Assembly (NCBI RefSeq): GCF_001280565.1
Contig: NZ_LGRO01000001.1
Span: 2,728,001-2,792,000 of the forward strand
DNA from: Sulfobacillus thermosulfidooxidans
Lineage (GTDB): Bacteria; Bacillota; Sulfobacillia; Sulfobacillales; Sulfobacillaceae
Direction of reading: 5' to 3'
Length of the DNA: 64,000 nucleotides
Below are positions 1 through 64,000 of the stretch, piece by piece. Position 1 is the stretch's first letter. Each line of letters begins with the position of its first letter. The translations under genes and the position numbers were made by a program. The notes beneath the pieces were generated by a model. That model saw nothing but the letters and a program-made list of their open reading frames with translations. It had not been told where the DNA came from and did no database searches.

Positions 1-401
1 TGCAGTTGCAACAGGCTTTTGTACGCAGTCGGGACAAAATTATTGATACCTTGTTATCGGGGGACTCCTTAAATGTTGTTGTCGTCATGGAAAATCATGG
101 GGACCAGGCGTTTAGGGGACATTTGAGCTTGGCCTTAAGACGGCCGGATGGGCTTGAAATTGCCAGTTTCTCGACGTTACTGGACGGGACACCAGTGCTC
201 TTCCCACAAGGAACGGTGCGGGTATCGTTGAATATGCCGGAATTGTACTTAACGGCGGGCCAATATGAAATGAGCGTGACTTTATATGATGATAATGGTC
301 GCCGGTTGAAAGAATGGCCGGGAGCCATTTCCTTGGCTGTACAATCGATGGCAAGAAGCCCAGGACTTTTGGTGCTTCCCCACACGTGGCAGGTGGAATA
401 G
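1..401 (+). CDS. ABC polysaccharide exporter ATPase, C-terminal (Wzt-C) domain, 5'-truncated
   Basis: The reading frame is open at the window edge and ends at a TAG at 399-401, so only the last ~130 residues are seen. They look like the carbohydrate-binding C-terminal domain of Wzt-type ATPases (Wzt_C): a beta-sandwich pattern with SGDSLNVVV near its start, a RRPDG turn, the LYLTAGQYEMSVTLYDDNG segment and a final LPHTWQVE where relatives end in LPH-W. Such proteins energise export of lipid-linked polysaccharide and read the glycan end. The stop overlaps the GTG of the next glycosyltransferase by one base, so the genes are translationally coupled. The ATPase domain must lie upstream of this window. 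Confidence 0.75.
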   Translation, partial: QLQQAFVRSRDKIIDTLLSGDSLNVVVVMENHGDQAFRGHLSLALRRPDGLEIASFSTLLDGTPVLFPQGTVRVSLNMPELYLTAGQYEMSVTLYDDNGRRLKEWPGAISLAVQSMARSPGLLVLPHTWQVE

Positions 402-1492
402 TGACAAAGCCTGTTATTGGTATAGATGCCCGTTACGGAATGCACAGTCCCCGCCGAGGTATTGGGGAATATATCTACCAATTGCTTCGCCATTTAGCGG
501 ATATTCCCAGATCCTATGATCTTCTCCTGTATGCTGATGAACGAGCAGATAGGGAGATCATCAAACAATTTCGCTCGGCATTTCCTATAGAGATTTTGAA
601 GGCTCCCAATTTCTTTTGGTGGGAACAATTTGCTATGCCGCATGCGGCGCGTTCTTTGTCACTCATTCACGGGACGGCCAACATCGGCCCGTTACGCACT
701 AGACAACCTTTAGTCCTGACGGTTCATGACGTCATTGAATGGCACCGGGGCAAGGATTTCGGAGGTCAAATTCCCTTACGCCATCATTTGAGCCGGTTAT
801 ACCGGATGAATGCCCTCAAGTATTTAGTGCACAAAAGCGCGCTGATCTTTACGGTGTCTCATCATGCGGCATTAGACATTGCGTCGACGTTACACGTTCC
901 CATCGATCAGATCATTGTGACGCCCTTGGCCCCTAAATATCAAGCTGACAAGGTCAAATGGCCCAAAAAGCCCTTTGTCTTAGTGTTGGGAGCCATGGAC
1001 CCCAGAAAAAATCTGGCCTTGGTGATGAAAACGGCGGCTTTGTTAGTTAGCCGTGGGGTGTCCTTTAAAGTCGTGGGAATTGAATCCCGTCACTTATCCC
1101 GGGTAATGCAGGATGCTTTGGTCCCGGAGAATGTGGAATTATGCACAATGATTGATGACGTTGCCTTAGCGGATTTATATGCTGAAGCCAGCTGTTTTGT
1201 TTATCCTAGCCTTTACGAGGGGTTTGGTCTACCGATTTTGGAGGCGATGTCCTTGGGCTGTCCGGTGATTACTGGAACCAATAGTTCATTGCCTGAAATC
1301 GGGGGTGATGCGGCTTTCTATGTTGATCCACTCGATCCCTCTCACTTGGCCGATGCAATATGGCAGGTCATCACCCATCCGGATCAACAAAAAGATTTGG
1401 CGGAACGGGGACAACAGCGTGCGGGACGGTTTGACTGGAATAAGACGGCTTCACTGACTGATGAAGGATATCGGCGTGTTCTAGGGATTTAG
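401..1492 (+). CDS. Glycosyltransferase family 4 (GT-B)
   Basis: A 363-residue GT-B glycosyltransferase. The N-terminal half starts IGIDARYGMHSPRRGIGEYI, typical of GT4 mannosyl/rhamnosyl transferases. The C-terminal half carries the donor-binding signature YPSLYEGFGLPILEAMSLG, with the E-x7-E pair. It probably adds a sugar from a nucleotide donor to the surface polysaccharide exported by the upstream Wzt-type transporter. The frame is open further upstream, but GTG at 401 overlaps the preceding stop and aligns with the family start, so I chose it. Sugar and acceptor cannot be told from sequence. Confidence 0.85.
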   Translation: MTKPVIGIDARYGMHSPRRGIGEYIYQLLRHLADIPRSYDLLLYADERADREIIKQFRSAFPIEILKAPNFFWWEQFAMPHAARSLSLIHGTANIGPLRTRQPLVLTVHDVIEWHRGKDFGGQIPLRHHLSRLYRMNALKYLVHKSALIFTVSHHAALDIASTLHVPIDQIIVTPLAPKYQADKVKWPKKPFVLVLGAMDPRKNLALVMKTAALLVSRGVSFKVVGIESRHLSRVMQDALVPENVELCTMIDDVALADLYAEASCFVYPSLYEGFGLPILEAMSLGCPVITGTNSSLPEIGGDAAFYVDPLDPSHLADAIWQVITHPDQQKDLAERGQQRAGRFDWNKTASLTDEGYRRVLGI

Positions 1493-1548
1493 GGTAATGG
1501 AAAGCGATTAGGCAATGGAGGGGAAAGACAATAGCCACGGTTGTTGCT

Positions 1549-2607
1549 ATGGATGTGCGAGTTTTGTCTGGCCAACGTGAACGCGTTGGAATTGCTCAAT
1601 ATATAGCGCGTTTATTGGCTGAATATCAACATGATGGCCAAGATGTAGCCTTGTACCCTCTGTCCTATGAAAAGAATGATAGTGAATTGGATGGGGTAGG
1701 CGTTCGTGTCATTCGTCGTATCAAAGGAATCCCCTGGCAAAGTCTCTTACTGCCGTGGCATTTACGGCGTCATCACTATGATGTGTTTCATGGCCCGGCA
1801 TTTAGTATTCCGCCCTTCAGTCCCATCCCATCTGTTGTGACGATCCATGATGCCGCCTTCTACCGTATGCCTGAGGTCGTTAGGTCGGATACGGTTCGCT
1901 ATCTGATGCAGGTCGTGCCGCGTTCAATGCGCAATGCGACCAAGATTATCGTTCCTTCTGGGGAAGTGCGAGACGACTTGTTGAAAATGGCTTCGACTTT
2001 GAGTCCCGATCGTATTGCGGTGATTGGGCTCGGCAGTGATCGGTTAAGAGATGTTCCGCCATCCCCCGAATCATTCCTGGCGGCACCCTATTTTCTTCAT
2101 GTGGGAACGATAGAGCCCCGTAAGAATTTGGAGTTTTTGCTAAAAGTGTTCAATGAGACCGTCACAAAAGGCCATTTGCCCCATCATTTAGTGTTGGCCG
2201 GATCAAATGGCTGGAACAACGAATCATTTTGGCGGGCTTATGAGAATTTCCCACTGAAAGACCGCGTGCACATTTTGGGCTATGTGTCAGATCGTGAGAC
2301 GGTAAGACTGTATCATGATGCGGCGATATATCTTTCCCCATCCCGTTATGAAGGCTTTGGGTTGGGAAGTTTTGAGGCGTTGTGGCATGGTTGTCCAGTC
2401 ATTGCTTCGCCGACGGGAGGGGTGAGGGATTATGCCGTGGCTGGGCTTTATGTCTTAGCCCCGGACGATATCGAATCATGGGCTCAAAAAATTATGGAAA
2501 TCGTAACACACCGGGTGGATGTTGACCGACAAGCGTTGCCGACTTGGCATGAGACCTATGCGCAGCACGTGGCTCTTTATCAAGAGGTGAGCCATGAAAA
2601 ACGGTGA
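1549..2607 (+). CDS. Glycosyltransferase family 4 (GT-B)
   Basis: A 352-residue paralogue of the preceding glycosyltransferase with the same start logic (DVRVLSGQRERVGIAQYIA) and the donor-site signature SPSRYEGFGLGSFEALWHG. It belongs to the same surface-polysaccharide operon and its 3' end overlaps the start of the GT2 gene by 14 bp. ATG at 1549 is the first ordinary start codon. The only good ribosome binding site (GGAGGGG, about 1517-1523) lies more than 20 bases upstream, at proper distance from an in-frame ATA at 1531, so the true start may be that rare codon. Donor specificity is unknown. Confidence 0.85.
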   Translation: MDVRVLSGQRERVGIAQYIARLLAEYQHDGQDVALYPLSYEKNDSELDGVGVRVIRRIKGIPWQSLLLPWHLRRHHYDVFHGPAFSIPPFSPIPSVVTIHDAAFYRMPEVVRSDTVRYLMQVVPRSMRNATKIIVPSGEVRDDLLKMASTLSPDRIAVIGLGSDRLRDVPPSPESFLAAPYFLHVGTIEPRKNLEFLLKVFNETVTKGHLPHHLVLAGSNGWNNESFWRAYENFPLKDRVHILGYVSDRETVRLYHDAAIYLSPSRYEGFGLGSFEALWHGCPVIASPTGGVRDYAVAGLYVLAPDDIESWAQKIMEIVTHRVDVDRQALPTWHETYAQHVALYQEVSHEKR

Positions 2608-3553
2608 CAGGCTGCGAGTTGAAGATGTCTCTGTCATTATTGTGAATTATAACGGGGAAAAAGTTATTGCTCAAGCGGTTCAATCCGTTCTGGCTCTTCG
2701 CCCAAGACCATTAGAATGCATTGTGGTTGATAATGGATCGACTGATCAAAGCGTGAATATTCTTCACCGGTTTTCCGATCCCCTATTACGCTTGGTCTCT
2801 TTAACGGAAAACCGTGGCGTTGCCGGTGGTCGTAATGTTGGTGTGGCTAACGCCCGGGGACGAATTTTGGCGTTTTTAGATAGTGATGGAGAGGCGACTG
2901 CGAGCTGGCTTGTTAGGGCCGTGGAGGATCTGGTGGAGCAAGAAGAGGCGGGAGCCATTGCGCCATTAGTGTTGATGAAACACGGGCAAATTATTAACGG
3001 GGCAGGCTCCTTCCTTGATAGCAGCGGTCACGGCCGAGACCGTCTTTGGGGAGAGCCTTTGGCCCAGCATGAAAGCATTGTGCTGACCTGGCGTGGACAG
3101 CCAGTAGATTATCCGATGGGGTGTGGCATGGTTATACGCCGTCAGGGACTTGAGGCCATTTGGCCATTAGATGAGACAATGCCTAAATGGCATGACGATA
3201 CCGAGATTGGAATTCGTATCCGGCAATTAGGGTATCACGTGATCTTTGAACCGTTATCCCGCGTGTTACATCATCCAGGCCATTCTGATCCCAAGGACAA
3301 TCGGCAACGCCAGCATATGGCCGAAACAGCGCGACTGTTATTGGTGTGGAAATATTATCCCTTAACGAGAGCCATTACCGTGACGCTGCATTATAGTTTT
3401 TTTGCCCTCACAGCTTCTCGATACCACTTGTCGTATACAAAAGATTTATGGAAAACATGGTCGAAATTATGGGGAGAACGTAAAAAAATTTGGGCAATTC
3501 GCCAACGATGGCGAAATAAAGGCAATATGGTCGGAAAATCTTTCCTGCTGTGA
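2594..3553 (+). CDS. Glycosyltransferase family 2 (GT-A)
   Basis: A 319-residue GT-A enzyme. The N-terminus has the GT2 hallmarks VSVIIVNYNGEKVIAQAVQS and VVDNGSTDQS, then ENRGVAGGRNVG and the metal-binding region FLDSDGE. This resembles rhamnosyltransferase-like GT2 enzymes with DSD where DDD or DxD is usual. A later WHDDTEIGIRIRQLGY corresponds to the ED-type acceptor-base region. The C-terminal ~60 residues have a hydrophobic stretch and a basic tail, suggesting membrane association. It overlaps the upstream gene and probably completes the glycan assembly set. Start is ATG with GAGGTGAGCC just upstream. Confidence 0.85.
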   Translation: MKNGDRLRVEDVSVIIVNYNGEKVIAQAVQSVLALRPRPLECIVVDNGSTDQSVNILHRFSDPLLRLVSLTENRGVAGGRNVGVANARGRILAFLDSDGEATASWLVRAVEDLVEQEEAGAIAPLVLMKHGQIINGAGSFLDSSGHGRDRLWGEPLAQHESIVLTWRGQPVDYPMGCGMVIRRQGLEAIWPLDETMPKWHDDTEIGIRIRQLGYHVIFEPLSRVLHHPGHSDPKDNRQRQHMAETARLLLVWKYYPLTRAITVTLHYSFFALTASRYHLSYTKDLWKTWSKLWGERKKIWAIRQRWRNKGNMVGKSFLL

Positions 3554-3595
3554 TGGAGTTTGTTATTATGGCAGGAGATTTTGTAGAAGGTAAAG

Positions 3596-4834
3596 GTGTC
3601 GGTCGTGGAGGACGTGAAAATTCGGCCTGCGTCCCTTACGGTAGGTGACCGGATTCGGAACCTGCGTCTGTTGCAGGGGCTGTCGTTGGAAGCGCTGGCA
3701 ACCCCAGGTATTCCTGTTTCAGTGGTTGAGTTGATAGAAACCAATCAATGTGTGCCTCCTGACGATTGGATCCGGCACTTTGCTCACGTTCTCGGAGTGG
3801 ACATGAGCGCGTTAATTTGTCCACAAAAGGTTGCCTTGAGGCAAGCAGCACAGACTTTATGTGCTGCAGGACATGATGCCGTTTTAACAGGACGTCATGA
3901 GGATGCTGCAGAAATTTTAACCCAAGCCTATCAATTCACCCGGGCTTACCAGTGGCATGACTTACTCGCGTCCATTGGTCCCGATTTGTCCCAAGCCTTG
4001 CAATTAACGGGTCATATATCGCAAGCGGCCGATTTTGGCTTGCATATTTTGTTGTCACTCCCTGCTCGAATCGATCCCAATCATCGGCGTCACATATTAA
4101 TTCGCACAGGCAATGCGCTCTATCAAATGAATCATTTTGCCATGGCTGCTGTGCTTTATGATCACGTGATATCTGAGGCAGCTGGGGATAGGCGGATTAT
4201 TATAAAAATGTTATTAAATACCGGTCTTTGTCATTTGAATATGGGTCAATTTCATCAAGCATATCGCACTTTTGAAGAATGCTGGGAAATTGGCAAGGAG
4301 CTTGAAGAACCTTACTGGCTGGCTTGGACTCATATTGATCTGGCCGCGTGTGATCTCATGCAACATCAAGCGAAGCCAAGAACCCTCGATCATTTACAGC
4401 AAGCCGAGGAATTCGCGCTCGCGGCCCATGACCAAGCGGCTTATGCTGCGGTTATTCATGACCGGGGCGAATATTATCTTTATCAACGAGAATGGAAAAA
4501 GGCTGAGACCTGTCTCATTGATGCCCTCGGTTATTTGAGGGATGATAGCACGACCTATGCTTTTATTTTAGACGACTTAGCCGAGCTATACATTCATCGC
4601 CGACATTGGCGTAAAGCGCAGAAAATAATTCAACGCATGCTAAAAATTTCGCGGCTCATCCATAACGAACGCATCCAGGGATTAGCCCACCGGCGTCAAA
4701 TGCAGTGGCACTTGTCTCGTCAACAAAAAGATGAGGCGGCCGAATATTTTTATCGTGCCTTGTCCGTTTTTAATCAGATTGGTCATCAATTTGAAGTTCA
4801 ACAAACATTGGCACTGTGGTCTCAGTCTTCGTGA
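3596..4834 (+). CDS. XRE-type helix-turn-helix protein with TPR repeats
   Basis: A 412-residue protein with an N-terminal Cro/C1-type helix-turn-helix (about residues 15-72, VGDRIRNLRLLQGLSLEALA). The remainder is a helical array of tetratricopeptide-like repeats, seen as recurring A-x(7)-Y/L and W-K/R-A motifs (for example HRRHWRKAQKII). The layout is that of Firmicute regulators of the RRNPP/Rgg type, where the repeat domain binds a peptide or small ligand and controls DNA binding. No peptide gene was recognised next to it. GTG at 3596 is preceded by AGAAGG. It lies 43 bp after the glycosyltransferase operon; whether it controls that operon is not shown. Confidence 0.75.
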   Translation: MSVVEDVKIRPASLTVGDRIRNLRLLQGLSLEALATPGIPVSVVELIETNQCVPPDDWIRHFAHVLGVDMSALICPQKVALRQAAQTLCAAGHDAVLTGRHEDAAEILTQAYQFTRAYQWHDLLASIGPDLSQALQLTGHISQAADFGLHILLSLPARIDPNHRRHILIRTGNALYQMNHFAMAAVLYDHVISEAAGDRRIIIKMLLNTGLCHLNMGQFHQAYRTFEECWEIGKELEEPYWLAWTHIDLAACDLMQHQAKPRTLDHLQQAEEFALAAHDQAAYAAVIHDRGEYYLYQREWKKAETCLIDALGYLRDDSTTYAFILDDLAELYIHRRHWRKAQKIIQRMLKISRLIHNERIQGLAHRRQMQWHLSRQQKDEAAEYFYRALSVFNQIGHQFEVQQTLALWSQSS

Positions 4835-4951
4835 TACGTCTCCTCTCTTTTTTTCTTTCGTTAGAATAGTTTGTGAACGATTTGCTTGAATACTTCGTGA
4901 ATTGCCAGATTCCAGATAACAGATGAAAATAAGAAGGGAGGAGGTTGGTGT

Positions 4952-5890
4952 ATGTCAATCATTGATTATGGCCATGGGATTTATGCTATTGATTTATACG
5001 AGGAAGGAAAACCATTTCGCTCCAGTGCCTATGTGATTAAAGATGACCAGATTGCGTTAATTGAGACGGGATCGGCCAGAAGTCATGAGGCATTGCTTCA
5101 AGGTCTCAAAGAGTTGGACCTGAGTCCGACGGACTTAGATCATATTATTGTGACCCACGTGCATTTAGATCATGCAGGGGGAGCGGGTCAAATGATGCAG
5201 AAAAGTCCTCATGCTCTATTACATGCGCATCCTCGGGCGGCTAGACATTTAATTGATCCCTCCAAACTGGATCAAGGTGCTCGCGCCGTGTATGGAGACC
5301 GTATGGATGAGATGTTTGGCGCCTTAATCCCCGTGGATGCAAGCCGGGTGGTCATTGAAGAAGATGAAGGAACCTTGCATCTGGGTGAGCATACGTTGAG
5401 TTTTTACCATACGCCAGGACATGCCAAACATCACATGTGTATTATGGACGATGTCACGCAGGGAATCTTCAGTGGGGATATGATCGGCATTCGTTATGTT
5501 CCGGGATATACCGGATGGGACTTTGATTATGGATTTCCTACCACGTCTCCCGTGGATTTTGATCCAGATGTGATGCTTGCATCCCTTGAACGAATGGAAG
5601 CGCTCGGAGCCCACCGGATTTATCACACCCATTTTGGAGTGTCAGAACCAGCGCGAGAGGCTTTTGACTTTTCCCGCAAAGGGGTGCACTATATCAACGA
5701 GCTGATTAAACAATTGCCGGATAATCCTAGTTATGAGCTAATCTACCGGGCGTTATCGGAAATTATTGCCCAAGATTTAAAACGCTTAGGCCATCCGGTA
5801 AAGACTGTGGATCCATTAGCTTTGGACATTATGCTGGATAGCCAAGGCATTTTGGTGTACATACAGAAGAAAAAAGCTGGGAAATTATAG
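4952..5890 (+). CDS. Metallo-beta-lactamase-fold hydrolase
   Basis: A 312-residue MBL-fold protein with the metal-binding signature THVHLDHAGG (HxHxDH), a later GHAKHH, the IFSGDMIG Asp ligand region and a final HTHFGV histidine. It is likely a cytoplasmic di-metal hydrolase of the glyoxalase II/lactonase type; the substrate cannot be assigned. The C-terminal ~70 residues are helical and not part of the core fold. ATG at 4952 follows a strong site (GGGAGGAGG). The NifX-like gene begins 15 bp after its stop, so the two are probably cotranscribed. Confidence 0.8.
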   Translation: MSIIDYGHGIYAIDLYEEGKPFRSSAYVIKDDQIALIETGSARSHEALLQGLKELDLSPTDLDHIIVTHVHLDHAGGAGQMMQKSPHALLHAHPRAARHLIDPSKLDQGARAVYGDRMDEMFGALIPVDASRVVIEEDEGTLHLGEHTLSFYHTPGHAKHHMCIMDDVTQGIFSGDMIGIRYVPGYTGWDFDYGFPTTSPVDFDPDVMLASLERMEALGAHRIYHTHFGVSEPAREAFDFSRKGVHYINELIKQLPDNPSYELIYRALSEIIAQDLKRLGHPVKTVDPLALDIMLDSQGILVYIQKKKAGKL

Positions 5891-5905
5891 AAAGAGGTGA
5901 GGGAG

Positions 5906-6244
5906 ATGGCACATATTATCTGTATTCCGGTTGATGAGGCTGGTCAGGTAGAGCCCCGGTGGGGACGGGCTCCACGGGTCGCGTTAGCGACGATTGAGGA
6001 TCATCAAATTACCAACTGGGAAGAATTCGATGTCCATTGGGATACATTACATGACCAGGACGGTGAAGGCCGGCATCATGCACGGATTGCGAAATTTCTG
6101 ATGGATCATCACGTGAGTGATGTCGCAGCGAGCCATATGGGTCCCGGTATGTCCCGGATGTTGGCCTCCATGCGACTGCACACCTATTTAGGCGTCGAAG
6201 GTGACGCACGACAAGTCATTGAAAGACTCGCTCAAGAATTGTAA
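5906..6244 (+). CDS. NifX/NafY-type (dinitrogenase Fe-Mo cofactor biosynthesis) domain protein
   Basis: A 112-residue protein fitting the single-domain NifX/NifB-C family: it opens IICIPVDEAGQVEPRWGRAP (relatives have VPVDEnG...FGRAP) and has a central SHMGPGMSRML where the family shows GGIGPNA. In nitrogenase systems the domain carries iron-molybdenum cofactor precursors, but stand-alone homologues in non-diazotrophs have no proven role. No nif genes are visible. ATG at 5906 was preferred over a GTG nine bases earlier, because GAGGTGAGGG is then correctly spaced. It follows the MBL-fold gene. Confidence 0.7.
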   Translation: MAHIICIPVDEAGQVEPRWGRAPRVALATIEDHQITNWEEFDVHWDTLHDQDGEGRHHARIAKFLMDHHVSDVAASHMGPGMSRMLASMRLHTYLGVEGDARQVIERLAQEL

Positions 6245-6300
6245 GCGTCACGATTCTCTGGGATGTCTCGGGGAATTGATAAAGGAGTTCACATCACAAA

Positions 6301-7143
6301 ATGAAACATGTGATTATTGGAGCCTCGGGTCAAGTGGGGACATACCTCTATCAAAAATTAGGTCAGGTTGGGGAAGACGTGACAGGGACCTATTATCGTC
6401 ATCCCCAAACGGGGTATAAGGCATTAGATATGAGTGATACCGAGGCTGTCGAGTCCCTTTTATCGGCTATTAAACCGGATGTTGTGTGGATTCCTGCGGC
6501 AATGGCCAATGTGGATTTTTGTGAAGAAAATCCTGAGTTGAGCTACGAACACAATGTCCGTGCGCCTCAAATAGTGGCAGAATTGGCGTCAAAACAAGGC
6601 GCACGGATTGTCTTTTTTTCTACGGACTATGTTTTTGATGGGATGAATGGACCTTATCAAGAGAAGGACCCTGTGCATCCCATCATGGTTTATGGTCAAC
6701 ACAAGGCGGAGATGGAACAGTACTTGTTGACGCAAGTGCCCCATAGTCTGGTAATCCGGCCAGCCTGGATTTATAGCCGGGATGATAACCCCCGAAATTT
6801 TGTCTACCGGGTGTTATCTGAACTGAAAAGGGGACATGCGGTTAAAGCAGTGACGGACCAATGGAATACGCCGACTCCCAGTGATGGGTTAGTGAACATG
6901 GCATGGAAAGCGCTACAAGATGAATTTGAGGGCATTTTACATATAGTAGGACCGGAGCGTTTAACGCGGTATGAATTGACGAAGCGTATTGCCAAGGCTT
7001 TTGGCTATGCTGTGGATTTAGTGGAACCGGTGACGACGGAATCATTTCATTTGCCTGCAAAGAGACCCTTGAATGGGGGCTTAAAGACACAGCATTCTTC
7101 TTATCGCTTGGTCGCAGGGCGTGATTTTGAGCCTTTGTTCTAG
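6301..7143 (+). CDS. RmlD-like sugar-nucleotide reductase (extended SDR)
   Basis: A 280-residue NAD(P)-binding protein of the RmlD/dTDP-4-dehydrorhamnose reductase family. It has the N-terminal dinucleotide motif GASGQVGTYL, a VWIPAAMANVDFCE segment matching the RmlD V-N-AA-T-VD-AE region, the STDYVFDG signature, and the catalytic Y-x3-K as YGQHK. The likely role is reduction of a 4-keto-6-deoxy nucleotide sugar for the surface polysaccharide made by the upstream glycosyltransferases. MAT2B-like regulators share the fold, so activity is inferred. ATG at 6301; an AAAGGAG site lies upstream. A strong terminator follows at 7160-7194. Confidence 0.75.
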   Translation: MKHVIIGASGQVGTYLYQKLGQVGEDVTGTYYRHPQTGYKALDMSDTEAVESLLSAIKPDVVWIPAAMANVDFCEENPELSYEHNVRAPQIVAELASKQGARIVFFSTDYVFDGMNGPYQEKDPVHPIMVYGQHKAEMEQYLLTQVPHSLVIRPAWIYSRDDNPRNFVYRVLSELKRGHAVKAVTDQWNTPTPSDGLVNMAWKALQDEFEGILHIVGPERLTRYELTKRIAKAFGYAVDLVEPVTTESFHLPAKRPLNGGLKTQHSSYRLVAGRDFEPLF

Positions 7144-7159
7144 TTCTTTAAAAAACGAA

Positions 7160-7194
7160 AATATCCCGCCCAGAGACGATCTGAGCGGGATATT
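7160..7194. terminator. Bidirectional intrinsic terminator
   Basis: A 15-bp inverted repeat (7160-7174 against 7180-7194, one mismatch) with a 5-base loop, A-rich on its left and T-rich on its right. It would end both the RmlD-like gene from the left and the decayed flagellin gene from the right. Confidence 0.8.
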
Positions 7195-7205
7195 ATTTTA
7201 TGAAT

Positions 7206-7735
7206 CTAGCCGAGTAACTTCAAAACGAGTCCGGGTAGCTGGTTGGCCGAAGCCAGTGCCTGAAGTCCCGTCTGCTGCAGAATTTGTTCTCGTGAGAAAT
7301 TACTCATGACCTGCGACATATTGGCGTCCATAATTGTTGATTTAGCCGCCTGCAGATTGGTGTTTTCTGTGTTCAGATTCTGAATCGTGTTATTCAATTG
7401 ATCTTGTTGTGCACCAGTTTGTAATTTACGGAATTGGCGTTGCTGTTTAATTGGGTTAACATAGGCTTTGAATTTCTTTTTGGAGGTCTTGCTGGTCTTG
7501 TGTTGTTTCGGGAATGCTTGAGGCTTGGGTAGCTAACTCCTGAATCTGAGTCACAATTTGTACGTCATTTTGGATACCACCATTGGCTGTATCTAACTAG
7601 TTCAAGGCTTGGTTGGCATTATTGAGGGCAGATTGATTCCACCTAATTCTCCACTCATTAAAGTGGCAATGGCTAAGCCTGCCGGATTGTCTCCGGGGGA
7701 ATTAATCTGTTAACCCGTGACATTAGCTATTCGAG
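7206..7735 (-). pseudogene. Decayed flagellin gene
   Basis: Reading leftward, the end (7397-7206) is an intact flagellin C-terminal D0 segment: NNTIQNLNTENTNLQAAKS, then SREQILQQTGLQALASANQLPG ending LLG. Further upstream on the same strand the conserved N-terminal part can be read in pieces: INSPGDNPAGLAIA, then ALN-stop-LDTANGGIQNDV and QELATQASS...DLQKEIQSL. Damage includes an in-frame TAA before the INSPGDNPAG motif, a frameshift near 7640, a TAG at 7597-7599 and TAA codons near 7453-7462. The variable central domain and the true N-terminus are missing. It cannot make a filament protein. Confidence 0.85.
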
Positions 7736-8397
7736 ATTCGTTAATGCATTGACGGCTTTGCAGAATAATAGTTCCGCGTGGACGACTTTACAAGGAGATG
7801 CTGGTTCCTTTTTATTGGGATTGCAATCGTTAGGATTGACGGGACTACAAGCTATGCAGGCTGTGCACCAGCAGGAAGTTACTCGGTCGATGTCTTACAA
7901 TTAGCTCAAACGGAAATCGACGGAACGGCCTCCACAGCTATTTCTATTACCGATTCTAGTGTCGCCCTTAATCTCTCCACTGCGACTGTCGCCTTTGTCG
8001 TTGGTGGGGTTACCGTGTCCATTGGCGTTAATACCAGTACTACCTTGAACCAATTTAGTGAGTGATATCAATCAAAGTGGTGCCCCTGTTGATGCTCAGG
8101 CCGCCGAGTCTGGCGATAATTACTATCTTAAGCTCTACGGGACTCAAACTGACCAAGCTATTTCTTAATATTAACGGGACCGTAGTCTTGTCGGATGTTG
8201 GCATTTTTTCCAGTACGTCCAGTGGATATCAACTTAACCAAGTGCAAGCTGCTCCGGTTGCGTTAGTGTCCTACCAGGGATCTACTGTTTCCAGTGCGAC
8301 GAATATCTATAACAATTTGATTCCCAACGTGACGTTATCCTTGTCTACTAACGATAGGCCCGTAATCACGTACAACATATTCAGCTATTGCGATTAG
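7733..8397 (+). pseudogene. fliD: Decayed fliD (flagellar cap / HAP2) fragment
   Basis: Three frames must be joined to read this. First comes RFVNALTALQNNSSAWTTLQ, then GSYSVDVLQLAQ and VGGVTVSIGVNTSTTLNQF (7778-8055). A frameshift leads to SDINQSGAPVDAQ..GDNYYLKLYGTQT, and a further shift gives LSDVGIFS..GYQLNQVQAA and IPNVTLSLS. These match the N-terminal half of FliD, including the LAQ(A), GV-V-...TLN-L and SDVG(I/L) landmarks. The start codon region and the whole C-terminal half are absent. It is divergent from, and shares its breakpoint with, the flagellin pseudogene. Confidence 0.8.
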
Positions 8398-8547
8398 GGC
8401 ATCGTAATGGTATGCGGAATTAGCATCAAATTCGGTTGCCACCAGTCTTTGTAATTGGTCAATGGGGCAGTGTATACGTAAGTACATTCTTTTCATCATG
8501 GGACCATCGTCAATCCGTTTTGCCACCGACTCATACAATCTACTAGT

Positions 8548-9513
8548 TTAAAAATCCTTGAGGAGATTATTGGGTAACATCACATGAGGATGAAGCAGAT
8601 GGATGAGTTCGGCAAGTCCCATAGCAATGGCTGGGGAGGGTTCATCAATATAGGAAGGTTCGGGCATGGCCAGAATATGATTGTCTTGGACGGCACGGAC
8701 ATGAGAAAATCCCGGTAAACTGGCAATAACATGCGCCGTCGCATCACTTGGGTCATAAATGATGTCATCAGGATTGGCTTTGACAATTTGCTTCGGCGTC
8801 AGTATAGGATAGGCCGTATGAGCAAATTGATCAGCAATATTTTTCCCTCCAGCCATTGTAATGAGGTTGTTGAGATAACTATTGGGTCCCGCGGAATATA
8901 ATTGTCCCAAATCCAAAAAGACGGTGGGAGTATGATGGATATTTTTGCGCACGAGGCGCTGAAGAGTATTTAATTCGGTTTTTAACTGGGAAATTAACGT
9001 TTTGGCCTGTTGCGTTCGACCCGTGGCTATTCCAACAATTTGAATATCATGATAGACGCCGTTTATATTTTGCGGGCTTAAAATGATAACGGGGATGTGA
9101 AAGTGTTGTAGAGCGGATAATCCCTTAATGCCGGGAATCGCAAGCACTAAATTGGGCTTCGTCGCCACGATTTGCTGGATATTGATGGAGGGGAAAGACG
9201 AACCGATATTGTGGAGCCCCTTCAATTCGCTTGCCCATGGAGGCGGCGCGTACTCAAATGTCATGGTATCGGTGCCCACAATCTCATTTTTGAGTCCCAA
9301 GTCTAAAGCGATTTCAGTATTACTTGGGGCAATCGTGACGATGCGGGTGGCTTTATGCGGGAGAATAACAGTACGTCCAGTATCATCCGTTATCGTAATT
9401 CTATGGACTTCGGCCGATTTCACGTGGGTTACAGTCTGTCCACAGCCCGCCAAGAGACCAAGGCTAAGACCGAGCCCCAATACCTTTAGGACTCTTGCAA
9501 AACGGTTCAACAT
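8548..9513 (-). CDS. Periplasmic-binding lipoprotein, FecB/BtuF family
   Basis: A 321-residue substrate-binding lipoprotein: signal peptide with lipobox LLAGC (Cys about residue 24), then the helical-backbone metal/vitamin-binding fold starting ITITDDTGRTVILPHKATRI and continuing VTIAPSNTEIALDLGLKNEIVGTD. Family members bind ferric siderophores, haem or cobalamin for ABC importers. No permease or ATPase is adjacent, so it is an orphan component; iron-siderophore or cobalamin is a guess from fold only. The start is ATG preceded by AGGAGAAA. The upstream region shared with the winged-helix gene holds an inverted repeat (9580-9609). Confidence 0.85.
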   Translation of the reverse strand: MLNRFARVLKVLGLGLSLGLLAGCGQTVTHVKSAEVHRITITDDTGRTVILPHKATRIVTIAPSNTEIALDLGLKNEIVGTDTMTFEYAPPPWASELKGLHNIGSSFPSINIQQIVATKPNLVLAIPGIKGLSALQHFHIPVIILSPQNINGVYHDIQIVGIATGRTQQAKTLISQLKTELNTLQRLVRKNIHHTPTVFLDLGQLYSAGPNSYLNNLITMAGGKNIADQFAHTAYPILTPKQIVKANPDDIIYDPSDATAHVIASLPGFSHVRAVQDNHILAMPEPSYIDEPSPAIAMGLAELIHLLHPHVMLPNNLLKDF

Positions 9514-9579
9514 GTTTTCTCCTTTAGACTGATACTCTTGATGAAATTACACAATGTTTCCGTCCAGGACCTTTGCCAT

Positions 9580-9609
9580 AATGAGAGTGTATGATGATGC
9601 GCTCTCATT
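9580..9609. promoter_or_regulatory. Inverted repeat between divergent genes (possible operator)
   Basis: AATGAGAG at 9580-9587 is repeated in inverted form as CTCTCATT at 9602-9609, about 70 bp upstream of the binding-protein start on one side and about 100 bp upstream of the winged-helix gene on the other. The 14-base centre and placement suit an operator for either gene; no T-run supports a terminator. Confidence 0.4.
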
Positions 9610-9712
9610 GACAAGGTAAAACTCGGTCAGGACTCAATTTGTAAATTTCGGGAATATTGTAGAACAAGTGGGGGCATTTTCCAAACGAGGCACATCTAAG
9701 GAGGTTGTGACG

Positions 9713-10009
9713 ATGGATCATCCTAAAGACATCAACGACTATACTGAACGCGTATTATGGTCCTTATGGTACCGGCGCCGGGCGGTGACAATCGGGACTA
9801 TCTGTGGGGATGCTCGTCTCGAACCCCACATTGTTACCCCGATTCTTGAACGCTTGGCAGCGAAAAAATGGATCGAAGTGTATCACACCGCAGGACAGCC
9901 TTCGTTGTATTTTTGGGCACGGCCTAAAGATCAGGACATGATTAAAACAGCGGAATTAATGCACCGCTTGCTTTGGGATCTGCCATTAAACCATCACGAT
10001 GTGCTATAA
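9713..10009 (+). CDS. Small winged-helix DNA-binding protein
   Basis: A 98-residue protein whose residues ~10-75 look like a winged helix: VLWSLWYRRRAVTIGTICGD, then HIVTPILERLAAKKWIEVYH as recognition helix and wing. There is no ligand domain. ATG at 9713 is chosen because AAGGAGG (9698-9704) sits 8 bases before it; the frame extends to 9668 without a binding site. It may be an autoregulated repressor acting at the inverted repeat upstream, but the family was not identified. Confidence 0.6.
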   Translation: MDHPKDINDYTERVLWSLWYRRRAVTIGTICGDARLEPHIVTPILERLAAKKWIEVYHTAGQPSLYFWARPKDQDMIKTAELMHRLLWDLPLNHHDVL

Positions 10010-10049
10010 AAGACTTATAGTGCGTAAGAGTGGAGTCATGATGGTTAAT

Positions 10050-10691
10050 CTAATCTAAGTCGCACTCTTCTTCCCGGGCATTACACAGCGGCGAGAAAAT
10101 GATGACCCAGCGTCCATTATCAAACCACCGTAGCAGCAGTTGCCCGGTATTCGGTACCCAAATATGGCGGGCAGCCGGTCCATGGGCTTCCAAAATAACG
10201 AGCAGGGCCCCTTTAATACAATCAGCGTGTGTTGCTGCTACGGTTAAGGTACTGGGCTCACAAGTTTGAAGGAACTGCGAGAGCGCGGACAACACACGCT
10301 GACCCACGGTCATGATACTTTCTCCGCCGGGAGGGGGATTATTCTCCGGATCTTGCCGCCATGCCTGGAAAGCAGGGGAATTGGCGTTTTCTAAATCTTT
10401 CAGTCGGTGACCATCCCACTGTCCTAAATCAACTTCTGCCAAGTCATCCAAGATGACGGGATCAATCTGATGGATCCGTGCCAAGGGCAGAATGGTTTGC
10501 CTGGCGCGTAACAAAGGACTCGTGACAATATAGCGAATGGGAGCATTGAGCAATTGCCGAGCGAGTCGCTCGGCCTCTAAAGAACCGGCGGGAGTTAAGG
10601 GTGGGTCCCATGTGCGGCACGCGAAGCGGCCTACTGCATTGGCTTCACTTTCACCATGCCGGACCAATAATACATCAGCGTATGAGGGCAA
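10050..10691 (-). CDS. Histidine phosphatase (phosphoglycerate mutase-like)
   Basis: A 213-residue histidine-phosphatase-superfamily protein. The catalytic RHG is at residues 11-13 (LLVRHGESEAN), SPLLRARQT supplies the second phosphate-binding Arg, EVDLGQWDG carries the proton-donor Glu region, and the second histidine lies in AATHADCIKGAL. Such broad-specificity phosphatases act on small phosphorylated metabolites; some are cobalamin-pathway (CobC-like) enzymes. No cobalamin genes are adjacent. It is convergent with the winged-helix gene. The start ATG follows AGGAGGTTTTCTGTT on the minus strand. Confidence 0.8.
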   Translation of the reverse strand: MPSYADVLLVRHGESEANAVGRFACRTWDPPLTPAGSLEAERLARQLLNAPIRYIVTSPLLRARQTILPLARIHQIDPVILDDLAEVDLGQWDGHRLKDLENANSPAFQAWRQDPENNPPPGGESIMTVGQRVLSALSQFLQTCEPSTLTVAATHADCIKGALLVILEAHGPAARHIWVPNTGQLLLRWFDNGRWVIIFSPLCNAREEECDLD

Positions 10692-10880
10692 CAGAAAACC
10701 TCCTGTGAGAAATAGTTGAGCACAACGGACTAGGCGCTTTTTATCTTACTGAAATTCCGAAGTCATGGGGAGAATTTATTGCGCTCTCGCAAATTTGTCA
10801 ATCATCCACAAAATTGCACCAAGCACCGAATTCATGATAGGCTGAAAAGGAACACACACAGTCCTTTGTACATATAGTAC

Positions 10881-11022
10881 GCTAGGGCTTAGTGGAATCA
10901 ATTGAATTAATCGCCAAATCGTGTGCAAACACGAACGGGGGACCCAATTTTCGGGGCGTACGTAAGGGGGCAGCTTTCCGCCCTAGCCCGTCAGCTTACC
11001 TCGTCGGCATGGAAAGCTTGGA
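10881..11022 (+). promoter_or_regulatory. c-di-AMP riboswitch (ydaO-yuaA type)
   Basis: This leader shows the ydaO-yuaA core in order: TCGCCAAATCG, GAACGGGGGACCCAATTTT, GGGGCGTACG, a variable hairpin (AAGGGGGCAG...CCGCCCTA), then AGCCCGTCAGCTTACCTCGT and GGCATGGAAAGC. The closing helix can form from GGGCTT (10885-10890) and AAGCTT (11014-11019). Known members bind cyclic di-AMP and usually switch expression off. It is followed directly by a terminator hairpin and then the permease gene of a taurine/sulfonate-type ABC transporter. The sequence match is close; ligand response is from family knowledge. Confidence 0.9.
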
Positions 11023-11029
11023 CAGTTGC

Positions 11030-11051
11030 CCGGGCTCGTCCCGGTTTTTTT
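11030..11051 (+). terminator. Riboswitch expression-platform terminator
   Basis: CCGGG (11030-11034) and CCCGG (11040-11044) form a 5-bp GC stem with a 5-base loop, followed by seven T. It lies 8 bases after the c-di-AMP aptamer and 64 bases before the permease start, the expected place for a transcription-terminating platform. Confidence 0.85.
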
Positions 11052-11115
11052 ATCGATTTGGTGATTTTTCGATTGATAGGAGATGAGAACCTCAGTTTTT
11101 AAGGAGGTACGCTTT

Positions 11116-11970
11116 ATGGGTTATTCATGGGTGACGCCTGAGAAGGAACAAAAAAATGGCGTGGTGAGTCAAACGCCAGAAGGCCTGACGGGGGCGATGC
11201 AAAAAAAACCGTATAAAGGTTACGTTCCCTGGTTAGTGGCGGTCCTGGTCATTGTGGTATGGTGGTTAATTTCCGCTCTTCACTGGGTTTCATCCACAGC
11301 CCTCCCCTCACCCGGATCTGTTTTTCATGATTTCATTTCGGTTGCCACAATAGGTTATAGCGGTGTTCCCTTATTAACGAGCACGTTATATAGCATGGGC
11401 CGTATTACGGCAGGGTTTTTAGCGGCCGTTGTGGTTGGGATCCCCATTGGATTTTGGATGGCATCATCAGACTGGGTCTTTTTAGCCATTGACCCGTTAT
11501 TACAATTCCTTCGTCCTATTCCCCCGCTAGCCTATATTCCTGTGATGATTGTCTGGTTTGGCATTGGCGAAACCTCAAAAGTCATCCTGATTTTTTTCTG
11601 TACCATTCCCATTATTATCATTAGCGCCATGAGCGGGGTAAAAAGTGCACAAGAGACCCGTATTCGGGCAGCCCAATGCCTTGGAGCCAACAAAAGACAG
11701 TTGTTCCGTTATGTCATTTTGCCATCGGCACTTCCGGAAATTTTTACGGGCATGCGAGTTGGTATCGGCATTGCATGGACCTGTCTTGTCGCTGCCGAAA
11801 TGATTGCAGCATCCAAGGGACTGGGCTGGATGATTGAATCAGCAGGAAACGAACTGCAGATCGGAGTGGTTTTTGTCGGTATCGTGATCATTGGACTTCT
11901 CGGTTACGGGATGGAACTGATTATCCGCAGCATTGAGCACCGAGTCACACCATGGAAAGGGAAAGCATAA
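11116..11970 (+). CDS. ABC transporter permease, SsuC/TauC family
   Basis: A 284-residue inner-membrane permease with about six transmembrane helices and the BPD-transport signature in the loop RIRAAQCLGANKRQLFRYVILPSALP (EAA-type motif). The family moves taurine, alkanesulfonates, nitrate or thiamine precursors. It forms an importer with the binding lipoprotein and ATPase downstream. ATG at 11116 follows AAGGAGG at 11101-11107, which is better than the in-frame 11083 start. The gene sits under the c-di-AMP riboswitch, so expression should fall when c-di-AMP is high, pointing to a solute involved in osmotic or turgor balance (inference). Confidence 0.88.
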   Translation: MGYSWVTPEKEQKNGVVSQTPEGLTGAMQKKPYKGYVPWLVAVLVIVVWWLISALHWVSSTALPSPGSVFHDFISVATIGYSGVPLLTSTLYSMGRITAGFLAAVVVGIPIGFWMASSDWVFLAIDPLLQFLRPIPPLAYIPVMIVWFGIGETSKVILIFFCTIPIIIISAMSGVKSAQETRIRAAQCLGANKRQLFRYVILPSALPEIFTGMRVGIGIAWTCLVAAEMIAASKGLGWMIESAGNELQIGVVFVGIVIIGLLGYGMELIIRSIEHRVTPWKGKA

Positions 11971-12168
11971 ACATTACCGATTGTTCTCTAAAACAGAGCA
12001 CGTTCTCGTATGACTGGAAGTAGTCATGCTCGGGGATGCTGTGTCACCTTTTTGTCCTAAGAAAGGGTAACGTCACGATCTTAACCTCAGTGGAGCATAT
12101 ATTTTATGCCGTCATCGTGAGTCATGAGGCGCATAACACCATGACAAAATACCAAAGGAGGATGTTTT

Positions 12169-13233
12169 GTGCGTGCATTTCTTCAAACCAAGAAATTTCG
12201 GCAGTCTCTTATGATGGGAGTTTTCATCCTACCTATCCTGGTGGGGTTAGCTGGGTGCGGCAGTGCTACGGCAGCGAAGCAAGAACCGACGGTCACCATC
12301 GGTTATGAAAATGCGCCAGATCCCGAATCCGTGGCCATTGAGCAGAATTTCTTTCAAAAATATATGCATGCGCATGTGGTCTTGAAATATTTTTCATCGG
12401 GTCCCGAGGCCCTGACATCCTTGGCTTCCGGCTCCTTGGATTTTATGACCACCTTAGGTAATCCCCCGACAGCCTCTGCGATTGCCCGCGGAGTTCCCTT
12501 GAAAGTGATATGGGCTATGGAGCGGTATACCACGGCCGAAGGATTAGTGGTTAAAAATGGGTCTCATATTCGATCCCTTAAAGATTTGGAAGGGAAAACG
12601 GTAGCTTTGGTGCAAGGCTCGACGTCACCTTTTGAACTAGATACCGCTCTTCAAATGCACCACATTCCAGTCTCTTCTGTTCATATCGATAATATGGCTC
12701 CGCCCAACATGGTGGCTGCCTGGAAAACCAATCAAATTGATGCCGCCTACGTATGGGCCCCCTTTTTAAACGAAATGCAACAAGACCATGGTCATATCCT
12801 CATTTACGATCAAAACCAGGTCAACCAAGCACCAATTTTTAATTTGGCCGTTGTCAATTCGCACTTTGCCAGCAAATATCCTCAATTGGTGGATCAATTC
12901 ATCCAAGCGGAAGAAGCTGGTGTCAAATTTTTCTATGCCCATCCTAACCAGTCATTCCAAGATATTGGCAAATTAAATGGAATTTCAGCCGCTGATGCCA
13001 AAGCGCAAGCGCAAGGTTTGCACTTTACGACCTTGTCCCAGGAATTAACCCTGCGAAGATTGGGAACTTCCAGCACGGTTGCTGACTCTTTGGTCACAAA
13101 ATCCTTAACGTCAGCAGCCCAGTGGTTGAAACAGACGGGGCAAATCAGTGCTGTTCCAGCAAATATGAGCCAATATGTTGATCCCTCTTTTTGCCAAACG
13201 GTCTACGATCATTCGCGGAAAAGTGGGACCTAA
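12169..13233 (+). CDS. ABC transporter substrate-binding lipoprotein, TauA/NMT1-like
   Basis: A 354-residue type II binding protein: signal peptide with lipobox VGLAGC, then the NMT1/TauA fold starting PTVTIGYENAPDPESVAI, with the hallmark LKDLEGKTVALVQGST and the hinge IDAAYVWAPF. It should capture the ligand for the flanking permease and ATPase. Relatives bind taurine, aliphatic sulfonates or other small charged solutes; the ligand is not determinable here. GTG at 12169 follows AAAGGAGGATG. It is separated from the permease by 198 bp, in which no gene was recognised. Confidence 0.88.
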   Translation: MRAFLQTKKFRQSLMMGVFILPILVGLAGCGSATAAKQEPTVTIGYENAPDPESVAIEQNFFQKYMHAHVVLKYFSSGPEALTSLASGSLDFMTTLGNPPTASAIARGVPLKVIWAMERYTTAEGLVVKNGSHIRSLKDLEGKTVALVQGSTSPFELDTALQMHHIPVSSVHIDNMAPPNMVAAWKTNQIDAAYVWAPFLNEMQQDHGHILIYDQNQVNQAPIFNLAVVNSHFASKYPQLVDQFIQAEEAGVKFFYAHPNQSFQDIGKLNGISAADAKAQAQGLHFTTLSQELTLRRLGTSSTVADSLVTKSLTSAAQWLKQTGQISAVPANMSQYVDPSFCQTVYDHSRKSGT

Positions 13234-13308
13234 CACAGGAAATCCGGTCTATATGACCTATGTTCCCGGTGTGATTTATCAGATGTAATCAAAAAGGAGC
13301 ATTTGCGG

Positions 13309-14088
13309 GTGATTGAACTTCACAATGTGACGAAATTCTATCCACCGACTATAAAAGGCGGCCAGCCCGTTTTAGCCGTCGATCATGTGAACCTATCATT
13401 ACATCCCGGAGAATTTGTCTGTATTGTTGGACCGTCGGGATGTGGGAAAACCACAATTCTCAACATGATGGCAGGGTTTGAACAACCGAGCCAGGGAAAG
13501 ATTTTACTGGAAGGGAGGGTCGTGGATAAACCGGGACCGGAACGGGGAGTCGTGTTTCAGCAACCTTCTTTGTTGCCGTGGATGAACGTTTACGACAATA
13601 TAGCTTTGGGACTCACGATTCGCGAAGGGAAAAAATCTCATCATGTCCCAAAAGTTCAGTCCATTATTGACACTGTGGGATTGTCTGGATTTGAACAGCA
13701 TTTTCCCTATCAACTTTCTGGAGGCATGCAACAACGGGCAGCGATTGCCCGCGCATTGATTACTGAACCGCAAATTCTATTGATGGATGAACCTTTTGGC
13801 GCCTTAGACGCCCAAACCCGAGCAGACATGCAACGCTTTTTGCTTTCTCTATGGCAGAGGGTTAAACCCACCGTTCTCTTCATTACACACGATGTAGAGG
13901 AAGCGATTGTCTTAGCCGACCGGGTGGTGGTGATGACGCCACGGCCCGGCAAAATTGCAGCGGATATTGCGATTAATTTAGGAAGACCTCGCGAGTGGGA
14001 TGTTACCCTGTCTTCGGATTTCTTGCATTACAAGAAATCCGTATTAAACATTCTTAAACCAGGACAAACATCAAGACCCCGACATTAA
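13309..14088 (+). CDS. ABC transporter ATPase, SsuB/TauB family
   Basis: A ~259-residue ABC ATPase with Walker A GPSGCGKTT, Q-loop VFQQPSLLPWMN, signature LSGGMQQRAAIARAL, Walker B ILLMDEPFGALD and switch His in FITHDVEEA. This is the sulfonate/taurine/nitrate ATPase subfamily pattern. It completes the transporter with the two preceding genes. I prefer GTG at 13309 (MIELHNVTKFY), because AAAGGAG ends 9 bases before it; a TTG at 13303 is too close to the site. A hairpin terminator follows at 14118-14160. Confidence 0.9.
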   Translation: MIELHNVTKFYPPTIKGGQPVLAVDHVNLSLHPGEFVCIVGPSGCGKTTILNMMAGFEQPSQGKILLEGRVVDKPGPERGVVFQQPSLLPWMNVYDNIALGLTIREGKKSHHVPKVQSIIDTVGLSGFEQHFPYQLSGGMQQRAAIARALITEPQILLMDEPFGALDAQTRADMQRFLLSLWQRVKPTVLFITHDVEEAIVLADRVVVMTPRPGKIAADIAINLGRPREWDVTLSSDFLHYKKSVLNILKPGQTSRPRH

Positions 14089-14117
14089 CGGCTTGTCGTA
14101 CATGATTTAGGCATATA

Positions 14118-14160
14118 AGGGACCAGGGAGTTGCTAATTGTGACATCCCAAGGTCCTTTT
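14118..14160 (+). terminator. Probable intrinsic terminator
   Basis: GGACC-A-GGGA (14120-14129) can pair with TCCC-AA-GGTCC (14146-14156), leaving a loop of about 16 bases, followed by TTTTCG. It lies 30 bp after the transporter ATPase stop and would end the riboswitch-controlled operon. Confidence 0.55.
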
Positions 14161-14293
14161 CGCCTGATGACACGTTCATTATTCAGCATAAAAGGATTTT
14201 GCTGTGCGAAAATAGTCCCCTGGTGAAACTGACTCTACCCGATGGGCAATCTTTGATGGTATGCTTGTCATATCCCGTGGAGAGGAGAAGACG

Positions 14294-14734
14294 GTGAACC
14301 AGGAAAAGGCAGAAGCATTGTTTGATGCCGCATTTCGTGTTTTGCGCATGATGGCACGTCAGTTTGCGCGTGATCGTGCGCCATGGCACATTACACCAAC
14401 GCAATATCATATTTTATATTTGATTCGGGATCGGCGGACCCTGACGCTTATGGATATGGCTAAACACTTGCAGGTGTCTGCACCGACAGCCACCCGGGCG
14501 GTTGATGCGTTAGTGCAAAAAGGATTGTTGTGTAAAGAACGTGATCCCCAGGATCGGCGATTAGTGTGGTTGCGGTTGTCCGATGAAGGTATCCGCTTGT
14601 TGTCGTTAGAACGCGCGGAACATGTCAAATTCTTAGCCCAAGAGGCCGATGACAAATTGAGTAGGGATGAGCAAGATCAATTGATTGCCTTACTCAATAA
14701 GCTGATTCCCCCGGCATCGTCCGAAAAACAATAA
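14294..14734 (+). CDS. MarR-family transcriptional regulator
   Basis: A 146-residue MarR protein: helical dimerisation ends, winged helix from ITPTQYHILYLI through MDMAKHLQVSAPTATRAVDALVQ, and the family wing signature KERDPQDRRLVWLRLSDEG. MarR proteins repress nearby genes and are released by small aromatic or oxidant ligands. It is 12 bp upstream of the AcoX-like kinase gene, so the two are likely one operon. GTG at 14294 was chosen for its binding site (GGAGAGGAGAAG); the longer in-frame ORF from 14261 has none. Confidence 0.85.
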   Translation: MNQEKAEALFDAAFRVLRMMARQFARDRAPWHITPTQYHILYLIRDRRTLTLMDMAKHLQVSAPTATRAVDALVQKGLLCKERDPQDRRLVWLRLSDEGIRLLSLERAEHVKFLAQEADDKLSRDEQDQLIALLNKLIPPASSEKQ

Positions 14735-14746
14735 GGTGAATGGTGA

Positions 14747-15718
14747 ATGCCCACAATTGGCCTAATTATTAATCCGATGGCTGGACGTGACATCAGACGC
14801 TTAGTAGCGGCTGCGTCTTTGCAGTCGGCTCCCGAAAAAATGTTAGTGGTCCGGCGACTCTTTTCCGGGATGTCTGGGATTCCCGGCACAGAAGTGATGA
14901 TGATAGATGATTATGAAGGATTTGGGCGTTATGCTTTGCATGAATTGAATGACGTCTTGCCTGTAAAACTCATTGCCGGCGAAAAAGAACCGAGTAATGG
15001 GGCCTCAACAATTGATTGGGCCCAGCGCCTTGAGCAGGCAGGAGCGCGGGTCATCGTGAGTGTGGGCGGAGATGGTACCCAGCGCAATGTTGCCCAGGCT
15101 CATCTCGGGATTCCCATTTTGCCGATTGCCGGCGGAACCAATAACGTCGCTTGCTGGACGGGAGATCAAACCGCAGCGGGTTATGCGTGCGCATTATATC
15201 TCGCACGCGGCGATGATCCATTGGAAGTAGGTTTTCAAGCCAAATTGATCCATGTGCAGCTGGAAAATGGCCACGAAGAACTGGCATTAATTGATGTAGC
15301 CCTTGTGCGTCAGGCTTACACCGGTGCTTTGGCGGTCTGGCATGCCGATGATGTGGAGCGTCTGCTCTTGACAGTGGCGGATCCAGTTCGGCCGGGGTTA
15401 TCAAATGTAGGAGGCTTTCTTTATCCTGTTTTTCCCGATGATGATGTCGCTCTTCAAGTGATTTTGCAAGGAGGACCTCCTGGACAAGCTACTTTAGCCG
15501 TGATGGCACCAGGTCTGATGACGCCGTTTTATGTTCAACAGGTTGAACCGTTAGCTTTAGGACAAGCGGTGACGTGGAGACGAAAAGAGGGTGGGTCGTT
15601 AGCTTTGGACGGCGAGCGAAGCGTGGTGTTACGACCTGGGGAACCGGTGATGCTGCGTGTTATTCGCGACGGACCTTTTGTGTTAGATCCTAGCAAAATC
15701 CTGAGAAAAGTTGATTAA
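14747..15718 (+). CDS. ATP-NAD kinase-fold protein, AcoX-like
   Basis: A 323-residue protein of the NAD kinase/AcoX superfamily. It starts IGLIINPMAGRDIRRLVAAA, and the phosphate-binding GGDGT is at about residues 107-111, followed by the LPIAGGTNN loop (GTxN). These motifs indicate ATP-dependent kinase chemistry, but length and N-terminus fit the AcoX-like branch rather than the polyphosphate/ATP NAD kinase NadK. The substrate is uncertain. It lies directly after a MarR gene and has its own weak site (AAGGTGAA) before the ATG. Confidence 0.7.
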   Translation: MPTIGLIINPMAGRDIRRLVAAASLQSAPEKMLVVRRLFSGMSGIPGTEVMMIDDYEGFGRYALHELNDVLPVKLIAGEKEPSNGASTIDWAQRLEQAGARVIVSVGGDGTQRNVAQAHLGIPILPIAGGTNNVACWTGDQTAAGYACALYLARGDDPLEVGFQAKLIHVQLENGHEELALIDVALVRQAYTGALAVWHADDVERLLLTVADPVRPGLSNVGGFLYPVFPDDDVALQVILQGGPPGQATLAVMAPGLMTPFYVQQVEPLALGQAVTWRRKEGGSLALDGERSVVLRPGEPVMLRVIRDGPFVLDPSKILRKVD

Positions 15719-15875
15719 AGTCTATGGAACAACACGTCTCCAATCATTTTCATACCCATCTTGGCTGAAGAAAGAGAGCCTAAGAAAATAGTCCCCATGA
15801 AAAGCATTTTTTGGTCTAAATCTCGTTCTCTGACCTATGTATAGGGCAACAGGCAAAATTGTCAGGAGGGAGATT

Positions 15876-16388
15876 ATGGGCTCGTCAGATTATGCTGTGA
15901 GTGCCAATATGGCTCAGGTTATCGTGCGCCTTGCGACCATTCGTCGGGAAATCAGACAACTAGAAACGGAAGAGCACGTCATTCGCCAAGAACTTTTAAA
16001 GACCGTTCAGGATTGGCCGCCTCATGCCTTTCCGATCCGAGTTGGAGAAGTGGAATTACGTCTACAGCAACGGAGTGGACGCATTGATTATGAGGAAGCC
16101 TTGCATATTTTGGATTCTCAGGGATTATTAAATCAAGCCCCTGCCGAAGGGATTGTTTCAGATCAAGATGCTCTGATTGCCTTACGCGTGGCCATATCGG
16201 AACTCAGTATGCCTCAAGATACCCAACAGCAACTATCCAGCTTCTTTCAACAAGCCATTCAGTTTCGACCCACACTCAGTACGGAATGGTTGGCGCATCT
16301 TTTTCAGTCACAGGCTCTGGATGAAGCAAGCTATGCTCGCTGTTTCAAAGACCAGAAACCGGTTGTTCCGGTATTGGTGGTACGCTAA
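15876..16388 (+). CDS. Hypothetical protein with N-terminal coiled coil
   Basis: A 170-residue protein of unknown function. The N-terminus (residues ~10-45) is a likely coiled coil (IVRLATIRREIRQLETEEHV), followed by a mixed region ending in VVPVLVVR. No catalytic motif is recognised. ATG at 15876 follows AGGAGGGA with ideal spacing. Its 3' end overlaps the convergent GH1 gene by 44 bp, which would make the two mRNAs antisense at their ends. Confidence 0.6.
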   Translation: MGSSDYAVSANMAQVIVRLATIRREIRQLETEEHVIRQELLKTVQDWPPHAFPIRVGEVELRLQQRSGRIDYEEALHILDSQGLLNQAPAEGIVSDQDALIALRVAISELSMPQDTQQQLSSFFQQAIQFRPTLSTEWLAHLFQSQALDEASYARCFKDQKPVVPVLVVR

Positions 16389-17580
16389 TGGGCCACCGGC
16401 CTTGATTGGCCTCAATGATACGGCGATATAACAAGGCACTGTCTTTAAGGGTGCGTTGTTGCGTGGCATAATCCACATGAATGAGACCAAAGCGGGGTCT
16501 ATAGCCTTCGGCCCACTCAAAATTATCGAGTCCGGCCCAATAAAAATACCCGCGGACAATAGCTCCTTGATTTTGGGCCCGGCCTACTGCCGCTATGTGA
16601 TCTTTCAGAAATTGCTGCCGCAGCCGGTCATCATTCGTCGCTATTCCGTTCTCCGTAATGATCAGAGGCTTATCATAGCGTTTCATGGCCACCAATAATT
16701 TTTCGAGACCCTCAGGATAAATTTCCCATCCCATGTCGGTAAGAATTTGGTCCGGTTTGTGTGGAACCGGGGTGAGAAATTGACGGAAACGGGCATATTG
16801 CCGGGTATAGTAGTTGATTCCGATAAAATCGGATGTATGCCGGGTCCACCGAATAAAGCGGCCATTAAACAAGGAATGAAGAAGACGGGCATTGTAACGG
16901 TCTAGCCGGGAGCGACTGTTATAGGGTTCAAAAGCCAGAAGATGGTGAGCCAGTCCTACCATGGCATGGGCGTTTTGCTGTTTTATTTGGTGATAAGCGG
17001 CATTGTGACACGCGAGAAGGCGGGGACCGATTTGCCACACTTCTTTGAGATTTTTATGTCCAGGCGGCCATTGCCCATTACCATAACCCATCACGGCATA
17101 GACCATGGGTTCATTGATGGTGATATAAAACCGGACCAAATCGCCTAGATGGCTAACAACCTGCTTGACATAGCGAGCAAATAGCTGAGGAGCCTGAGGA
17201 TGGAAAAACCCTCCCTGCGCGGCAAACCATAGGGGCAACGTAAAGTGATGCAATGTGATTATGGGCTCCATATGGTGGCTAATAACAGCTTCAGTCATAG
17301 CCCGGTAATGCTGTAAAGCGTTCTCATCAAAATACCCAGGCTTCGGTTCAATGCGGCTCCATTCTAGTGAATAGCGGTACGCATTGATGCCGATCTCAGA
17401 AAACAGATTAAGGTCCTCAGGATATTTTTCGTAATGAAGGCAGGCGTTTCCCGATTTCTCGGGAACATGGCCCGTGTCTTCCCATTGTGTCCAATCGTTA
17501 TGGTTGTTGCCTTCTACTTGATGACTTGATGTTGCCACACCCCATAAAAACGGTGTGGTATCAAGAGGCCAAGACATCAT
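16345..17580 (-). CDS. Beta-glucosidase, glycoside hydrolase family 1
   Basis: A 411-residue GH1 enzyme, slightly shorter than the usual ~450. The N-terminal signature is FLWGVATSSHQVEGNN; the acid/base Glu is in TINEP (about residue 157) and the nucleophile Glu in ITENG (about residue 310). YFYWAGLDNFEWAEGY matches the conserved aglycone/glycone region. There is no signal peptide, so it is cytoplasmic and would cleave short beta-glycosides or galactosides. No sugar transporter is adjacent. The end overlaps the convergent hypothetical gene by 44 bp. Confidence 0.9.
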   Translation of the reverse strand: MMSWPLDTTPFLWGVATSSHQVEGNNHNDWTQWEDTGHVPEKSGNACLHYEKYPEDLNLFSEIGINAYRYSLEWSRIEPKPGYFDENALQHYRAMTEAVISHHMEPIITLHHFTLPLWFAAQGGFFHPQAPQLFARYVKQVVSHLGDLVRFYITINEPMVYAVMGYGNGQWPPGHKNLKEVWQIGPRLLACHNAAYHQIKQQNAHAMVGLAHHLLAFEPYNSRSRLDRYNARLLHSLFNGRFIRWTRHTSDFIGINYYTRQYARFRQFLTPVPHKPDQILTDMGWEIYPEGLEKLLVAMKRYDKPLIITENGIATNDDRLRQQFLKDHIAAVGRAQNQGAIVRGYFYWAGLDNFEWAEGYRPRFGLIHVDYATQQRTLKDSALLYRRIIEANQGRWPISVPPIPEQPVSGL

Positions 17581-17617
17581 CCGTTATTCTGCCTTTCTAC
17601 GCATACGCTTGAAAATT

Positions 17618-18508
17618 TTATGGTACGTCCTGTTCGATCGAACCCACACGGACGCGAATGGCCTTGGGGATGGTTTTTACGGTGACGGGCAAATGACCAA
17701 TCAATTCCCCATCGGCATGGACCCACAACGCTTTGGGTCCTTCGAGGGTCAAGGAGGCGGCGGGAAAGGTTTTCACCACTTTGCGGCTGACATGGCTTCC
17801 CCGAAAAACGCGCGCTAATAACGGAAATACTTGCCAGGGGCTAATCCCTTCAATCCATACGACTTGGAATTCACCGTCGTGCGGATTGGCTTCCGGACAG
17901 ATTTTCATTCCCCCAGCATAATATTGCGTGTTCCCAATGGCAATCATAAAGGTATTTTGCGATCGCGTGGCTTCTTCCAAGGTGACCGTCATCGGTTGTG
18001 GGCGATATCCAAAGGCATTGTATAAAATTCCCCGAATGAACACCCATGTGCCGTTTCCTTGCTTCTTGCGCTGATTGACCCAGCCAGCGACTTCAGCGTC
18101 AAATCCAGCACCGGCCACGGTCAGAAAATACTGGCCATCAATGTGCCCCAAGTCGAACCATTGATGGGGTCCCCTCAAAGCGGTATCTACCATTTCTCCC
18201 AGGGATTTGGGATATCTCAGCATGCGAACAAAATCATTGCCGGTGCCAGCGGGAATAACGCTAAAGATGGCTTTGCCAGAAGGCATCAAACCATTAATCA
18301 CTTCGTGATGAGTTCCGTCGCCTCCTAAAGATACGACCGTCATGTCTTCAATATCTGCAACTTCTTGAGCCAGTTGGGTGGCATGACCCGGGCCCTGTGT
18401 TTCAACAATTTCCACATCGAATTTCTCGAGAAACGGTTTAACACTTTCTAAAACATGAACCGCTCTGCCATTACCGGCTGTGGGATTATATATGATCCGC
18501 GCTGCCAT
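17618..18508 (-). CDS. Diacylglycerol/lipid kinase family protein (YegS/DgkB-like)
   Basis: A 296-residue lipid kinase of the DAGK catalytic family: ARIIYNPTAGNGRA at the start, the nucleotide-binding GGDGT at residues 62-66, and the IPAGTGNDFVRML motif. Family members phosphorylate diacylglycerol or related lipids at the membrane surface, feeding phospholipid turnover. It lies 37 bp upstream of the GH1 gene and 50 bp downstream of the endonuclease IV gene on the same strand, so a three-gene transcript is possible. Confidence 0.85.
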   Translation of the reverse strand: MAARIIYNPTAGNGRAVHVLESVKPFLEKFDVEIVETQGPGHATQLAQEVADIEDMTVVSLGGDGTHHEVINGLMPSGKAIFSVIPAGTGNDFVRMLRYPKSLGEMVDTALRGPHQWFDLGHIDGQYFLTVAGAGFDAEVAGWVNQRKKQGNGTWVFIRGILYNAFGYRPQPMTVTLEEATRSQNTFMIAIGNTQYYAGGMKICPEANPHDGEFQVVWIEGISPWQVFPLLARVFRGSHVSRKVVKTFPAASLTLEGPKALWVHADGELIGHLPVTVKTIPKAIRVRVGSIEQDVP

Positions 18509-18558
18509 ATGTTACGGGATTCCCCCATTAAATGAAGATGCCTGTGTAAATCTTTCGC

Positions 18559-19413
18559 CTATGTCGCCAATGATTGATCACTTCCTAGCAGTTCGCGACA
18601 TGTGCGAATTTCGTCGGCATACTGCGCTTCAGATTCGACAGGGGTTTCCAAAAAAAACGGTATCGCATGGAAGCGGGGTTCGTTTAAAATCGTTTGGATC
18701 ATATTGATCCCCATAAATCCCTGCCCAATTAACTCATGGCGGTCCTTTTTAGCACCAAAGGGCACTTTACTGTCATTTAAGTGAATGGCTTTTAGTCCAT
18801 CCATAAATTCGGGGTGTCGAAATCCTTCAAAATCCCCGATGTTTTCCGAAGAGAGAATGCCTGCCGCAAACGCATGCTGGGTATCCAGGCAAAATCCCAC
18901 TTTGTCTTTAGGAAAGGGATCGGCTATCGCTAATAGTTGTTCAATCGTTGTGCCAATTTCCGATCCTTGTCCCGCGGTATTTTCTAACAAAATCATCACA
19001 TGCTCCGTCTTATTACGCTCTAAGACCTGGGAGAGGGCTTCTTGCATACGGGCAATACCGTAGTTAAGTCCTTTATCCTTGGGTTTGCCGCAATGGACGA
19101 TGACGCCGTAGGATCCTCGCGCTTCCCCAATCACTAAATCTTGGACTAACGCGTCTACAGACAGCTGAAACAGTTCCTCATCCGGAGTTGCCAGGTTAAT
19201 GAGATAGGGGGTATGTCCTACCGTAACCAAGTTCAATTCCTGCATTCGGGTACGTCCTTCTTCAGCATCCACCACATTGAGGGGTTTCGCACCGCGAAAC
19301 CCCCGCGGGTTCTTTGTGAAATATTGAAAACAGGTGGCGCCCAACTTCGGCGCGTTATCCACCGCTTTGACAAATCCTTTGGCTACACTCAAATGGCATC
19401 CTATACGTATCAT
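18559..19413 (-). CDS. nfo: Endonuclease IV (AP endonuclease)
   Basis: A 284-residue AP endonuclease of the EndoIV TIM-barrel family. It starts IRIGCHLSVAKGFVKAVDNA and carries the expected metal-binding landmarks: ILLENTAGQGSEIG (family signature with Glu), GFCLDTQHAFAAG (Asp, His), HLNDSKVPFGAKKDRH (signature 3) and FLETP (Glu) near the end. It cleaves DNA at abasic sites in base-excision repair using three zinc ions. All expected motifs are present. It reads leftward from a divergent 237-bp gap shared with the M14 carboxypeptidase gene. Confidence 0.93.
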   Translation of the reverse strand: MIRIGCHLSVAKGFVKAVDNAPKLGATCFQYFTKNPRGFRGAKPLNVVDAEEGRTRMQELNLVTVGHTPYLINLATPDEELFQLSVDALVQDLVIGEARGSYGVIVHCGKPKDKGLNYGIARMQEALSQVLERNKTEHVMILLENTAGQGSEIGTTIEQLLAIADPFPKDKVGFCLDTQHAFAAGILSSENIGDFEGFRHPEFMDGLKAIHLNDSKVPFGAKKDRHELIGQGFMGINMIQTILNEPRFHAIPFFLETPVESEAQYADEIRTCRELLGSDQSLAT

Positions 19414-19650
19414 TGTTATTTCGCCTCATTCCATCACTATGGTCCATGATGACGAAAATCGGATTTGACGTCAAGCAAAGTGTAAATCCCTGAAAAAATT
19501 AAAGGAATTTTGCTTGTCAAAATCGAACTAACATAGACATTACGCATCATGATGACGGAATTTTACGATGCGCTGGATTATTTGAGGGATCCGTGAAAAT
19601 TCGCCAGTTGTCACAGCGCATATTGAACGAAAAACCAGGAGGCAACACTC

Positions 19651-21336
19651 ATGAGTGCAGCACGTTACTATACCTATGCGTTAATGACAGAAACCCTGCA
19701 ACAGTGGCAAGAACAGTACGGCAGTCTTTTTGCGCTGGAAGCCATCGGGAAAAGCCGGATGGGCCGGGATCTATGGGCCGCCACACTATCATCACCCGTC
19801 AAAGAGGCAAAAAGCAAACCCGCGGTGCTCGTGGATGCCAATATTCATGCTGGTGAAGTGGCTGGGAATGCGGTGGCCATGCACTGGATGGCTACGCTCT
19901 TAGAGAACTACGGAAAATCCCCCGCGGTTACCTGGCTTCTTGATACCCGTACTGTGTATGTGATTCCTCGAATTGCTGTCGATGGTGCGGAAGAATATTT
20001 AACCACCCCGCTTCGGATGCGTTCGAGTCCTCATCTTTATCCGTATTCAGAAGTTTTACCGGGGTGGATATTAGAAGATATTGATGACAACGGGCATATC
20101 TTGACGATACGGATGCCCGCGGATGACGGGGCATTTGCCGTAGATGAGAAAGATCCCCGGATTATGCGCAGGCGTCGCCCTGGTGAATTTGGCGGTCAAT
20201 ATTATCATGTCTTTCCTGAAGGACGGGTGCTGCCTGCGGAGCATCAAGGGAAAGACTTGATGGGAGGTCGCTTAAATCTCACAGTTCCTAATGCCATGGA
20301 TTTTAACCGGAACTTTCCGATCCGCTGGGCCGGAGAAGACAAGCAAAAGGGGGCAGGACCATTTCCCCTATCAGAGCCGGAACTGTATGCTTTAGCCCAA
20401 TTTGTCACCGAGCATCCCAATATTGCAGGATATGCGGCTCTTCATACCTCCGGCGGGGTGATCTTGCGACAGCCGTCTACAGGCCCTGATACCGTGTTGT
20501 CACTGGAAGACCGGGCACTCTTTACCCGGGTGGCTCATGAGGGAGCTCAAGTGAGCGGGTATTTTGCCAAGTCCAATTATGAAACCTTTCATAATGGGCA
20601 CGATGACGTGTTGATGCCGGGGGCGGCGGATGACTGGATGTATGATCATCAAGGTGTCTTAAGTTTCACCGTCGAAATTTGGGATTTGCCTCGTCATGCC
20701 GGGGCACGGGGATATGCCGAATATGGCGTGCAAGGCTTGATGAAATTAACGGATAGCGAAAAAGAAGAGGACATGCGAAAAATTATGGCCTTTATCGATG
20801 AAAAAATTGGGCCGGAAGCATTTTTTGCCTGGACACCTTTTAACCATCCTGATTTAGGTCCTGTAGAAATCGGGGGTATTGATCCGAAATTTGTGATTCA
20901 AAATCCTCCCCTTACGTTTTTGGAGGAAGAATGTGAACGCGTCGGACGTTTTCTCACCACGTTGGGATTAACCACGCCTCAATTGGCGGTTTCGAAATTG
21001 ACGGTTGAGAAAACCGGGAACGAGATCTTCCGAATTGTTGCCTTAGTGACGAACCAAGGCTTTTTACCGACTTCAAGCACGCAAAAAGGGCGCACGATGA
21101 AACGTAACCGGGGACTTACAGCACGTCTTGACGGGGACTATCAAATGATTGCGGGGCAGTCGCCCCAATATTTAGGGCATTTAAGCGGGTATGGCAGTTT
21201 AGATGCGGGAGAACCGCCAGCATCCAATAGGGTCCAACTGGAATGGGTCATCCAAGCGAGGCCCCACAGTACTTTGACGCTCACGGTGAGTACGCCTAAG
21301 GCTGGTCAAGTCACGGTGCCTGTGGTTTTAGAATAA
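19651..21336 (+). CDS. Zinc carboxypeptidase, M14 family
   Basis: A 561-residue M14 metallocarboxypeptidase-like protein. The zinc signature HxxE is present as NIHAGE (H66, E69); AALHTSGG supplies the third ligand His, NRNFP the substrate-binding Asn-Arg, and TVEIWDLP the catalytic Glu. No signal peptide is seen, so it is probably intracellular. The extra ~180 C-terminal residues look beta-rich and hold no recognised motif. It likely trims peptides during amino-acid scavenging. The aminotransferase gene starts 23 bp downstream, suggesting a shared transcript. Confidence 0.85.
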   Translation: MSAARYYTYALMTETLQQWQEQYGSLFALEAIGKSRMGRDLWAATLSSPVKEAKSKPAVLVDANIHAGEVAGNAVAMHWMATLLENYGKSPAVTWLLDTRTVYVIPRIAVDGAEEYLTTPLRMRSSPHLYPYSEVLPGWILEDIDDNGHILTIRMPADDGAFAVDEKDPRIMRRRRPGEFGGQYYHVFPEGRVLPAEHQGKDLMGGRLNLTVPNAMDFNRNFPIRWAGEDKQKGAGPFPLSEPELYALAQFVTEHPNIAGYAALHTSGGVILRQPSTGPDTVLSLEDRALFTRVAHEGAQVSGYFAKSNYETFHNGHDDVLMPGAADDWMYDHQGVLSFTVEIWDLPRHAGARGYAEYGVQGLMKLTDSEKEEDMRKIMAFIDEKIGPEAFFAWTPFNHPDLGPVEIGGIDPKFVIQNPPLTFLEEECERVGRFLTTLGLTTPQLAVSKLTVEKTGNEIFRIVALVTNQGFLPTSSTQKGRTMKRNRGLTARLDGDYQMIAGQSPQYLGHLSGYGSLDAGEPPASNRVQLEWVIQARPHSTLTLTVSTPKAGQVTVPVVLE

Positions 21337-21359
21337 CGAGTAGGGAACGGAGGATTAGC

Positions 21360-22514
21360 GTGTTTGGATATGACTTGCGATTATTGATTCCCGCGGCGTT
21401 ACGACAAACCTATTTGAATACCGCAACGCTCGGCCCGACTCCCACACCGGCTTCCGCCGCGGCTTGTGCGGCCGAATTGGAATGGGAAGAAATCGGTCCT
21501 GGACATGTTCCCTACTATTTAGAAGCGCGAGAAAAAGCGCGTCAGTTTGCCAAGCGGATTGAGCACTATATGCCTAGAGGCACGGTCAGTCTGGTGGAAA
21601 ACAATAGTGAAGCCATTTTGCGAGTGATGTGGGGATTACCATGGGAGAGAGGGGACGAAGTCATTACCACCGATCACGAACATCCTGCCATGCTTTTCAG
21701 TTTATCCTCATTGATACGCCGATTTGGGATTAAGGTCAAAGTGATGACGGTAGACAGTGCTCTATCGCTTCAAGACCAGTTACAACGCCTCATCACGCCT
21801 AAGACCCGGCTTGTGGCCATAAGTCATGTTTCCTATTTAACGGGATGGCAACTTCCGGTAGAAAAGCTGGCGCCGATTATTCATCGTTACCCGCGTACAC
21901 GGTTTTTGGTGGACGGAGCTCAGGCCTTAGGAAATATTTTGATAAATCCTTTTAATACCGGAGCAGATTTCTATGTGTTTTGTGGACATAAATGGATGAT
22001 GGCGCCACCAGGATGGGCGGGATTATGGGTTCGGACCACCCGCTTGGGGGAATTAGCCACCATGTGGCCTATTGATGATCATGTATTTAATCCCAAAGAT
22101 TTGGAGCATGGAGTCTGGCCTCTAGATTTGGATAACGGCCAAGGACTTGAGTTTGGCAGTCGGGCATGGCCCCGGGTTGTCGGATGGTCTATAACTTGGG
22201 ACTATTTTGAAGAAGAGGGATTTGCCCATCAAAGCCGCTACCAATTAGGATTGGCGCAACAGCTGGTGCAAGCCGTTGGCCATCTTGATGCGTTTGAGGT
22301 GGTCATGCCCCCCCAAAATGATTATCGTCTGACAGCGTTAGTTACCTTACGATCTAAAAAATTTGGGACCTACTTGGCTGAAAAATTATGGGATCATAAT
22401 ATTGTCGTGAAAGCGGTGCCCGATTACCAAGGGATTCGGGTGGCATTGGGTTTATTTAATGTTCCTGACGATGTTAATCAATTAGTTAGTCATTTGGAGG
22501 ACCTGTCTGAATAA
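21360..22514 (+). CDS. Class V aminotransferase (cysteine desulfurase-like fold)
   Basis: A 384-residue PLP enzyme of the class V (NifS/isopenicillin epimerase-like) group. The PLP lysine is K211 in FCGHKWMMAPPG, the ring-stacking region is TTDHEHPAM, and the cofactor-binding Asp is in VDGAQALG. There is no NifS-type catalytic Cys loop, so a transaminase, epimerase or lyase role is more likely than cysteine desulfurase. GTG at 21360 follows CGGAGGATT. It follows the M14 peptidase closely, consistent with peptide or amino-acid catabolism. Confidence 0.8.
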   Translation: MFGYDLRLLIPAALRQTYLNTATLGPTPTPASAAACAAELEWEEIGPGHVPYYLEAREKARQFAKRIEHYMPRGTVSLVENNSEAILRVMWGLPWERGDEVITTDHEHPAMLFSLSSLIRRFGIKVKVMTVDSALSLQDQLQRLITPKTRLVAISHVSYLTGWQLPVEKLAPIIHRYPRTRFLVDGAQALGNILINPFNTGADFYVFCGHKWMMAPPGWAGLWVRTTRLGELATMWPIDDHVFNPKDLEHGVWPLDLDNGQGLEFGSRAWPRVVGWSITWDYFEEEGFAHQSRYQLGLAQQLVQAVGHLDAFEVVMPPQNDYRLTALVTLRSKKFGTYLAEKLWDHNIVVKAVPDYQGIRVALGLFNVPDDVNQLVSHLEDLSE

Positions 22515-22522
22515 CAGATCCT

Positions 22523-22903
22523 TTAGGAATTCGATAATGGTGGAGGATTGTCCATATCCAGGGTGGTGTCTTTGAGAACAGCCATCCTGTCGTGGATAAG
22601 CCATGCCAAATCCGGATCGAGCTTTTCGGGATCGATAGACCCTTCATAAGCATACCAGAGCGTGTGCCATTTATCTGCAATCCCTGGTTGAGCGAGAATA
22701 TACTGGCGAAACTCCGGCTGGGACAAAAATCGAGCGATGGTATCAAAGGCTAGCGGCGCATGGGCTGTGAGTAACGGCTCACAAATGGCTTCTAGCCAGC
22801 GTTTCAACGAAGGCGTGCTTCGTTCCGGATATAACAGATCAATCAGATCAATGACAGCTTTGACACCACTTTGAGGGTCGCCTGTACTTGGACCAAAGCC
22901 CAT
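22523..22903 (-). CDS. Hypothetical protein
   Basis: A 126-residue soluble protein with helical character (VKAVIDLIDLLYPER, AFDTIARFLSQPEFR) and a disordered Pro/Asn/Ser tail. No family is recognised. ATG at 22903 is preferred because AAGGAGGAAATC stands directly before it; the frame runs to 22942 without a binding site. It is divergent from the EcsC-like gene and shares an 85-bp promoter region. Its 3' end nearly abuts the convergent aminotransferase gene. Confidence 0.6.
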   Translation of the reverse strand: MGFGPSTGDPQSGVKAVIDLIDLLYPERSTPSLKRWLEAICEPLLTAHAPLAFDTIARFLSQPEFRQYILAQPGIADKWHTLWYAYEGSIDPEKLDPDLAWLIHDRMAVLKDTTLDMDNPPPLSNS

Positions 22904-22988
22904 GATTTCCTCCTTTTCGTTTTGCCTTGAGCATATTTTCACCTTTCAAATCCTCTACCCGTATCGTAACACGAAAAGGGGGATCGCT

Positions 22989-23555
22989 ATGCCTGCACAT
23001 TTTTTGGAATGGGAGCTTATTGCCCAAAATCCACAAGGCTATCGAGATAAGATGGTTGCTACCGCCGTCCGGTGGTCTCATCCCCAGGAATTGTGGAAAT
23101 TTTATGAGCAAGCGGGATATCCTGTAAAACATGTCGAGGATGTGCGCTGCATTCCCTTAACCTTACGAGAAGCGTGTGCAAGTCATTTACGCCAGCATTA
23201 CCGGTGGTGCATTACCGCAGAAATGGGAATGAGTACCCTAAGCGGCCCTTTGGCTCCCGTTATTGGCATTCCTATTTTGACGGTGATTTTATTTAAGTGG
23301 AGTATCGATATGGGATGGATCTATGGGCATGACTTGGAGCGTTTATCCATCCAAAAATGGATTGCGGCGCGGGTGATAAGGCATGTCAATCAGGTAATTT
23401 GGGAAGGACAAAGTTCCCTTAGGCCCTGGTCATGGCAGCGGGGAGTGCGTATCGCTGGCCATCTCCTATTGATGGGATGGGGCCAGGAACTTAAATGGGC
23501 GGATAAGGTGATGGCCAAAATCCGTTCCGAATTGCGCGCTGCCGCGAGAGGCTGA
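22989..23555 (+). CDS. EcsC-like protein (tentative)
   Basis: A 188-residue protein with one central hydrophobic stretch (LSGPLAPVIGIPILTVILFKWSI) followed by GYGHDL-like text (WIYGHDLERLS). This recalls EcsC-family proteins, where a glycine-rich hydrophobic pair precedes Y-G-(Y/F)-D; the assignment is weak. ATG at 22989 follows AAAGGGGGATC. It may associate with the membrane. No function is proposed. Confidence 0.55.
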   Translation: MPAHFLEWELIAQNPQGYRDKMVATAVRWSHPQELWKFYEQAGYPVKHVEDVRCIPLTLREACASHLRQHYRWCITAEMGMSTLSGPLAPVIGIPILTVILFKWSIDMGWIYGHDLERLSIQKWIAARVIRHVNQVIWEGQSSLRPWSWQRGVRIAGHLLLMGWGQELKWADKVMAKIRSELRAAARG

Positions 23556-23717
23556 ATCCTTTCATGGGCGCTATTTGCTCTGTATGCACTTCATGGAGCT
23601 AAAGAAACCATTCACTGTTAATTTCCCGCCATTCGCGGAAAGAGCATAGCCGCCTGAAGACTTGAGGCACAAAATAAAACTACAGCCAACGGACTTCAGA
23701 TTTAGGAGGTGCTCGAT

Positions 23718-23804
23718 ATGGAAGAAGAAACACGCCAAGACACCGAAGAGAAATTGGAAGAATGGTTTGACGTGATGCGTGAATGGTTTGATGTAACCGA
23801 ATAA
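23718..23804 (+). CDS. 28-residue acidic microprotein
   Basis: A short ORF with an excellent site (TAGGAGG, 8 bases before ATG) and its own terminator 15 bp after the stop. The product is MEEETRQDTEEKLEEWFDVM continuing REWFDVTE: strongly acidic, with the segment EWFDV repeated seven residues apart, so it could form an amphipathic helix. The RBS-ORF-terminator unit makes it a convincing gene even though it is very short. No homologue is recognised; a small regulator or protein-binding peptide is possible but unproven. Confidence 0.7.
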   Translation: MEEETRQDTEEKLEEWFDVMREWFDVTE

Positions 23805-23818
23805 CCTGGCTTCCATAA

Positions 23819-23852
23819 CGAAGCAGCTCCCCGCCACCACGGAGCTGCTTCG
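23819..23852 (+). terminator. Intrinsic terminator after the acidic microprotein
   Basis: A perfect 12-bp inverted repeat (23819-23830 against 23841-23852) with a 10-base loop, followed by TTGTGTTG. It begins 15 bp after the microprotein stop codon. Confidence 0.75.
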
Positions 23853-23957
23853 TTGTGTTGTGGGTTCATTGAGACGAAATAACACAGGACATGGTGTCAT
23901 GTCACCGTCTTATCCATGGTGTGCTAAAATTAGAAGTTATTGGGGGGTGTTTGAAAA

Positions 23958-24554
23958 ATGGAAGAATTTATTGCGAAAACTTCAGATGGAGCAGAAATTG
24001 AAACATATTTTCTCCCCGGAGGGCCCTTGGCCGTTATTTTATGTCATGGCAAGGCGTTTGACCGGGACAGTTTTGTCGAATATGGACAAACCTTGCAAGA
24101 AGAAGGCTACACCGTCGCTATTCCTAATTTTCGAGGTTACGGTCGTTCGACCGTGGGTCAAGAGGGCGTCGATGCTATTGAATATGATGTCATTGCCGTA
24201 GCCAAAGAACTTGAAGCCAAAGGGCATCCGGCCGTGGCTTTAGGAGCTTCTCGTGGCGGCGGCGGTGTCCTTCGCGCCGTTGCATTAAATCCGAATCAAT
24301 TTCGCGCAGTCATTACCTGGTCCACGGTGGCGGTATCCGATGAGGTCGCTAGCCGGCTAGGCAATATTCCCAAATTGTTTATCGTTAGTGAGAGCGAAAT
24401 GATGCACGATCAAACTTTGGCGGTATACCGGGAAGCACCCGAACCCAAAATGCTCAAGCAGATCCCAGGCGGCCGTCACGCTCAAAAAATTTGGCAAGGC
24501 CCTGATCGCGATCTCATTGAACAATACGTCCGTGAATTTTTGAAAGCATTATAA
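23958..24554 (+). CDS. Alpha/beta hydrolase (dienelactone hydrolase-like)
   Basis: A 198-residue alpha/beta hydrolase: oxyanion region LCHGKAFDR, FRGYGRS after strand 4, the nucleophile elbow GASRG (Ser), Asp/Glu region FIVSESE and catalytic His in GGRHAQ. The small size without a cap domain fits dienelactone-hydrolase-like esterases. It is cytoplasmic; substrate unknown. ATG at 23958 follows TTGGGGGG. A hairpin terminator at 24596-24640 separates it from the convergent O-antigen-ligase-like gene. Confidence 0.8.
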   Translation: MEEFIAKTSDGAEIETYFLPGGPLAVILCHGKAFDRDSFVEYGQTLQEEGYTVAIPNFRGYGRSTVGQEGVDAIEYDVIAVAKELEAKGHPAVALGASRGGGGVLRAVALNPNQFRAVITWSTVAVSDEVASRLGNIPKLFIVSESEMMHDQTLAVYREAPEPKMLKQIPGGRHAQKIWQGPDRDLIEQYVREFLKAL

Positions 24555-24595
24555 GGACATGACGACAAATATTATGACATCTTGGGATTACGACA

Positions 24596-24640
24596 AGAAA
24601 GAGAAGAGCCATCTTTATTATTGGTGATTCTTCTCTTTCT
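24596..24640. terminator. Bidirectional terminator
   Basis: AGAAAGAGAAGA (24596-24607) is perfectly complementary to TCTTCTCTTTCT (24629-24640), with a 21-base loop. It lies between convergent genes (alpha/beta hydrolase and O-antigen-ligase-like) and can serve both. Confidence 0.6.
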
Positions 24641-24644
24641 CATT

Positions 24645-26003
24645 TTAATGCGGGCGGTTTGGGAAATTTGAACGGGATGATTTGGGCGAAAACATGGTTC
24701 CTTGATACATGGCCATAATGGCTATGCCATAGACGATCCACATAATATTGAAGCCAATCATCACACTAGAGGGCGACACAGATCCAACCAAAAAACCGAT
24801 TAACGAAATAAATCCTGCCCAAGAGAAATAGCGCATTACCGGATCAGGATGTTGGCGCAAGCGGTAAAGGCCCCGTAAAAGCAGCGTATAAAAAACGACA
24901 TAAAGCCCGATTCCTAACCAGCCGAAATCCATCGCGATTTCTAACCACATGTTATGGGCGTCGATGACACCATACGTGTTAAAGGGACTTTTGTGATGAA
25001 CATAATATAAATAATACCGCTCAGCACCCCGAGGACCTAAACCCCAAGGGTGATGCAATAAGGCGTGATATCCGCTTTCCAATAACGCCAGACGGATTTG
25101 TAAGGAACCCGGTCCCTTGGTTGGCGTCACTTTATGGATGGTCGGATGGAATAAATGGGCGAGGTGACGGAACTTCTCGAGCGCAAATGGCAATTTGTCT
25201 TGCATAGGAAGATGCGTGACATACCACAAGCCGGCAGCGAATATTGCGAGCAAAACGCCTAGACTGACAATCGCATAGGGTTTGTACCGGCGCGGTAAAA
25301 TGATAACAAGACCGAAAAATTCCATGAATAATGCGAGTTCTCCGCCCCGGCTTCCCGTCTTATAAAGGACGTAGAGCCCTGCTAAAGCCATGACGATACT
25401 CAAAAAAATGGATCGGGCTGAGGGTTTTAATATAAATAGAAAGAGAATGAAGGGAAACATCAGCGCTAACGCTGCCCCCAGGTGGTTTGGCCCATAAAAA
25501 AAGGCGGTGGGAATCGGTTGGGGATGTATCCCTCCTTCACTAGAGTGTCCCAAATGATGTGCTGTGCGAATTTCCCAGAAACTGACGATTAAGGTCACGA
25601 CATAATAAATCAGTAAACTGCTGATGGTCGTCAAACGCGAAAAGGTGGGGAAACGCGCGAGATACCAAAAACTTAAAATCAGCAAGACGCCGGCGATTTG
25701 TTCCCAGGTGTAATACAGATAATAATACGTGTGTGGACTGAATGCGAGAAAAGTGATGAGCACCCACATGAGCCAGAGAGTAATGATTCCCAGTGGCCAG
25801 ATGGTGCGATAATCTTTATACCGGGTAATGGTATAGATGGTGATGATTGGCAGCGGAATGAAAAGAAGACGTTGCAACAAGGATACAAGGGAATGACCAT
25901 GAAAGCCCGGAACAACTAGGTAACCTTCAAAGGGGGCACTAAGAATGTACAGCGCGATAAGAATTAGCCAGATCCAGTGTAGAGATTTATTTTGCGCGAG
26001 CAA
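24645..26003 (-). CDS. O-antigen ligase/polymerase-like membrane protein
   Basis: A ~452-residue protein with about ten to twelve hydrophobic helices and a large extracytoplasmic loop (FALEKFRHLAHLFHPTIHKV, then HALLHHPWGLGPRGAERYY). This is the Wzy/WaaL (O-antigen ligase domain) pattern, including the TGSRGG motif after a helix. It would join or polymerise lipid-linked polysaccharide at the outer face of the membrane. The frame opens at 26051 (GTG, no binding site). TTG at 26003 is preceded by TAGGAGGG with 9-base spacing and gives a natural start to helix 1, so I chose it. Confidence 0.75.
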   Translation of the reverse strand: MLAQNKSLHWIWLILIALYILSAPFEGYLVVPGFHGHSLVSLLQRLLFIPLPIITIYTITRYKDYRTIWPLGIITLWLMWVLITFLAFSPHTYYYLYYTWEQIAGVLLILSFWYLARFPTFSRLTTISSLLIYYVVTLIVSFWEIRTAHHLGHSSEGGIHPQPIPTAFFYGPNHLGAALALMFPFILFLFILKPSARSIFLSIVMALAGLYVLYKTGSRGGELALFMEFFGLVIILPRRYKPYAIVSLGVLLAIFAAGLWYVTHLPMQDKLPFALEKFRHLAHLFHPTIHKVTPTKGPGSLQIRLALLESGYHALLHHPWGLGPRGAERYYLYYVHHKSPFNTYGVIDAHNMWLEIAMDFGWLGIGLYVVFYTLLLRGLYRLRQHPDPVMRYFSWAGFISLIGFLVGSVSPSSVMIGFNIMWIVYGIAIMAMYQGTMFSPKSSRSNFPNRPH

Positions 26004-26245
26004 TAAACCAAACCCTCCTACCATCGACAGCCATTTAAACCTATGACACACAAAAGCAACGTCTCAAAACTTCGCTCGTTTTGCCATAAAACCATGAAAC
26101 TACACAAATCGCCTTAATACAACAATCAAAACGTGGAGAGAGTTTGTGCCGTGTGAGAATTTTCTTTTTCTGTCCCGTGGCTTCTTCAAAAAATCCCGTG
26201 GGAATAGGATAAAATATCGGTTGCGGCGCCGACGTATGATCCCAT

Positions 26246-26279
26246 AAAAAAGCCGAGTCATCCTCTTATGGGACTCGGC
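26246..26279 (-). terminator. Terminator for the minus-strand microprotein operon
   Basis: On the minus strand GCCGAGTC and GACTCGGC (26272-26279 with 26252-26259) form an 8-bp stem with a 12-base loop, followed by six T (26251-26246). It lies just downstream of the 28-residue membrane microprotein. Confidence 0.75.
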
Positions 26280-26320
26280 CAAGATTCGGAGCCAGGGTAA
26301 CCGGGAAATCCAGCAGTGTT

Positions 26321-26407
26321 TTAAGGTTCTTCTTTGTGGTCAGCCATGAAGCGGATGCCAATGAGTAAAGAAATCACCATGGCAATCCCGCCTAATATCC
26401 ATAACAT
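26321..26407 (-). CDS. 28-residue single-helix membrane microprotein
   Basis: The ORF starts ATG at 26407 after GGGAGGGT and encodes a single hydrophobic helix (MLWILGGIAMVISLLIGIRF) with a short charged cytoplasmic-type tail ADHKEEP. A terminator follows at 26246-26279, and the RpiR-like regulator lies 111 bp upstream on the same strand, so both may be one transcript. Size and layout resemble small accessory subunits of transporters or oxidases, but no family is recognised. Confidence 0.6.
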   Translation of the reverse strand: MLWILGGIAMVISLLIGIRFMADHKEEP

Positions 26408-26518
26408 AATCGTACCCTCCCGATTAGATTGTTCTCATCATACCCAGTTTTTACGCAAAAATCAAAGCCAGTTGGAGGAAATCTTCCGGTCGCCCGTAAT
26501 GTGATGAGGGCATATTTT

Positions 26519-27412
26519 TTACGCATCGGTATCTTCTGCCGTCTCGGGAGGAGAAACGCGGTGAGGACGGACGGCTTCTAAGGTGTCAACGAGTTTGCTT
26601 TCGGCTTCTTCTGCTAAAGTATTGGCCAAAGCGAATAATAAAGCGCTCATGGCGGTTAAGGAAGCAATGAGGGAAGAACTGGCACCGATTCGGGGAGATG
26701 CCTCGTAGGCATAAACATAAATCGGTAAATCAGCCAGTCGTGACAGAGGATTTTTACGATCAAAACGGGTCAGTGCAGCAATAAAAGCTTGGCGTCTTCG
26801 GGCTAATTGAACAAGTTCTAGCACTTCAGACGTTTCTCCCGAATAGGATACAGCTAAAAATATGTCATCAGCAGTGAGTTGACCAACGATAGTGGCCATG
26901 ACATGAAAGTCTTCGGCAAAAAAAACTGGGAAACCGAGGCGCCATAATTTTTGCTGGAAATCTTTCACCACAATTGCTGAGGCTCCAATTCCATAAGAGA
27001 CGATCCACCGGGCTTTTTTAAGTCGTTGCACGATGGTGTCGATATCATTTTCACGCATGTCATTGAGAGTGCGATTAATGGCCATGATGGTGTTGCGTTT
27101 TAATGATTGGATGGAACGAGACAACGGCGTGGACGGATCAATTTCCATAAACCGGGATGTGGGAGGACGCTCTTCACGCGTTATGTCGGCAACCACTGCA
27201 ACTTTCAAACTTTGGTAACCCGAGACCTGAATGGATTTGCACAACCGGATAACGGCTGCTTGACTACTCCCCGTGATGCGGGCCAAATCCTTAACGGTAA
27301 GATCGACGAGTTGTTGAGGGTTTTCAAGAATCCAGCGAGCAATCCGTGCTTCAGAATTGGCCAGCGTGGGCAGTGTACTGCTGAGGCGGTCCAAAACGCC
27401 AGAAATAGCCAC
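26519..27412 (-). CDS. RpiR/MurR-family transcriptional regulator
   Basis: A 297-residue RpiR regulator: N-terminal helix-turn-helix domain (LANSEARIARWILENPQQLV, TVKDLARITGSSQAAVIRLC) and a C-terminal SIS phosphosugar-binding domain (VSYGIGASAIVVKDF, FLAVSYSGETSEVLELV). The Bacillus subtilis homologue MurR controls MurNAc catabolism and senses MurNAc-6-phosphate. Here it is divergent from a sugar ABC importer and peptidoglycan-salvage genes, so control of that cluster is a reasonable inference. GTG at 27412 has TAGGAGGA 9 bases upstream. A palindrome at 27499-27511 in the divergent region is a candidate operator. Confidence 0.88.
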   Translation of the reverse strand: MAISGVLDRLSSTLPTLANSEARIARWILENPQQLVDLTVKDLARITGSSQAAVIRLCKSIQVSGYQSLKVAVVADITREERPPTSRFMEIDPSTPLSRSIQSLKRNTIMAINRTLNDMRENDIDTIVQRLKKARWIVSYGIGASAIVVKDFQQKLWRLGFPVFFAEDFHVMATIVGQLTADDIFLAVSYSGETSEVLELVQLARRRQAFIAALTRFDRKNPLSRLADLPIYVYAYEASPRIGASSSLIASLTAMSALLFALANTLAEEAESKLVDTLEAVRPHRVSPPETAEDTDA

Positions 27413-27498
27413 TCAAGAATTCCTCCTACCTTGATCGGATAGCCTTGATAAACATGAAAATTTGTCAGCTGTGATGAATTATTTTTTCAGCATATTGG

Positions 27499-27511
27499 TT
27501 CAAATTTTGAA
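27499..27511. promoter_or_regulatory. Palindrome TTCAAATTTTGAA, candidate regulator operator
   Basis: A 13-base palindrome with 6-base arms in the divergent region, 87 bp from the RpiR/MurR-like start codon and 138 bp before the secreted-peptide ORF. RpiR-type regulators commonly bind AT-rich inverted repeats in such positions. Assignment is by position only. Confidence 0.4.
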
Positions 27512-27648
27512 ATATGATAACATAAAATTAGAAAAGCTTACAGATTATTCTTGATTGATTTACGCCGAAATAGATTTTTATGCTCCAGGTATTCTGAAAA
27601 TTATGGATAAATGCGTACCCACGAGAATTCTTAAGAGGAGCGAGACTG

Positions 27649-27783
27649 ATGAAAAAAGCCATCGGGCTAGTATTAGTGGCGAGTGTTGGTGTTATGGCAG
27701 CCGGTTTTGGCGCATCTCCAACTCAAAGTGCTGCTTCCGGTACGTTTACGACAATTGATGAAAGCCATGGCATTAGTTTCTAA
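27649..27783 (+). CDS. 44-residue secreted peptide
   Basis: The ORF starts ATG at 27649 after AAGAGGAGCGAG and encodes a textbook signal sequence (MKKAIGLVLVASVGVMAAGF) followed by a polar mature part of about 20 residues ending DESHGISF. No lipobox Cys is present. It is the first gene of the putative salvage operon, 86 bp before the MalF-like permease. It could be a secreted peptide or the stub of a binding protein cut by a nonsense mutation; no continuation is evident after the TAA. Confidence 0.55.
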   Translation: MKKAIGLVLVASVGVMAAGFGASPTQSAASGTFTTIDESHGISF

Positions 27784-27869
27784 GATTGGTTGGCAATAAA
27801 AGTCCAGGAAGCTCTTCAACCTGCAGACGCTAACTTCACGAAGTGTTCGGCTGAGAAGGAGGGAGATTA

Positions 27870-28778
27870 GTGCGTCAAAAGTATGTCGTGTTAAGTTTCA
27901 TTACTCCAGCATTTGTTGTGTATCTACTCTTCATAGTATATCCATTTTTGGAAAGTTTTCGGTATAGCTTATATAATTGGACTGGTGTTGGCGCTCTCAC
28001 ACATTTTCTTGGCCTCCGCAACTATGCTTATGTCTTACTGTCCAAGCAGTTTTCGGGATATTTTTGGCGGGCTGTCTTCCACAATCTATATTTCTTTGCG
28101 CTCTCAATGATTTTGACATTGGGAATTGGATTGGGCCTTGCTGTCGCATTAATGGCAATTTCTGAACGACGAGCTCGGTGGTTTCAGTCAATTTATTTTA
28201 TACCGCTTGTGATTCCGCCGGTGGTAGTGGCCTATTTGTGGGCCATTTACTTAGAGCCGAATTATGGGTTGATAGCTGACTTAGGGGCGATGCTCCACCT
28301 CCACCTTCTCCAACTACCATTTTTGGGATCAGAGTCTTTAGCTCTGCCGACCATTGCAGTAATTACGGCTTGGGCAGGAATGGGATTTCCTATTTTGGTT
28401 TTTTTAGCGGCGTTAATCGATATACCTAAAGATTTATATGATGCAGCAACTATTGACGGAGCAAACGCGTTTCATACTTTCTTTTCGGTTACTCTGCCTC
28501 TTATTCGACCAACCATTTATACCATTATGACACTAAACTTCATTGGCAGTTTCGGCACATTTGATCTTATTTACATTTTAGAAGGCACGCAAGCAGGACC
28601 AAATTATGCGACAGATGTACTTGGCACATTATTTTATCGTACCGCCTTCGGAGGATTTGGTACCACGGCACAAAATATGGGTTTAGCAGCAGCACTGGCT
28701 GTGGTGGGATTTGGGTTGGTTATGATAGCATCCACAGTATTTGTATATTTGCAAAAACACGCTGTTATCGAGTATTAA
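27870..28778 (+). CDS. Sugar ABC transporter permease, MalF/UgpA-like (CUT1)
   Basis: A 302-residue permease with six predicted helices and the CUT1 EAA-type loop DLYDAATIDGANAFHTFFSV(TLP). It pairs with the MalG-like permease and binding protein downstream to import an oligosaccharide or glycan fragment. GTG at 27870 follows GAGAAGGAGGGA. No ATPase gene is present in the cluster; CUT1 importers in Firmicutes often share one such as MsmX. Context (RpiR regulator, NamZ, NagZ, NagB) suggests cell-wall amino sugars as substrate, an inference. Confidence 0.88.
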   Translation: MRQKYVVLSFITPAFVVYLLFIVYPFLESFRYSLYNWTGVGALTHFLGLRNYAYVLLSKQFSGYFWRAVFHNLYFFALSMILTLGIGLGLAVALMAISERRARWFQSIYFIPLVIPPVVVAYLWAIYLEPNYGLIADLGAMLHLHLLQLPFLGSESLALPTIAVITAWAGMGFPILVFLAALIDIPKDLYDAATIDGANAFHTFFSVTLPLIRPTIYTIMTLNFIGSFGTFDLIYILEGTQAGPNYATDVLGTLFYRTAFGGFGTTAQNMGLAAALAVVGFGLVMIASTVFVYLQKHAVIEY

Positions 28779-28841
28779 GAGATTTTGTTAATACCGGATG
28801 CGAATAAATTAGGAAACTAAATTTCAAGGAGATGGTAAATT

Positions 28842-28967
28842 GTGAATCTGAGCGTAAAGCCGCAATTTGATGTAAGTCATTTTCGTCTGCGGGACTTCAG
28901 TAAATATTCGGGTCACTATGGAACCAAGGGTACGAGCAGATCATATTTTGCGAAGTGTGCAACATAG
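28842..28967 (+). CDS. Possible 41-residue ORF with a leader repeated downstream
   Basis: In the gap between the two permease genes an AAGGAG site precedes GTG at 28842, opening a 41-codon ORF (product begins VNLSVKPQFDVSHFRLRDFS). The first ~30 bases (28824-28857) recur before the binding-protein gene at 30056-30087, where the ORF is only 12 codons (30073-30111). Either these are small leader peptides or relics of a duplicated start region. No family is recognised. The rest of the gap up to 29180 shows no other gene. Confidence 0.35.
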   Translation: MNLSVKPQFDVSHFRLRDFSKYSGHYGTKGTSRSYFAKCAT

Positions 28968-29180
28968 CGTAATGATCAAAAGCATTTGATCCGTCTATTT
29001 GGACGGATGTGTTCCAAAGCTTGATGCACATACGCATTCACAATTGTCTTCGAGGATTGTGTGCACTTGCCCAAGCCATGATGAAAGGCGAAAAATCACA
29101 ATAGTGCGTCAGACATGCGATTTAATATTGGCCAACTACTGGAAACGTTGAACTTGCGCCTATTGAAAGAGAGGAACTTT

Positions 29181-29996
29181 GTGAATCGATCCATCGTTGT
29201 GTACGCTATTCTAATTTTATATGCCATTCTTGTTATTTTTCCTCTTGGAAACATGATTTTATTATCTTTCAAAAGCCTTGGTGGTATTGTAGGTCATCCA
29301 CTCAGGTGGCCTAGTCATTGGTATGTATCCAATTATGAAGAAGCATGGCAAGAAGGAAATTTGCTGGATTATCTACTAAACACTACATTTGTGGCCATGA
29401 TTTCGGTTACTGTGATTTCATTTCTGTCATCTATGGCAGCTTATGCGATTGCACGTTTTCATTTCCGCGGGAACCAATTCATCTATTTGATGTTTTTGGC
29501 TGGATTAGCGCTCCCTATTCAAATGATTGCCATACCATTATTTATTCTGATGCGACAATTGGATTTGCTTGACCATTTGGCTTCAGTTACCATCGTGTAT
29601 ATTGCTAGCGGACTATCTTTTAGTGTGTTTTTGTTAGTCAATTTTATTCGTAATATCCCGCGAGAATTGGAAGAGGCAGCTTTGGTGGATGGTGCCAGCT
29701 ATTGGCAAATCTATTGGCATGTTGTCTTGCCCCTCATTCGTCCCTCATTATCTACAGTAGCTATTTTAAATTTCATAGCGGCATGGAACAACTTTTTCTT
29801 TCCTCTCATCTTGTTAACCAACCCGTCACGCATGACGGTAGCTGTTGGTGTGATGTTTTTTGTGGGGCAGTATGCCACACAATGGAATTTGCTCCTTCCA
29901 GCCTTGGTTATCGTGACGTTGCCTACGATGTTGGCATTTATTGTTGTGTCACGACAGTTTATTCGAAACATAATGGGTGGAGCAATTAAGTTGTAA
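29181..29996 (+). CDS. Sugar ABC transporter permease, MalG/UgpE-like (CUT1)
   Basis: A ~271-residue permease with six helices and the CUT1 loop ELEEAALVDGASYWQIYWHV. It forms the membrane pore with the MalF-like permease. The frame opens at ATG 29115, which has no binding site. GTG at 29181 is preceded by GAGAGGAAC and begins just before the first helix (VNRSIVVYAILIL), as in most MalG proteins; I prefer it, but the 22-residue longer form is possible. Confidence 0.85.
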   Translation: MNRSIVVYAILILYAILVIFPLGNMILLSFKSLGGIVGHPLRWPSHWYVSNYEEAWQEGNLLDYLLNTTFVAMISVTVISFLSSMAAYAIARFHFRGNQFIYLMFLAGLALPIQMIAIPLFILMRQLDLLDHLASVTIVYIASGLSFSVFLLVNFIRNIPRELEEAALVDGASYWQIYWHVVLPLIRPSLSTVAILNFIAAWNNFFFPLILLTNPSRMTVAVGVMFFVGQYATQWNLLLPALVIVTLPTMLAFIVVSRQFIRNIMGGAIKL

Positions 29997-30055
29997 AAAA
30001 TCCCGTTAATTTCGTGCAAAAACAAATCTAGAAATTCAGATTGAATCAATCTCAA

Positions 30056-30111
30056 TCAAGGAGATGGGAATTGTGAATCTGAAAGCGAAAATGCAGTCTG
30101 TTTTCGATTAG
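30056..30111 (+). repeat. Second copy of leader repeat with 12-codon ORF
   Basis: TCAAGGAGATGG-AATTGTGAATCTG at 30056-30079 closely matches 28824-28851. Both copies have a strong AAGGAG site and a GTG start. Here the ORF ends after 12 codons (VNLKAKMQSVFD). It precedes the binding-protein gene by about 80 bp. Confidence 0.5.
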
Positions 30112-30189
30112 ACGATTTGGAAATAATTAGCTCACAGACCATGTGCCTGGTGAAAGAGTCATAAATTTTAATCGAGGAGGTAATTCAGT

Positions 30190-31518
30190 ATGAACGGAAT
30201 TAGAAAAGGGGTTATTGTTGCAAGTTCTCTCGGATTAATATCTGGATTAGCGGGTTGTGGATCATCTTTTGCCCAAGGTCCTACGACTGTAACAATTTGG
30301 TCATGGCGTTCTCAAGACGCCGGAATGTGGAAAAAAGTACAGAACGCGTTGAATAAAGAAGGAGCTAATATTCGGATCGAATTTCGTGCAATTAGTCCCA
30401 CGAGCTATGATTCTGTGCTTCAAACGGCAATGGATGGCGGCCAGGGCCCCGACATTTTCTACGGTCGGGCAGGGATAGGAACGATGGACTATGCTGCAGC
30501 GGGCATGATTAGACCGCTTAATAGGATTGTTAACTTTTCTGAAATAAATCCTGCTACGCTCGGGGCAGTTACCTACCGTGGACAATATTATGGGGTTCCT
30601 CTGGATGTAGAGACGATGGGAATATTTTATAACAAGGCCATGTTTAAGCGTTATGGGCTAGCTGTTCCACATACTTGGTCTCAATTAATTCATATTTGCA
30701 CAGTATTGAAGAGTCATGGTATCACACCAATTTATTCTATGGGTCTGCAAGGTTGGATGCTAGCACTGGATTTTGATGAAATTGGTGCAACAATGATGGG
30801 CAATCACTTTACACGAGAATTGGTGAATCGGCAAGCAACATTTCAGTCGGCTCCGTATGTAAATGCACTATCCCATTACCAAGCGCTATCGAAATATATG
30901 GAACCAAATTTCCAAGCAGTAGGATCTGCGGACAACGAACAGCAGGTGGCTCTGGCGACTGGTAAGGCTGGAATGATTTTTGACGGAATTTTTGATGTAC
31001 CAACTATACTCCAATATAATCCTCATTTGCAGTTAGGAATGTTTTTGGTTCCTCCTGTTAATAGCCATCAGCATCGACGCATTGACTGGTATGAAGATGC
31101 GGATTTAGCTATGAACAGTCATATTACTAGTTCGTCAGTCGTCAAGGCGTCTAAGATGATTTTGACCTATGCAGCTACACGGGCTTTTGGCCAGGATTTC
31201 TCCGACATTGCGGGGGAAATCTCAGCCGTAAAAGGCGTGCAAATTCCCCAAAAATATCCCTTGTCAGTTGAGGCTTATCACTGGTTTCAGTCCCGACCGA
31301 TTAACCCTATTTTCGACATTCGTAGTGCAATGGATACACCACCCGTGAATGCGGCAAGTGTTACATCAAAAACCTCTAAGAATCCCACCCTCGACAAAGG
31401 CATCTTTACTGCAGAATCAACGTACATGTTGCCGTTGCTAGAGCATAAGTTAACCCCCAAGCAAGCTGCCAAAAAAATTCAGCGGATGGTGTCTTGGTAT
31501 TTTGACCAGAAAAAATAG
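30190..31518 (+). CDS. Sugar ABC transporter substrate-binding lipoprotein (family 1)
   Basis: A 442-residue extracellular solute-binding protein of family 1. It has a signal peptide with lipobox SGLAGC, then VTIWSWRSQDAGMWKKVQNA and the MalE-like GPDIFYGRAGIGTMDYAAAG and GVPLDVETMGIFYNKAMFKR. It should deliver an oligosaccharide to the two upstream permeases. ATG at 30190 follows GAGGAGG. The upstream 190 bp carry the second copy of the repeated leader. Substrate is not determinable; amino-sugar fragments are suggested by neighbours. Confidence 0.88.
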   Translation: MNGIRKGVIVASSLGLISGLAGCGSSFAQGPTTVTIWSWRSQDAGMWKKVQNALNKEGANIRIEFRAISPTSYDSVLQTAMDGGQGPDIFYGRAGIGTMDYAAAGMIRPLNRIVNFSEINPATLGAVTYRGQYYGVPLDVETMGIFYNKAMFKRYGLAVPHTWSQLIHICTVLKSHGITPIYSMGLQGWMLALDFDEIGATMMGNHFTRELVNRQATFQSAPYVNALSHYQALSKYMEPNFQAVGSADNEQQVALATGKAGMIFDGIFDVPTILQYNPHLQLGMFLVPPVNSHQHRRIDWYEDADLAMNSHITSSSVVKASKMILTYAATRAFGQDFSDIAGEISAVKGVQIPQKYPLSVEAYHWFQSRPINPIFDIRSAMDTPPVNAASVTSKTSKNPTLDKGIFTAESTYMLPLLEHKLTPKQAAKKIQRMVSWYFDQKK

Positions 31519-31654
31519 ACGCTGAGACTACTGTGGTTGTATGAATTGGAGATTTTCTGTCAGAGTCCCAAATTATGCTGAAGGCGATAAAGTAGCGACA
31601 TGATTTCTGGTTTAGGTTTGATTATTCTTGTGTTTTGAGTATTTTTAGCGTTAA

Positions 31655-31846
31655 CCCATCTCCCTAACTACTGATGAGGATGTAGAGATTCAAGACAGCG
31701 TGTGTCTGTATGAACCGCGCTGTCCTTTTGCCCAGGATCAATGCCGGCAAACACGGCCCCGTTTGCAAGGGGATGGGCACGCTCATGCATGCCATTTTCC
31801 TACCATTCGGCGCGTCGTCCCAACATCGCTAACAGACAGGTCTTGA
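31655..31846 (+). pseudogene. C-terminal remnant of an oligopeptide ABC ATPase (OppD/OppF-type)
   Basis: A ~63-codon open stretch without a start ends at TGA 31844-31846 and encodes CLYEPRCPFAQDQCRQTRPR followed by QGDGHAHACHFP. This is the C-terminal oligopeptide-ABC cap motif (relatives: F-PRCP-A-D-C....P.L....GH..ACH), including the iron-sulfur-type cysteines. The ATPase domain is absent, and an in-frame TAA closes the frame upstream. It lies in the 418-bp gap before the serine hydrolase gene. It suggests that a peptide importer once stood here; muropeptide uptake would fit. Confidence 0.75.
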
Positions 31847-31937
31847 ATTTGGGAGAACTTTGGGACGCATAAAGCATAAGATCCCCTGGCGTGAGATCAA
31901 TAATCCATTTTGAGAGGACATTGACGACAATAAGGAG

Positions 31938-32984
31938 GTGAGCATTACGGAGAGATTTTATGAGGTCAAACACCTTCTCAATCACAGCATTGAACACCAA
32001 CAGGTTCCTGGTGTGGTGGCCTGGCTGGGGCGATATGACAACGTACTGTTTCGTTATCACTATGGCTATGCCCAGATTTATGGCGTAAAGCGAGAAATGA
32101 CGCCTGAGACCGTTTTTGATCTGGCGTCATTGACCAAAGTCGTAGCGACCTTACCCGCGGTTTTATTGCTCGTGCAAACCGGTCAATTGTCCTTAGAAGC
32201 ATTTTTATCTCGATATTTTTCCGCTTTTCAAGACGGCATGAAATCCAAAGTGCGCGTTATCCACTTGTTAACGCATACCGCCGGCTTGATCTCCCATAGG
32301 CCGTTTTACGAGGAAGCTCAGGGCTTTCAAGAAATTGTGAATCGGGTTGCGAGCGAGCCTTTGCGTTATGAACCTGGCACTCGCGTTGTTTACAGTGATT
32401 TAGGCTTTATGCTGTTAGGAGCTTTAGTCGAAAAGATCAGTGGACAGTCGTTATCAGATTTTTGTACCCAGCAAATCTTTGAACCTTTGGGAATGCACCA
32501 GACGCGCTTTCAGCCTGCTGGGGAAAAAATAGATTTTGCTGCGACGGAAGTGGTGGACAGCCACCCTTTGGTAGGAATTGTGCACGATGAAAATGCTCGG
32601 GCGATGGGAGGGATTGCGGGTCACGCGGGGTTATTTTCTACGGCTCAGGATTTAAGCCGATATCTTGCCATGTGGGTCGGTCGAGAAGGTCCTCTTAAGG
32701 AGATTGTCAAAGACCGTGCGCTGGATTCGTATACCACTGAACTTGGTGGGGTCCGGGGTTTAGGATGGGTTTTGCGGCGTGATAGCTACGATATTGCCGG
32801 AGATTTATGGCCGGAAACCACTGTAAGCCACAGTGGATTTACGGGAACATCTCTGGTTTTTGACAGGGCTTCGGGGTATTGGGCCATTTTATTGACCAAC
32901 CGAGTGCATTTTGGCAGGCAAACAGAGATTAATGATTTTCGCCGTCGTTTCCATAATGTTGCAGCAGCCTGCTTGTTCGGCTAA
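31938..32984 (+). CDS. Serine hydrolase of the class C beta-lactamase family (AmiE/YbbE-like)
   Basis: A 348-residue beta-lactamase-family protein with SxxK as SLTK (S64, K67), the Tyr motif YSD (Y152) and HSG in SHSGFTGTS. No signal peptide is seen. In Bacillus subtilis the same family member AmiE (YbbE), an N-acetylmuramoyl-L-alanine amidase, is encoded with NagZ and NamZ. The same neighbours occur here, so an amidase role in muropeptide breakdown is inferred, although AmiE is exported. The GTG at 31938 overlaps its own AAGGAGG, so initiation may instead use ATT at 31944. Confidence 0.75.
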   Translation: MSITERFYEVKHLLNHSIEHQQVPGVVAWLGRYDNVLFRYHYGYAQIYGVKREMTPETVFDLASLTKVVATLPAVLLLVQTGQLSLEAFLSRYFSAFQDGMKSKVRVIHLLTHTAGLISHRPFYEEAQGFQEIVNRVASEPLRYEPGTRVVYSDLGFMLLGALVEKISGQSLSDFCTQQIFEPLGMHQTRFQPAGEKIDFAATEVVDSHPLVGIVHDENARAMGGIAGHAGLFSTAQDLSRYLAMWVGREGPLKEIVKDRALDSYTTELGGVRGLGWVLRRDSYDIAGDLWPETTVSHSGFTGTSLVFDRASGYWAILLTNRVHFGRQTEINDFRRRFHNVAAACLFG

Positions 32985-33084
32985 ATCCACGCTAGAGAAT
33001 CCATTTAAACCGCGGTGGATTTTGGGTAATCTCACCTTTTGTCATTATGAATCATAATCCCAAATAGGAAAGAGATGAATAAAA

Positions 33085-34146
33085 ATGACTCGGCCAATTT
33101 CAGTTCAGCGAGCCCAACCGGGGATGGTAAAAATTTTGGGAGAGATGATTGATCGTGTGTACCGACCCGAGAAAACGCCAGGAGAAGGAATGCCCAAGGA
33201 ATTTCCGCATCTCTTTCATCCGGATAATGCGCACAATTTATTTTATGCCGAAATAAATTCTATCCCAGTGAGCATGGTTGCTGTATTGAAACAAACGGCG
33301 ATTATTCCCGGAGCCCATATTCCTGTGGCATCGATTGGCAGTGTTGTGACTTTGCCGGAATATCGTGGCCAAAAATTGGCTACGACGATTTTACAATCGG
33401 TTTTTGATGTCATGGAGCAAGAAGGCCAAGCCCTATGTTTGATTTCAGGTGACCGGGATTTGTACCTCAGACAAGGCGCAAGAAAAATCGGCCGGATGTA
33501 TACGGTCCATATCGATACTGCGGCCCTGGCCCGCGAATCTTCATCAGATGGTGCTGTGCGGATCATAGATGCCCATAGACGACAGCGTTATGCTCCCATT
33601 TTGGCGCACATCTACCAACAGGAAAATTACCGGTTTCAACGCCGTGTCGACCAGATGGCGATATTATTGGATGCCCTGTGGTTTAAGCGCCCGCATTTTC
33701 GTCAAGAACTGTTTGTGATCGAATCAGAATCTTCTATTGAGGGGTACCTTGTGGTGTTCGTCAGAGAATCCGAACCCCAGCATGGGGTGATTATGGAATG
33801 GGCTGGGAACCGTGAGCGAATGCCATGGGCTTTAGCGCAAGTCAAGAGGCAAATGGATCTCGAACATATCACCTTTCATATTCATGCGATGGATTATTGG
33901 ATGCAATCGGTAGCGATGGCGCAAAACTGGGTGATGCAGGAAGAACCCATTCAAGGCACCGTTAAAGTGGCCAATGCTGCGGTGTTAGTTCATGCATATG
34001 CCGCGTATCTTGAGGAACACGGTCAAGACATTATCAGTCTTCAGAATCTTTCCGGCGAGGCGCTTTTAAGCCGTTTATTTGGACCACCCTTTGAAGACAG
34101 CTTAAATCTTCCCTTTATTTTGACTGACGATCTGAATTATATCTAG
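33085..34146 (+). CDS. GNAT-family N-acetyltransferase (Eis-like layout)
   Basis: A 353-residue protein with an N-terminal GNAT domain. The acetyl-CoA site is seen as IGSVVTLPEYRGQKLATTIL (V-x-P-x-R-x2-x-G/K-x-A), followed by a second, more diverged half. The length matches two-domain GNAT proteins such as Eis-like acetyltransferases. It lies in the peptidoglycan-salvage region, so acetylation or re-acetylation of an amino sugar or peptide is possible but not shown. ATG at 33085 follows AGGAAAGAGATG. Confidence 0.75.
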   Translation: MTRPISVQRAQPGMVKILGEMIDRVYRPEKTPGEGMPKEFPHLFHPDNAHNLFYAEINSIPVSMVAVLKQTAIIPGAHIPVASIGSVVTLPEYRGQKLATTILQSVFDVMEQEGQALCLISGDRDLYLRQGARKIGRMYTVHIDTAALARESSSDGAVRIIDAHRRQRYAPILAHIYQQENYRFQRRVDQMAILLDALWFKRPHFRQELFVIESESSIEGYLVVFVRESEPQHGVIMEWAGNRERMPWALAQVKRQMDLEHITFHIHAMDYWMQSVAMAQNWVMQEEPIQGTVKVANAAVLVHAYAAYLEEHGQDIISLQNLSGEALLSRLFGPPFEDSLNLPFILTDDLNYI

Positions 34147-34237
34147 CCCTTGGTCCTTGATTGAATACGAAGACAAGAACGGAAAGACGGTCTATGTCAA
34201 TCCTGTGGATAACCAATATTTTTCCGTGTTGGGATGA
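34136..34237 (+). pseudogene. Unidentified C-terminal gene remnant beside the IS element
   Basis: After the GNAT stop a different frame stays open to TGA at 34235-34237 and reads WSLIEYEDKNGKTVYVNPVD then NQYFSVLG. The composition is protein-like, but there is no start codon or binding site. It may be the tail of a gene lost when the neighbouring IS110 element inserted or by earlier deletion. The family is not recognised. Confidence 0.3.
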
Positions 34238-34305
34238 TTTAGGCCATGGGATATGAAGCGGTGGCCGATTGGCGATCGCCGGGGCGCATGCGAATCCGTC
34301 CCGGG

Positions 34306-35511
34306 CTAGGAGGCATGCTGCGCGCGGTCGGCCAAAAATCGGGATTCATCATAGTGTTGGCCCGTCTTCCACATACGGAAGACAATGCGAAGCCAGACAT
34401 TGCCTAAGGCGCGCAAGGCGGCATGATGGCCATGACCCCGGGAGCGATATTGCTCGTAATACTGGCGAGCCCAGGGACAATGCGAGAGGGAGGAGAAGGC
34501 GAATTGATGGACCGTGGCGCGAAAATGCTTGTCACACGCACGCCGCATATGCACCCGTTTCAGCTTGCCGCTTTGGTAAAGCACCGGACTCGTGCCGGCC
34601 AAGGCTTGAGCCGCCTCTGCCCGCTCAAACCGGTCCCGATCGGGACCGAACCCGGCCAGGAGGCGAGCGCCCAAGGTCACGCCCACGCCGGGCACACTCG
34701 TCCAGAGGTCAGCATCCGGGTTCGCCAAAAAAAGCTTTTCGAGGTGCTTGCGCAAAGCCCGTTGCTCGGTCTGCAAGGCTTGCAACTGAGCCACCCATGC
34801 CCGCACCGCCCACATTTGGGCTCGGCGCTTGCCGGGAGAAGCCTCCAAGGCTCGCTGCTGCAATGCACTCCAGATGCGCGGCGCTTCTTGCGCGGCCCGC
34901 GCGTATCGGTGTTGCCGCAGCCAGGTGATCAGATCACTCAGCGCGATGTTGCGGGCCTCGACGGGATCGGGCCAAGCGGCCAAAAAGGCCAAGGCGACAG
35001 GACGATTGATCTCCGCGAAAGCGGCCAGCACCTGCGGGTAATAGCTCTTCAGCGCGGCCGTCAGTTGATTGCTCAAGCGCGTCATTTGCTGAGTCAAGTC
35101 CTCATCAATCCGCGTCAATTGACGCAGTTCGACCCAGTCTTCATCCGTAGGTCGCAGGGGCCGCAATTGATCCCGCTCATACCAGCCCAAGCGGGCCAAA
35201 ATCGCTGCATCCAAGCGATCGGTTTTCGCTCCCGACGGTTTGCGACGCGCATCAGAGACTTTCGGGTTGACAGGATACACCCAAAACCCTGTGGTACTCA
35301 ACCAATCGACCACCAGTCCTTGAGACGTCTCAATGACCACATGCACGTCCGTCCGGACGTGCTGGGCCCATGCCACCAACTGGGCTTCCAGGGCTTCCAA
35401 CGCGTCGCGTGTTTGATTCACCTGGCCGACCCACAGCGTATGTCCAGGCCGATCTTGGACCACCACATCATGATGGTCATCGGCCCAATCCCACCCGACG
35501 ACGATTTCCAT
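34306..35511 (-). CDS. IS110-family transposase (DEDD)
   Basis: A 401-residue transposase with the N-terminal RuvC-like DEDD domain (GWDWADDHHDVVVQDRPG, ETSQGLVVDWL, KTDRLDAAILARLG). The C-terminal IS110 domain reads VPGVGVTLGARLLAGFG and LAGTSPVLYQSGKLKRVHMR, the latter holding the conserved Ser. The full frame looks intact. ATG at 35511 follows AAGGAGG with 8-base spacing; the frame extends upstream to 35751 but without support. Base composition is clearly GC-richer than the host. These enzymes work with a bridge RNA from the non-coding end. Confidence 0.92.
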   Translation of the reverse strand: MEIVVGWDWADDHHDVVVQDRPGHTLWVGQVNQTRDALEALEAQLVAWAQHVRTDVHVVIETSQGLVVDWLSTTGFWVYPVNPKVSDARRKPSGAKTDRLDAAILARLGWYERDQLRPLRPTDEDWVELRQLTRIDEDLTQQMTRLSNQLTAALKSYYPQVLAAFAEINRPVALAFLAAWPDPVEARNIALSDLITWLRQHRYARAAQEAPRIWSALQQRALEASPGKRRAQMWAVRAWVAQLQALQTEQRALRKHLEKLFLANPDADLWTSVPGVGVTLGARLLAGFGPDRDRFERAEAAQALAGTSPVLYQSGKLKRVHMRRACDKHFRATVHQFAFSSLSHCPWARQYYEQYRSRGHGHHAALRALGNVWLRIVFRMWKTGQHYDESRFLADRAQHAS

Positions 35512-35700
35512 GTCTACCGCCTCCTTAATCAGATGCCCGCAGGACGCACTAGCCTTATTTATCACCAGATGTGGCAGGGACCCACCAATCAACCGGTCTA
35601 TGAGTGGTTCCTCGGGGGCAAAGTGTCCCGGAAAGGTGACTCTTTCTGTAGCGATCGCATCGCGAGGAGAATAGGCCTTTTCCGGAAAAGGTGACCATCT
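35512..35700 (-). ncRNA. Candidate IS110 bridge-RNA region (non-coding left end)
   Basis: About 190 bp between the transposase start and the element edge contain no gene. In characterised IS110 elements such as IS621 the equivalent region encodes the ~177-nt bridge RNA whose loops select donor and target DNA. Here a perfect 16-bp palindrome (35676-35691, centred on CCGG) and a short repeat GGAAAGGTGAC/GGAAAAGGTGAC give potential stems. The RNA itself is inferred from family and position. Confidence 0.4.
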
Positions 35701-35805
35701 ATTCCTTTTGATCATGGATGAAAGGTTCGACGAGATCCAGTGGCTCGTCACAAATCTTTGACAAAGTTATCCACCACTGAGACTAACAAATAAGGAGAAC
35801 GTGGC

Positions 35806-36771
35806 ATGTTCATTCGTTCTTATCGTCCCGGAGATGAAGTCCTTTTGGTTGATGTCTGGAATAGGACTTTACCGCAAGATGGTATAACCCTAGAGCGATT
35901 TACTCAAAAAGTCTTGCTTGATCCCAATTTTCGTCCGCAAGGGCTGTGGGTTGCAGAGCATGAAGGTGACCTTGTGGGTTGGATCTTAGCTGTGATTGAG
36001 TATCGGGACACCTCAACGAGTCAATCAGCTTCTGGAGCAGAGGAACAAGGATGGATCACCACCTTTGGGATCGCACCTGAATATCAAAAATTAGGGATTG
36101 CGCATCAATTATTAAAGCACGCCGAACAATATTTTTTGGCGCATCACCGCTACCAGGTGATTTTTTCGACCTATACCCCGCATTATTTCCTTCCTGGCCT
36201 GGATGCGAATCGGTATCCCCGGGCTTATGACTGGTTGTCGAAGCAAGGCTTTACAGTGCTCTATTCTCCAGTAGCCATGGACAAAAATCTTGTGGAATAT
36301 TCGGTGCCTAAAGACGTTCATCTCCAACAACAAGAATTAGAGCGACAAGGGTTTGTCATTGGACCCCTTAAATCCTCTCAGATTTGGCCCTTGTTATTGT
36401 TTTTACACCAAGAATTTGACCGAGACTGGGAAAGAGCGGTGAGGACGGCACTTTTAGGATCATTACCCTTATCGCAAATTTGGGTTATAGCCCGCGAAGA
36501 CCATATTGTGGGATTTGCCATGTATGGCGGATATGATGATATTTCCGAACGGTTTGGCCCGTTTGGCGTGGCGAAAGCCTTGCGAGGCAATCATCTTGGG
36601 AAAGTGTTGTTGTACCGTACTTTAGAAGCTATGCAGCGTCAAGGTCTACATTCCGCATGGTTTCTATGGACCGGAGAGGAAGAGCCAGCGGGACAGCTTT
36701 ATCTACAGGCCGGTTTTACTGTGACAAGACGTTTTCAGGTGATGGTGAAAACTCTCGTCCATGAACACTGA
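35806..36771 (+). CDS. Tandem-GNAT N-acetyltransferase
   Basis: A 321-residue protein with two GNAT domains. The first (residues ~1-160) has ITTFGIAPEYQKLGIAHQLL as acetyl-CoA loop; the second (~180-321) has FGPFGVAKALRGNHLGKVLL. It is cytoplasmic. It lies 38 bp upstream of the PIG-L deacetylase gene and is probably in the same operon with NamZ, NagZ and NagB. An N-acetyltransferase next to a de-N-acetylase is notable. The acceptor is unknown. ATG at 35806 follows AAGGAGAACG. Confidence 0.8.
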   Translation: MFIRSYRPGDEVLLVDVWNRTLPQDGITLERFTQKVLLDPNFRPQGLWVAEHEGDLVGWILAVIEYRDTSTSQSASGAEEQGWITTFGIAPEYQKLGIAHQLLKHAEQYFLAHHRYQVIFSTYTPHYFLPGLDANRYPRAYDWLSKQGFTVLYSPVAMDKNLVEYSVPKDVHLQQQELERQGFVIGPLKSSQIWPLLLFLHQEFDRDWERAVRTALLGSLPLSQIWVIAREDHIVGFAMYGGYDDISERFGPFGVAKALRGNHLGKVLLYRTLEAMQRQGLHSAWFLWTGEEEPAGQLYLQAGFTVTRRFQVMVKTLVHEH

Positions 36772-36809
36772 AAAACCTCGTAATTGATGCAGGGGAGGTT
36801 GAGATTATC

Positions 36810-37511
36810 ATGAGGATTTTAGCTGTTGGAGCCCATGCCGGCGATATGGATTTAACGGCGGGGGCTGTACTCGCACAGCATGTATTGAACCACGACGAAG
36901 TCACACTCGTCCATTTTAATCCAGGAGAAAAAGGACATCCTAGATTACATCCCCAGGAATATGCAAAGCAAAAAATTGAGGAAGCGACGTTATTTGCACA
37001 ACACATCGGTGCGCATGTCCGGTTTTTACCCTATCACGATGGTGAACTGACCGTGAATGCCGACACCATTTACGAAATGACCGACATTATTCGCGAAATT
37101 CGACCTGCAGTGGTGATTACTCATTGGAAAGAAAGTATTCATCCTGATCATGCCGCCGCACACCGCATCACGGAGCAAGCCTTATTTTATGCCAGTTTGA
37201 AATGGCATGAGCGAGCCTTACCTTCGCATTTTGTTCCCTATGTTTACTATGCAGACAATTGGGAAGATAGTGAGGGATTTGTCCCTGAAGTTTTTGTCGA
37301 AATTCATCCAGATGCCTATGAATTGTGGTTGCAAGCTATTTCACATTACGCTTTTGCCCGCGGCGAAATTACCCGCTTTCCCTATATCGCTTACTATCAA
37401 GCGTTAATGCAGGTCCGGGGTGCTCCCAAAGGCTTGGGTCGAGCCCAAGCTTTTATGGTTCCAGCCGGTGATTTACACCGCAAGGTACCATATTTAGGAC
37501 CGCAGGCATAA
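36810..37511 (+). CDS. PIG-L-family (LmbE-like) deacetylase
   Basis: A 233-residue LmbE-fold protein. The zinc motif usually written AHPDDE appears as AHAGDMD (H9, D12), the central helix follows EEATLFAQHIGAH, and the distal ligand is in IHPDHAAAHR. Members remove N-acetyl groups from GlcNAc-type sugars. The usual first Asp (the general base in MshB) is Gly here, as in an AH-GDM(E/D) subgroup, so activity is likely but mechanistically different. Next to NamZ/NagZ/NagB it may de-acetylate GlcNAc released from the wall. Confidence 0.8.
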   Translation: MRILAVGAHAGDMDLTAGAVLAQHVLNHDEVTLVHFNPGEKGHPRLHPQEYAKQKIEEATLFAQHIGAHVRFLPYHDGELTVNADTIYEMTDIIREIRPAVVITHWKESIHPDHAAAHRITEQALFYASLKWHERALPSHFVPYVYYADNWEDSEGFVPEVFVEIHPDAYELWLQAISHYAFARGEITRFPYIAYYQALMQVRGAPKGLGRAQAFMVPAGDLHRKVPYLGPQA

Positions 37512-37564
37512 TCACCACACATAATTGCAAAATTATACACAATTGTACAAAGGAAGGTATCATA

Positions 37565-38755
37565 ATGGTAAAACTGGGTATCGATCGTTTGATTAGCGAA
37601 TATCCGTCATGGGTGACAGGCAGCCGAAGTGGTGTGGTGACCAATTACGCGATGACCGATGGCCAGTTGAATCCGGTTATTGATCGCCTCATTCAAGTAT
37701 TTGGCTCCAATATTGTCAAATTGTTCGGCCCAGAGCATGGGATTCGCACAGCGAGTCCGGAAGGTGAGCATATTGACAGCGAGGTGGATGCGCATAGCGG
37801 ACTGCAGGCGTTTAGTCTTTATGGTTCAAACCGAAAACCAACGGCGGAGATGTTAGCCGATCTGGATTTACTGATTGTTGATCTACAAGATATTGGCACG
37901 CGGTATTTCACCCACGTGAGTACCTTAAAAGGTGTCTTAGAAGCCTGTGACGAGAATCACGTGCGCTGTTTGGTGCTAGACAGACCTAATCCCATTTCCG
38001 GATCTATGGAAGGACGGTTAACCGAACCCGGATATTACTCGTTTGTAGGAAGTCTCCCAATTCCCGTCCGTCATGGATTAACTTTAGGCGAAATCGCACG
38101 GTGGCTGCAACGCACACGTTATCCTCTTTTGGATTTAAATGTGGTGCCCGTTGGCAATTGGCAACGTCAGCAATTTTGGGATGAAACCTCATTGCCCTTT
38201 GTGCCTCCTTCGCCCAATACTACAGGCATCGATATGATGCTACTATATCCAGGAACTTGTTTGTTCGAAGGAACCAATGTCTCCGTTGGCCGGGGAACAA
38301 CTAAACCTTTTGAAATTATTGGCGCGCCTTATATCGACGGATTTACATTAGCCAAGCGCTTCAATCAGCAACAGTGGCCGGGAATCCACGCAAGACCCGT
38401 GTATTTTTTGCCGTGGCGGTCTCTTTATGCTAAGACTCTTTGTCAAGGGATCCAACTTCATGTGCTAGACCGCAAACTTCTAACTCCGTTCAGAATAGGT
38501 GTTTCCTTGGTGCAGTTAATTCATGACACCTATCCTGATCACTTTGCTTTTCTTAGACCAGCAGCTGATAACGATCCTCTTGATACTAACGATCATTATG
38601 CGAAATGTTGGTTCTTTGATTTGTTGGCGGGATCTGATGGATTGCGGCATGCGATTGAATCGGGTCATGGTCTTGAGTTCCTTGAGGATGAGGCGGGGCA
38701 ATTAGAACAATTTCGTGATGAAGTCTCCCAAGATTTGTTATATCCCCAAAAATAA
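37565..38755 (+). CDS. namZ: NamZ-like exo-beta-N-acetylmuramidase (DUF1343)
   Basis: A 396-residue DUF1343 protein. The N-terminus reads GIDRLI...RSGVVTNYAMTDGQLN and then LFGPEHGIR, followed by LDLLIVDLQDIGTRYFTHVS, LDRPNPISG and YPGTCLFEGTNVSVGRGT, the family landmarks. Bacillus subtilis NamZ (YbbC) removes terminal MurNAc from peptidoglycan oligosaccharides. That protein is secreted; no signal peptide is visible here, suggesting cytoplasmic action on imported fragments. ATG at 37565 follows AAAGGAAGGT. NagZ follows 21 bp later. Confidence 0.88.
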   Translation: MVKLGIDRLISEYPSWVTGSRSGVVTNYAMTDGQLNPVIDRLIQVFGSNIVKLFGPEHGIRTASPEGEHIDSEVDAHSGLQAFSLYGSNRKPTAEMLADLDLLIVDLQDIGTRYFTHVSTLKGVLEACDENHVRCLVLDRPNPISGSMEGRLTEPGYYSFVGSLPIPVRHGLTLGEIARWLQRTRYPLLDLNVVPVGNWQRQQFWDETSLPFVPPSPNTTGIDMMLLYPGTCLFEGTNVSVGRGTTKPFEIIGAPYIDGFTLAKRFNQQQWPGIHARPVYFLPWRSLYAKTLCQGIQLHVLDRKLLTPFRIGVSLVQLIHDTYPDHFAFLRPAADNDPLDTNDHYAKCWFFDLLAGSDGLRHAIESGHGLEFLEDEAGQLEQFRDEVSQDLLYPQK

Positions 38756-38776
38756 TTGCGAAAAATGTGAGGTGTC

Positions 38777-40381
38777 ATGATGTCTTACGATCTCAGGCGC
38801 TTAATTGGTCAATTGATGGTCTGTGGGTTTCCTAGTCCCTATGTCGATTCGCATGTGGAACAATTGATTCGTGAGTATCATGTGGGCAATGTGATCTTAT
38901 TTTCCCGGAATATCGAGTCGTTTGATTCAACGAGGCACCTAACTCAGCAATTGCAGCAATTAGCCCAGGATTCAGGACAAACTCAACCGCTTTTGATTTG
39001 TACTGATCAAGAAAATGGTATGGTTTCGCGGTTCAGTAAAGATGTCCCCGGATTTCCCGGCAATATGGCTTTGGGAGCAACAGGGGACGACAAATGGGCT
39101 TATTCGGTAGGACATATGACCGGAGCATTTCTGGCATTGGCGGGTATCAATATGAATTTAGCACCCGTTTTAGATGTCAATAATAACCCCTTAAATCCGG
39201 TAATTGGCGTGAGATCATTCGGTGACAATCCAAAGAGGGTGGCCGAAATGGGCGTGGCAATGATTCGCGGGTTACAAGAATCCAACGTGATTGCCTGCGG
39301 CAAACATTTTCCCGGACATGGTGATACTCATGTCGATTCTCACCGGGATTTGCCCCGGATTCCCCATCATCTCGGGCGCATGAAAAGGATTGAATTGCAC
39401 CCTTTTGAACAAGCCATTAATCAAGGACTTCCCGCCATTATGACGGCCCATATTGTTTTTGAGCAACTTGACGCAGATTATCCCGCCACCTTATCTCCTA
39501 AGGTTCTCCAAGGCTTGTTGCGTGAAACCTTAGGCTTTACTGGGGTGATTACCACCGATTGTCTTGAAATGCAGGCAATCTTAGGCACCGTCGGGGTAGG
39601 ACAAGGAGCGGTCATGGCCCTTTTGGCCGGGGCGGATATGATCATGGTTTCTCATCACTTTGACCTGCAAATCGAAGCCATGAATGCGATTTATGATGCG
39701 GTGGTTAAAGGCCAATTGCCGGTAGCCCGCCTCGAAGAAGCCTATGGGCGTATTCAACGCCTTAAAAATAGCTTACGTGCCCCGCTTAATGCGCTTGAAG
39801 ACCGTTTGCCCCTTTTGCGTGCCCAAGCCCTAGACTTGCAACAAGATGTGTCCCAGCATGCCTTGACCTGCCTGTATGATGGGATTGGTCTAAAAACAGA
39901 GCTTGGACCAACCCAAGATTTTCCCATTCCCCAAAAGGTCGCTGCCATCTTCGACACCGGAGCCTCTCCAATGATTGCCGCAGGACCAGAAACGGTGAAT
40001 GCCAGTGTCGTGCAAAACATTCAAGCCGGTCTTTTAGGTGTCGAGGTAAGGGGATTCTCAGTCAATGAGGCATTAGATAATGCGGAAGAGGTATTGCAAT
40101 ATGACTGGTTAATCTATCTATCGCGTACACTGAGTCCAATCCAGCAAGACATAAGCCCTTTATTGCAGTCCCATCCCTATTCCGTGGTATGGTTGCTGCG
40201 CACGCCTTATCTCTTTCCCTTGTTCAAAGAGATGGGAGCCAAGCGAATTTATGCATTGTATGAAAATACTCCATGGATGATTCACGCAGCTCTTGGGGCC
40301 CTTCTCGGCCAGAAAACATGGGGTTCATTGCCCGTAGAGGTCAAACACTATCCCAGGGGTTACCAAGGATGCGCATCATAA
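38777..40381 (+). CDS. nagZ: Beta-N-acetylglucosaminidase, GH3 (NagZ)
   Basis: A 534-residue GH3 enzyme with the NagZ catalytic loop KHFPGHGDTHVDSH (H185/D183 acid-base dyad), the nucleophile Asp in ITTDCLEM (about D261) and TDQENG near residue 77. A C-terminal domain (~340-534) is present as in Bacillus subtilis NagZ. It removes non-reducing GlcNAc from wall fragments, leaving MurNAc for NamZ or downstream enzymes. No signal peptide is seen. The NagB gene follows closely. Confidence 0.92.
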   Translation: MMSYDLRRLIGQLMVCGFPSPYVDSHVEQLIREYHVGNVILFSRNIESFDSTRHLTQQLQQLAQDSGQTQPLLICTDQENGMVSRFSKDVPGFPGNMALGATGDDKWAYSVGHMTGAFLALAGINMNLAPVLDVNNNPLNPVIGVRSFGDNPKRVAEMGVAMIRGLQESNVIACGKHFPGHGDTHVDSHRDLPRIPHHLGRMKRIELHPFEQAINQGLPAIMTAHIVFEQLDADYPATLSPKVLQGLLRETLGFTGVITTDCLEMQAILGTVGVGQGAVMALLAGADMIMVSHHFDLQIEAMNAIYDAVVKGQLPVARLEEAYGRIQRLKNSLRAPLNALEDRLPLLRAQALDLQQDVSQHALTCLYDGIGLKTELGPTQDFPIPQKVAAIFDTGASPMIAAGPETVNASVVQNIQAGLLGVEVRGFSVNEALDNAEEVLQYDWLIYLSRTLSPIQQDISPLLQSHPYSVVWLLRTPYLFPLFKEMGAKRIYALYENTPWMIHAALGALLGQKTWGSLPVEVKHYPRGYQGCAS

Positions 40382-40403
40382 AGCTCCAAGGATGGTGAGA
40401 GTT

Positions 40404-41174
40404 ATGCACGTGGAAGTCTATAATGATCGGAAAACAGCGAGTCGGCGCATTGTGGATTTAGTGGCACGTCAATTATCGGCTTATCCGTATTCGGTTTTAG
40501 GACTTGCCACGGGTGCGACGGTCATTCCGATCTATGAGGAAATGATACAGCGGATTAATCACGCACATCTTGATCTGAGCCGCGTCCATACATTCAATTT
40601 GGACGAGTATATGGGGTTAAAAGATCCTAATCGCCATTCGTTTCACGCTTTTATGCGACACTATTTGTTTGATCCGGCGCATTTGAGTCCCGATCAAACC
40701 TTCTTTCCTTTTCCCCAATTTTCACAAGACCCACCGGGATATGATCGTCTGATCGAACAACATGGAGGTATAGATTGGCAACTTCTGGGCATTGGCCACA
40801 ATGGCCACATTGGCTTTAACGAACCAGGCACCTCTTTTGATAGTGAGACGCATGTTGTGAAGTTGACGGAGAATACCCGCAAAGCAAACCGGAACTGGTT
40901 TGATGGGGATTGGCGTCATGTTCCCGAAGAGGCTCTAACCATGGGGCTCAAGACCATTATGCGCTCACGTACCATTGTGTTGGCGGCATTTGGCGCGAGC
41001 AAAAGCGCGATTTTAGCCAAGGCAGTTCATGGGCCCGTGTGTGTTGAGGTGCCGGCATCAATCTTACAATATCATCCACGCGTTTACATCATTTGTGATC
41101 AGGAGGCCGGGAACTTGTTACGCCCTGGCCCGTCCTTAAATTCCTCTAAACTTTCCCGGCAATTTGACGTTTAA
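40404..41174 (+). CDS. nagB: Glucosamine-6-phosphate deaminase
   Basis: A 256-residue NagB: LGLATGATVIPIYEEM (phosphate loop), FNLDEYMGL (catalytic Asp) and GIGHNGHIGFNEPG (active-site His/Glu) are all present. It converts glucosamine-6-phosphate to fructose-6-phosphate and ammonia, the exit of amino-sugar salvage to glycolysis. No NagA deacetylase is in the window; the PIG-L protein may take its place upstream. Two in-frame ATGs exist; the second (40404) has GGTGAGAG at better spacing and gives the usual N-terminus. Confidence 0.92.
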   Translation: MHVEVYNDRKTASRRIVDLVARQLSAYPYSVLGLATGATVIPIYEEMIQRINHAHLDLSRVHTFNLDEYMGLKDPNRHSFHAFMRHYLFDPAHLSPDQTFFPFPQFSQDPPGYDRLIEQHGGIDWQLLGIGHNGHIGFNEPGTSFDSETHVVKLTENTRKANRNWFDGDWRHVPEEALTMGLKTIMRSRTIVLAAFGASKSAILAKAVHGPVCVEVPASILQYHPRVYIICDQEAGNLLRPGPSLNSSKLSRQFDV

Positions 41175-41343
41175 TCCCGTCATTACCTCAAGATGATGAA
41201 TCATGCCAAGTCGCTGTGGCAGTGTTCTTTGTGTTGACCATTTTTACAAGAACGTTGAGAATACAATCAGAAGGAAAACCAACCTGCTAGCTATCAGGAT
41301 CAACGATACGTCCCAATATGAGGGGAACAGAGGAGAGGGTGAC

Positions 41344-41733
41344 ATGGCGTCCATTTTTTCACAAATTATTGCGGGGGAAATCCCTAGTTTCCGTATTCGG
41401 GAAGACGACCATTTTCTTGCCTTTTTGGATATTCGGCCGGTAATGCCCGGACATACCTTGGTTGTACCCAAAAAAGAAGTGGATCACTTTTTCGATATGG
41501 ATGATGAACTCTTGCAGGAAATTTTGATTTTCGCCAAACCGATTACGCGGGCCCTAAAAAGGGTGACAGGGTGTGACCGGGTGGCGGCGGTGGTCGCAGG
41601 TTTTGATGTTCCCCATGCTCACTTGCATCTTATTCCGGCTTTTGTCATGTCGGATTTAGATTTTACCAAAGCTACCCCAAGCACTCCGGAGCAATTAGAG
41701 AGCATGGCAGAAGAAATTCGGCGGGCATTATGA
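41344..41733 (+). CDS. HIT-family nucleotide hydrolase
   Basis: A 129-residue histidine-triad protein with HAHLHLIP (H91, H93, H95) and the N-terminal FSQIIAGEIPSF typical of Hint-type HIT proteins. It likely hydrolyses nucleotide phosphoramidates or dinucleoside polyphosphates. ATG at 41344 follows GAGGAGAGGGTG; the longer frame from 41203 has no support. Its stop overlaps the next ATG (ATGA), so it is translationally coupled to the nitronate-monooxygenase-like gene. Confidence 0.9.
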   Translation: MASIFSQIIAGEIPSFRIREDDHFLAFLDIRPVMPGHTLVVPKKEVDHFFDMDDELLQEILIFAKPITRALKRVTGCDRVAAVVAGFDVPHAHLHLIPAFVMSDLDFTKATPSTPEQLESMAEEIRRAL

Positions 41734-42686
41734 TTCAAACACGAATTACGGAGTTATTACATATCAGCCGGCCAATTATTCAAGGGGGATTGGCCTATTT
41801 GGCTCGAGCACCTTTGGCTGCCGCCGTTTCTGAAGCAGGAGGACTAGGACAAATTACAGCCACAACCTTGGGAAATGAGCGCGAATTGCGACAAGAAATT
41901 CACGAGGTGCGTCAGCGTACCACGCAACCCTTTGGTGTCAATTTTGCTTTGGGTCATCGGCCGATCGATGATTTGTTGGATGTGGCTATTGAAGAACAGG
42001 TCCCAGTCATTTCGCTAACCGGGGGAAATCCCAAACCGTATGCTAGACGTATTACGGATGCAGGGATTCGTCTTCTGGTATTAACCGCTGGTGTGCGTGC
42101 TGCCAAGAACGCGGAAAGTTTAGGAGCCGATATAGTGGTGGCCGTGGGAGTCGAAGGTGGTGGTCATTTGGGCCGGGATGACGTGGGAACCATGGTCTTA
42201 ACAAGAAAAATCGTAGAATCGGTGAAGGTTCCGGTCGTGGCTTCGGGCGGTATTGGGGATGGTTACGGCTTACTGGCGGCGTTAGCGCTCGGGGCTCAAG
42301 GAATCGAAATGGGTACGCGTTTTGTGGCAACAAAAGAGTGCCCTGCCCATCCTTCTTATAAAGAGCGGCTTATCAACACCCAGGAAAACGAAACACGCAT
42401 TATCGAGCGCTCGATTGGAAGACCCGGGCGGGTCCTGCCTTCGCCCTATGTTGAAACCATTTTGGCGCACGAGCCAGCTTCATCGCTTGACGAATTATTG
42501 CCGTATATTTCCGGTGATAAAAACCGTGCCGCGGCTTTAAATGGTCAGTGGAATGAAGGGTTTGCCTGGGGTGGGCAAGTGACGGGACTCATTTCGGATA
42601 TTCCATCTGTTCAAGAGCTTCTCGAACGAATGGAAGAGGAAGCCCTTAACATGTGGAAAACACTGGGAAAGATGTTTGATCGTTGA
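41730..42686 (+). CDS. Nitronate monooxygenase / FabK-like FMN enzyme
   Basis: A 318-residue FMN TIM-barrel protein of the 2-nitropropane dioxygenase/enoyl-ACP reductase II family: PIIQGGLAYLARAPLAAAVS at the start, VVAVGVEGGGHLGRD (E-(A/G)-GGH, with the family His), then VVASGGIGDG and ALGAQGIEMGTRF for phosphate binding. Nitronate detoxification and FabK-type enoyl reduction cannot be separated by eye. It starts inside the HIT stop codon and ends before a strong inverted repeat at 42816-42872. Confidence 0.82.
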   Translation: MIQTRITELLHISRPIIQGGLAYLARAPLAAAVSEAGGLGQITATTLGNERELRQEIHEVRQRTTQPFGVNFALGHRPIDDLLDVAIEEQVPVISLTGGNPKPYARRITDAGIRLLVLTAGVRAAKNAESLGADIVVAVGVEGGGHLGRDDVGTMVLTRKIVESVKVPVVASGGIGDGYGLLAALALGAQGIEMGTRFVATKECPAHPSYKERLINTQENETRIIERSIGRPGRVLPSPYVETILAHEPASSLDELLPYISGDKNRAAALNGQWNEGFAWGGQVTGLISDIPSVQELLERMEEEALNMWKTLGKMFDR

Positions 42687-42815
42687 GGCAGAATCTTCCT
42701 GACAACCAGGTGTGTTAGGGCTAAACTCGATGAATTGAGAACGTGCAGTGAGTCTTTACAATGTCCCGGGGATCGTTGATTGTCTCACACAACATTTCAT
42801 TATGGGCAAACATAT

Positions 42816-42872
42816 TATGCCTGCTTGATTCTTTAGCCATGTCTGTGGATAAGAGAGGATCAAGCAGGCATA
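42816..42872. terminator. Bidirectional terminator-like inverted repeat
   Basis: A perfect 14-bp inverted repeat (42816-42829 and 42859-42872) with a 29-base loop lies between convergent genes (FMN enzyme and GH18). Right flank is TATTTAG. It is the only strong structure in this 227-bp gap. Confidence 0.55.
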
Positions 42873-42913
42873 TTTAGATGGCGCCCATGGCGTTTTAACA
42901 GACTGTGAGCGCT

Positions 42914-44809
42914 TTAAGATGGCCAATTCCCGGTGAATTGGGTCCAAAAATGAGGGGACTGGTATCCTAACCGCCAGAGAGTCATGCCCCCTAAATGGTC
43001 GGTCGATGCTGTCGTTAAGAGATCGATAATCGATTCAGTGTTTTCATCCCAAGCCATATTCTGGCCAATGTTATACATATCAATGGCGCTTTGTAAGGCT
43101 TGAGCTGTATGAGGACCATAGGTACCAAGATTTTGGGGATCTACATTAAACTCTTGTTGAAATTGGGCGACGGCTTTCTCCGTGTCCTGTCCATAACCTC
43201 CATCGGTCGCCAATAAGGCCGGGGGCGTTTGTTGATGGGATATGGCATAGCGTAATAAAACCGCATTGAGAAGAAATTGTAAATTTTGGACAAGGGGATT
43301 AAAGGTTGTCGGGTTGAACGATAAAGGCGCTGGCGGCGCGACGGCCAGAGTACCCGTATTAATTTCGAGAGCCTGTTGAGTCGGGTCCCAAACATATTGC
43401 CCTGATTGCTGGCTTAAGTTGGCGGCAATTGTCCGACTTGTAATTGCCTCCCCTCCTTGAAATCCCTGATTGGTGTATGTCCAACTTTGCCCATAAAGGG
43501 CTACGCCCAATAAGAGTTGGCTTGGAGAAATCCCGGTTTGAAGGGCGAGATGAATGGCGTTATCCACCCACGGTGCTCCAGCCGTGGGACCGGGATTGGG
43601 AGCCAGTGCACTGGGCGTGGTCGTGCTATATTCTGGGTAGGCTAAGAGGTCCAAATAATCGGCTGACTTAGCTAACCGAGCGTAGTCATAAGCGCTATTG
43701 GGCAAGGGCATAACGTCGACGGTGAGGGTTAACTTGGCCTGATGCAGTGCCTGCGCCAATTGCTTGACAAATGAAGTGAAATCAGGTCCCTGAGCCGCAG
43801 AAATACCCTCAAAGTCCAGCGTATAACCATTATACCCGTTTTGCACAGCGGTTTTGACCAGCGTGCTAATCAGGTTTTGCGGTTCGGAGCTCGCCCACCA
43901 TCCGTTTGGGAAGGTGCCTGTCAATTGAATGGTTGGCCAGACCAACAGACGATGGGAGGTTGCATAGGCCATCACGGTTTGCAAGCTTTGGGAAGAGACA
44001 GTCGCCGAAAAAGGATTATTGCTTGTTGGATTGTAAGTGTACCACAGAGGAGCGATGACATTAAACGCACTCGCATGCTGCTGGATATCATACCAGGCGT
44101 GGCCCGGGCTGTTGGAAGAGACATGAAAATATCCATATGCGAGTGAAATGGGTTGAACATTAATACTGACGGTTTGAGACCAGACAGCGCCCTGGGCGTC
44201 ATTCGGCGCTAAGGGATCTTTGGCATAAACAATGAGGTGGTAAAGACCCGATTGGTGAGGTGTAAAATTCCAGGTAGGAGTACTTTGATAAGGCCCACTA
44301 GATTTCCATTGACCTTCGGGATTTTGCCACCACCATTGGTAGACAGGACTGATAAGATTTGTGGCGTCGGCTTGAAGCAGCTCGGATTGTCCCGCCAGTA
44401 AGGTTGATGGGGCAGAGAGGCTAACTTGGCTTCCAATATTGAGGACAACAGAGCTTTGAGCCGCATGAGAATATTGTCCTTGTTGGAGTTGATTGGGATC
44501 TAGCGCATAAACGGCGATAATATAGCTTCCCGCCGGTAAAACTCCCAAATTGATCGTGTTATTTGTCGAGTAATTACGCAGGAGCGTCCATCCTTTTGTT
44601 GACTCCATCCAGAATTGAAATTGTGGTGTGCTGCCGTGACCATCGGCTTGTGCGGTGATGGTGACGCTGGTACCGGGCTTTAAATTCCCTTGGGGACCAT
44701 GAATCACCAGTTGACTCGCATAAGGGGCAGACGCCGCGTGCGTTAGGGGAGATATGTTAAAAATGGTCAAAAAACTCGCGAATAGGGGGATTAGATGACG
44801 TTTCTTCAT
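42914..44809 (-). CDS. Secreted GH18 glycoside hydrolase with Ig-like repeats and peptidoglycan-binding insert
   Basis: A ~631-residue exported protein. After a signal peptide (MKKRHLIPLF...THAAS) come two ~95-residue beta-sandwich repeats sharing the (F/W)-W-x-(Q/E)-x(4)-W pattern. A GH18 barrel then starts SLAYGYFHVSSNSPG, with catalytic YTLDFEGIS. Before the last strand (GGMTLWRLGYQ) a peptidoglycan-binding domain is inserted (DGGYGQDTEKAVAQFQQEFN). The architecture recalls SleL/YaaH-like wall or spore hydrolases. ATG at 44809 follows GAGGAGG; an in-frame TTG at 44824 lies within the site. A minus-strand promoter is visible at 44943-44972. Confidence 0.82.
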   Translation of the reverse strand: MKKRHLIPLFASFLTIFNISPLTHAASAPYASQLVIHGPQGNLKPGTSVTITAQADGHGSTPQFQFWMESTKGWTLLRNYSTNNTINLGVLPAGSYIIAVYALDPNQLQQGQYSHAAQSSVVLNIGSQVSLSAPSTLLAGQSELLQADATNLISPVYQWWWQNPEGQWKSSGPYQSTPTWNFTPHQSGLYHLIVYAKDPLAPNDAQGAVWSQTVSINVQPISLAYGYFHVSSNSPGHAWYDIQQHASAFNVIAPLWYTYNPTSNNPFSATVSSQSLQTVMAYATSHRLLVWPTIQLTGTFPNGWWASSEPQNLISTLVKTAVQNGYNGYTLDFEGISAAQGPDFTSFVKQLAQALHQAKLTLTVDVMPLPNSAYDYARLAKSADYLDLLAYPEYSTTTPSALAPNPGPTAGAPWVDNAIHLALQTGISPSQLLLGVALYGQSWTYTNQGFQGGEAITSRTIAANLSQQSGQYVWDPTQQALEINTGTLAVAPPAPLSFNPTTFNPLVQNLQFLLNAVLLRYAISHQQTPPALLATDGGYGQDTEKAVAQFQQEFNVDPQNLGTYGPHTAQALQSAIDMYNIGQNMAWDENTESIIDLLTTASTDHLGGMTLWRLGYQSPHFWTQFTGNWPS

Positions 44810-44942
44810 GGATGACCTCCTCAAAATCCGGAACAGATGATACCAAACCCAAAGCCCGATCCGTAATCAATTGAGATGGGAAACATCTAAAACATTATTA
44901 TATATAAGATTTAGAAAGATTTCCCATGGTGTTTCTTTCCCC

Positions 44943-44972
44943 ATTATAATGAACCATCTCAGTATGACCCAA
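44943..44972 (-). promoter_or_regulatory. Likely promoter for the GH18 gene
   Basis: On the minus strand a perfect -10 TATAAT (44948-44943) lies 18 bp from a weaker -35 TTGGGT (44972-44967), about 135 bp upstream of the GH18 start codon. Consistent with a vegetative promoter. Confidence 0.5.
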
Positions 44973-45086
44973 AATTTAAGGACGCTTGTCATGCCATAGC
45001 CGACGCGAAGGAAAAGGATTAGATATTAAATGATGGTTGGTTTGTTGAGATGCGTTTCTGCCTTTTGGGACTGATTCAATAATCTT

Positions 45087-45144
45087 CTGCCGGAAAACTC
45101 GCAAAGCCCCTGATTCTGCCATGGCACGACGGCCTGTCCGGCAG
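45087..45144 (+). promoter_or_regulatory. Compact structured element upstream of the guanylate-kinase-like gene
   Basis: CTGCCGGA (45087-45094) pairs perfectly with TCCGGCAG (45137-45144), and inside lies the palindrome TGCCATGGCA (45117-45126) plus GCAAAGCCCC. It sits 75 bp before the gene in a 409-bp gap with no other gene. There is no T-run, so a simple terminator is unlikely. It may be a leader RNA structure; no known riboswitch fits fully. Confidence 0.35.
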
Positions 45145-45218
45145 TAGAATAAGAAAGACCCCGAGTTTTGGAAAATTGGTTACAATAGACGAAAGGGAAG
45201 ATAACGACGGAGGACAAG

Positions 45219-45818
45219 GTGGAACCGATCTTATTTATTTTCACTGGACCATCGGGCGCAGGGAAGGGTTCAGTGATGCGTGCCTTATTACAAGATGATC
45301 CGACACTGCATAAAGTCGTGACATTTACGACCCGGGCACCTCGCCAAGGGGAAGTCGACGGATTTGATTACCGGTTTGTATCGGTTCAGGAATTTTTACA
45401 GCTCGTTGAGCAAGGGCAAATTTTTGAATATGAGAATGTTTACCGCGACCATTATTATGGATCACCCCGTGAACTATTTGTGGAAGGCCAGGACGGAATT
45501 ATGGAACTCGATTACAAAGGGCGCCTGAAATATCAAGAACGTCTCAGACGCGTGGTTTCGATTTTTTTGTTACCCCCGAGCTTAGAAGAACTTAAAAAAC
45601 GTATTCTCTCCCGCTCGAAGGTTTCAAACTTGGCGGCACGCTTAGACAACGCAGTAGAACAATTACGTCATGCCAAAAGTTATGACTATATTGTCAAAAA
45701 TGATGATTTAGATGCATGTATTGCACGCGTCAAAGATATCATTCGCGTGGAACGCTTACGGCGCGACGGACAGTATCAATTAGATGAGATGATTCATCAG
45801 CTGCAGGATGATCACTAA
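45219..45818 (+). CDS. Guanylate kinase-like protein
   Basis: A 199-residue guanylate-kinase-fold protein: P-loop FTGPSGAGKGS, TFTTRAPRQGEVDGFDYRFV for GMP binding, YYGSPRE, and the LID/C-terminal region SIFLLPPSLEELKKRI. The usual RGTDS after the LID reads RSKVS here, so a specialised paralogue is possible. It phosphorylates GMP to GDP if canonical. The next gene, a glycosyltransferase, starts immediately after its stop, an unusual partner. GTG at 45219 follows GGAGGACAA. Confidence 0.8.
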   Translation: MEPILFIFTGPSGAGKGSVMRALLQDDPTLHKVVTFTTRAPRQGEVDGFDYRFVSVQEFLQLVEQGQIFEYENVYRDHYYGSPRELFVEGQDGIMELDYKGRLKYQERLRRVVSIFLLPPSLEELKKRILSRSKVSNLAARLDNAVEQLRHAKSYDYIVKNDDLDACIARVKDIIRVERLRRDGQYQLDEMIHQLQDDH

Positions 45819-46895
45819 ATGCGCATAGCCATCATTGCTGACGCAGGCAGTGTCCATACCAGGCGCTGGGTCTGGGGTCTCAAACAACACGGTCACGACA
45901 TTCGGATCTGGTCGGAAAGAGCGTGGGATGATTTTGATCACGGTGTGGTGCACCTTTTGCCCAAAGCATTACGATTCAGACGCGACGTGCCCGTGGCGGT
46001 TTGGCAACTGCGCCGCGAAATCCCTCAGTTTTCGCCAGATATCATTCATGCCCATTATATTTCTCATTACGGCTTATTAGCCGCATTAGCTCGGCTATCT
46101 CCTCCTTTAGTGATGTCAATATGGGGAGCCGATATCGAATGTTTTCCAAAGCGCCATGGATTGTTATCGCGAAGACTGACCCAATGGATTTTAGGACAAG
46201 CCGATGCCATTACCTGTTCAAGTCATTACTTAAAAACGATTAGTGCACGCTATACCAAAAAACCTCTTAGGGTTATTCCCTTTGGGATTGATTTACAGCG
46301 CTTTCGTCCTCATCCGCCCAATCAAGGGCCTGTGCGCTTTATAATCAATAAGGCGTTAGAGCCCGTCTACGGTATTGATCTCATTCTAACCGCGTTAAAA
46401 GACGTCCAAGGAGATTATGTGGTACGCATTTTGGGTGAAGGAAGCCAGCGGCAGACATTGTTATCGTTAGCAAAAACATACCACCTGGAGGACCGTATAA
46501 TCTGGGTCGGGAAAGTGGGCCTAGATGAACTCCCGGACGTCTTGGCGTGGGGCGATGTCGGTCTTTACCCGTCACGCCGTGAGTCCTTTGGCGTGGCACC
46601 CTTAGAAATGATGGCCTTAGGACGAGCGGTGGTTGCTCATCGTTTGGGGGGACTCACGGAAGTTATAAATGACAATGTGACAGGTTTTTTAGTGGAGCCG
46701 GATAACATTCAAGCCTGGCAACAAATTTTGCAACAGATCGTCGACGATCCCAGTCGCATTCGGCAGATGGGTGAACAGGGTCCCGGATGGGTTGCCAGCC
46801 GCTACAATTTTGATGAGAATTTAACAAGCATGATCGCACTTTATGAACAGCTCAGGTTGACAAAGATATCACAAAAGAGGAAAACCAAAATATGA
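45819..46895 (+). CDS. Glycosyltransferase family 4
   Basis: A 358-residue GT-B enzyme: N-terminal IAIIADAGSVHTRRWVWGLK, middle SIWGADIECF, and the donor-binding region YPSRRESFGVAPLEMMALGR with the E-x7-E pair. It starts directly after the guanylate-kinase-like stop (no gap), so both come from one transcript and a single translation unit. Acceptor and sugar are unknown; the use of GDP-sugars would be a natural but speculative link with the kinase. Confidence 0.85.
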   Translation: MRIAIIADAGSVHTRRWVWGLKQHGHDIRIWSERAWDDFDHGVVHLLPKALRFRRDVPVAVWQLRREIPQFSPDIIHAHYISHYGLLAALARLSPPLVMSIWGADIECFPKRHGLLSRRLTQWILGQADAITCSSHYLKTISARYTKKPLRVIPFGIDLQRFRPHPPNQGPVRFIINKALEPVYGIDLILTALKDVQGDYVVRILGEGSQRQTLLSLAKTYHLEDRIIWVGKVGLDELPDVLAWGDVGLYPSRRESFGVAPLEMMALGRAVVAHRLGGLTEVINDNVTGFLVEPDNIQAWQQILQQIVDDPSRIRQMGEQGPGWVASRYNFDENLTSMIALYEQLRLTKISQKRKTKI

Positions 46896-46910
46896 GGGGG
46901 ATTATTATTA

Positions 46911-47177
46911 ATGGATATCGTTGTGGTCAGCGTGGACCGTTCCAAACCGGATGTCGTGATCGCTAATACTTCGGTTGATCTTTTGCATTGCCGGATAACC
47001 ATGCCAAAAACCGCCTTGAAGGCTTTAGGATACTCGGTATTTCGCCCCAAAGTCTTAAGGCCCTTAATTGATGCCATTATTATGCGACAAATTGAACGCC
47101 ATAATGGGACCTTGCCTTTGGGCGGCATTGTGCTGGATGAAACCGATCTTGATGGCCTTCCCCGTTATGAAGGTTAA
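46911..47177 (+). CDS. Hypothetical 88-residue protein
   Basis: A small soluble protein of mixed alpha/beta character (MDIVVVSVDRSKPDVVIANT, PLGGIVLDETDLDGLP). No family is recognised. It follows the glycosyltransferase by 15 bp with AGGGGGAT before the ATG and is likely in its operon. Its end overlaps the convergent flavin-reductase gene by 4 bp. Confidence 0.55.
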   Translation: MDIVVVSVDRSKPDVVIANTSVDLLHCRITMPKTALKALGYSVFRPKVLRPLIDAIIMRQIERHNGTLPLGGIVLDETDLDGLPRYEG

Positions 47178-47659
47178 GGGATAAGGCCATCAAGTTGGTG
47201 ATAATGTCCTTGATAAAAAATTAAGGGCCCATCTTCGCTTAAAATCTTAAATTCTTCGACATGGCAAATAACCAGGTCATGGTCCCCTTGAGGCGATATT
47301 TCCGTAACGTGACAAGCCAGGTAGGCTAAACTGTCGGCCAAATAGGGGATCCCGCTTCCAGCCCGTTCCAACCGTAAGCCATCAAAAGGATCGCTCGGGG
47401 GATGGGGCTGGGCGAAGACCTGACTCAAGATTTTTTGGGATTCTTTCAAAATACTAATGGTTAACGGGCGACTCGGGATCATGGCATTTTTCATCCGGGC
47501 CTTGTGGTCAATAGCTAAAAGAATCAGTGGGGGATGTAAGGACACTGACGTAAAGGAGTTTGCGGTCATGCCATGCAAAGAACCCTCAAGTTCAGCGATA
47601 ACCACGGTGACCCCGGTTGCAAAATGCCCTAAGGTTTGGCGATATTGTTGGCTTTCCAC
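47174..47659 (-). CDS. Flavin reductase-like FMN-binding protein
   Basis: A ~161-residue flavin-reductase-domain protein. It begins YRQTLGHFATGVTVV and continues GMTANSFTSVSLHPPLILLAI, the FMN-binding signature of HpaC/DIM6 reductases, with CHVTEISPQGDHDLVICHVE near the end. It supplies reduced flavin to a monooxygenase or oxidises NAD(P)H; no partner is adjacent. GTG at 47659 has AAAGGAAA upstream and gives the usual family start; the frame extends to 47698 without support. Confidence 0.85.
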   Translation of the reverse strand: MESQQYRQTLGHFATGVTVVIAELEGSLHGMTANSFTSVSLHPPLILLAIDHKARMKNAMIPSRPLTISILKESQKILSQVFAQPHPPSDPFDGLRLERAGSGIPYLADSLAYLACHVTEISPQGDHDLVICHVEEFKILSEDGPLIFYQGHYHQLDGLIP

Positions 47660-47752
47660 TGGGATTTTCCTTTCTAGGTAACGCTTCCATGCTATCATGA
47701 GGTCAGCAAAAAGAAAACCAGATTGTCTTGACCGTCAGGACCAAGGGGGTTA

Positions 47753-48952
47753 ATGAGAATGTTAGTATCGCGGTCCACAGAAATTTATCTCTTGGGGGGT
47801 GCCAGGACACCTTTTGGCACCTATGGGGGAGCATTTAGGAAGGTGGACTCCACGGAATTAGGGCGGATTGCCGCTGAGGCGGCTATCGCTAAGGTGGGTC
47901 TCATGCCCGAGGCGATTGATTTCTCCGTCATTGGCAATGTGATTCCTTCGAGCCGCGATGCGGCTTATACCGCCCGGCATATCGCTTTAAGTGCTAAGGT
48001 ACCAGAGCATGCGCCAGCGTTAACGGTTAACCGTTTGTGTGGTTCGGGCCTTCAGGCTGCGATATCGGCAGCCCAGTCCTTGTTGTTAGGGGAGGGACAT
48101 GCCGCGCTGGCTGGCGGAACCGAAAATATGAGTCAAGCTCCTTTTCACTTACGGAATAACCGCTTTGGCATCAAGGACGGACCACCGGAATTGACGGACG
48201 GACTTTTTGATGTGTTGACGGACATGGGCTGTGGCCTCGGCATGGGCATGACCGCAGAAAATTTAGCGGAAATATATCAAATTTCTCGCGAAGACCAAGA
48301 TGCTTATGCCGCCTTGAGTCATCACCGGGCCACAAAAGCACAACGCTTGGGACGTTTCAACGAAGAAATTATAGGTGTACCGGTTGTCATAAAAGGGAAA
48401 ACTGAAATGGTTTTGCACGATGAACATATTCGTCCAGAGACCAACGTGGAGACATTAGCCCGGCTCAAACCGGCTTTTAAGAATCCGGGGACTGTGACGG
48501 CAGGAAATTCCTCGGGAATTAACGACGGTAGTGCGATGGTGGTTCTGGCCACGGGAGATTTTGTCGCCGCCCATGGCCTAAAACCTTTAGCGCGACTTGT
48601 GAGTTATGGCATTGCCGGGGTTGATCCCAAGATTATGGGCATTGGACCTGTTCCAGCGTCACGGATTGCTTTAGAACAGGCTGGATTAGATATTGAGGAT
48701 GTGGGTTTGGTGGAAATTAATGAGGCCTTTGCCTCGCAATATCTCGCGGTAGAACAAGAACTCCAACTGGACCGTGAGAAAACTAATGTGAATGGTGGTG
48801 CCATTGCGCTTGGCCATCCCGTGGGCGCGTCAGGTGCCCGGTTGCTTTTGACTTTGGCATTGGAATTACATCATCGCCAACAACAATTTGGACTGTTATC
48901 GCTCTGCATTGGAGGAGGCCAGGGGATTGCGGCCGTTATTGAAGCGGTCTAA
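47753..48952 (+). CDS. Acetyl-CoA C-acetyltransferase (thiolase)
   Basis: A 399-residue thiolase: nucleophile Cys in VNRLCGSGLQAA (C96), active-site His in GGAIALGHPVGASGAR, and the second Cys in LSLCIGGGQG. NEAFA is also present. All catalytic residues are intact. It condenses or cleaves acetoacetyl-CoA/3-ketoacyl-CoA in fatty-acid or acetoacetate metabolism. No other beta-oxidation gene is adjacent. The following rhodanese frame begins within its 3' end. Confidence 0.92.
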   Translation: MRMLVSRSTEIYLLGGARTPFGTYGGAFRKVDSTELGRIAAEAAIAKVGLMPEAIDFSVIGNVIPSSRDAAYTARHIALSAKVPEHAPALTVNRLCGSGLQAAISAAQSLLLGEGHAALAGGTENMSQAPFHLRNNRFGIKDGPPELTDGLFDVLTDMGCGLGMGMTAENLAEIYQISREDQDAYAALSHHRATKAQRLGRFNEEIIGVPVVIKGKTEMVLHDEHIRPETNVETLARLKPAFKNPGTVTAGNSSGINDGSAMVVLATGDFVAAHGLKPLARLVSYGIAGVDPKIMGIGPVPASRIALEQAGLDIEDVGLVEINEAFASQYLAVEQELQLDREKTNVNGGAIALGHPVGASGARLLLTLALELHHRQQQFGLLSLCIGGGQGIAAVIEAV

Positions 48953-49967
48953 AACGATTTTCGGGATCGGTGTCATGAGTGTTCTCGTAAGTGTTGGCGC
49001 CATAGGGATTGTTCGGCCTATCTCGCACCATGTCATGGGCCCGGACAGTCCCTATGGGTTAAATGGCCCGTGGCGCACACGCTTGATGCACTATTTTAGC
49101 GATGCGGCCATCCATAATGCGTATCAACTGAATGCGTCAACTCTTAAAGCGTTAATGGCTCACCGTTACAGGCGCCATCAACCCTTGCTGTTATTAGACG
49201 TGCGGCAAACAAACGGTCCGGAAGGATTTCGGCAAGGACATATTGCGGGGGCTCAAAACATTCCATTGCAAAATTTTGGCCCTGAATTGAGCAAGTGGGT
49301 TCATGCGTCGCCCACCTCTCCCTTATGGCACGAACCGATTGTGGTCATGTGTTATGACGGTGATGGAGCCAACCTCGTTACCGTGATTTTGCGACTTTTT
49401 GGCTTTCACGCATGGAATTTGCGGGGAGGCATCGGCAGTTGGAATCAGCATATGGCAATCTGGCGGCACAATGCTCCAGTCAATTGGCCCACAGCTTCTG
49501 GAAATGGCAAGGAGCTTGCGCTAACCAGTTCTCCAAAGCCCGGACCAGATCGTTTGCCTGCGCATTTCGTGCGCTCTGTGCGCACCATATTCACCCGCCT
49601 CTACCATCCCTATCCTTTAGGCTACGGCTATCCTTGGACCATCGATCCAGGAGCTTTGTATGCGGCATTACACAGTGCCGACAGGCCTGAAGTGATTGAT
49701 TTAAGAGGAGCCGAAGCCTTTCGACACGATCATATTGCTGGGAGTATCAATATTCCTTTTGAGACCCTTGGGCAACACTTGAATCTCATTCATCCTAAGG
49801 GAAAAATCGTATTGGTGTCCCAAACTTTGCAAACGGCATCTCAAGCGAATACCATTTTGCGCTTGCTAGGGTATCACAGTTATGTGTTGAAAATGGGCAT
49901 GGCCGGATGGCAGCCGGCAACCTTTTCTGGGCCAGGCTCCCATCGATTTCCTCTGGTTCAAGGCTAA
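48939..49967 (+). CDS. Tandem rhodanese-domain protein with N-terminal membrane anchor/signal
   Basis: A ~343-residue protein with a basic-hydrophobic N-terminus (LKRSKTIFGIGVMSVLVSVG) and two rhodanese domains. Domain 1 (LLLDVRQTNGPEGFRQGHIA) has the active loop CYDGDGA with Cys. Domain 2 (EVIDLRGAEAFRHDHIAGSI) has SQTLQTA in that place, with no Cys, so it is inactive. Thiosulfate sulfurtransferase activity fits a sulfur oxidiser. Start is uncertain: TTG 48939 (overlapping the thiolase stop, keeps the Lys/Arg) or ATG 48975. Confidence 0.75.
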   Translation: MKRSKTIFGIGVMSVLVSVGAIGIVRPISHHVMGPDSPYGLNGPWRTRLMHYFSDAAIHNAYQLNASTLKALMAHRYRRHQPLLLLDVRQTNGPEGFRQGHIAGAQNIPLQNFGPELSKWVHASPTSPLWHEPIVVMCYDGDGANLVTVILRLFGFHAWNLRGGIGSWNQHMAIWRHNAPVNWPTASGNGKELALTSSPKPGPDRLPAHFVRSVRTIFTRLYHPYPLGYGYPWTIDPGALYAALHSADRPEVIDLRGAEAFRHDHIAGSINIPFETLGQHLNLIHPKGKIVLVSQTLQTASQANTILRLLGYHSYVLKMGMAGWQPATFSGPGSHRFPLVQG

Positions 49968-49977
49968 AGACCGCATC

Positions 49978-51018
49978 TCAAGAGGATTTCGTTTGGTGAG
50001 GTGAACTTAAAATCAGGTTCAGGACTCTGATGGTTGCGGTGGGGCCTTTAGGCGTGAGTCCGCCAATGATCCAAATTTGGTGATTCATGATGCCCGCGGC
50101 AAATTGGGAGAGGGCTATGGGAAGATGACCTGTGATGGGCGTCAGAGAACGGGATGTGATGAGCCATATGGTGGATAGAAGGTGATGAGGCCCTCTTTCT
50201 CCTCCTAAGAGCCAAAAATGATGGTTAAGATAGACCATTTGCGCGCCCCAGATACCGTAAGGCAATTGTAAGGTGCTGATCAGGCGATGTGAGGACAACT
50301 GGTAAATCCATATCGATGAGTTTAACGATCCGTTCGGTAAAATCCCTCCCGCGACAACTAGCATATTGTTTCCCGCTTGGACGGAGGGGTCTTTAACCGC
50401 TTGGGGGAGTAATCCCCAGATTTGGACGGTTCCGTTGGTGGCAGAGAGCTGGTAGATGCGGGCAGACAGACCGTGTGCGTTTTGGCCGCCTACTAAAAAG
50501 TTAGAGCGGGAAGTAACACAGACTCCAGCATTGCTTAGAGGAACAGGCAAAAAATTGGATACGGTTTGATGACTTTGTAGGTTGATAGCACCTGTGCTTG
50601 GGGCGTTATGGGCGGTGCCTCCTGCCCACCATGTCATGTTTTGGGAAATGACTAACGTGCCCCCGAGAGGAAGGGACAGGGAAGGACCTTGTACGAGACC
50701 TTCAGGGCTGATGGCGTAGGATACCCCTGCACTTTGGGAATTATTGAGTGAAGTTCCCGCAATCAAAATGTTATTGCCAACCGTGAAGCCTTGTATATCT
50801 TTTAACGGGAAAGGCAAAGCAAAAGGCGGATAGTGGGTGAGGGATCTCACGGGCAACGAGGTTCTGTGGGACGCCAGTGTTTTTGTTGTGAGCGGTGAAG
50901 ACTCATGCGAGTTTGAGGACCCTGCGTGCCCAACAATGAACCAGAGAACGATCACCAAAAGGGTGGTGAGGAAAACAAAGAACCGGGGACGTACCCGCCA
51001 ACGCGACTGGATGATCAT
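49978..51018 (-). CDS. Membrane-anchored Kelch-like beta-propeller protein
   Basis: A 346-residue protein with an N-terminal basic stretch and one transmembrane helix (FFVFLTTLLVIVLWFIVG). Five to six repeats follow, each with a glycine pair and Trp/Tyr (for example FWLLGGERGPHHLLSTIWLI, IWIIGGLTPKGPTATIRVL), the Kelch-type pattern. It would be displayed outside the membrane, with unknown partner. Its ATG overlaps the stop of the helicase-associated gene (ATGA), making it the third gene of the helicase operon, an unexpected location. Confidence 0.65.
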   Translation of the reverse strand: MIIQSRWRVRPRFFVFLTTLLVIVLWFIVGHAGSSNSHESSPLTTKTLASHRTSLPVRSLTHYPPFALPFPLKDIQGFTVGNNILIAGTSLNNSQSAGVSYAISPEGLVQGPSLSLPLGGTLVISQNMTWWAGGTAHNAPSTGAINLQSHQTVSNFLPVPLSNAGVCVTSRSNFLVGGQNAHGLSARIYQLSATNGTVQIWGLLPQAVKDPSVQAGNNMLVVAGGILPNGSLNSSIWIYQLSSHRLISTLQLPYGIWGAQMVYLNHHFWLLGGERGPHHLLSTIWLITSRSLTPITGHLPIALSQFAAGIMNHQIWIIGGLTPKGPTATIRVLNLILSSPHQTKSS

Positions 51019-52748
51019 GACGTCTCAACCTCATAACTTTCGATTTGGTTCAAATACAAGGTTAAGACCTGATTATTATCGAGGACGCCGTCTAAAGCAA
51101 TAGGATCAATGTGAATGGGGCGTAAACGGACAACTTCACACTCGCTTCTTCCTTGTGGCCGGTAACGGATCTGGACGGTTTTGCCCGTTCCGACGAGGCT
51201 GCGGATCTTCCGGCTCAGCCCTAAAGGATTTCCTTGTTGAACGCTATGGCGGCGGCTATTTCCCGCATCATCTTCATAATAGTAGTCATAGGGATTGTGG
51301 ACTTTTATTTTGGCTTCTCTATCCGTATCTAATTCATGAACAATCGGGATAAGAGGAACTCCCGATTTGTCCAGAGCTTGGGTGATTCCTTTCAGATCGG
51401 TGCGATTCACAATCAATTCGGTGGGTGAGAGGCGTTTTATGATGTATGGACCTAACACCCGTTCGGCATTAAAGGAATCTTCCGCGGTGGCACTGTGAAG
51501 AATGGTAGCGTGAATGACACTATGACGGGTGAGTTGCCGAAACCAATCACGAATATTATGTTCTAAGTTGCCAGGAATCGGGACGCGCGCCATTTCTTGC
51601 AGCCGCTGTAAATAGGTATCGGGCTCCCAGCCGTCTAATACCGCCGTCGTGATACTGTGGCGATTAATATGGTAGACACGCATTTGGTCATATTTTTTAA
51701 TCTCGGCCATTCCATCCAGGTCCCATAAAGTCGATAGGGACGTGTTGGGGGGCACAAGCACATCACCGGTGGGCTCAATGACCAGCGTTTGATCACTGAG
51801 AGGTTCGAATTCATGACGAATCCAGCCAAAATAGTAGGGATTCGTTAACCGCCCTAAGAATTTATTATGTTTTTCCCATATGCCTAATTGGACCAAGTGG
51901 TCGAGAAAATAGGACAGACTATAGAGGTCATAAGCACCGGGAAGTCTTTGAGCTTTCGCCCATTTTAGCAAGGCTTCCGTATCAAGCCATTCGTCGGGCG
52001 CTAACATGGCCGCCAGGGCTATGGTGAAGACTTGAAAAGGTGTGCCGTGTTCGAGGGCAAACTGAAGATACCGGCTCAAAATTTCTGAAAAGCCGTGGGC
52101 AAAAAAATCTTCGACATCTAACGAAGATTCTAAGGTTCGCTCTGGTCCCCGTTGCAGAAGATGATAATAGAACCCCACTCGCATAGCTGCATCGATCATG
52201 TCATCAGAAATCGTGGCGGGCAATATTTTTTTCATTTTGCCCAGATTGCGGCGATAGATTTGGCCGTTGGTGGTCATCGGCAATGGTTCTTTTCGGGCTT
52301 GGCTGAGCAAATGAAACAGGGGCAAAATGGCTTCAAAGCCGTTGGTTAAAGGAGGCCTGGGCGTTGTCACCGTGCTCGTTAAAACTAAGGGACGGTCTAT
52401 TAACAAGGTCTCTAAAATCGCGGGATAAAAATCAAAAGGAATAACCGGTCTAACGTAGCCATCGGTTAGAGTAAACAGAAGAAATCCCTGATTTAACTTC
52501 TCGATGAGTTTCTCATCGCGGTGAAGTGCAGACAGGGGGTGATATCCGGCCAGATCCTCGGCAAGAAATTGTAATAAGACTTGCCCTTCTTTTTTGTTTA
52601 AGGTGTCCAGAACTTGTGCAATGCGCTCAGGATCTAATAAAGTTTCCCATACGAATTCCCTTGAATATTGACCAAAGGCCGTCATATGCCATAAAGGTTC
52701 TGGTCCTAAACCATCCAAAATGAGGGATAAGGAATGGTATGTGCTCAC
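51015..52748 (-). CDS. Helicase-associated protein (XPB N-terminal/Helicase_C_3-like) with WYL-like tail
   Basis: A 577-residue protein of the bacterial helicase-associated family. The middle (TLVIEPTGDVLVPPNTSLST, then VYHINRHSITTAV) matches the domain shared with XPB/Ssl2 N-terminal regions (damage-recognition-like). The C-terminal ~90 residues (TVQIRYRPQGRSE...VRLRPIHID) resemble a WYL domain. Its ATG overlaps the stop of the XPB-like helicase by 4 bp, so the two are coupled and probably work together on DNA. No catalytic motif is seen. Confidence 0.75.
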   Translation of the reverse strand: MSTYHSLSLILDGLGPEPLWHMTAFGQYSREFVWETLLDPERIAQVLDTLNKKEGQVLLQFLAEDLAGYHPLSALHRDEKLIEKLNQGFLLFTLTDGYVRPVIPFDFYPAILETLLIDRPLVLTSTVTTPRPPLTNGFEAILPLFHLLSQARKEPLPMTTNGQIYRRNLGKMKKILPATISDDMIDAAMRVGFYYHLLQRGPERTLESSLDVEDFFAHGFSEILSRYLQFALEHGTPFQVFTIALAAMLAPDEWLDTEALLKWAKAQRLPGAYDLYSLSYFLDHLVQLGIWEKHNKFLGRLTNPYYFGWIRHEFEPLSDQTLVIEPTGDVLVPPNTSLSTLWDLDGMAEIKKYDQMRVYHINRHSITTAVLDGWEPDTYLQRLQEMARVPIPGNLEHNIRDWFRQLTRHSVIHATILHSATAEDSFNAERVLGPYIIKRLSPTELIVNRTDLKGITQALDKSGVPLIPIVHELDTDREAKIKVHNPYDYYYEDDAGNSRRHSVQQGNPLGLSRKIRSLVGTGKTVQIRYRPQGRSECEVVRLRPIHIDPIALDGVLDNNQVLTLYLNQIESYEVETS

Positions 52749-54463
52749 AAATTTCCTCCTGGAAAGCGGATAATGGGAGCAGATTTTTCACGAGGTGCTC
52801 CTTTTTCATCAGCATGGGCGATTTCATAGCGGTATCCTTGTTCGCACAAAAAGAGCTGGCGTTTTTGGGCAAAATCTTGTTCTTTGGTATCTTCTGACAC
52901 GATTGTATAAAAGGTTGCCGGTCCACCATCTTTTTTCGGACGTAAAATCCGGCCTAAGCGTTGGGCCTCTTCTTGCCGGGAGCCAAAAGCTCCGGAAACC
53001 TGAATGGCGACGTTGGCGTCAGGGAGGTCGATAGCAAAGTTGGCGACTTTGGAGACAATGAGGACAGGGATGTCGCCGTCCCGAAATTGTTGATACAATT
53101 TCTCCCGCTCAGCGACAGGCGTTTGTCCGGTAATCATGGGCGCATGAATCTCTTGGCGGATTTGTTCCAATTGGTCAAGGTATTGCCCAATGATTAAGAT
53201 GTGGTCGCCTTCGTGATCAGCAAGTAACTCATGGATTGTGCCAATTTTGGCCGGATTAGAGGCCGCAATACGGGCGCGTTCGTTGTCTTCGGCCATGGCA
53301 TAGCGTTCGCGCCATGATTCGGGCATACAAACCCGGATTTCGCGGCATGAGGCTTCAGCAATCCACCCTTGTTGTTCGAGATCTTTCCAGGGCATGTCAA
53401 AGCGTTTGGGACCAATCAGGGAAAAAACATCATCCGCTCGGCCGTCTTCGCGAATGAGAGTGGCCGTCAGCCCTAGACGCCTGCGGGCTTGCAAACTGGC
53501 TGTTAAGCGAAAGACCGGAGCCGGTAAGAGATGCACTTCATCATAAATGATGAGACCCCAGTCATGATCATCCAAGCGGTAAAAATGCACGTATTCGCCT
53601 TTTTGCCGGTGGCTTAACAATTGATAGGTTGTCAGGGTGACCGGTTTAATGGATTTGGTCCGTGAGGAATATTCCCCAATGTCGTCGGGGTTTAACGACG
53701 TTTTGTCAAGCAATTCATCGCGCCACTGGTGTAATGAGGCGACTGACGTTGTCAAAATCAGCGTATGGGCTTGGACCTTTTCCATAACGCCTAATCCCAC
53801 TAGAGTCTTCCCCGCGCCACAGGGAAGAACAATCACACCATTACCCCGGTCAACAGCCCCATCACCCCAAAACGATTGAACCGCCGCAATTTGATAAGGG
53901 CGGAGCCGAAAAGGTTGTCCCCGTCGATCCTGATTCCGTAAAGAGAATGCCAACGGAGAACCCGGGGTATAACCTGCCCGGTCATCAGCCGGCCAACCTG
54001 CTTTGGCTAAAGCTTGTTTTAAGAGGCCACGGTGAGCCGGATCGATCCGGTAACCGGGCTTGAGCTCTTCACCGAGAAATGGCTCGACATTTTTGTGATG
54101 ATTGATCTGGGTCAGCAGTAAAGAATCATCGCTGGTAAGCCATAATCCATGGCCATCTGGAGCCACTTCCAACCGCAGTTTGCCGTAGCGTCGTCCTTGA
54201 TCTTCAATGAACTGCTGAACTTCTGTGGGCACGGGATACTGGGCATAGCGGGTTAACCGGGCTAACATGTCCTCAGGAGTTAAGCCAGAGGCCACGGCGT
54301 TCCATAAGGACAATGAAGTAATACGATAGGTATGGACGTGTTCTGGACTCTTCACGAGCTCGGCAAACCCAACAAGACTGTCGCGGGCTTCCTCAAATAA
54401 AGGGTTATTGACTTCGAGTAACAAAGTACGATCTGATTGAACAATAAGTGGCAGGCGATCCAC
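52745..54463 (-). CDS. XPB-type superfamily 2 DNA helicase
   Basis: A ~572-residue SF2 helicase: Walker A LPCGAGKT, DEVH box (IIYDEVHLL), LTATLIREDG (motif III), and motifs V-VI as FAIDLPDANVAIQVS and QRLGRILRP. An N-terminal domain of ~170 residues precedes the motor, as in bacterial XPB. XPB is a 3'-5' helicase linked to nucleotide-excision repair. GTG at 54463 has GGGGAGG 7 bases upstream; the frame runs to 54520 without a site. Operon order: helicase, accessory protein, Kelch protein, with ATGA overlaps. Confidence 0.9.
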   Translation of the reverse strand: MDRLPLIVQSDRTLLLEVNNPLFEEARDSLVGFAELVKSPEHVHTYRITSLSLWNAVASGLTPEDMLARLTRYAQYPVPTEVQQFIEDQGRRYGKLRLEVAPDGHGLWLTSDDSLLLTQINHHKNVEPFLGEELKPGYRIDPAHRGLLKQALAKAGWPADDRAGYTPGSPLAFSLRNQDRRGQPFRLRPYQIAAVQSFWGDGAVDRGNGVIVLPCGAGKTLVGLGVMEKVQAHTLILTTSVASLHQWRDELLDKTSLNPDDIGEYSSRTKSIKPVTLTTYQLLSHRQKGEYVHFYRLDDHDWGLIIYDEVHLLPAPVFRLTASLQARRRLGLTATLIREDGRADDVFSLIGPKRFDMPWKDLEQQGWIAEASCREIRVCMPESWRERYAMAEDNERARIAASNPAKIGTIHELLADHEGDHILIIGQYLDQLEQIRQEIHAPMITGQTPVAEREKLYQQFRDGDIPVLIVSKVANFAIDLPDANVAIQVSGAFGSRQEEAQRLGRILRPKKDGGPATFYTIVSEDTKEQDFAQKRQLFLCEQGYRYEIAHADEKGAPREKSAPIIRFPGGNL

Positions 54464-54579
54464 GAATGAGCCTCCCCGATTCCAGCATATAGTTAAATTC
54501 ATTGTATCGAATTGCGACAAGATCCGCCACGACGCCGATATGATAAAATAAACGCCATATGCATCAAGGAGCGAGATCT

Positions 54580-55077
54580 ATGGAATTCGAAAACATGCTG
54601 CAACAAGGAGCTACCATCCACGAGGTCGAAATGTTTGCGCGTTCGATTATTGAAGGGGAAAGAAACCGTATTGCGACTTTAGCAAATATTTCAGCTCTGC
54701 TCAACCAATATCTCTCCCAGATTAACTGGGTCGGTTTTTACCTCTTAGTTCCGAAAACAGATTCCCTGGTTTTAGGACCTTTTCAAGGGCTGGTGGCGTG
54801 CACCCGCATTACTGTCGGACAAGGTGTGGTCGGGAATTGCGTGAAGCTCAGGCAGACGATTGTGGTGCCTAATGTGTTGGAATTTCCCGGCCACATTGCT
54901 TGTGACAGCCAGTCCCGATCGGAAATTGTCGTTCCTATCTATTCAGGTCAGCAAATTGTTGGGGTCTTAGATGTGGATTCCCCGGAATTTGATCGGTTTC
55001 ACGAACCCGAACAGGCGGTTTTGGAAACCGTGGCCCAATTATTGGGAGAGAATTGGACATTAATGACGAATTATTAG
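54580..55077 (+). CDS. GAF-domain protein, free-methionine-(R)-sulfoxide reductase-like
   Basis: A 165-residue GAF protein closely following the fRMsr (YebR/MsrC) pattern: NWVGFYLL, LGPFQGLVACTRI (Cys74), FPGHIACDSQSRSEIVVPI (Cys108), IVGVLDVDSPEFDRF. It would reduce free Met-(R)-sulfoxide. The third conserved Cys of the family (in GVCG) is Val here (GVVGNC, with a Cys three residues on). ATG at 54580 follows AAGGAGCGAG. It is divergent from the helicase operon. Confidence 0.85.
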   Translation: MEFENMLQQGATIHEVEMFARSIIEGERNRIATLANISALLNQYLSQINWVGFYLLVPKTDSLVLGPFQGLVACTRITVGQGVVGNCVKLRQTIVVPNVLEFPGHIACDSQSRSEIVVPIYSGQQIVGVLDVDSPEFDRFHEPEQAVLETVAQLLGENWTLMTNY

Positions 55078-55081
55078 CCGG

Positions 55082-55540
55082 TTAAAGACGCAACGTCGCC
55101 TTTAACCGGTTGGGTTTCAGCAAGAGATCTATGGCGTCTTGTCCTTTACGGACGACAATGTCTGATGCCAGCAATGTTTTGGTAAAAGCCCCTTCATAGC
55201 CAATGACACAAATGGCCAAATCGGCTGCTTGAAGCATTTCGGTGTCGTTGGCCCCATTCCCCACGGCAATCACCCGCTGTAAATTTTTGACGTACTGCGT
55301 TTTATCTTCAGCGACTTGAATGAGAACCGGAGCAATACCCGTTATCCGCCGAATGGTATCAATTTGTCCATGAGTGCCAGCTGTCAGAATGTGAACGTGA
55401 AGCAGTTTGTTCAGATCTTGCAAAGCGAGCGCCATGGTTTCACTAATGCGGCCATCGGTGGCCAATGTGCCATTTAAATCAAAAACGACATGGTCATATT
55501 CTTTAAGGCCGAGGCCTGGAATATCAATATGGATTGCCAC
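55082..55540 (-). CDS. HAD-family hydrolase (soluble P-type-ATPase-like)
   Basis: A 152-residue HAD protein: FDLNGTLATDG (nucleophile Asp21, second position Asn), ILTAGTHG (motif II Thr), and VGNGANDTEML (motif IV). No cap domain is present. DLNGT and the small size match soluble HADs related to P-type ATPase P domains, acting as phosphatases of unknown substrate. It is convergent with the fRMsr-like gene (4 bp between stops). ATG at 55540 has AAAGGAGCAATT upstream. Confidence 0.8.
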   Translation of the reverse strand: MAIHIDIPGLGLKEYDHVVFDLNGTLATDGRISETMALALQDLNKLLHVHILTAGTHGQIDTIRRITGIAPVLIQVAEDKTQYVKNLQRVIAVGNGANDTEMLQAADLAICVIGYEGAFTKTLLASDIVVRKGQDAIDLLLKPNRLKATLRL

Positions 55541-55724
55541 GCGGAATTGCTCCTTTTGACGGGTTAACTAATATTTGTGATGAACTGGATGATTACGGTT
55601 TTATTCTCTCTAAGTCAGGAAAACTTGACAATAGTTAAATTCATCCCAATCCGTGAAATCTTGTTGGCAAAGGGAGGTTTTGTTGATAAACTGTACTACA
55701 AATATAGAACAGAGGTACAGATGA

Positions 55725-56663
55725 ATGGATGTTTTTGTGAATCCCGAGTGGGAATGGCCGATTCATGATCAATTGTTTCGTCAATTGAAGGCTGCTATCG
55801 AAGATGGTTGTTGGCAGGACGGGGAAAGACTGCCGAGTGTGCGGGAATTGGCGGCTGTGTTAAGGATTCACCGCAACACCGTGGTCAAGGTCTATGCAGC
55901 CCTTGAGGAATTAGGGTATGTATCGAGCCATAGCGGTAAGGGGTTTTTTGTTCACCCGCCCCGGAAAAAGCCTCTGTCCAATGAGATGGAGCAACTGATT
56001 AAAGAAACCTTGGAGCGGATTCGGGATTTGGGCGAAGATCCTGTCCTTTTTGCCCAAGCTTTATTGCCGCGGGCCATGCGTGAGCATGCCAAAGAAAAGC
56101 CACGAGTACGCCTAGCGGTTATCGAGTGCACCGTGGAACAAACGACATTATTAGCACGGGATTTGGCGCGGGCACTTGACGCCGACGTTGAGCCCATCGT
56201 ATTAGATGCCTTGGGGCGATGGAATAAAGCGGATTTGAATCAATTTGCCCTGTTTGTGACGACGTTTCAACATGTTGAAGAAGTGCAACAAGCTCTGCCA
56301 GGGCGGTCAGATGCGGTGATTCCGGGCCTTCTCAGTGCCCATTTAGAGACGATCAAGGCGTTACAAAATCTTTCTCCAGGAGACAAAATAGGCATTGCTT
56401 GTGTGAATTGGGAAGGAACCCACCGCTTGCGAGACATGATTCATCAAGCAGGATTCGAAGAAATTAATCTGGTTGAAGCCTCTTTAGATGACCCTCAGAC
56501 ACTGCCTCGGTTGTTAGAAGATGTGCCGCTCATCGTAGCCGCCACCAAAGTGGCAGAAATTCTGAAAGCGTTTAAGCCGGACGCACCGGTCATTGTGGAT
56601 GACCGAACTTTTACAGAAGGCACTTTGCGAGAAATCCGTTCACGATTGGAGAAAAATTCATGA
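55725..56663 (+). CDS. GntR-family regulator with periplasmic-binding-like C-terminal domain
   Basis: A 312-residue GntR regulator: winged helix (residues ~1-75; GERLPSVRELAAVLRIHRNT, VVKVYAALEELGYVSSHSGK) followed by a ~230-residue alpha/beta domain that is neither FCD nor UTRA nor an aminotransferase. It overlaps the amino-acid permease gene by 4 bp (ATGA) and probably controls it in response to an intracellular ligand. Upstream, TGTAC...GTACA (55693-55720) and a TTGACA are possible operator/promoter elements. Confidence 0.8.
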   Translation: MDVFVNPEWEWPIHDQLFRQLKAAIEDGCWQDGERLPSVRELAAVLRIHRNTVVKVYAALEELGYVSSHSGKGFFVHPPRKKPLSNEMEQLIKETLERIRDLGEDPVLFAQALLPRAMREHAKEKPRVRLAVIECTVEQTTLLARDLARALDADVEPIVLDALGRWNKADLNQFALFVTTFQHVEEVQQALPGRSDAVIPGLLSAHLETIKALQNLSPGDKIGIACVNWEGTHRLRDMIHQAGFEEINLVEASLDDPQTLPRLLEDVPLIVAATKVAEILKAFKPDAPVIVDDRTFTEGTLREIRSRLEKNS

Positions 56664-57928
56664 CCACTCTAAAACGTGTCTTGACATGGCGAGAAGGCGC
56701 CGGTATGACCATTGCTGGAGTCTTAGGTTCAGGTATTCTTATTTTGCCAACGGTTACCGCTCAGTTAGCCGGTCCGGCAGCGATCGTTGCATGGCTGCTC
56801 ATGACGATAATGGCTATCCCTATGGCGGCAACATTTGGAAAACTGGCCATTTACCATCCTAATGCAGGTGGTATCGCCAGTTATGCGCGGTTAGCCTTTG
56901 GACCAAGAGCCGGTAAGTTGGTGGGAATACTTTATCTGGGAACGGTTCCTGTCGCCGCGCCAGCGGCGGCATTGATTGGTGCCGGATATTTAGGCGCATT
57001 GTGTCACTGGCCGGAAGCTGATGTTGTATTGGTGGCCGCCGGACTATTAGCGACGGCCCTTTTGGTCAATTATTTTGGCATTCAATTTTCCGGATGGGCG
57101 GCGACGGCGGTAGTTGTCGCGATTAGCGCGCTTTTATTAATGGCGGTAATGAGTGCCCTGCCACATATGAAGGCTCTAGCATTCGTCCCTTTTTTACCCC
57201 ATGGGTGGTGGCCTGTTGGACAGTCGGTGGCGCTTTTGTATTGGGCATTTGTAGGCTGGGAAATGATTGGCCATTTATCCGAAGAATTCGTTGACCCTGT
57301 GCGCGATATTCCAAGAGCCTTAATGGTTGCCGTAGCGGTGGTGGGAATTTTGTATCTCGCAGTGTCTTCGGTGAGTATTGGTACCATGGCTTACCGTATG
57401 CATACTCATGGAGCGGGATTATCGGTCCTCATTGGCATGGAATTGGGACACCCAGGAGCCATTATTGCTGCAGTTATTGCACTGCTGATCACCTATGGAA
57501 CGATACATACCTATATTGCCGGTTTTTCCCGACTCGTTTATGCCCAAGCTCGCACAGGTGATTTACCGCGTTTTTTTGCGCATTTGCATCCCAAGAGGCG
57601 AACACCTGCGCGCGTGTTTGCTGCGCTGCTGCTGCCCGATGTGGTGATACTAGGAAGTGTGTTGGCGTTTCATACATCCCTGGCCCAATTGATTGCGTGG
57701 CCTTCGGCCGTTTTCATCGTGCTTTATATTGTGGCGATGGTGTCCGCATGGCGCTTGTTGCCGGGATACAGAGCCCAGGCATTTGCCTTGCTTGGGGCGC
57801 TAATCAGTTGTGCTGCCTTGATTTTTGTGGGCTGGGCGATGATTTTGCCGATCGGGTTAGCATTTCTCGGGTGGTGGCTGAAAGGCTCCTTTGCGGAGAA
57901 AGCGACCACGCCTGAAGAAATCGCGTAA
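56660..57928 (+). CDS. APC-family amino acid permease
   Basis: A 422-residue transporter with about 12 hydrophobic helices. TM1 has the substrate-binding break GVLGSGILILPTVTAQLAGP, TM6 the WAFVGWEMIGHLSEEF motif, both typical of APC-type (YfnA/EamA-unrelated) permeases. It takes up or exchanges an amino acid or amine. It is translationally coupled to the GntR regulator. The 3' end lies inside a terminator-like hairpin at 57907-57945. Confidence 0.88.
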   Translation: MTTLKRVLTWREGAGMTIAGVLGSGILILPTVTAQLAGPAAIVAWLLMTIMAIPMAATFGKLAIYHPNAGGIASYARLAFGPRAGKLVGILYLGTVPVAAPAAALIGAGYLGALCHWPEADVVLVAAGLLATALLVNYFGIQFSGWAATAVVVAISALLLMAVMSALPHMKALAFVPFLPHGWWPVGQSVALLYWAFVGWEMIGHLSEEFVDPVRDIPRALMVAVAVVGILYLAVSSVSIGTMAYRMHTHGAGLSVLIGMELGHPGAIIAAVIALLITYGTIHTYIAGFSRLVYAQARTGDLPRFFAHLHPKRRTPARVFAALLLPDVVILGSVLAFHTSLAQLIAWPSAVFIVLYIVAMVSAWRLLPGYRAQAFALLGALISCAALIFVGWAMILPIGLAFLGWWLKGSFAEKATTPEEIA

Positions 57929-57945
57929 GCTGGTCTTCAGGCGTG
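57907..57945 (+). terminator. Hairpin at the permease 3' end
   Basis: A perfect 12-bp inverted repeat (CACGCCTGAAGA at 57907-57918 and its complement at 57934-57945) spans the permease stop codon; only AAATTT follows. It could terminate the permease and the convergent MerR-like gene. Confidence 0.5.
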
Positions 57946-57975
57946 AAATTTGACGGGATAAATGGGACTCATTGG

Positions 57976-58626
57976 TTATTGGGGTTGCTCGTTGTCGGGG
58001 TGGGATGCAATTAATTTTTCGATCTCTGCAATCCGGTCCTCAATATCGGCTTTCTGCGCCTCGAGGTGACGCTTCATGCTTTTGAGGCTGAGTAAATCTT
58101 CGGGATCATAAAAAGGATTTGACATCATTCCCGGACGACGACCCATCGCTCCTCCCATGGCATGCATCCCGTGGTTGGCCCGGTGTTGACATCCCATTTT
58201 GTTCATCATCATAGGTATCTCTTCCTCCTTGGTGGTTTTTAGAAAATCTCCATCCGCGCTTGGATGATTGGTGTCGAGGTGGTATATGGCCGCTTCAACC
58301 TGTTCTAAACGTTCGCGGGTGATCGGCTCGCCCGCTTTAAGATAACCGCCAGTCATTAAAAATTTGACGGAGAGGCCCAAGTATAAGGCCGCGTCTTGGA
58401 GTGATAAAGGATGCGTCGCATCCCACTTGGGTTCAGGTGGAAGAACCTTTCCCAATTTGAGCGCAAGACGCTGAACATCGTCATATTTAAACCGGCGGTG
58501 ATGAATTTGTCCTTGTCCAATGCGGTAGCTGGGTAGATGATATTGATTTGCATACCAACGGACCGTCGCCGGCGAGACGCCGAGTAACATGGCAACTTCT
58601 TGGACGCGTAAATAATGGCCAAGCAT
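57976..58626 (-). CDS. MerR-like regulator with Met/His/Cys-rich loop and coiled coil
   Basis: A 216-residue protein with a MerR/excisionase-type helix-turn-helix (residues 5-58: YLRVQEVAMLLGVSPATVRWYAN) and a second HTH-like part (72-115: LSLQDAALYLGLSVKFLMTG). A loop at ~139-168 holds nine Met, four His and one Cys, and a coiled coil lies at ~178-208. The Met/His loop looks like a soft-metal site (copper or silver), as an inference. It is divergent from doxDA. ATG at 58626 follows GAGGTGAGAA. Confidence 0.7.
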   Translation of the reverse strand: MLGHYLRVQEVAMLLGVSPATVRWYANQYHLPSYRIGQGQIHHRRFKYDDVQRLALKLGKVLPPEPKWDATHPLSLQDAALYLGLSVKFLMTGGYLKAGEPITRERLEQVEAAIYHLDTNHPSADGDFLKTTKEEEIPMMMNKMGCQHRANHGMHAMGGAMGRRPGMMSNPFYDPEDLLSLKSMKRHLEAQKADIEDRIAEIEKLIASHPDNEQPQ

Positions 58627-58656
58627 TTTCTCACCTCGTTGTCATCATAGAATAGA

Positions 58657-58672
58657 TTGCGCAATATTGCAA
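58657..58672. promoter_or_regulatory. Overlapping palindromes upstream of the MerR-like gene
   Basis: TTGCGCAATATTGCAA contains two overlapping 10-bp palindromes (58656-58665 and 58661-58670), 30 bp upstream of the MerR-like start codon. It suits an autoregulatory operator. This is inferred from symmetry and position. Confidence 0.45.
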
Positions 58673-58908
58673 GAAAATCCTATAAAAATTATAAGTTGTT
58701 CCACTAGCGATATGTCACATGGTCCTGTGTTTATCCTGATTCTTTCTCACTTACTCTTTGGCATCTCTTAAAATCGTTAAATTTCAGGAAATCTTTTGGA
58801 ACAAAGACTATCCGTTGTTGCTCTTGGGAACTAAGTCTGGTGGGATTATCTTAAATGATGTCAACGATGTATCAATGACAACGTAATAATTCTGTGAAGT
58901 ATTCCACA

Positions 58909-58929
58909 TCGCTGCACATTGTGCAGCGA
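58909..58929. promoter_or_regulatory. Perfect 10-1-10 dyad before doxD
   Basis: TCGCTGCACA and TGTGCAGCGA are exact inverted copies around one T, ending 27 bp before the doxD ATG. With a one-base centre it cannot form a normal hairpin loop, so a protein operator is more likely. It is the only clear structure on the doxD side of the 330-bp divergent gap. Confidence 0.55.
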
Positions 58930-58956
58930 TTCAGCTTGTGATGAGGAGTGAGAAAG

Positions 58957-59523
58957 ATGGTACAAACCGAAATACCGACGACCACAGGCGTTGCGAAAGA
59001 TCCGGTGGAAACGAATTGGATTCCCGTATCGTATTTGTGGCCGTTGCGTTTTATTTTAGGGTTTCAATTTCTCTCAGCGTGGGCTCGCCGATATATTAAC
59101 GCGCCAGCGAAGCTCGATTGGTATGCGAAAAGTAATATTGCCCATAAGTTTAGCACAATGATGCCCCATGCCCTGCCCCCGATTCGGGCGATGATGCAAT
59201 GGTTGCTACTGCATCCCCATTTGGCGTGGGCATTTTTAATTATGTTTACATGGATTGAATTTACGGTCGGTCTCTTTCTCTTAACCGGGACCATGACACG
59301 GTTGGCGGCGTTAGGCGGCACATTGCTGTCATTCGGTATGTTGTTTGGGAATGGGTGGTTAGGCACCGCATGTATTGATGAGTTTCAAATTGGGACGGTC
59401 GAAGGGATTGGCGCTATGATCTTTCTCTTTATTGGGGCCGGCAGTTTTAGTGTGGATCACTGGATTCACAAATACTGGGATGGACATGTGCGGTTAGGAA
59501 AATTAGATATCCACTTGACCTAA
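58957..59523 (+). CDS. doxD: Thiosulfate:quinone oxidoreductase, DoxD subunit
   Basis: A 188-residue integral membrane protein with four hydrophobic helices and the DoxD signature WLGTACIDEFQIGTVEGIGA. It is preceded by helices bearing FQFLSAWARRYI and FTWIEFTVGLFLL. With DoxA it oxidises thiosulfate to tetrathionate and passes electrons to quinone at the membrane, a hallmark of acidophilic sulfur oxidisers such as Acidianus and Sulfobacillus. ATG at 58957 follows GAGGAGTGAG; a GTG nine bases earlier is less well spaced. Confidence 0.92.
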   Translation: MVQTEIPTTTGVAKDPVETNWIPVSYLWPLRFILGFQFLSAWARRYINAPAKLDWYAKSNIAHKFSTMMPHALPPIRAMMQWLLLHPHLAWAFLIMFTWIEFTVGLFLLTGTMTRLAALGGTLLSFGMLFGNGWLGTACIDEFQIGTVEGIGAMIFLFIGAGSFSVDHWIHKYWDGHVRLGKLDIHLT

Positions 59524-59564
59524 TAGGCAACGCATTTGAGGGGAGATTAAGGAGGCGTAAGATC

Positions 59565-60098
59565 ATGCAAGTGCACAGAGATCTGCCACAGCCGACCACC
59601 GCGGCCGTGTTGAAAAAGCAAAGTATTGGGATGTTGGTCGTCGCCATGTTTTTGACCTTATGGGCGTACCAATTTGAACACCACGGGTTGTGGGGAAAAT
59701 TGGTTAATTACAACAAGACGCCCAAACTGGTGTTAACGGGGACGACAGTGAGTCCGCAGGCCTTAAACTTAGACATCTATCGGCCCAATGGGCCGGATAC
59801 TTATGGCAACTTTGTGGTGGAAGTGAGCGTGCAAGGTCAGACGGAATCAAGTCCCGCCGAAGTGTGGGGGCCAAAACAACTGGCTGCAGTGAATCCGTCG
59901 GCCATTCACAACAAATACTTTTTCCAGAAGGTGTCCGAAGGGCCATGGGGATTTGTGGTTCCGTTGTCAGCCCAAGCCACAATTCACTTACCGTTGAGTC
60001 CAGCGGCTCAAGCCCAATTGCGAGGACAATCACGAGCTGTGGTCACGGTCGAGGATGTCAGCGGCCTGAAATGGCAAACCACGGTGCCGGTAAAATAA
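59565..60098 (+). CDS. doxA: Thiosulfate:quinone oxidoreductase, DoxA subunit
   Basis: A 177-residue protein with one N-terminal membrane helix (IGMLVVAMFLTLWAYQF) and an extracytoplasmic beta-rich domain with LNLDIYRPNGPDTYGNFVVE, the DoxA-family pattern. It forms the second subunit of the thiosulfate:quinone oxidoreductase with DoxD, 41 bp upstream. ATG at 59565 follows AAGGAGGCG. There is no metal-binding Cys motif, as expected for this family. Confidence 0.9.
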   Translation: MQVHRDLPQPTTAAVLKKQSIGMLVVAMFLTLWAYQFEHHGLWGKLVNYNKTPKLVLTGTTVSPQALNLDIYRPNGPDTYGNFVVEVSVQGQTESSPAEVWGPKQLAAVNPSAIHNKYFFQKVSEGPWGFVVPLSAQATIHLPLSPAAQAQLRGQSRAVVTVEDVSGLKWQTTVPVK

Positions 60099-60279
60099 AT
60101 TGGTGTGTGGCGATACATGCAGGCTTAAAATCTATCGGCTAGTTCAACACAAGAAACTAAGAAACTTGCATAATACCGCGTATCTTTTTTCATACTATTG
60201 TCGGTAGAAGAGATTCCACGCAATGTTGCCGTCATGAAAGATTGACCGTAAGGATTGTCTCATGGCACAATATCCTTAA

Positions 60280-60346
60280 TAGGTCATGGTGTTGACCGGG
60301 GTCATGAGAACCAAATCGCGAGGGATTATTCGCTAATAACACCTAT
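60280..60346 (+). promoter_or_regulatory. Fluoride riboswitch (crcB motif)
   Basis: GGTC (60282-60285) pairs with GACC (60294-60297) around the loop ATGGTGTT. The loop bases GGTGTT (60288-60293) are exactly complementary to AACACC (60338-60343), forming the characteristic pseudoknot. A second stem GCGA/TCGC (60318-60321, 60330-60333) is followed by TAATAACACCTAT, matching the crcB consensus GCTAATGACACCTAC. An insert (60298-60312) lengthens the joining region. Known members bind fluoride with magnesium and turn genes on. Confidence 0.9.
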
Positions 60347-60384
60347 ACAATCAGTGGTGCTGAGATGTATGGGTGTTATTTTTT
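60335..60384 (+). terminator. Terminator overlapping the fluoride aptamer
   Basis: AATAACACCTATACA (60335-60349) pairs with TGTATGGGTGTTATT (60366-60380) in a continuous 15-bp stem with one G-U pair, followed by a T-run to 60384. Its 5' strand contains the aptamer's pseudoknot strand (60338-60343), so ligand-bound aptamer and terminator exclude each other. This makes an ON switch. Confidence 0.9.
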
Positions 60385-60450
60385 CGCTACGATTGAAATC
60401 GCTGAAGGAAGGGAGCAAGATTTTCATTCTCGAGGGGGATTTTTCACCCT

Positions 60451-61182
60451 GTGAATGGGATCGTATATCCAAGAATGAAACCATGGCCATGGATTAAAGC
60501 TCGACTCGGCTTATTTCATCGCAAAGAAACTCGTGAGAACTTCTCTGAATTTTTTGTTCAAGAGACGCAATCAGCAACTTCCGATCACTGTAAAATTTGT
60601 GCAGCACAGGCCCATGCCTTAGACAAATATTTTGATATGCTGTTTTATGAAATGGTGAATGACTTTGAGCAGCGTCAAATCATACGGCAAGCGTGGGGAT
60701 TTTGTCCCCGCCACGTGACGCAGCTGGCAACCTATGGGGATCCCTTAGGTGGGTCGATTATTGTTGACGATGTATTAAATCATCTCTCAGAAATGTCCTT
60801 TCCCTACGAAAAACCTGCGCCGTGTCCAGCATGTGATGTTGAAAAAGAAGTCATCCAGCGTTATACGCCCTTAGTTATTCAGCTGGTTAGGACGGGACAT
60901 GAAGACATTTCGTTGTGCTGGTCACATTTTAAGGAACTTGTAACCAGCACGGATATTTCCCGTGATGTCCGGCAAAAATTGTGGACGGCTCAACAGAAGC
61001 GATGGAAAGCCTGGTTAGAGCCGCTTCACAAGGCGGCTCAAGCCGATTATTTGCATCCTCAGGACCGGGACACATTATTAGTCTGGCGTCAAGTTTTAGC
61101 CTATTGGTCGGATAATGCTCTATCCCCTGAATCATCAAGTATCTCGCCCAGGCTGGATTCATCACACGAAACATCTCCTTAG
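60451..61182 (+). CDS. DUF6062-like protein with two CxxC...CxxH modules
   Basis: A 243-residue soluble protein. Two metal-ligand sets are visible: C47-x2-C50 with C85-x2-H88 (GFCPRH), and C125-x2-C128 (CPACDVEKE) with C156-x2-H159 (LCWSHF). The repeated CxxC...CxxH layout resembles DUF6062 proteins and suggests two zinc or iron-sulfur-like sites. The function is unknown. It is the first gene after the fluoride riboswitch and 77 bp before an MFS transporter. GTG at 60451 (GAGGGGGA upstream) or ATG 60475 may start it. Confidence 0.7.
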   Translation: MNGIVYPRMKPWPWIKARLGLFHRKETRENFSEFFVQETQSATSDHCKICAAQAHALDKYFDMLFYEMVNDFEQRQIIRQAWGFCPRHVTQLATYGDPLGGSIIVDDVLNHLSEMSFPYEKPAPCPACDVEKEVIQRYTPLVIQLVRTGHEDISLCWSHFKELVTSTDISRDVRQKLWTAQQKRWKAWLEPLHKAAQADYLHPQDRDTLLVWRQVLAYWSDNALSPESSSISPRLDSSHETSP

Positions 61183-61259
61183 TTTTCGAAATCATGTAGG
61201 AGCTTAGGATGTGACGAATTCTAGGTGGCGAGAAAATAGGAACCAGGAGGGATTATGGG

Positions 61260-62486
61260 ATGGAACCTCACAATAGAGATAACGAAGGACTACCCTTAGT
61301 ATCGTGGCGCAGCCGTAATGTCTGGGGATTTTCTTTAGCGTCTTTGTTTTCGGACATGGGGCACGAATTAGTCACCACAGTGTTACCAGCATTTTTGTTG
61401 ACCATCGGGGCACCGGTTTTTGCCTTAGCTGTCATTGAAGGCGTATCGAATTTTAGCCAGTCTCTATCTGCCTTGTTAGGAGGGAAATGGGCAAATAACA
61501 CCCAGTCACGACGATCTATTGTCGTGGTCGGTTATATTCTGACCGGAGTAAAAGCTTTAATTGCTTGGGTGAGTTACTGGCCCTGGATTGTCGTCCTGAG
61601 AACGCTGGCTTGGATTGGCCGGGGAGCAAGAGGTCCAATTCGGGATACCATGATTGCCGATGAAGTGCCTTTTCACGACCGGGGCAAAGCCTACGGCTTT
61701 CGGGAAACATTTGATACACTCGGCGCCATCCTAGGTCCTTTAGCGGCCACGTTGCTCATCGCGATCATCCCGTCGCGAACGCTCATTGCTTTAAGTGCGA
61801 TTCCAGCTGTCCTGACGATTCTGGTGATTGTGTTCTTTATCCGGGAACCTAAGCCGTTGTCAGCGGATAGCGGGCATGAGGCTTCTCGTTTAAAACCAGG
61901 AGAAGCTATTTCCTGGCCCCAACAATACCGGATTTTTCGGCGGGCGGTGATTGTGTTTTGGTTTAGTCAGGCTGCCCCGACGTTCTTTATCTTGCGAGTG
62001 CTGTTAGCACATCCCCACGGTTTGCCTTTTTCTACCGACGTCTTAGGATTTGCCCTCTATACCCTTCATAATATTTTTTACGCCGCTTCGTCCTATCCCG
62101 CCGGATTAATGGCTGATCACGGGCATCCAAAATTGGCGACGGTGACCGGCTACATTTTGTGGACGCTAAGTCTGTTAGGCTTTGCAGATTTTCACGCCTT
62201 ACCGGTCCTTTTCTGGCCCGTGTTGTTTATCTTTTCTGGTTTGGCCACGGGCCTTATCGAAACGGGCCAAAAAACCATGACAGTAGCCATGTTACCATCT
62301 CAGGCCCGCGGGGTGGGGCTTGGACAAATTGCGGGACTTAAAGGACTGAGTCAACTGATAGGAACTCTCGTGATTGGCGCTTTGTGGACGCTGCAGCAAC
62401 CGGCCTGGGGATTTCTAGTTTTAAGCGTGGCGGCCGCCTTAGGGATTGGGAATATGATGCTGGTGAGAATGTCATCTGCTGACTGA
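61260..62486 (+). CDS. MFS transporter
   Basis: A 408-residue Major Facilitator protein with about 12 helices. The MFS loop 2-3 region GGKWANNTQSRRSIVVVGYI and the TM5-region GRGARGPIRDTMIADEVP are seen, the latter typical of the YfmO/bicyclomycin-like branch. It is likely a proton-driven exporter. The gene is under the fluoride riboswitch together with the preceding cysteine-rich protein. ATG at 61260 follows AGGAGGGATTA. No CrcB/Fluc or ClC-F gene is seen here, so it could serve fluoride-related export (inference). Confidence 0.85.
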   Translation: MEPHNRDNEGLPLVSWRSRNVWGFSLASLFSDMGHELVTTVLPAFLLTIGAPVFALAVIEGVSNFSQSLSALLGGKWANNTQSRRSIVVVGYILTGVKALIAWVSYWPWIVVLRTLAWIGRGARGPIRDTMIADEVPFHDRGKAYGFRETFDTLGAILGPLAATLLIAIIPSRTLIALSAIPAVLTILVIVFFIREPKPLSADSGHEASRLKPGEAISWPQQYRIFRRAVIVFWFSQAAPTFFILRVLLAHPHGLPFSTDVLGFALYTLHNIFYAASSYPAGLMADHGHPKLATVTGYILWTLSLLGFADFHALPVLFWPVLFIFSGLATGLIETGQKTMTVAMLPSQARGVGLGQIAGLKGLSQLIGTLVIGALWTLQQPAWGFLVLSVAAALGIGNMMLVRMSSAD

Positions 62487-62558
62487 TAAGAGTCATCCAC
62501 CACTTATAAGTCCGTGCACAAAAAGATAGCATCAATATTTCGTGTCTCTTCAGCCAAG

Positions 62559-63839
62559 CTATTCGTGAGAGACAATCAGATCATAAGGCCATATAATATT
62601 AAGTATCGAAGCGAAATGCTCTTCAATGGTTTCGGCGGGGTGTATGTGTCCGCTCGCATCCATTATGGATAACCATAAGGGTAAGGTCCAAATGCCAAAC
62701 GCATCGAGGTGTTGTTGTTCTAGCCAGTGATTAATTTGTTCCAGGTAACGGCTGACACCTTCATCGGTCATTAATGCGGTTCCATCGTTCCATGGTTTGA
62801 TCAATTGATGTAACCATTGTGCTTGAATGATGCCGCCATGGGACTCAGGATCATAAATCCAGCGGGGCACAAAGGGTTCTTGACCGGTAATAAAGAGAAG
62901 AAATGCCCCCAGATTATAATTTTGCTCCCAATCTGCGCTATCCTCGGCAAAGCGTAATAAACGCGTACTGCGAGATCCTTTATCTGCGATCAGCCGGAGA
63001 ATGTGTTCTAAATCGGGAATTTCCGGTTCGAAAATTTGAGCAATCACATCATCAGAACATTGTAGAGCATATAATAAACGAACGGTGAGAGCCGATTGCT
63101 CTAGTAATCTTTCATAGTTGACTTGCACTAATGGATAAATGGCCTCATGAATCCAGGCATGACTTCCCCTCGCCATATTAAAAGGCATTTTCAAAATATG
63201 GCAGGGCGTACGGGGCAACGCCAGTTGCGCGGGCAAATAAGTCCAGGCGGCGGATTCGCTGGGACGAGACAAAATATCGGTTAACGATCGTAGACGAATA
63301 TCACCCATCCGAATATCCATGGCCTGTAATGATGGATGCACGATTCCATTGGCTTCGACAACGGGCGTGTGCGCTAAATCAACACGGACAACCTTGTTAT
63401 CGGCGAAATGACAAAGAACTTCATTATTCTCGTCACTTTGGACGTTTTTCACCCAGAATGTGTTGAGTTCTTGTTCACAGGCCAATTGACTGGGAACCGC
63501 ATGCAGCACCTGAGCATGACCCTTTAGGGGCAACTGTTCGTCGATTAATATCGTCACTGGCTTCGATATAAAATGCATCCAGTGACTATCTTCTTGTGGC
63601 GATCCCTGCCATTGCAAGATGATTTCAAGCGGTGATTCATCGGAACCGTGACTTAAACCATAATCCAATACGGTACCTAGGTCTTGATACATGGGACAAG
63701 GATCTTGCACGATGACCCACAAAATCGCATGGTCAATTCGGCGCAACTCAGAAATGATATGGAAGGCGTCGGCAAGCTGCCATGGGGTTTTCATATCCCC
63801 ATGGGTTAAATCCCATATCAATGTCGGTCTGAGTTGCAT
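62559..63839 (-). CDS. Unrecognised 426-residue protein
   Basis: A soluble protein rich in Trp, His and acidic residues, starting MQLRPTLIWDLTHGDMKTPW and ending DLIVSHE. Repeated W-(Y/I)-x-P and WLxQ-type segments are present, but no catalytic motif or fold is recognised. ATG at 63839 follows AAGGAGCGAGAG. It lies 33 bp after the end of a radical SAM/SPASM gene on the same strand and is probably its operon partner, so it may be substrate, chaperone or a client enzyme. Confidence 0.65.
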   Translation of the reverse strand: MQLRPTLIWDLTHGDMKTPWQLADAFHIISELRRIDHAILWVIVQDPCPMYQDLGTVLDYGLSHGSDESPLEIILQWQGSPQEDSHWMHFISKPVTILIDEQLPLKGHAQVLHAVPSQLACEQELNTFWVKNVQSDENNEVLCHFADNKVVRVDLAHTPVVEANGIVHPSLQAMDIRMGDIRLRSLTDILSRPSESAAWTYLPAQLALPRTPCHILKMPFNMARGSHAWIHEAIYPLVQVNYERLLEQSALTVRLLYALQCSDDVIAQIFEPEIPDLEHILRLIADKGSRSTRLLRFAEDSADWEQNYNLGAFLLFITGQEPFVPRWIYDPESHGGIIQAQWLHQLIKPWNDGTALMTDEGVSRYLEQINHWLEQQHLDAFGIWTLPLWLSIMDASGHIHPAETIEEHFASILNIIWPYDLIVSHE

Positions 63840-63872
63840 AACTCTCGCTCCTTGTGTTCTTTTTATCTCTTA

Positions 63873-64000
63873 TTATACGGTTTGCATGGATTGTGCGAGC
63901 TCGGTTCCGGGACAACCGGGATCTTCCGCTAAATAATTACCCGTTACGGCGTAGGCTCTCGCCCGGGAGCCACCACAAATCGCACGATAGGCACATTGAC
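63873..64000 (-). CDS. Radical SAM/SPASM protein, C-terminal end (truncated by window)
   Basis: Only 42 codons are inside the window, read leftward to TAA at 63875-63873. They encode [20 protein letters not shown] followed by [11 protein letters not shown]. This is the SPASM cluster motif C-x5-CGG-RARAYA-TG-YL--DPGC of radical SAM maturases such as AhbD/NirJ, PqqE-type and related enzymes. The auxiliary iron-sulfur cysteines are present. The radical SAM core lies beyond the window, so the substrate cannot be assigned. Confidence 0.8.

Follow-up and report, generated by a model that had tools for sequence, protein, structure and literature searches.

A gene cluster at positions 26321-41174 of a 64,000-nt window (the whole stretch of DNA that was analysed) of Sulfobacillus thermosulfidooxidans (GCF_001280565.1, NZ_LGRO01000001.1; own genome label G000) raises the question of how a cell salvages peptidoglycan amino sugars when, as an ORF and family survey of the cluster found, the cluster holds neither an importer ATPase nor murQ or murP. 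The initial annotation had noted these gaps correctly and had proposed that an ABC importer takes the place of the MurP PTS, that two GNAT proteins and a PIG-L deacetylase fill the remaining vacancy, and that MurNAc is used without MurQ.

Composition of the cluster

The genes and families annotated in the cluster were all verified. The oppA and oppF remnants and the IS110-type transposase listed below are further features of the same range, absent from that annotation.

26519..27412, minus strand: RpiR/MurR-family regulator (Pfam HTH_6, 4.5e-18, and SIS, 1.1e-16)
27474..27527, plus strand: conserved control region preceding the former oppA, presumably a promoter/operator
27649..27783, plus strand: oppA stub, 5' remnant of a lost Opp solute-binding protein (tblastn)
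27870..28778, plus strand: CUT1 permease 1 (BPD_transp_1, 7.7e-18)
29115..29996, plus strand: CUT1 permease 2 (BPD_transp_1, 4.3e-22)
30190..31518, plus strand: CUT1 solute-binding lipoprotein, SBP (SBP_bac_1, 1.5e-26)
31658..31828, plus strand: oppF stub, C-terminal remnant of a lost Opp ATPase (match to OppF)
31938..32984, plus strand: AmiE-like beta-lactamase-fold hydrolase (Pfam Beta-lactamase, 4e-60)
33085..34146, plus strand: GNAT1, Acetyltransf_9-type acetyltransferase (Pfam, 2.7e-10)
34306-35751: IS110-type transposase, between the GNAT1 and GNAT2 genes
35806..36771, plus strand: GNAT2, tandem GNAT, GlmA-like candidate (profile match to 5kga/5kf1 and 4zm6)
36810..37511, plus strand: PIG-L-fold protein (Pfam PIG-L, 1.2e-23)
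37565..38755, plus strand: NamZ, exo-beta-N-acetylmuramidase (NamZ_N, 1.5e-69; NamZ_C, 6e-46)
38777..40381, plus strand: NagZ, GH3 N-acetylglucosaminidase (Glyco_hydro_3, 1e-84)
40392..41174, plus strand: NagB, glucosamine-6-phosphate deaminase (NCBIfam nagB models, 1.2e-71 and 1e-63)

The regulator gene is divergent from the operon, and its counterparts at the same position are 96% (G018) and 85-86% (G013) identical. NamZ has both of its domains, the AmiE-like protein an SxxK motif at residue 64, and NagZ the KHFPGHG and D-x-H motifs, with a score barely above the PRK05337 cut-off (207.3 bits against 207); NagB stays under the curated NCBIfam cut-offs (215 bits against the 236.9 required by TIGR00502). 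GNAT1 is kept across the genus and more weakly beyond it. As judged by crude hydropathy, the N-termini of NamZ, NagZ and the AmiE-like protein lack the strong hydrophobicity seen in the SBP, in line with their annotation as proteins without signal peptides. A GH18 gene lies directly downstream of the cluster. The cluster is best read as a probable cytosolic MurNAc/GlcNAc salvage operon, which probably serves the uptake and breakdown of pieces of bacterial cell wall; salvage through an ABC importer with degradation inside the cell had been suggested before and is supported here.

Pathway genes elsewhere in the genome

A profile search of the genome located a canonical murQ at G000:C1:1526753-1527580 (361 bits, cut-off 302), whose product carries the DAAE and AEDD motifs. 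Adjoining it is the one UgpC/MsmX-type ATPase gene of the genome that scores over the cut-off, an adjacency also found in G018, with 99% conservation. Elsewhere, nagA (271 bits, over the cut-off) adjoins a BadF-family kinase gene; among solved structures, its product matches a MurNAc/GlcNAc kinase best (2.7e-24), so that a MurK/NagK-like activity is predicted. Another murQ lies in a second salvage cluster and is joined to an unknown N-domain (about 355 aa); a decayed NagZ was considered as the origin of this domain and rejected, there being no similarity.

MurNAc-6P can be reached in two known ways, through the MurP PTS or through a cytosolic kinase. As no PTS EIIC domain was found genome-wide, MurP is truly absent, and the MurQ route is represented by MurQ itself and not by the PTS. 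The importer genes have the composition of a CUT1 system with a shared MsmX-type ATPase, namely SBP_bac_1 and two permeases with the ATPase only elsewhere. At the level of gene content, the pathway is complete in the genome and its genes are scattered, which supplies NagA as well as the MurQ, the MurK/NagK-like kinase and the shared MsmX-type ATPase that the initial annotation had wished to see searched for.

That annotation had also envisaged murQ and murP elsewhere under the same regulator. There is no murP, and murQ does lie elsewhere, without the control region beside it. This region (27474-27527) is a conserved island between the regulator and oppA in G000, G013, G016 and G018, and is intact in the window despite the change of importer; near murQ, nagA and the second cluster it is absent, the best matches having 16-18 mismatches of 38. 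Since it is missing at murQ, the kinase gene and nagA, co-regulation is unproven and we claim no shared regulon.

A CUT1 cassette in place of an Opp-type importer

The closest relative carries an oligopeptide-type (Opp) ABC importer between murR and amiE; in the window, decayed oppA and oppF stubs flank the CUT1 genes that occupy this site. The oppA stub comprises the first 43-44 codons, with the lipobox Cys changed to Phe and then a stop, and is 63% identical to OppA residues 1-43 by tblastn (E 2e-10); the oppF stub comprises 57 residues, 81% identical to OppF residues 274-330 of 335 (E 5e-28). Neither match recurred in 20 shuffles (0 hits), and the DNA of the window is colinear with that of G018 up to 27775 and again from 31671. 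Opp orthologues (88-100%) occur in six of the seven other genus members and nowhere in the G000 genome. G014 also lacks Opp, which is weak evidence because its assembly is just 61% complete.

The CUT1 proteins have their kin in other NamZ clusters. Permease 1 is 76% identical to its counterpart in G020 and 71% to that in G014, permease 2 is 72-75% identical to both, and the SBP has close relatives within the family only in G020 (76%) and G014 (68%), in each case adjoined by NamZ. Identities to these two salvage clusters are therefore 68-76% for the CUT1 proteins and 36-55% for the surrounding ones. The GC content of the CUT1 block is 0.42 against 0.47-0.48 in its neighbours; in G020 it is 0.46 against 0.56 for the locus. 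From this discord in identity we conclude that, by sequence comparison, a CUT1 cassette related to those of other NamZ clusters replaced the Opp-type importer horizontally, under an inherited regulator. The proposal of an ABC importer instead of MurP thus holds as to the presence of the one and the absence of the other; what CUT1 stands in for in this genus, however, is the Opp-type importer and not MurP. The swap suggests that the two importers have overlapping cargo.

Proposed pathway

We assign a probability of roughly 0.75 to cytosolic salvage of peptidoglycan fragments by scattered pathway genes, with a formerly Opp-type importer whose replacement by a CUT1 cassette spared some 5' oppA and 3' oppF sequence. 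Gene content, scatter, swap and stubs can be read from the DNA itself; for substrates, enzyme activities, ATPase pairing and regulation, we infer the following scheme. The SBP with its two permeases, driven by the sole UgpC/MsmX-type ATPase, would bring in MurNAc/GlcNAc sugars or small fragments of the wall; the ancestral importer would have been an Opp-type peptide/muropeptide ABC system. In the cytosol, GNAT2 would re-acetylate glucosamine ends, the AmiE-like enzyme would take off peptides, and NamZ and NagZ would free MurNAc and GlcNAc, respectively, from fragment ends. The MurK/NagK-like kinase would then yield the 6-phosphates, MurQ would convert MurNAc-6P to GlcNAc-6P, NagA GlcNAc-6P to GlcN-6P, and NagB GlcN-6P to fructose-6P, with the RpiR-type regulator presumably governing the operon via the conserved upstream region. 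A search of the open-access literature found no papers on CUT1 import of MurNAc.

GNAT2 and the PIG-L-fold protein

GNAT2 matches the 5kga/5kf1 profile (9.5e-20, positions 11-288 of 316), with tandem GNAT homology over both domains; we take 5kga, labelled 'Predicted acetyltransferase' in the database, to be Clostridium acetobutylicum GlmA, itself a tandem GNAT. It also matches the GNAT region of RmNag (4zm6; 1.5e-12). GNAT2 thus resembles glucosamine(-ide) N-acetyltransferases and is a GlmA-like candidate. Presumably, Bacillus subtilis too has a GNAT gene near its salvage cluster.

The PIG-L protein has the fold of its family (model pLDDT 90; near folds BshB1, GalB and diacetylchitobiose deacetylase) and invariant metal ligands (H9, D12, H114). 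Its motif AHAGDM, in place of AHPDDE, retains metal ligands and has lost the general-base Asp, which is replaced by Gly, Ala or Val in all 24 family members compared and retained in the other two PIG-L genes of the genome. The fold had thus been named rightly, whereas the name 'deacetylase' is unsafe for a subfamily without the catalytic Asp. Among 299 genomes, GNAT2 is present in every strong PIG-L carrier, and in eight of nine cases the PIG-L copy is no more than 184 bp away from it. No papers on this base-less subfamily were found in the open-access literature. The pathway proposed above offers no step for PIG-L to perform, which we count against our best explanation. One tentative possibility is that in Bacillota the two proteins act together in wall-fragment salvage, as a two-enzyme step not described before, either N-acyl editing, in which PIG-L would remove an unusual N-acyl group and GNAT2 add acetyl, or a reaction in which PIG-L is a lyase or hydratase like GalB, a PIG-L-fold hydratase that also lacks the general base.

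Alternative readings

An operon chiefly for chitin or GlcNAc-oligosaccharides, with an SBP that binds chito-oligosaccharides and with NamZ and the AmiE-like protein as side activities, would suit the SBP's matches, some of which are to chitin-oligosaccharide binding proteins (NgcE, 3.6e-9; 7ehp, 7eho), the neighbouring GH18 gene and the acetylation of chitosan oligomers by a GNAT2 relative (PMC4680927). It is nevertheless unlikely, given that NamZ, the most MurNAc-specific enzyme of the cluster, is its conserved anchor and that relatives' clusters also hold murQ and MurK-like kinases. The nearest solved relatives of the SBP bind xylo-, malto- or chito-oligosaccharides, and were dropped as a guide to its ligand as too mixed to decide; in a family so mixed, membership does not fix the ligand, which we also count against our best explanation.

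Less probable still is that the PIG-L gene encodes the bacillithiol enzyme BshB and was placed here by chance. BshB1 is among its best NCBIfam and fold matches, but the score (81.1 bits) is far below the curated cut-off of 182.5, the general-base Asp is lost throughout the subfamily, and the company of GNAT2 speaks against chance; on score and motif we reject this assignment. We also reject, as marginally less credible still, the MurQ-free route of the initial annotation with the GNAT and PIG-L proteins in its place. The cluster itself indeed lacks murQ, but the genome search found it, a canonical murQ occurs in nearly all complete NamZ-bearing relatives, and clusters that contain murQ also contain GNAT2 and PIG-L.

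Comparison with relatives and known systems

The scattered genes are found together in neighbouring genera, where murR-murQ lies inside the NamZ cluster, in some cases with the kinase. G020 has a single array, kinase-murR-murQ-amiE-CUT1-namZ-namZ-nagZ with nagA-nagB further on, and its CUT1 proteins are 72-76% identical to those of the window. In B. subtilis, the cluster is murQ-murR-murP-amiE-nagZ-namZ(ybbC) (PMC5061867), with the same grouping of a MurR-type regulator, AmiE, NagZ and NamZ. Unlike B. subtilis, which degrades wall material outside the cell, the Sulfobacillus genome has no MurP/PTS EIIC, places murQ at another locus, encodes enzymes without evident signal peptides, and adds an ABC importer, NagB, two GNATs and PIG-L. 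C. acetobutylicum cleaves muropeptides inside the cell (PMC4974736), and its rescue pathway (NagZ, MurK, GlmA) shares with the predicted one intracellular cleavage, a MurNAc/GlcNAc kinase and a glucosamine/glucosaminide N-acetyltransferase; the Sulfobacillus cluster, in contrast, also encodes NamZ and PIG-L, and the predicted kinase has its gene at a separate locus. The pairing of a GH3 N-acetylglucosaminidase with a tandem GNAT recalls Rhizomucor miehei RmNag, in which acetylation of glucosamine enables the GH3 cut (PMC4680927), although RmNag is one fused fungal protein acting on chitin and the window has separate genes in a wall-salvage operon. The Agrobacterium YejBEF-YepA system imports muropeptides through a peptide-type ABC importer (PMC9790009), as proposed for the ancestral Opp; unlike the window, it is alphaproteobacterial, has its SBP gene at a separate locus and shows no replacement by a sugar importer.

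The coupling of GNAT2 and PIG-L across Bacillota hints at a further salvage step, one that to our knowledge is on no pathway map. The locus also preserves, in legible form, the two scars of an importer swap, a sugar-type ABC cassette having entered a peptide-type slot under a retained regulator, and the suggested overlap in cargo renders the cargo of both importers testable.

Organization of the operon

The genes listed in the initial annotation, with their family assignments, were all found in the window (C1:2728001-2792000) of this genome (G000; 3.83 Mb, three contigs), arranged as follows:

26519-27412, minus strand: RpiR/MurR-type regulator
27870-41174, plus strand: operon, from the CUT1 permeases to NagB
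34306-35751: IS110-type transposase, splitting the operon between GNAT1 and GNAT2

In the closest relative, G018, the GNAT1-GNAT2 junction measures 70 bp and lacks the IS110 transposase. The permease genes are separated by 336 bp (28779-29114) vs. ~12 bp in G020, a CUT1-bearing relative, and within this spacer are a short reading frame and a sequence that partly repeats 30056-30088. Just 3' of the cluster, and in the same place in G018, lies the gene of a GH18-family protein (42914-44824) with a probable signal peptide (signal peptides were called from hydropathy alone), which could be an extracellular source of fragments.

Replacement of the importer

An Opp-type importer (SBP_bac_5, OppC_N and oligo_HPY domains) is present in six of the seven other genus genomes, with OppB orthologues 88-100% identical to the G018 protein, amiE immediately downstream of opp and, in the genomes whose sequence extends there (G013, G015, G016, and G018), murR on the far side. 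The seventh, G014, carries CUT1 genes (its assembly is 61% complete). In G000, OppB has no match at E 1e-60 or better. Window and G018 DNA are colinear over 26246-27775, which covers the regulator, the control region, and the oppA start, and again from 31671 to past 33200 (oppF end and amiE); between these stretches, ~5.5 kb of opp genes in G018 correspond to 3.9 kb with CUT1 genes in the window. The left stub matches OppA residues 1-43 (63%), with the lipobox Cys changed to Phe and a stop shortly after, and the right one OppF residues 274-330 of 335 (81%); a match at 1e-4 arose in none of twenty shuffles. Decay of both stubs by substitution makes an assembly error an unlikely explanation of this arrangement.

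The CUT1 proteins share 68-76% identity with their G020 and G014 counterparts, and their block is more AT-rich than its surroundings in both G000 and G020. For MurR, AmiE, NamZ, NagZ, NagB, MurQ, the kinase, and NagA, identity to G020/G014 is 36-55%, and to G018, where compared, 81-96%. The control region is the best-conserved stretch of the regulator-oppA spacer. We read these sequence comparisons as horizontal replacement of the importer with retention of the old regulator. Position and conservation suggest that this regulator controls the operon.

A putative salvage route spread over three loci

MurP and MurQ had both been considered missing. The former claim is borne out genome-wide, as G000 encodes no PTS EIIC, but the genome-wide search recovered a canonical MurQ (C1:1526753-1527580; 361 bits, cut-off 302), as well as a second MurQ domain, at C1:238824, whose N-terminal fusion partner is of unknown type. 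The only UgpC/MsmX-type ATPase of G000 over cut-off adjoins murQ, in a convergent arrangement kept in G018 (MurQ 93%, ATPase 99%). NagA (C1:904378; 271 bits, cut-off 225.65) is immediately preceded by a BadF-family kinase, whose best solved relative is the MurNAc/GlcNAc kinase 8zo3 (2.7e-24). With MurQ, kinase, NagA, and ATPase encoded elsewhere in G000, the salvage route is therefore complete on paper, its genes spread over three loci: import would be followed by hydrolysis and by the action of the kinase, MurQ, NagA, and NagB. Protein families suggest these activities and the imported cargo, and the relatives of the solute-binding protein indicate no single ligand.

A second BadF-family kinase adjoins a GH4-like glycosidase gene ~68 kb upstream of the window (L018:7465-9818). 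In other family genera (G020, G021, and G025-G027), murR-murQ lies inside the NamZ cluster; G020 has a single array of kinase, murR, murQ, amiE, CUT1 genes, two namZ, and nagZ, then nagA and nagB.

A second salvage cluster lies at ~229-241 kb of C1 (L006:1286-13840), with a closely related copy on G018 contig C2 (L098). It encodes a CUT1-type solute-binding protein and permeases, MupG (6-phospho-N-acetylmuramidase family, here in a genome lacking PTS EIIC), GH3, a phosphodiesterase-family protein, the MurQ fusion, a ROK regulator, and a GlmA-like tandem GNAT. The N-terminal domain of the fusion (L006:9679-11703) spans ~355 aa without a Pfam match, and comparable long frames (~618-752 aa) occur in G003, G004, G015, G018, and G030-G033.

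PIG-L and GNAT2

PIG-L is coupled to its neighbor GNAT2. Among 299 genomes sampled evenly across the phylum, eight match PIG-L strongly (1e-97 or better; next 1e-46), and every one of them also has GNAT2, which only 10 of the 299 carry (hypergeometric 3e-14, relatedness ignored), and eight of nine PIG-L copies sit 21-184 bp from GNAT2. The initial assignment to the PIG-L family stands, but its deacetylase label should be withheld: the subfamily keeps the three metal ligands, yet where MshB and BshB-type enzymes have their general-base Asp, 24/24 members carry Gly, Ala, or Val. The two other PIG-L genes of G000 read APHPDD. GalB, a PIG-L-fold hydratase, also lacks this Asp (AHSADF), and a model of the window protein (pLDDT 90) matches the folds of GalB and BshB1 equally well (TM 0.85 and 0.79-0.80).

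The GNAT2 profile is matched by 5kga/5kf1, taken here to be GlmA of C. acetobutylicum, at 9.5e-20, and by the acetyltransferase half of RmNag (4zm6) at 1.5e-12. The GNAT region of RmNag acetylates glucosamine and chitosan oligomers and enables the GH3 half to cleave (GlcN)2, and, according to the same paper, bacterial glucosamine N-acetyltransferases rescue non-N-acetylated ends of peptidoglycan fragments ahead of glucosaminidase cleavage (PMC4680927). A helper role in NagZ cleavage thus fits GNAT2.

NamZ, GNAT2, and PIG-L occur together in Hydrogenibacillus, Candidatus Carbobacillus, one Clostridia MAG, and one Ruania MAG. Paenibacillus cymbidii, Paenibacillus sp. MSJ-34, and Paenactinomyces have CUT1 genes placed between GNAT2 and PIG-L, so an ABC importer is a recurring design of such clusters and is not peculiar to this genome.
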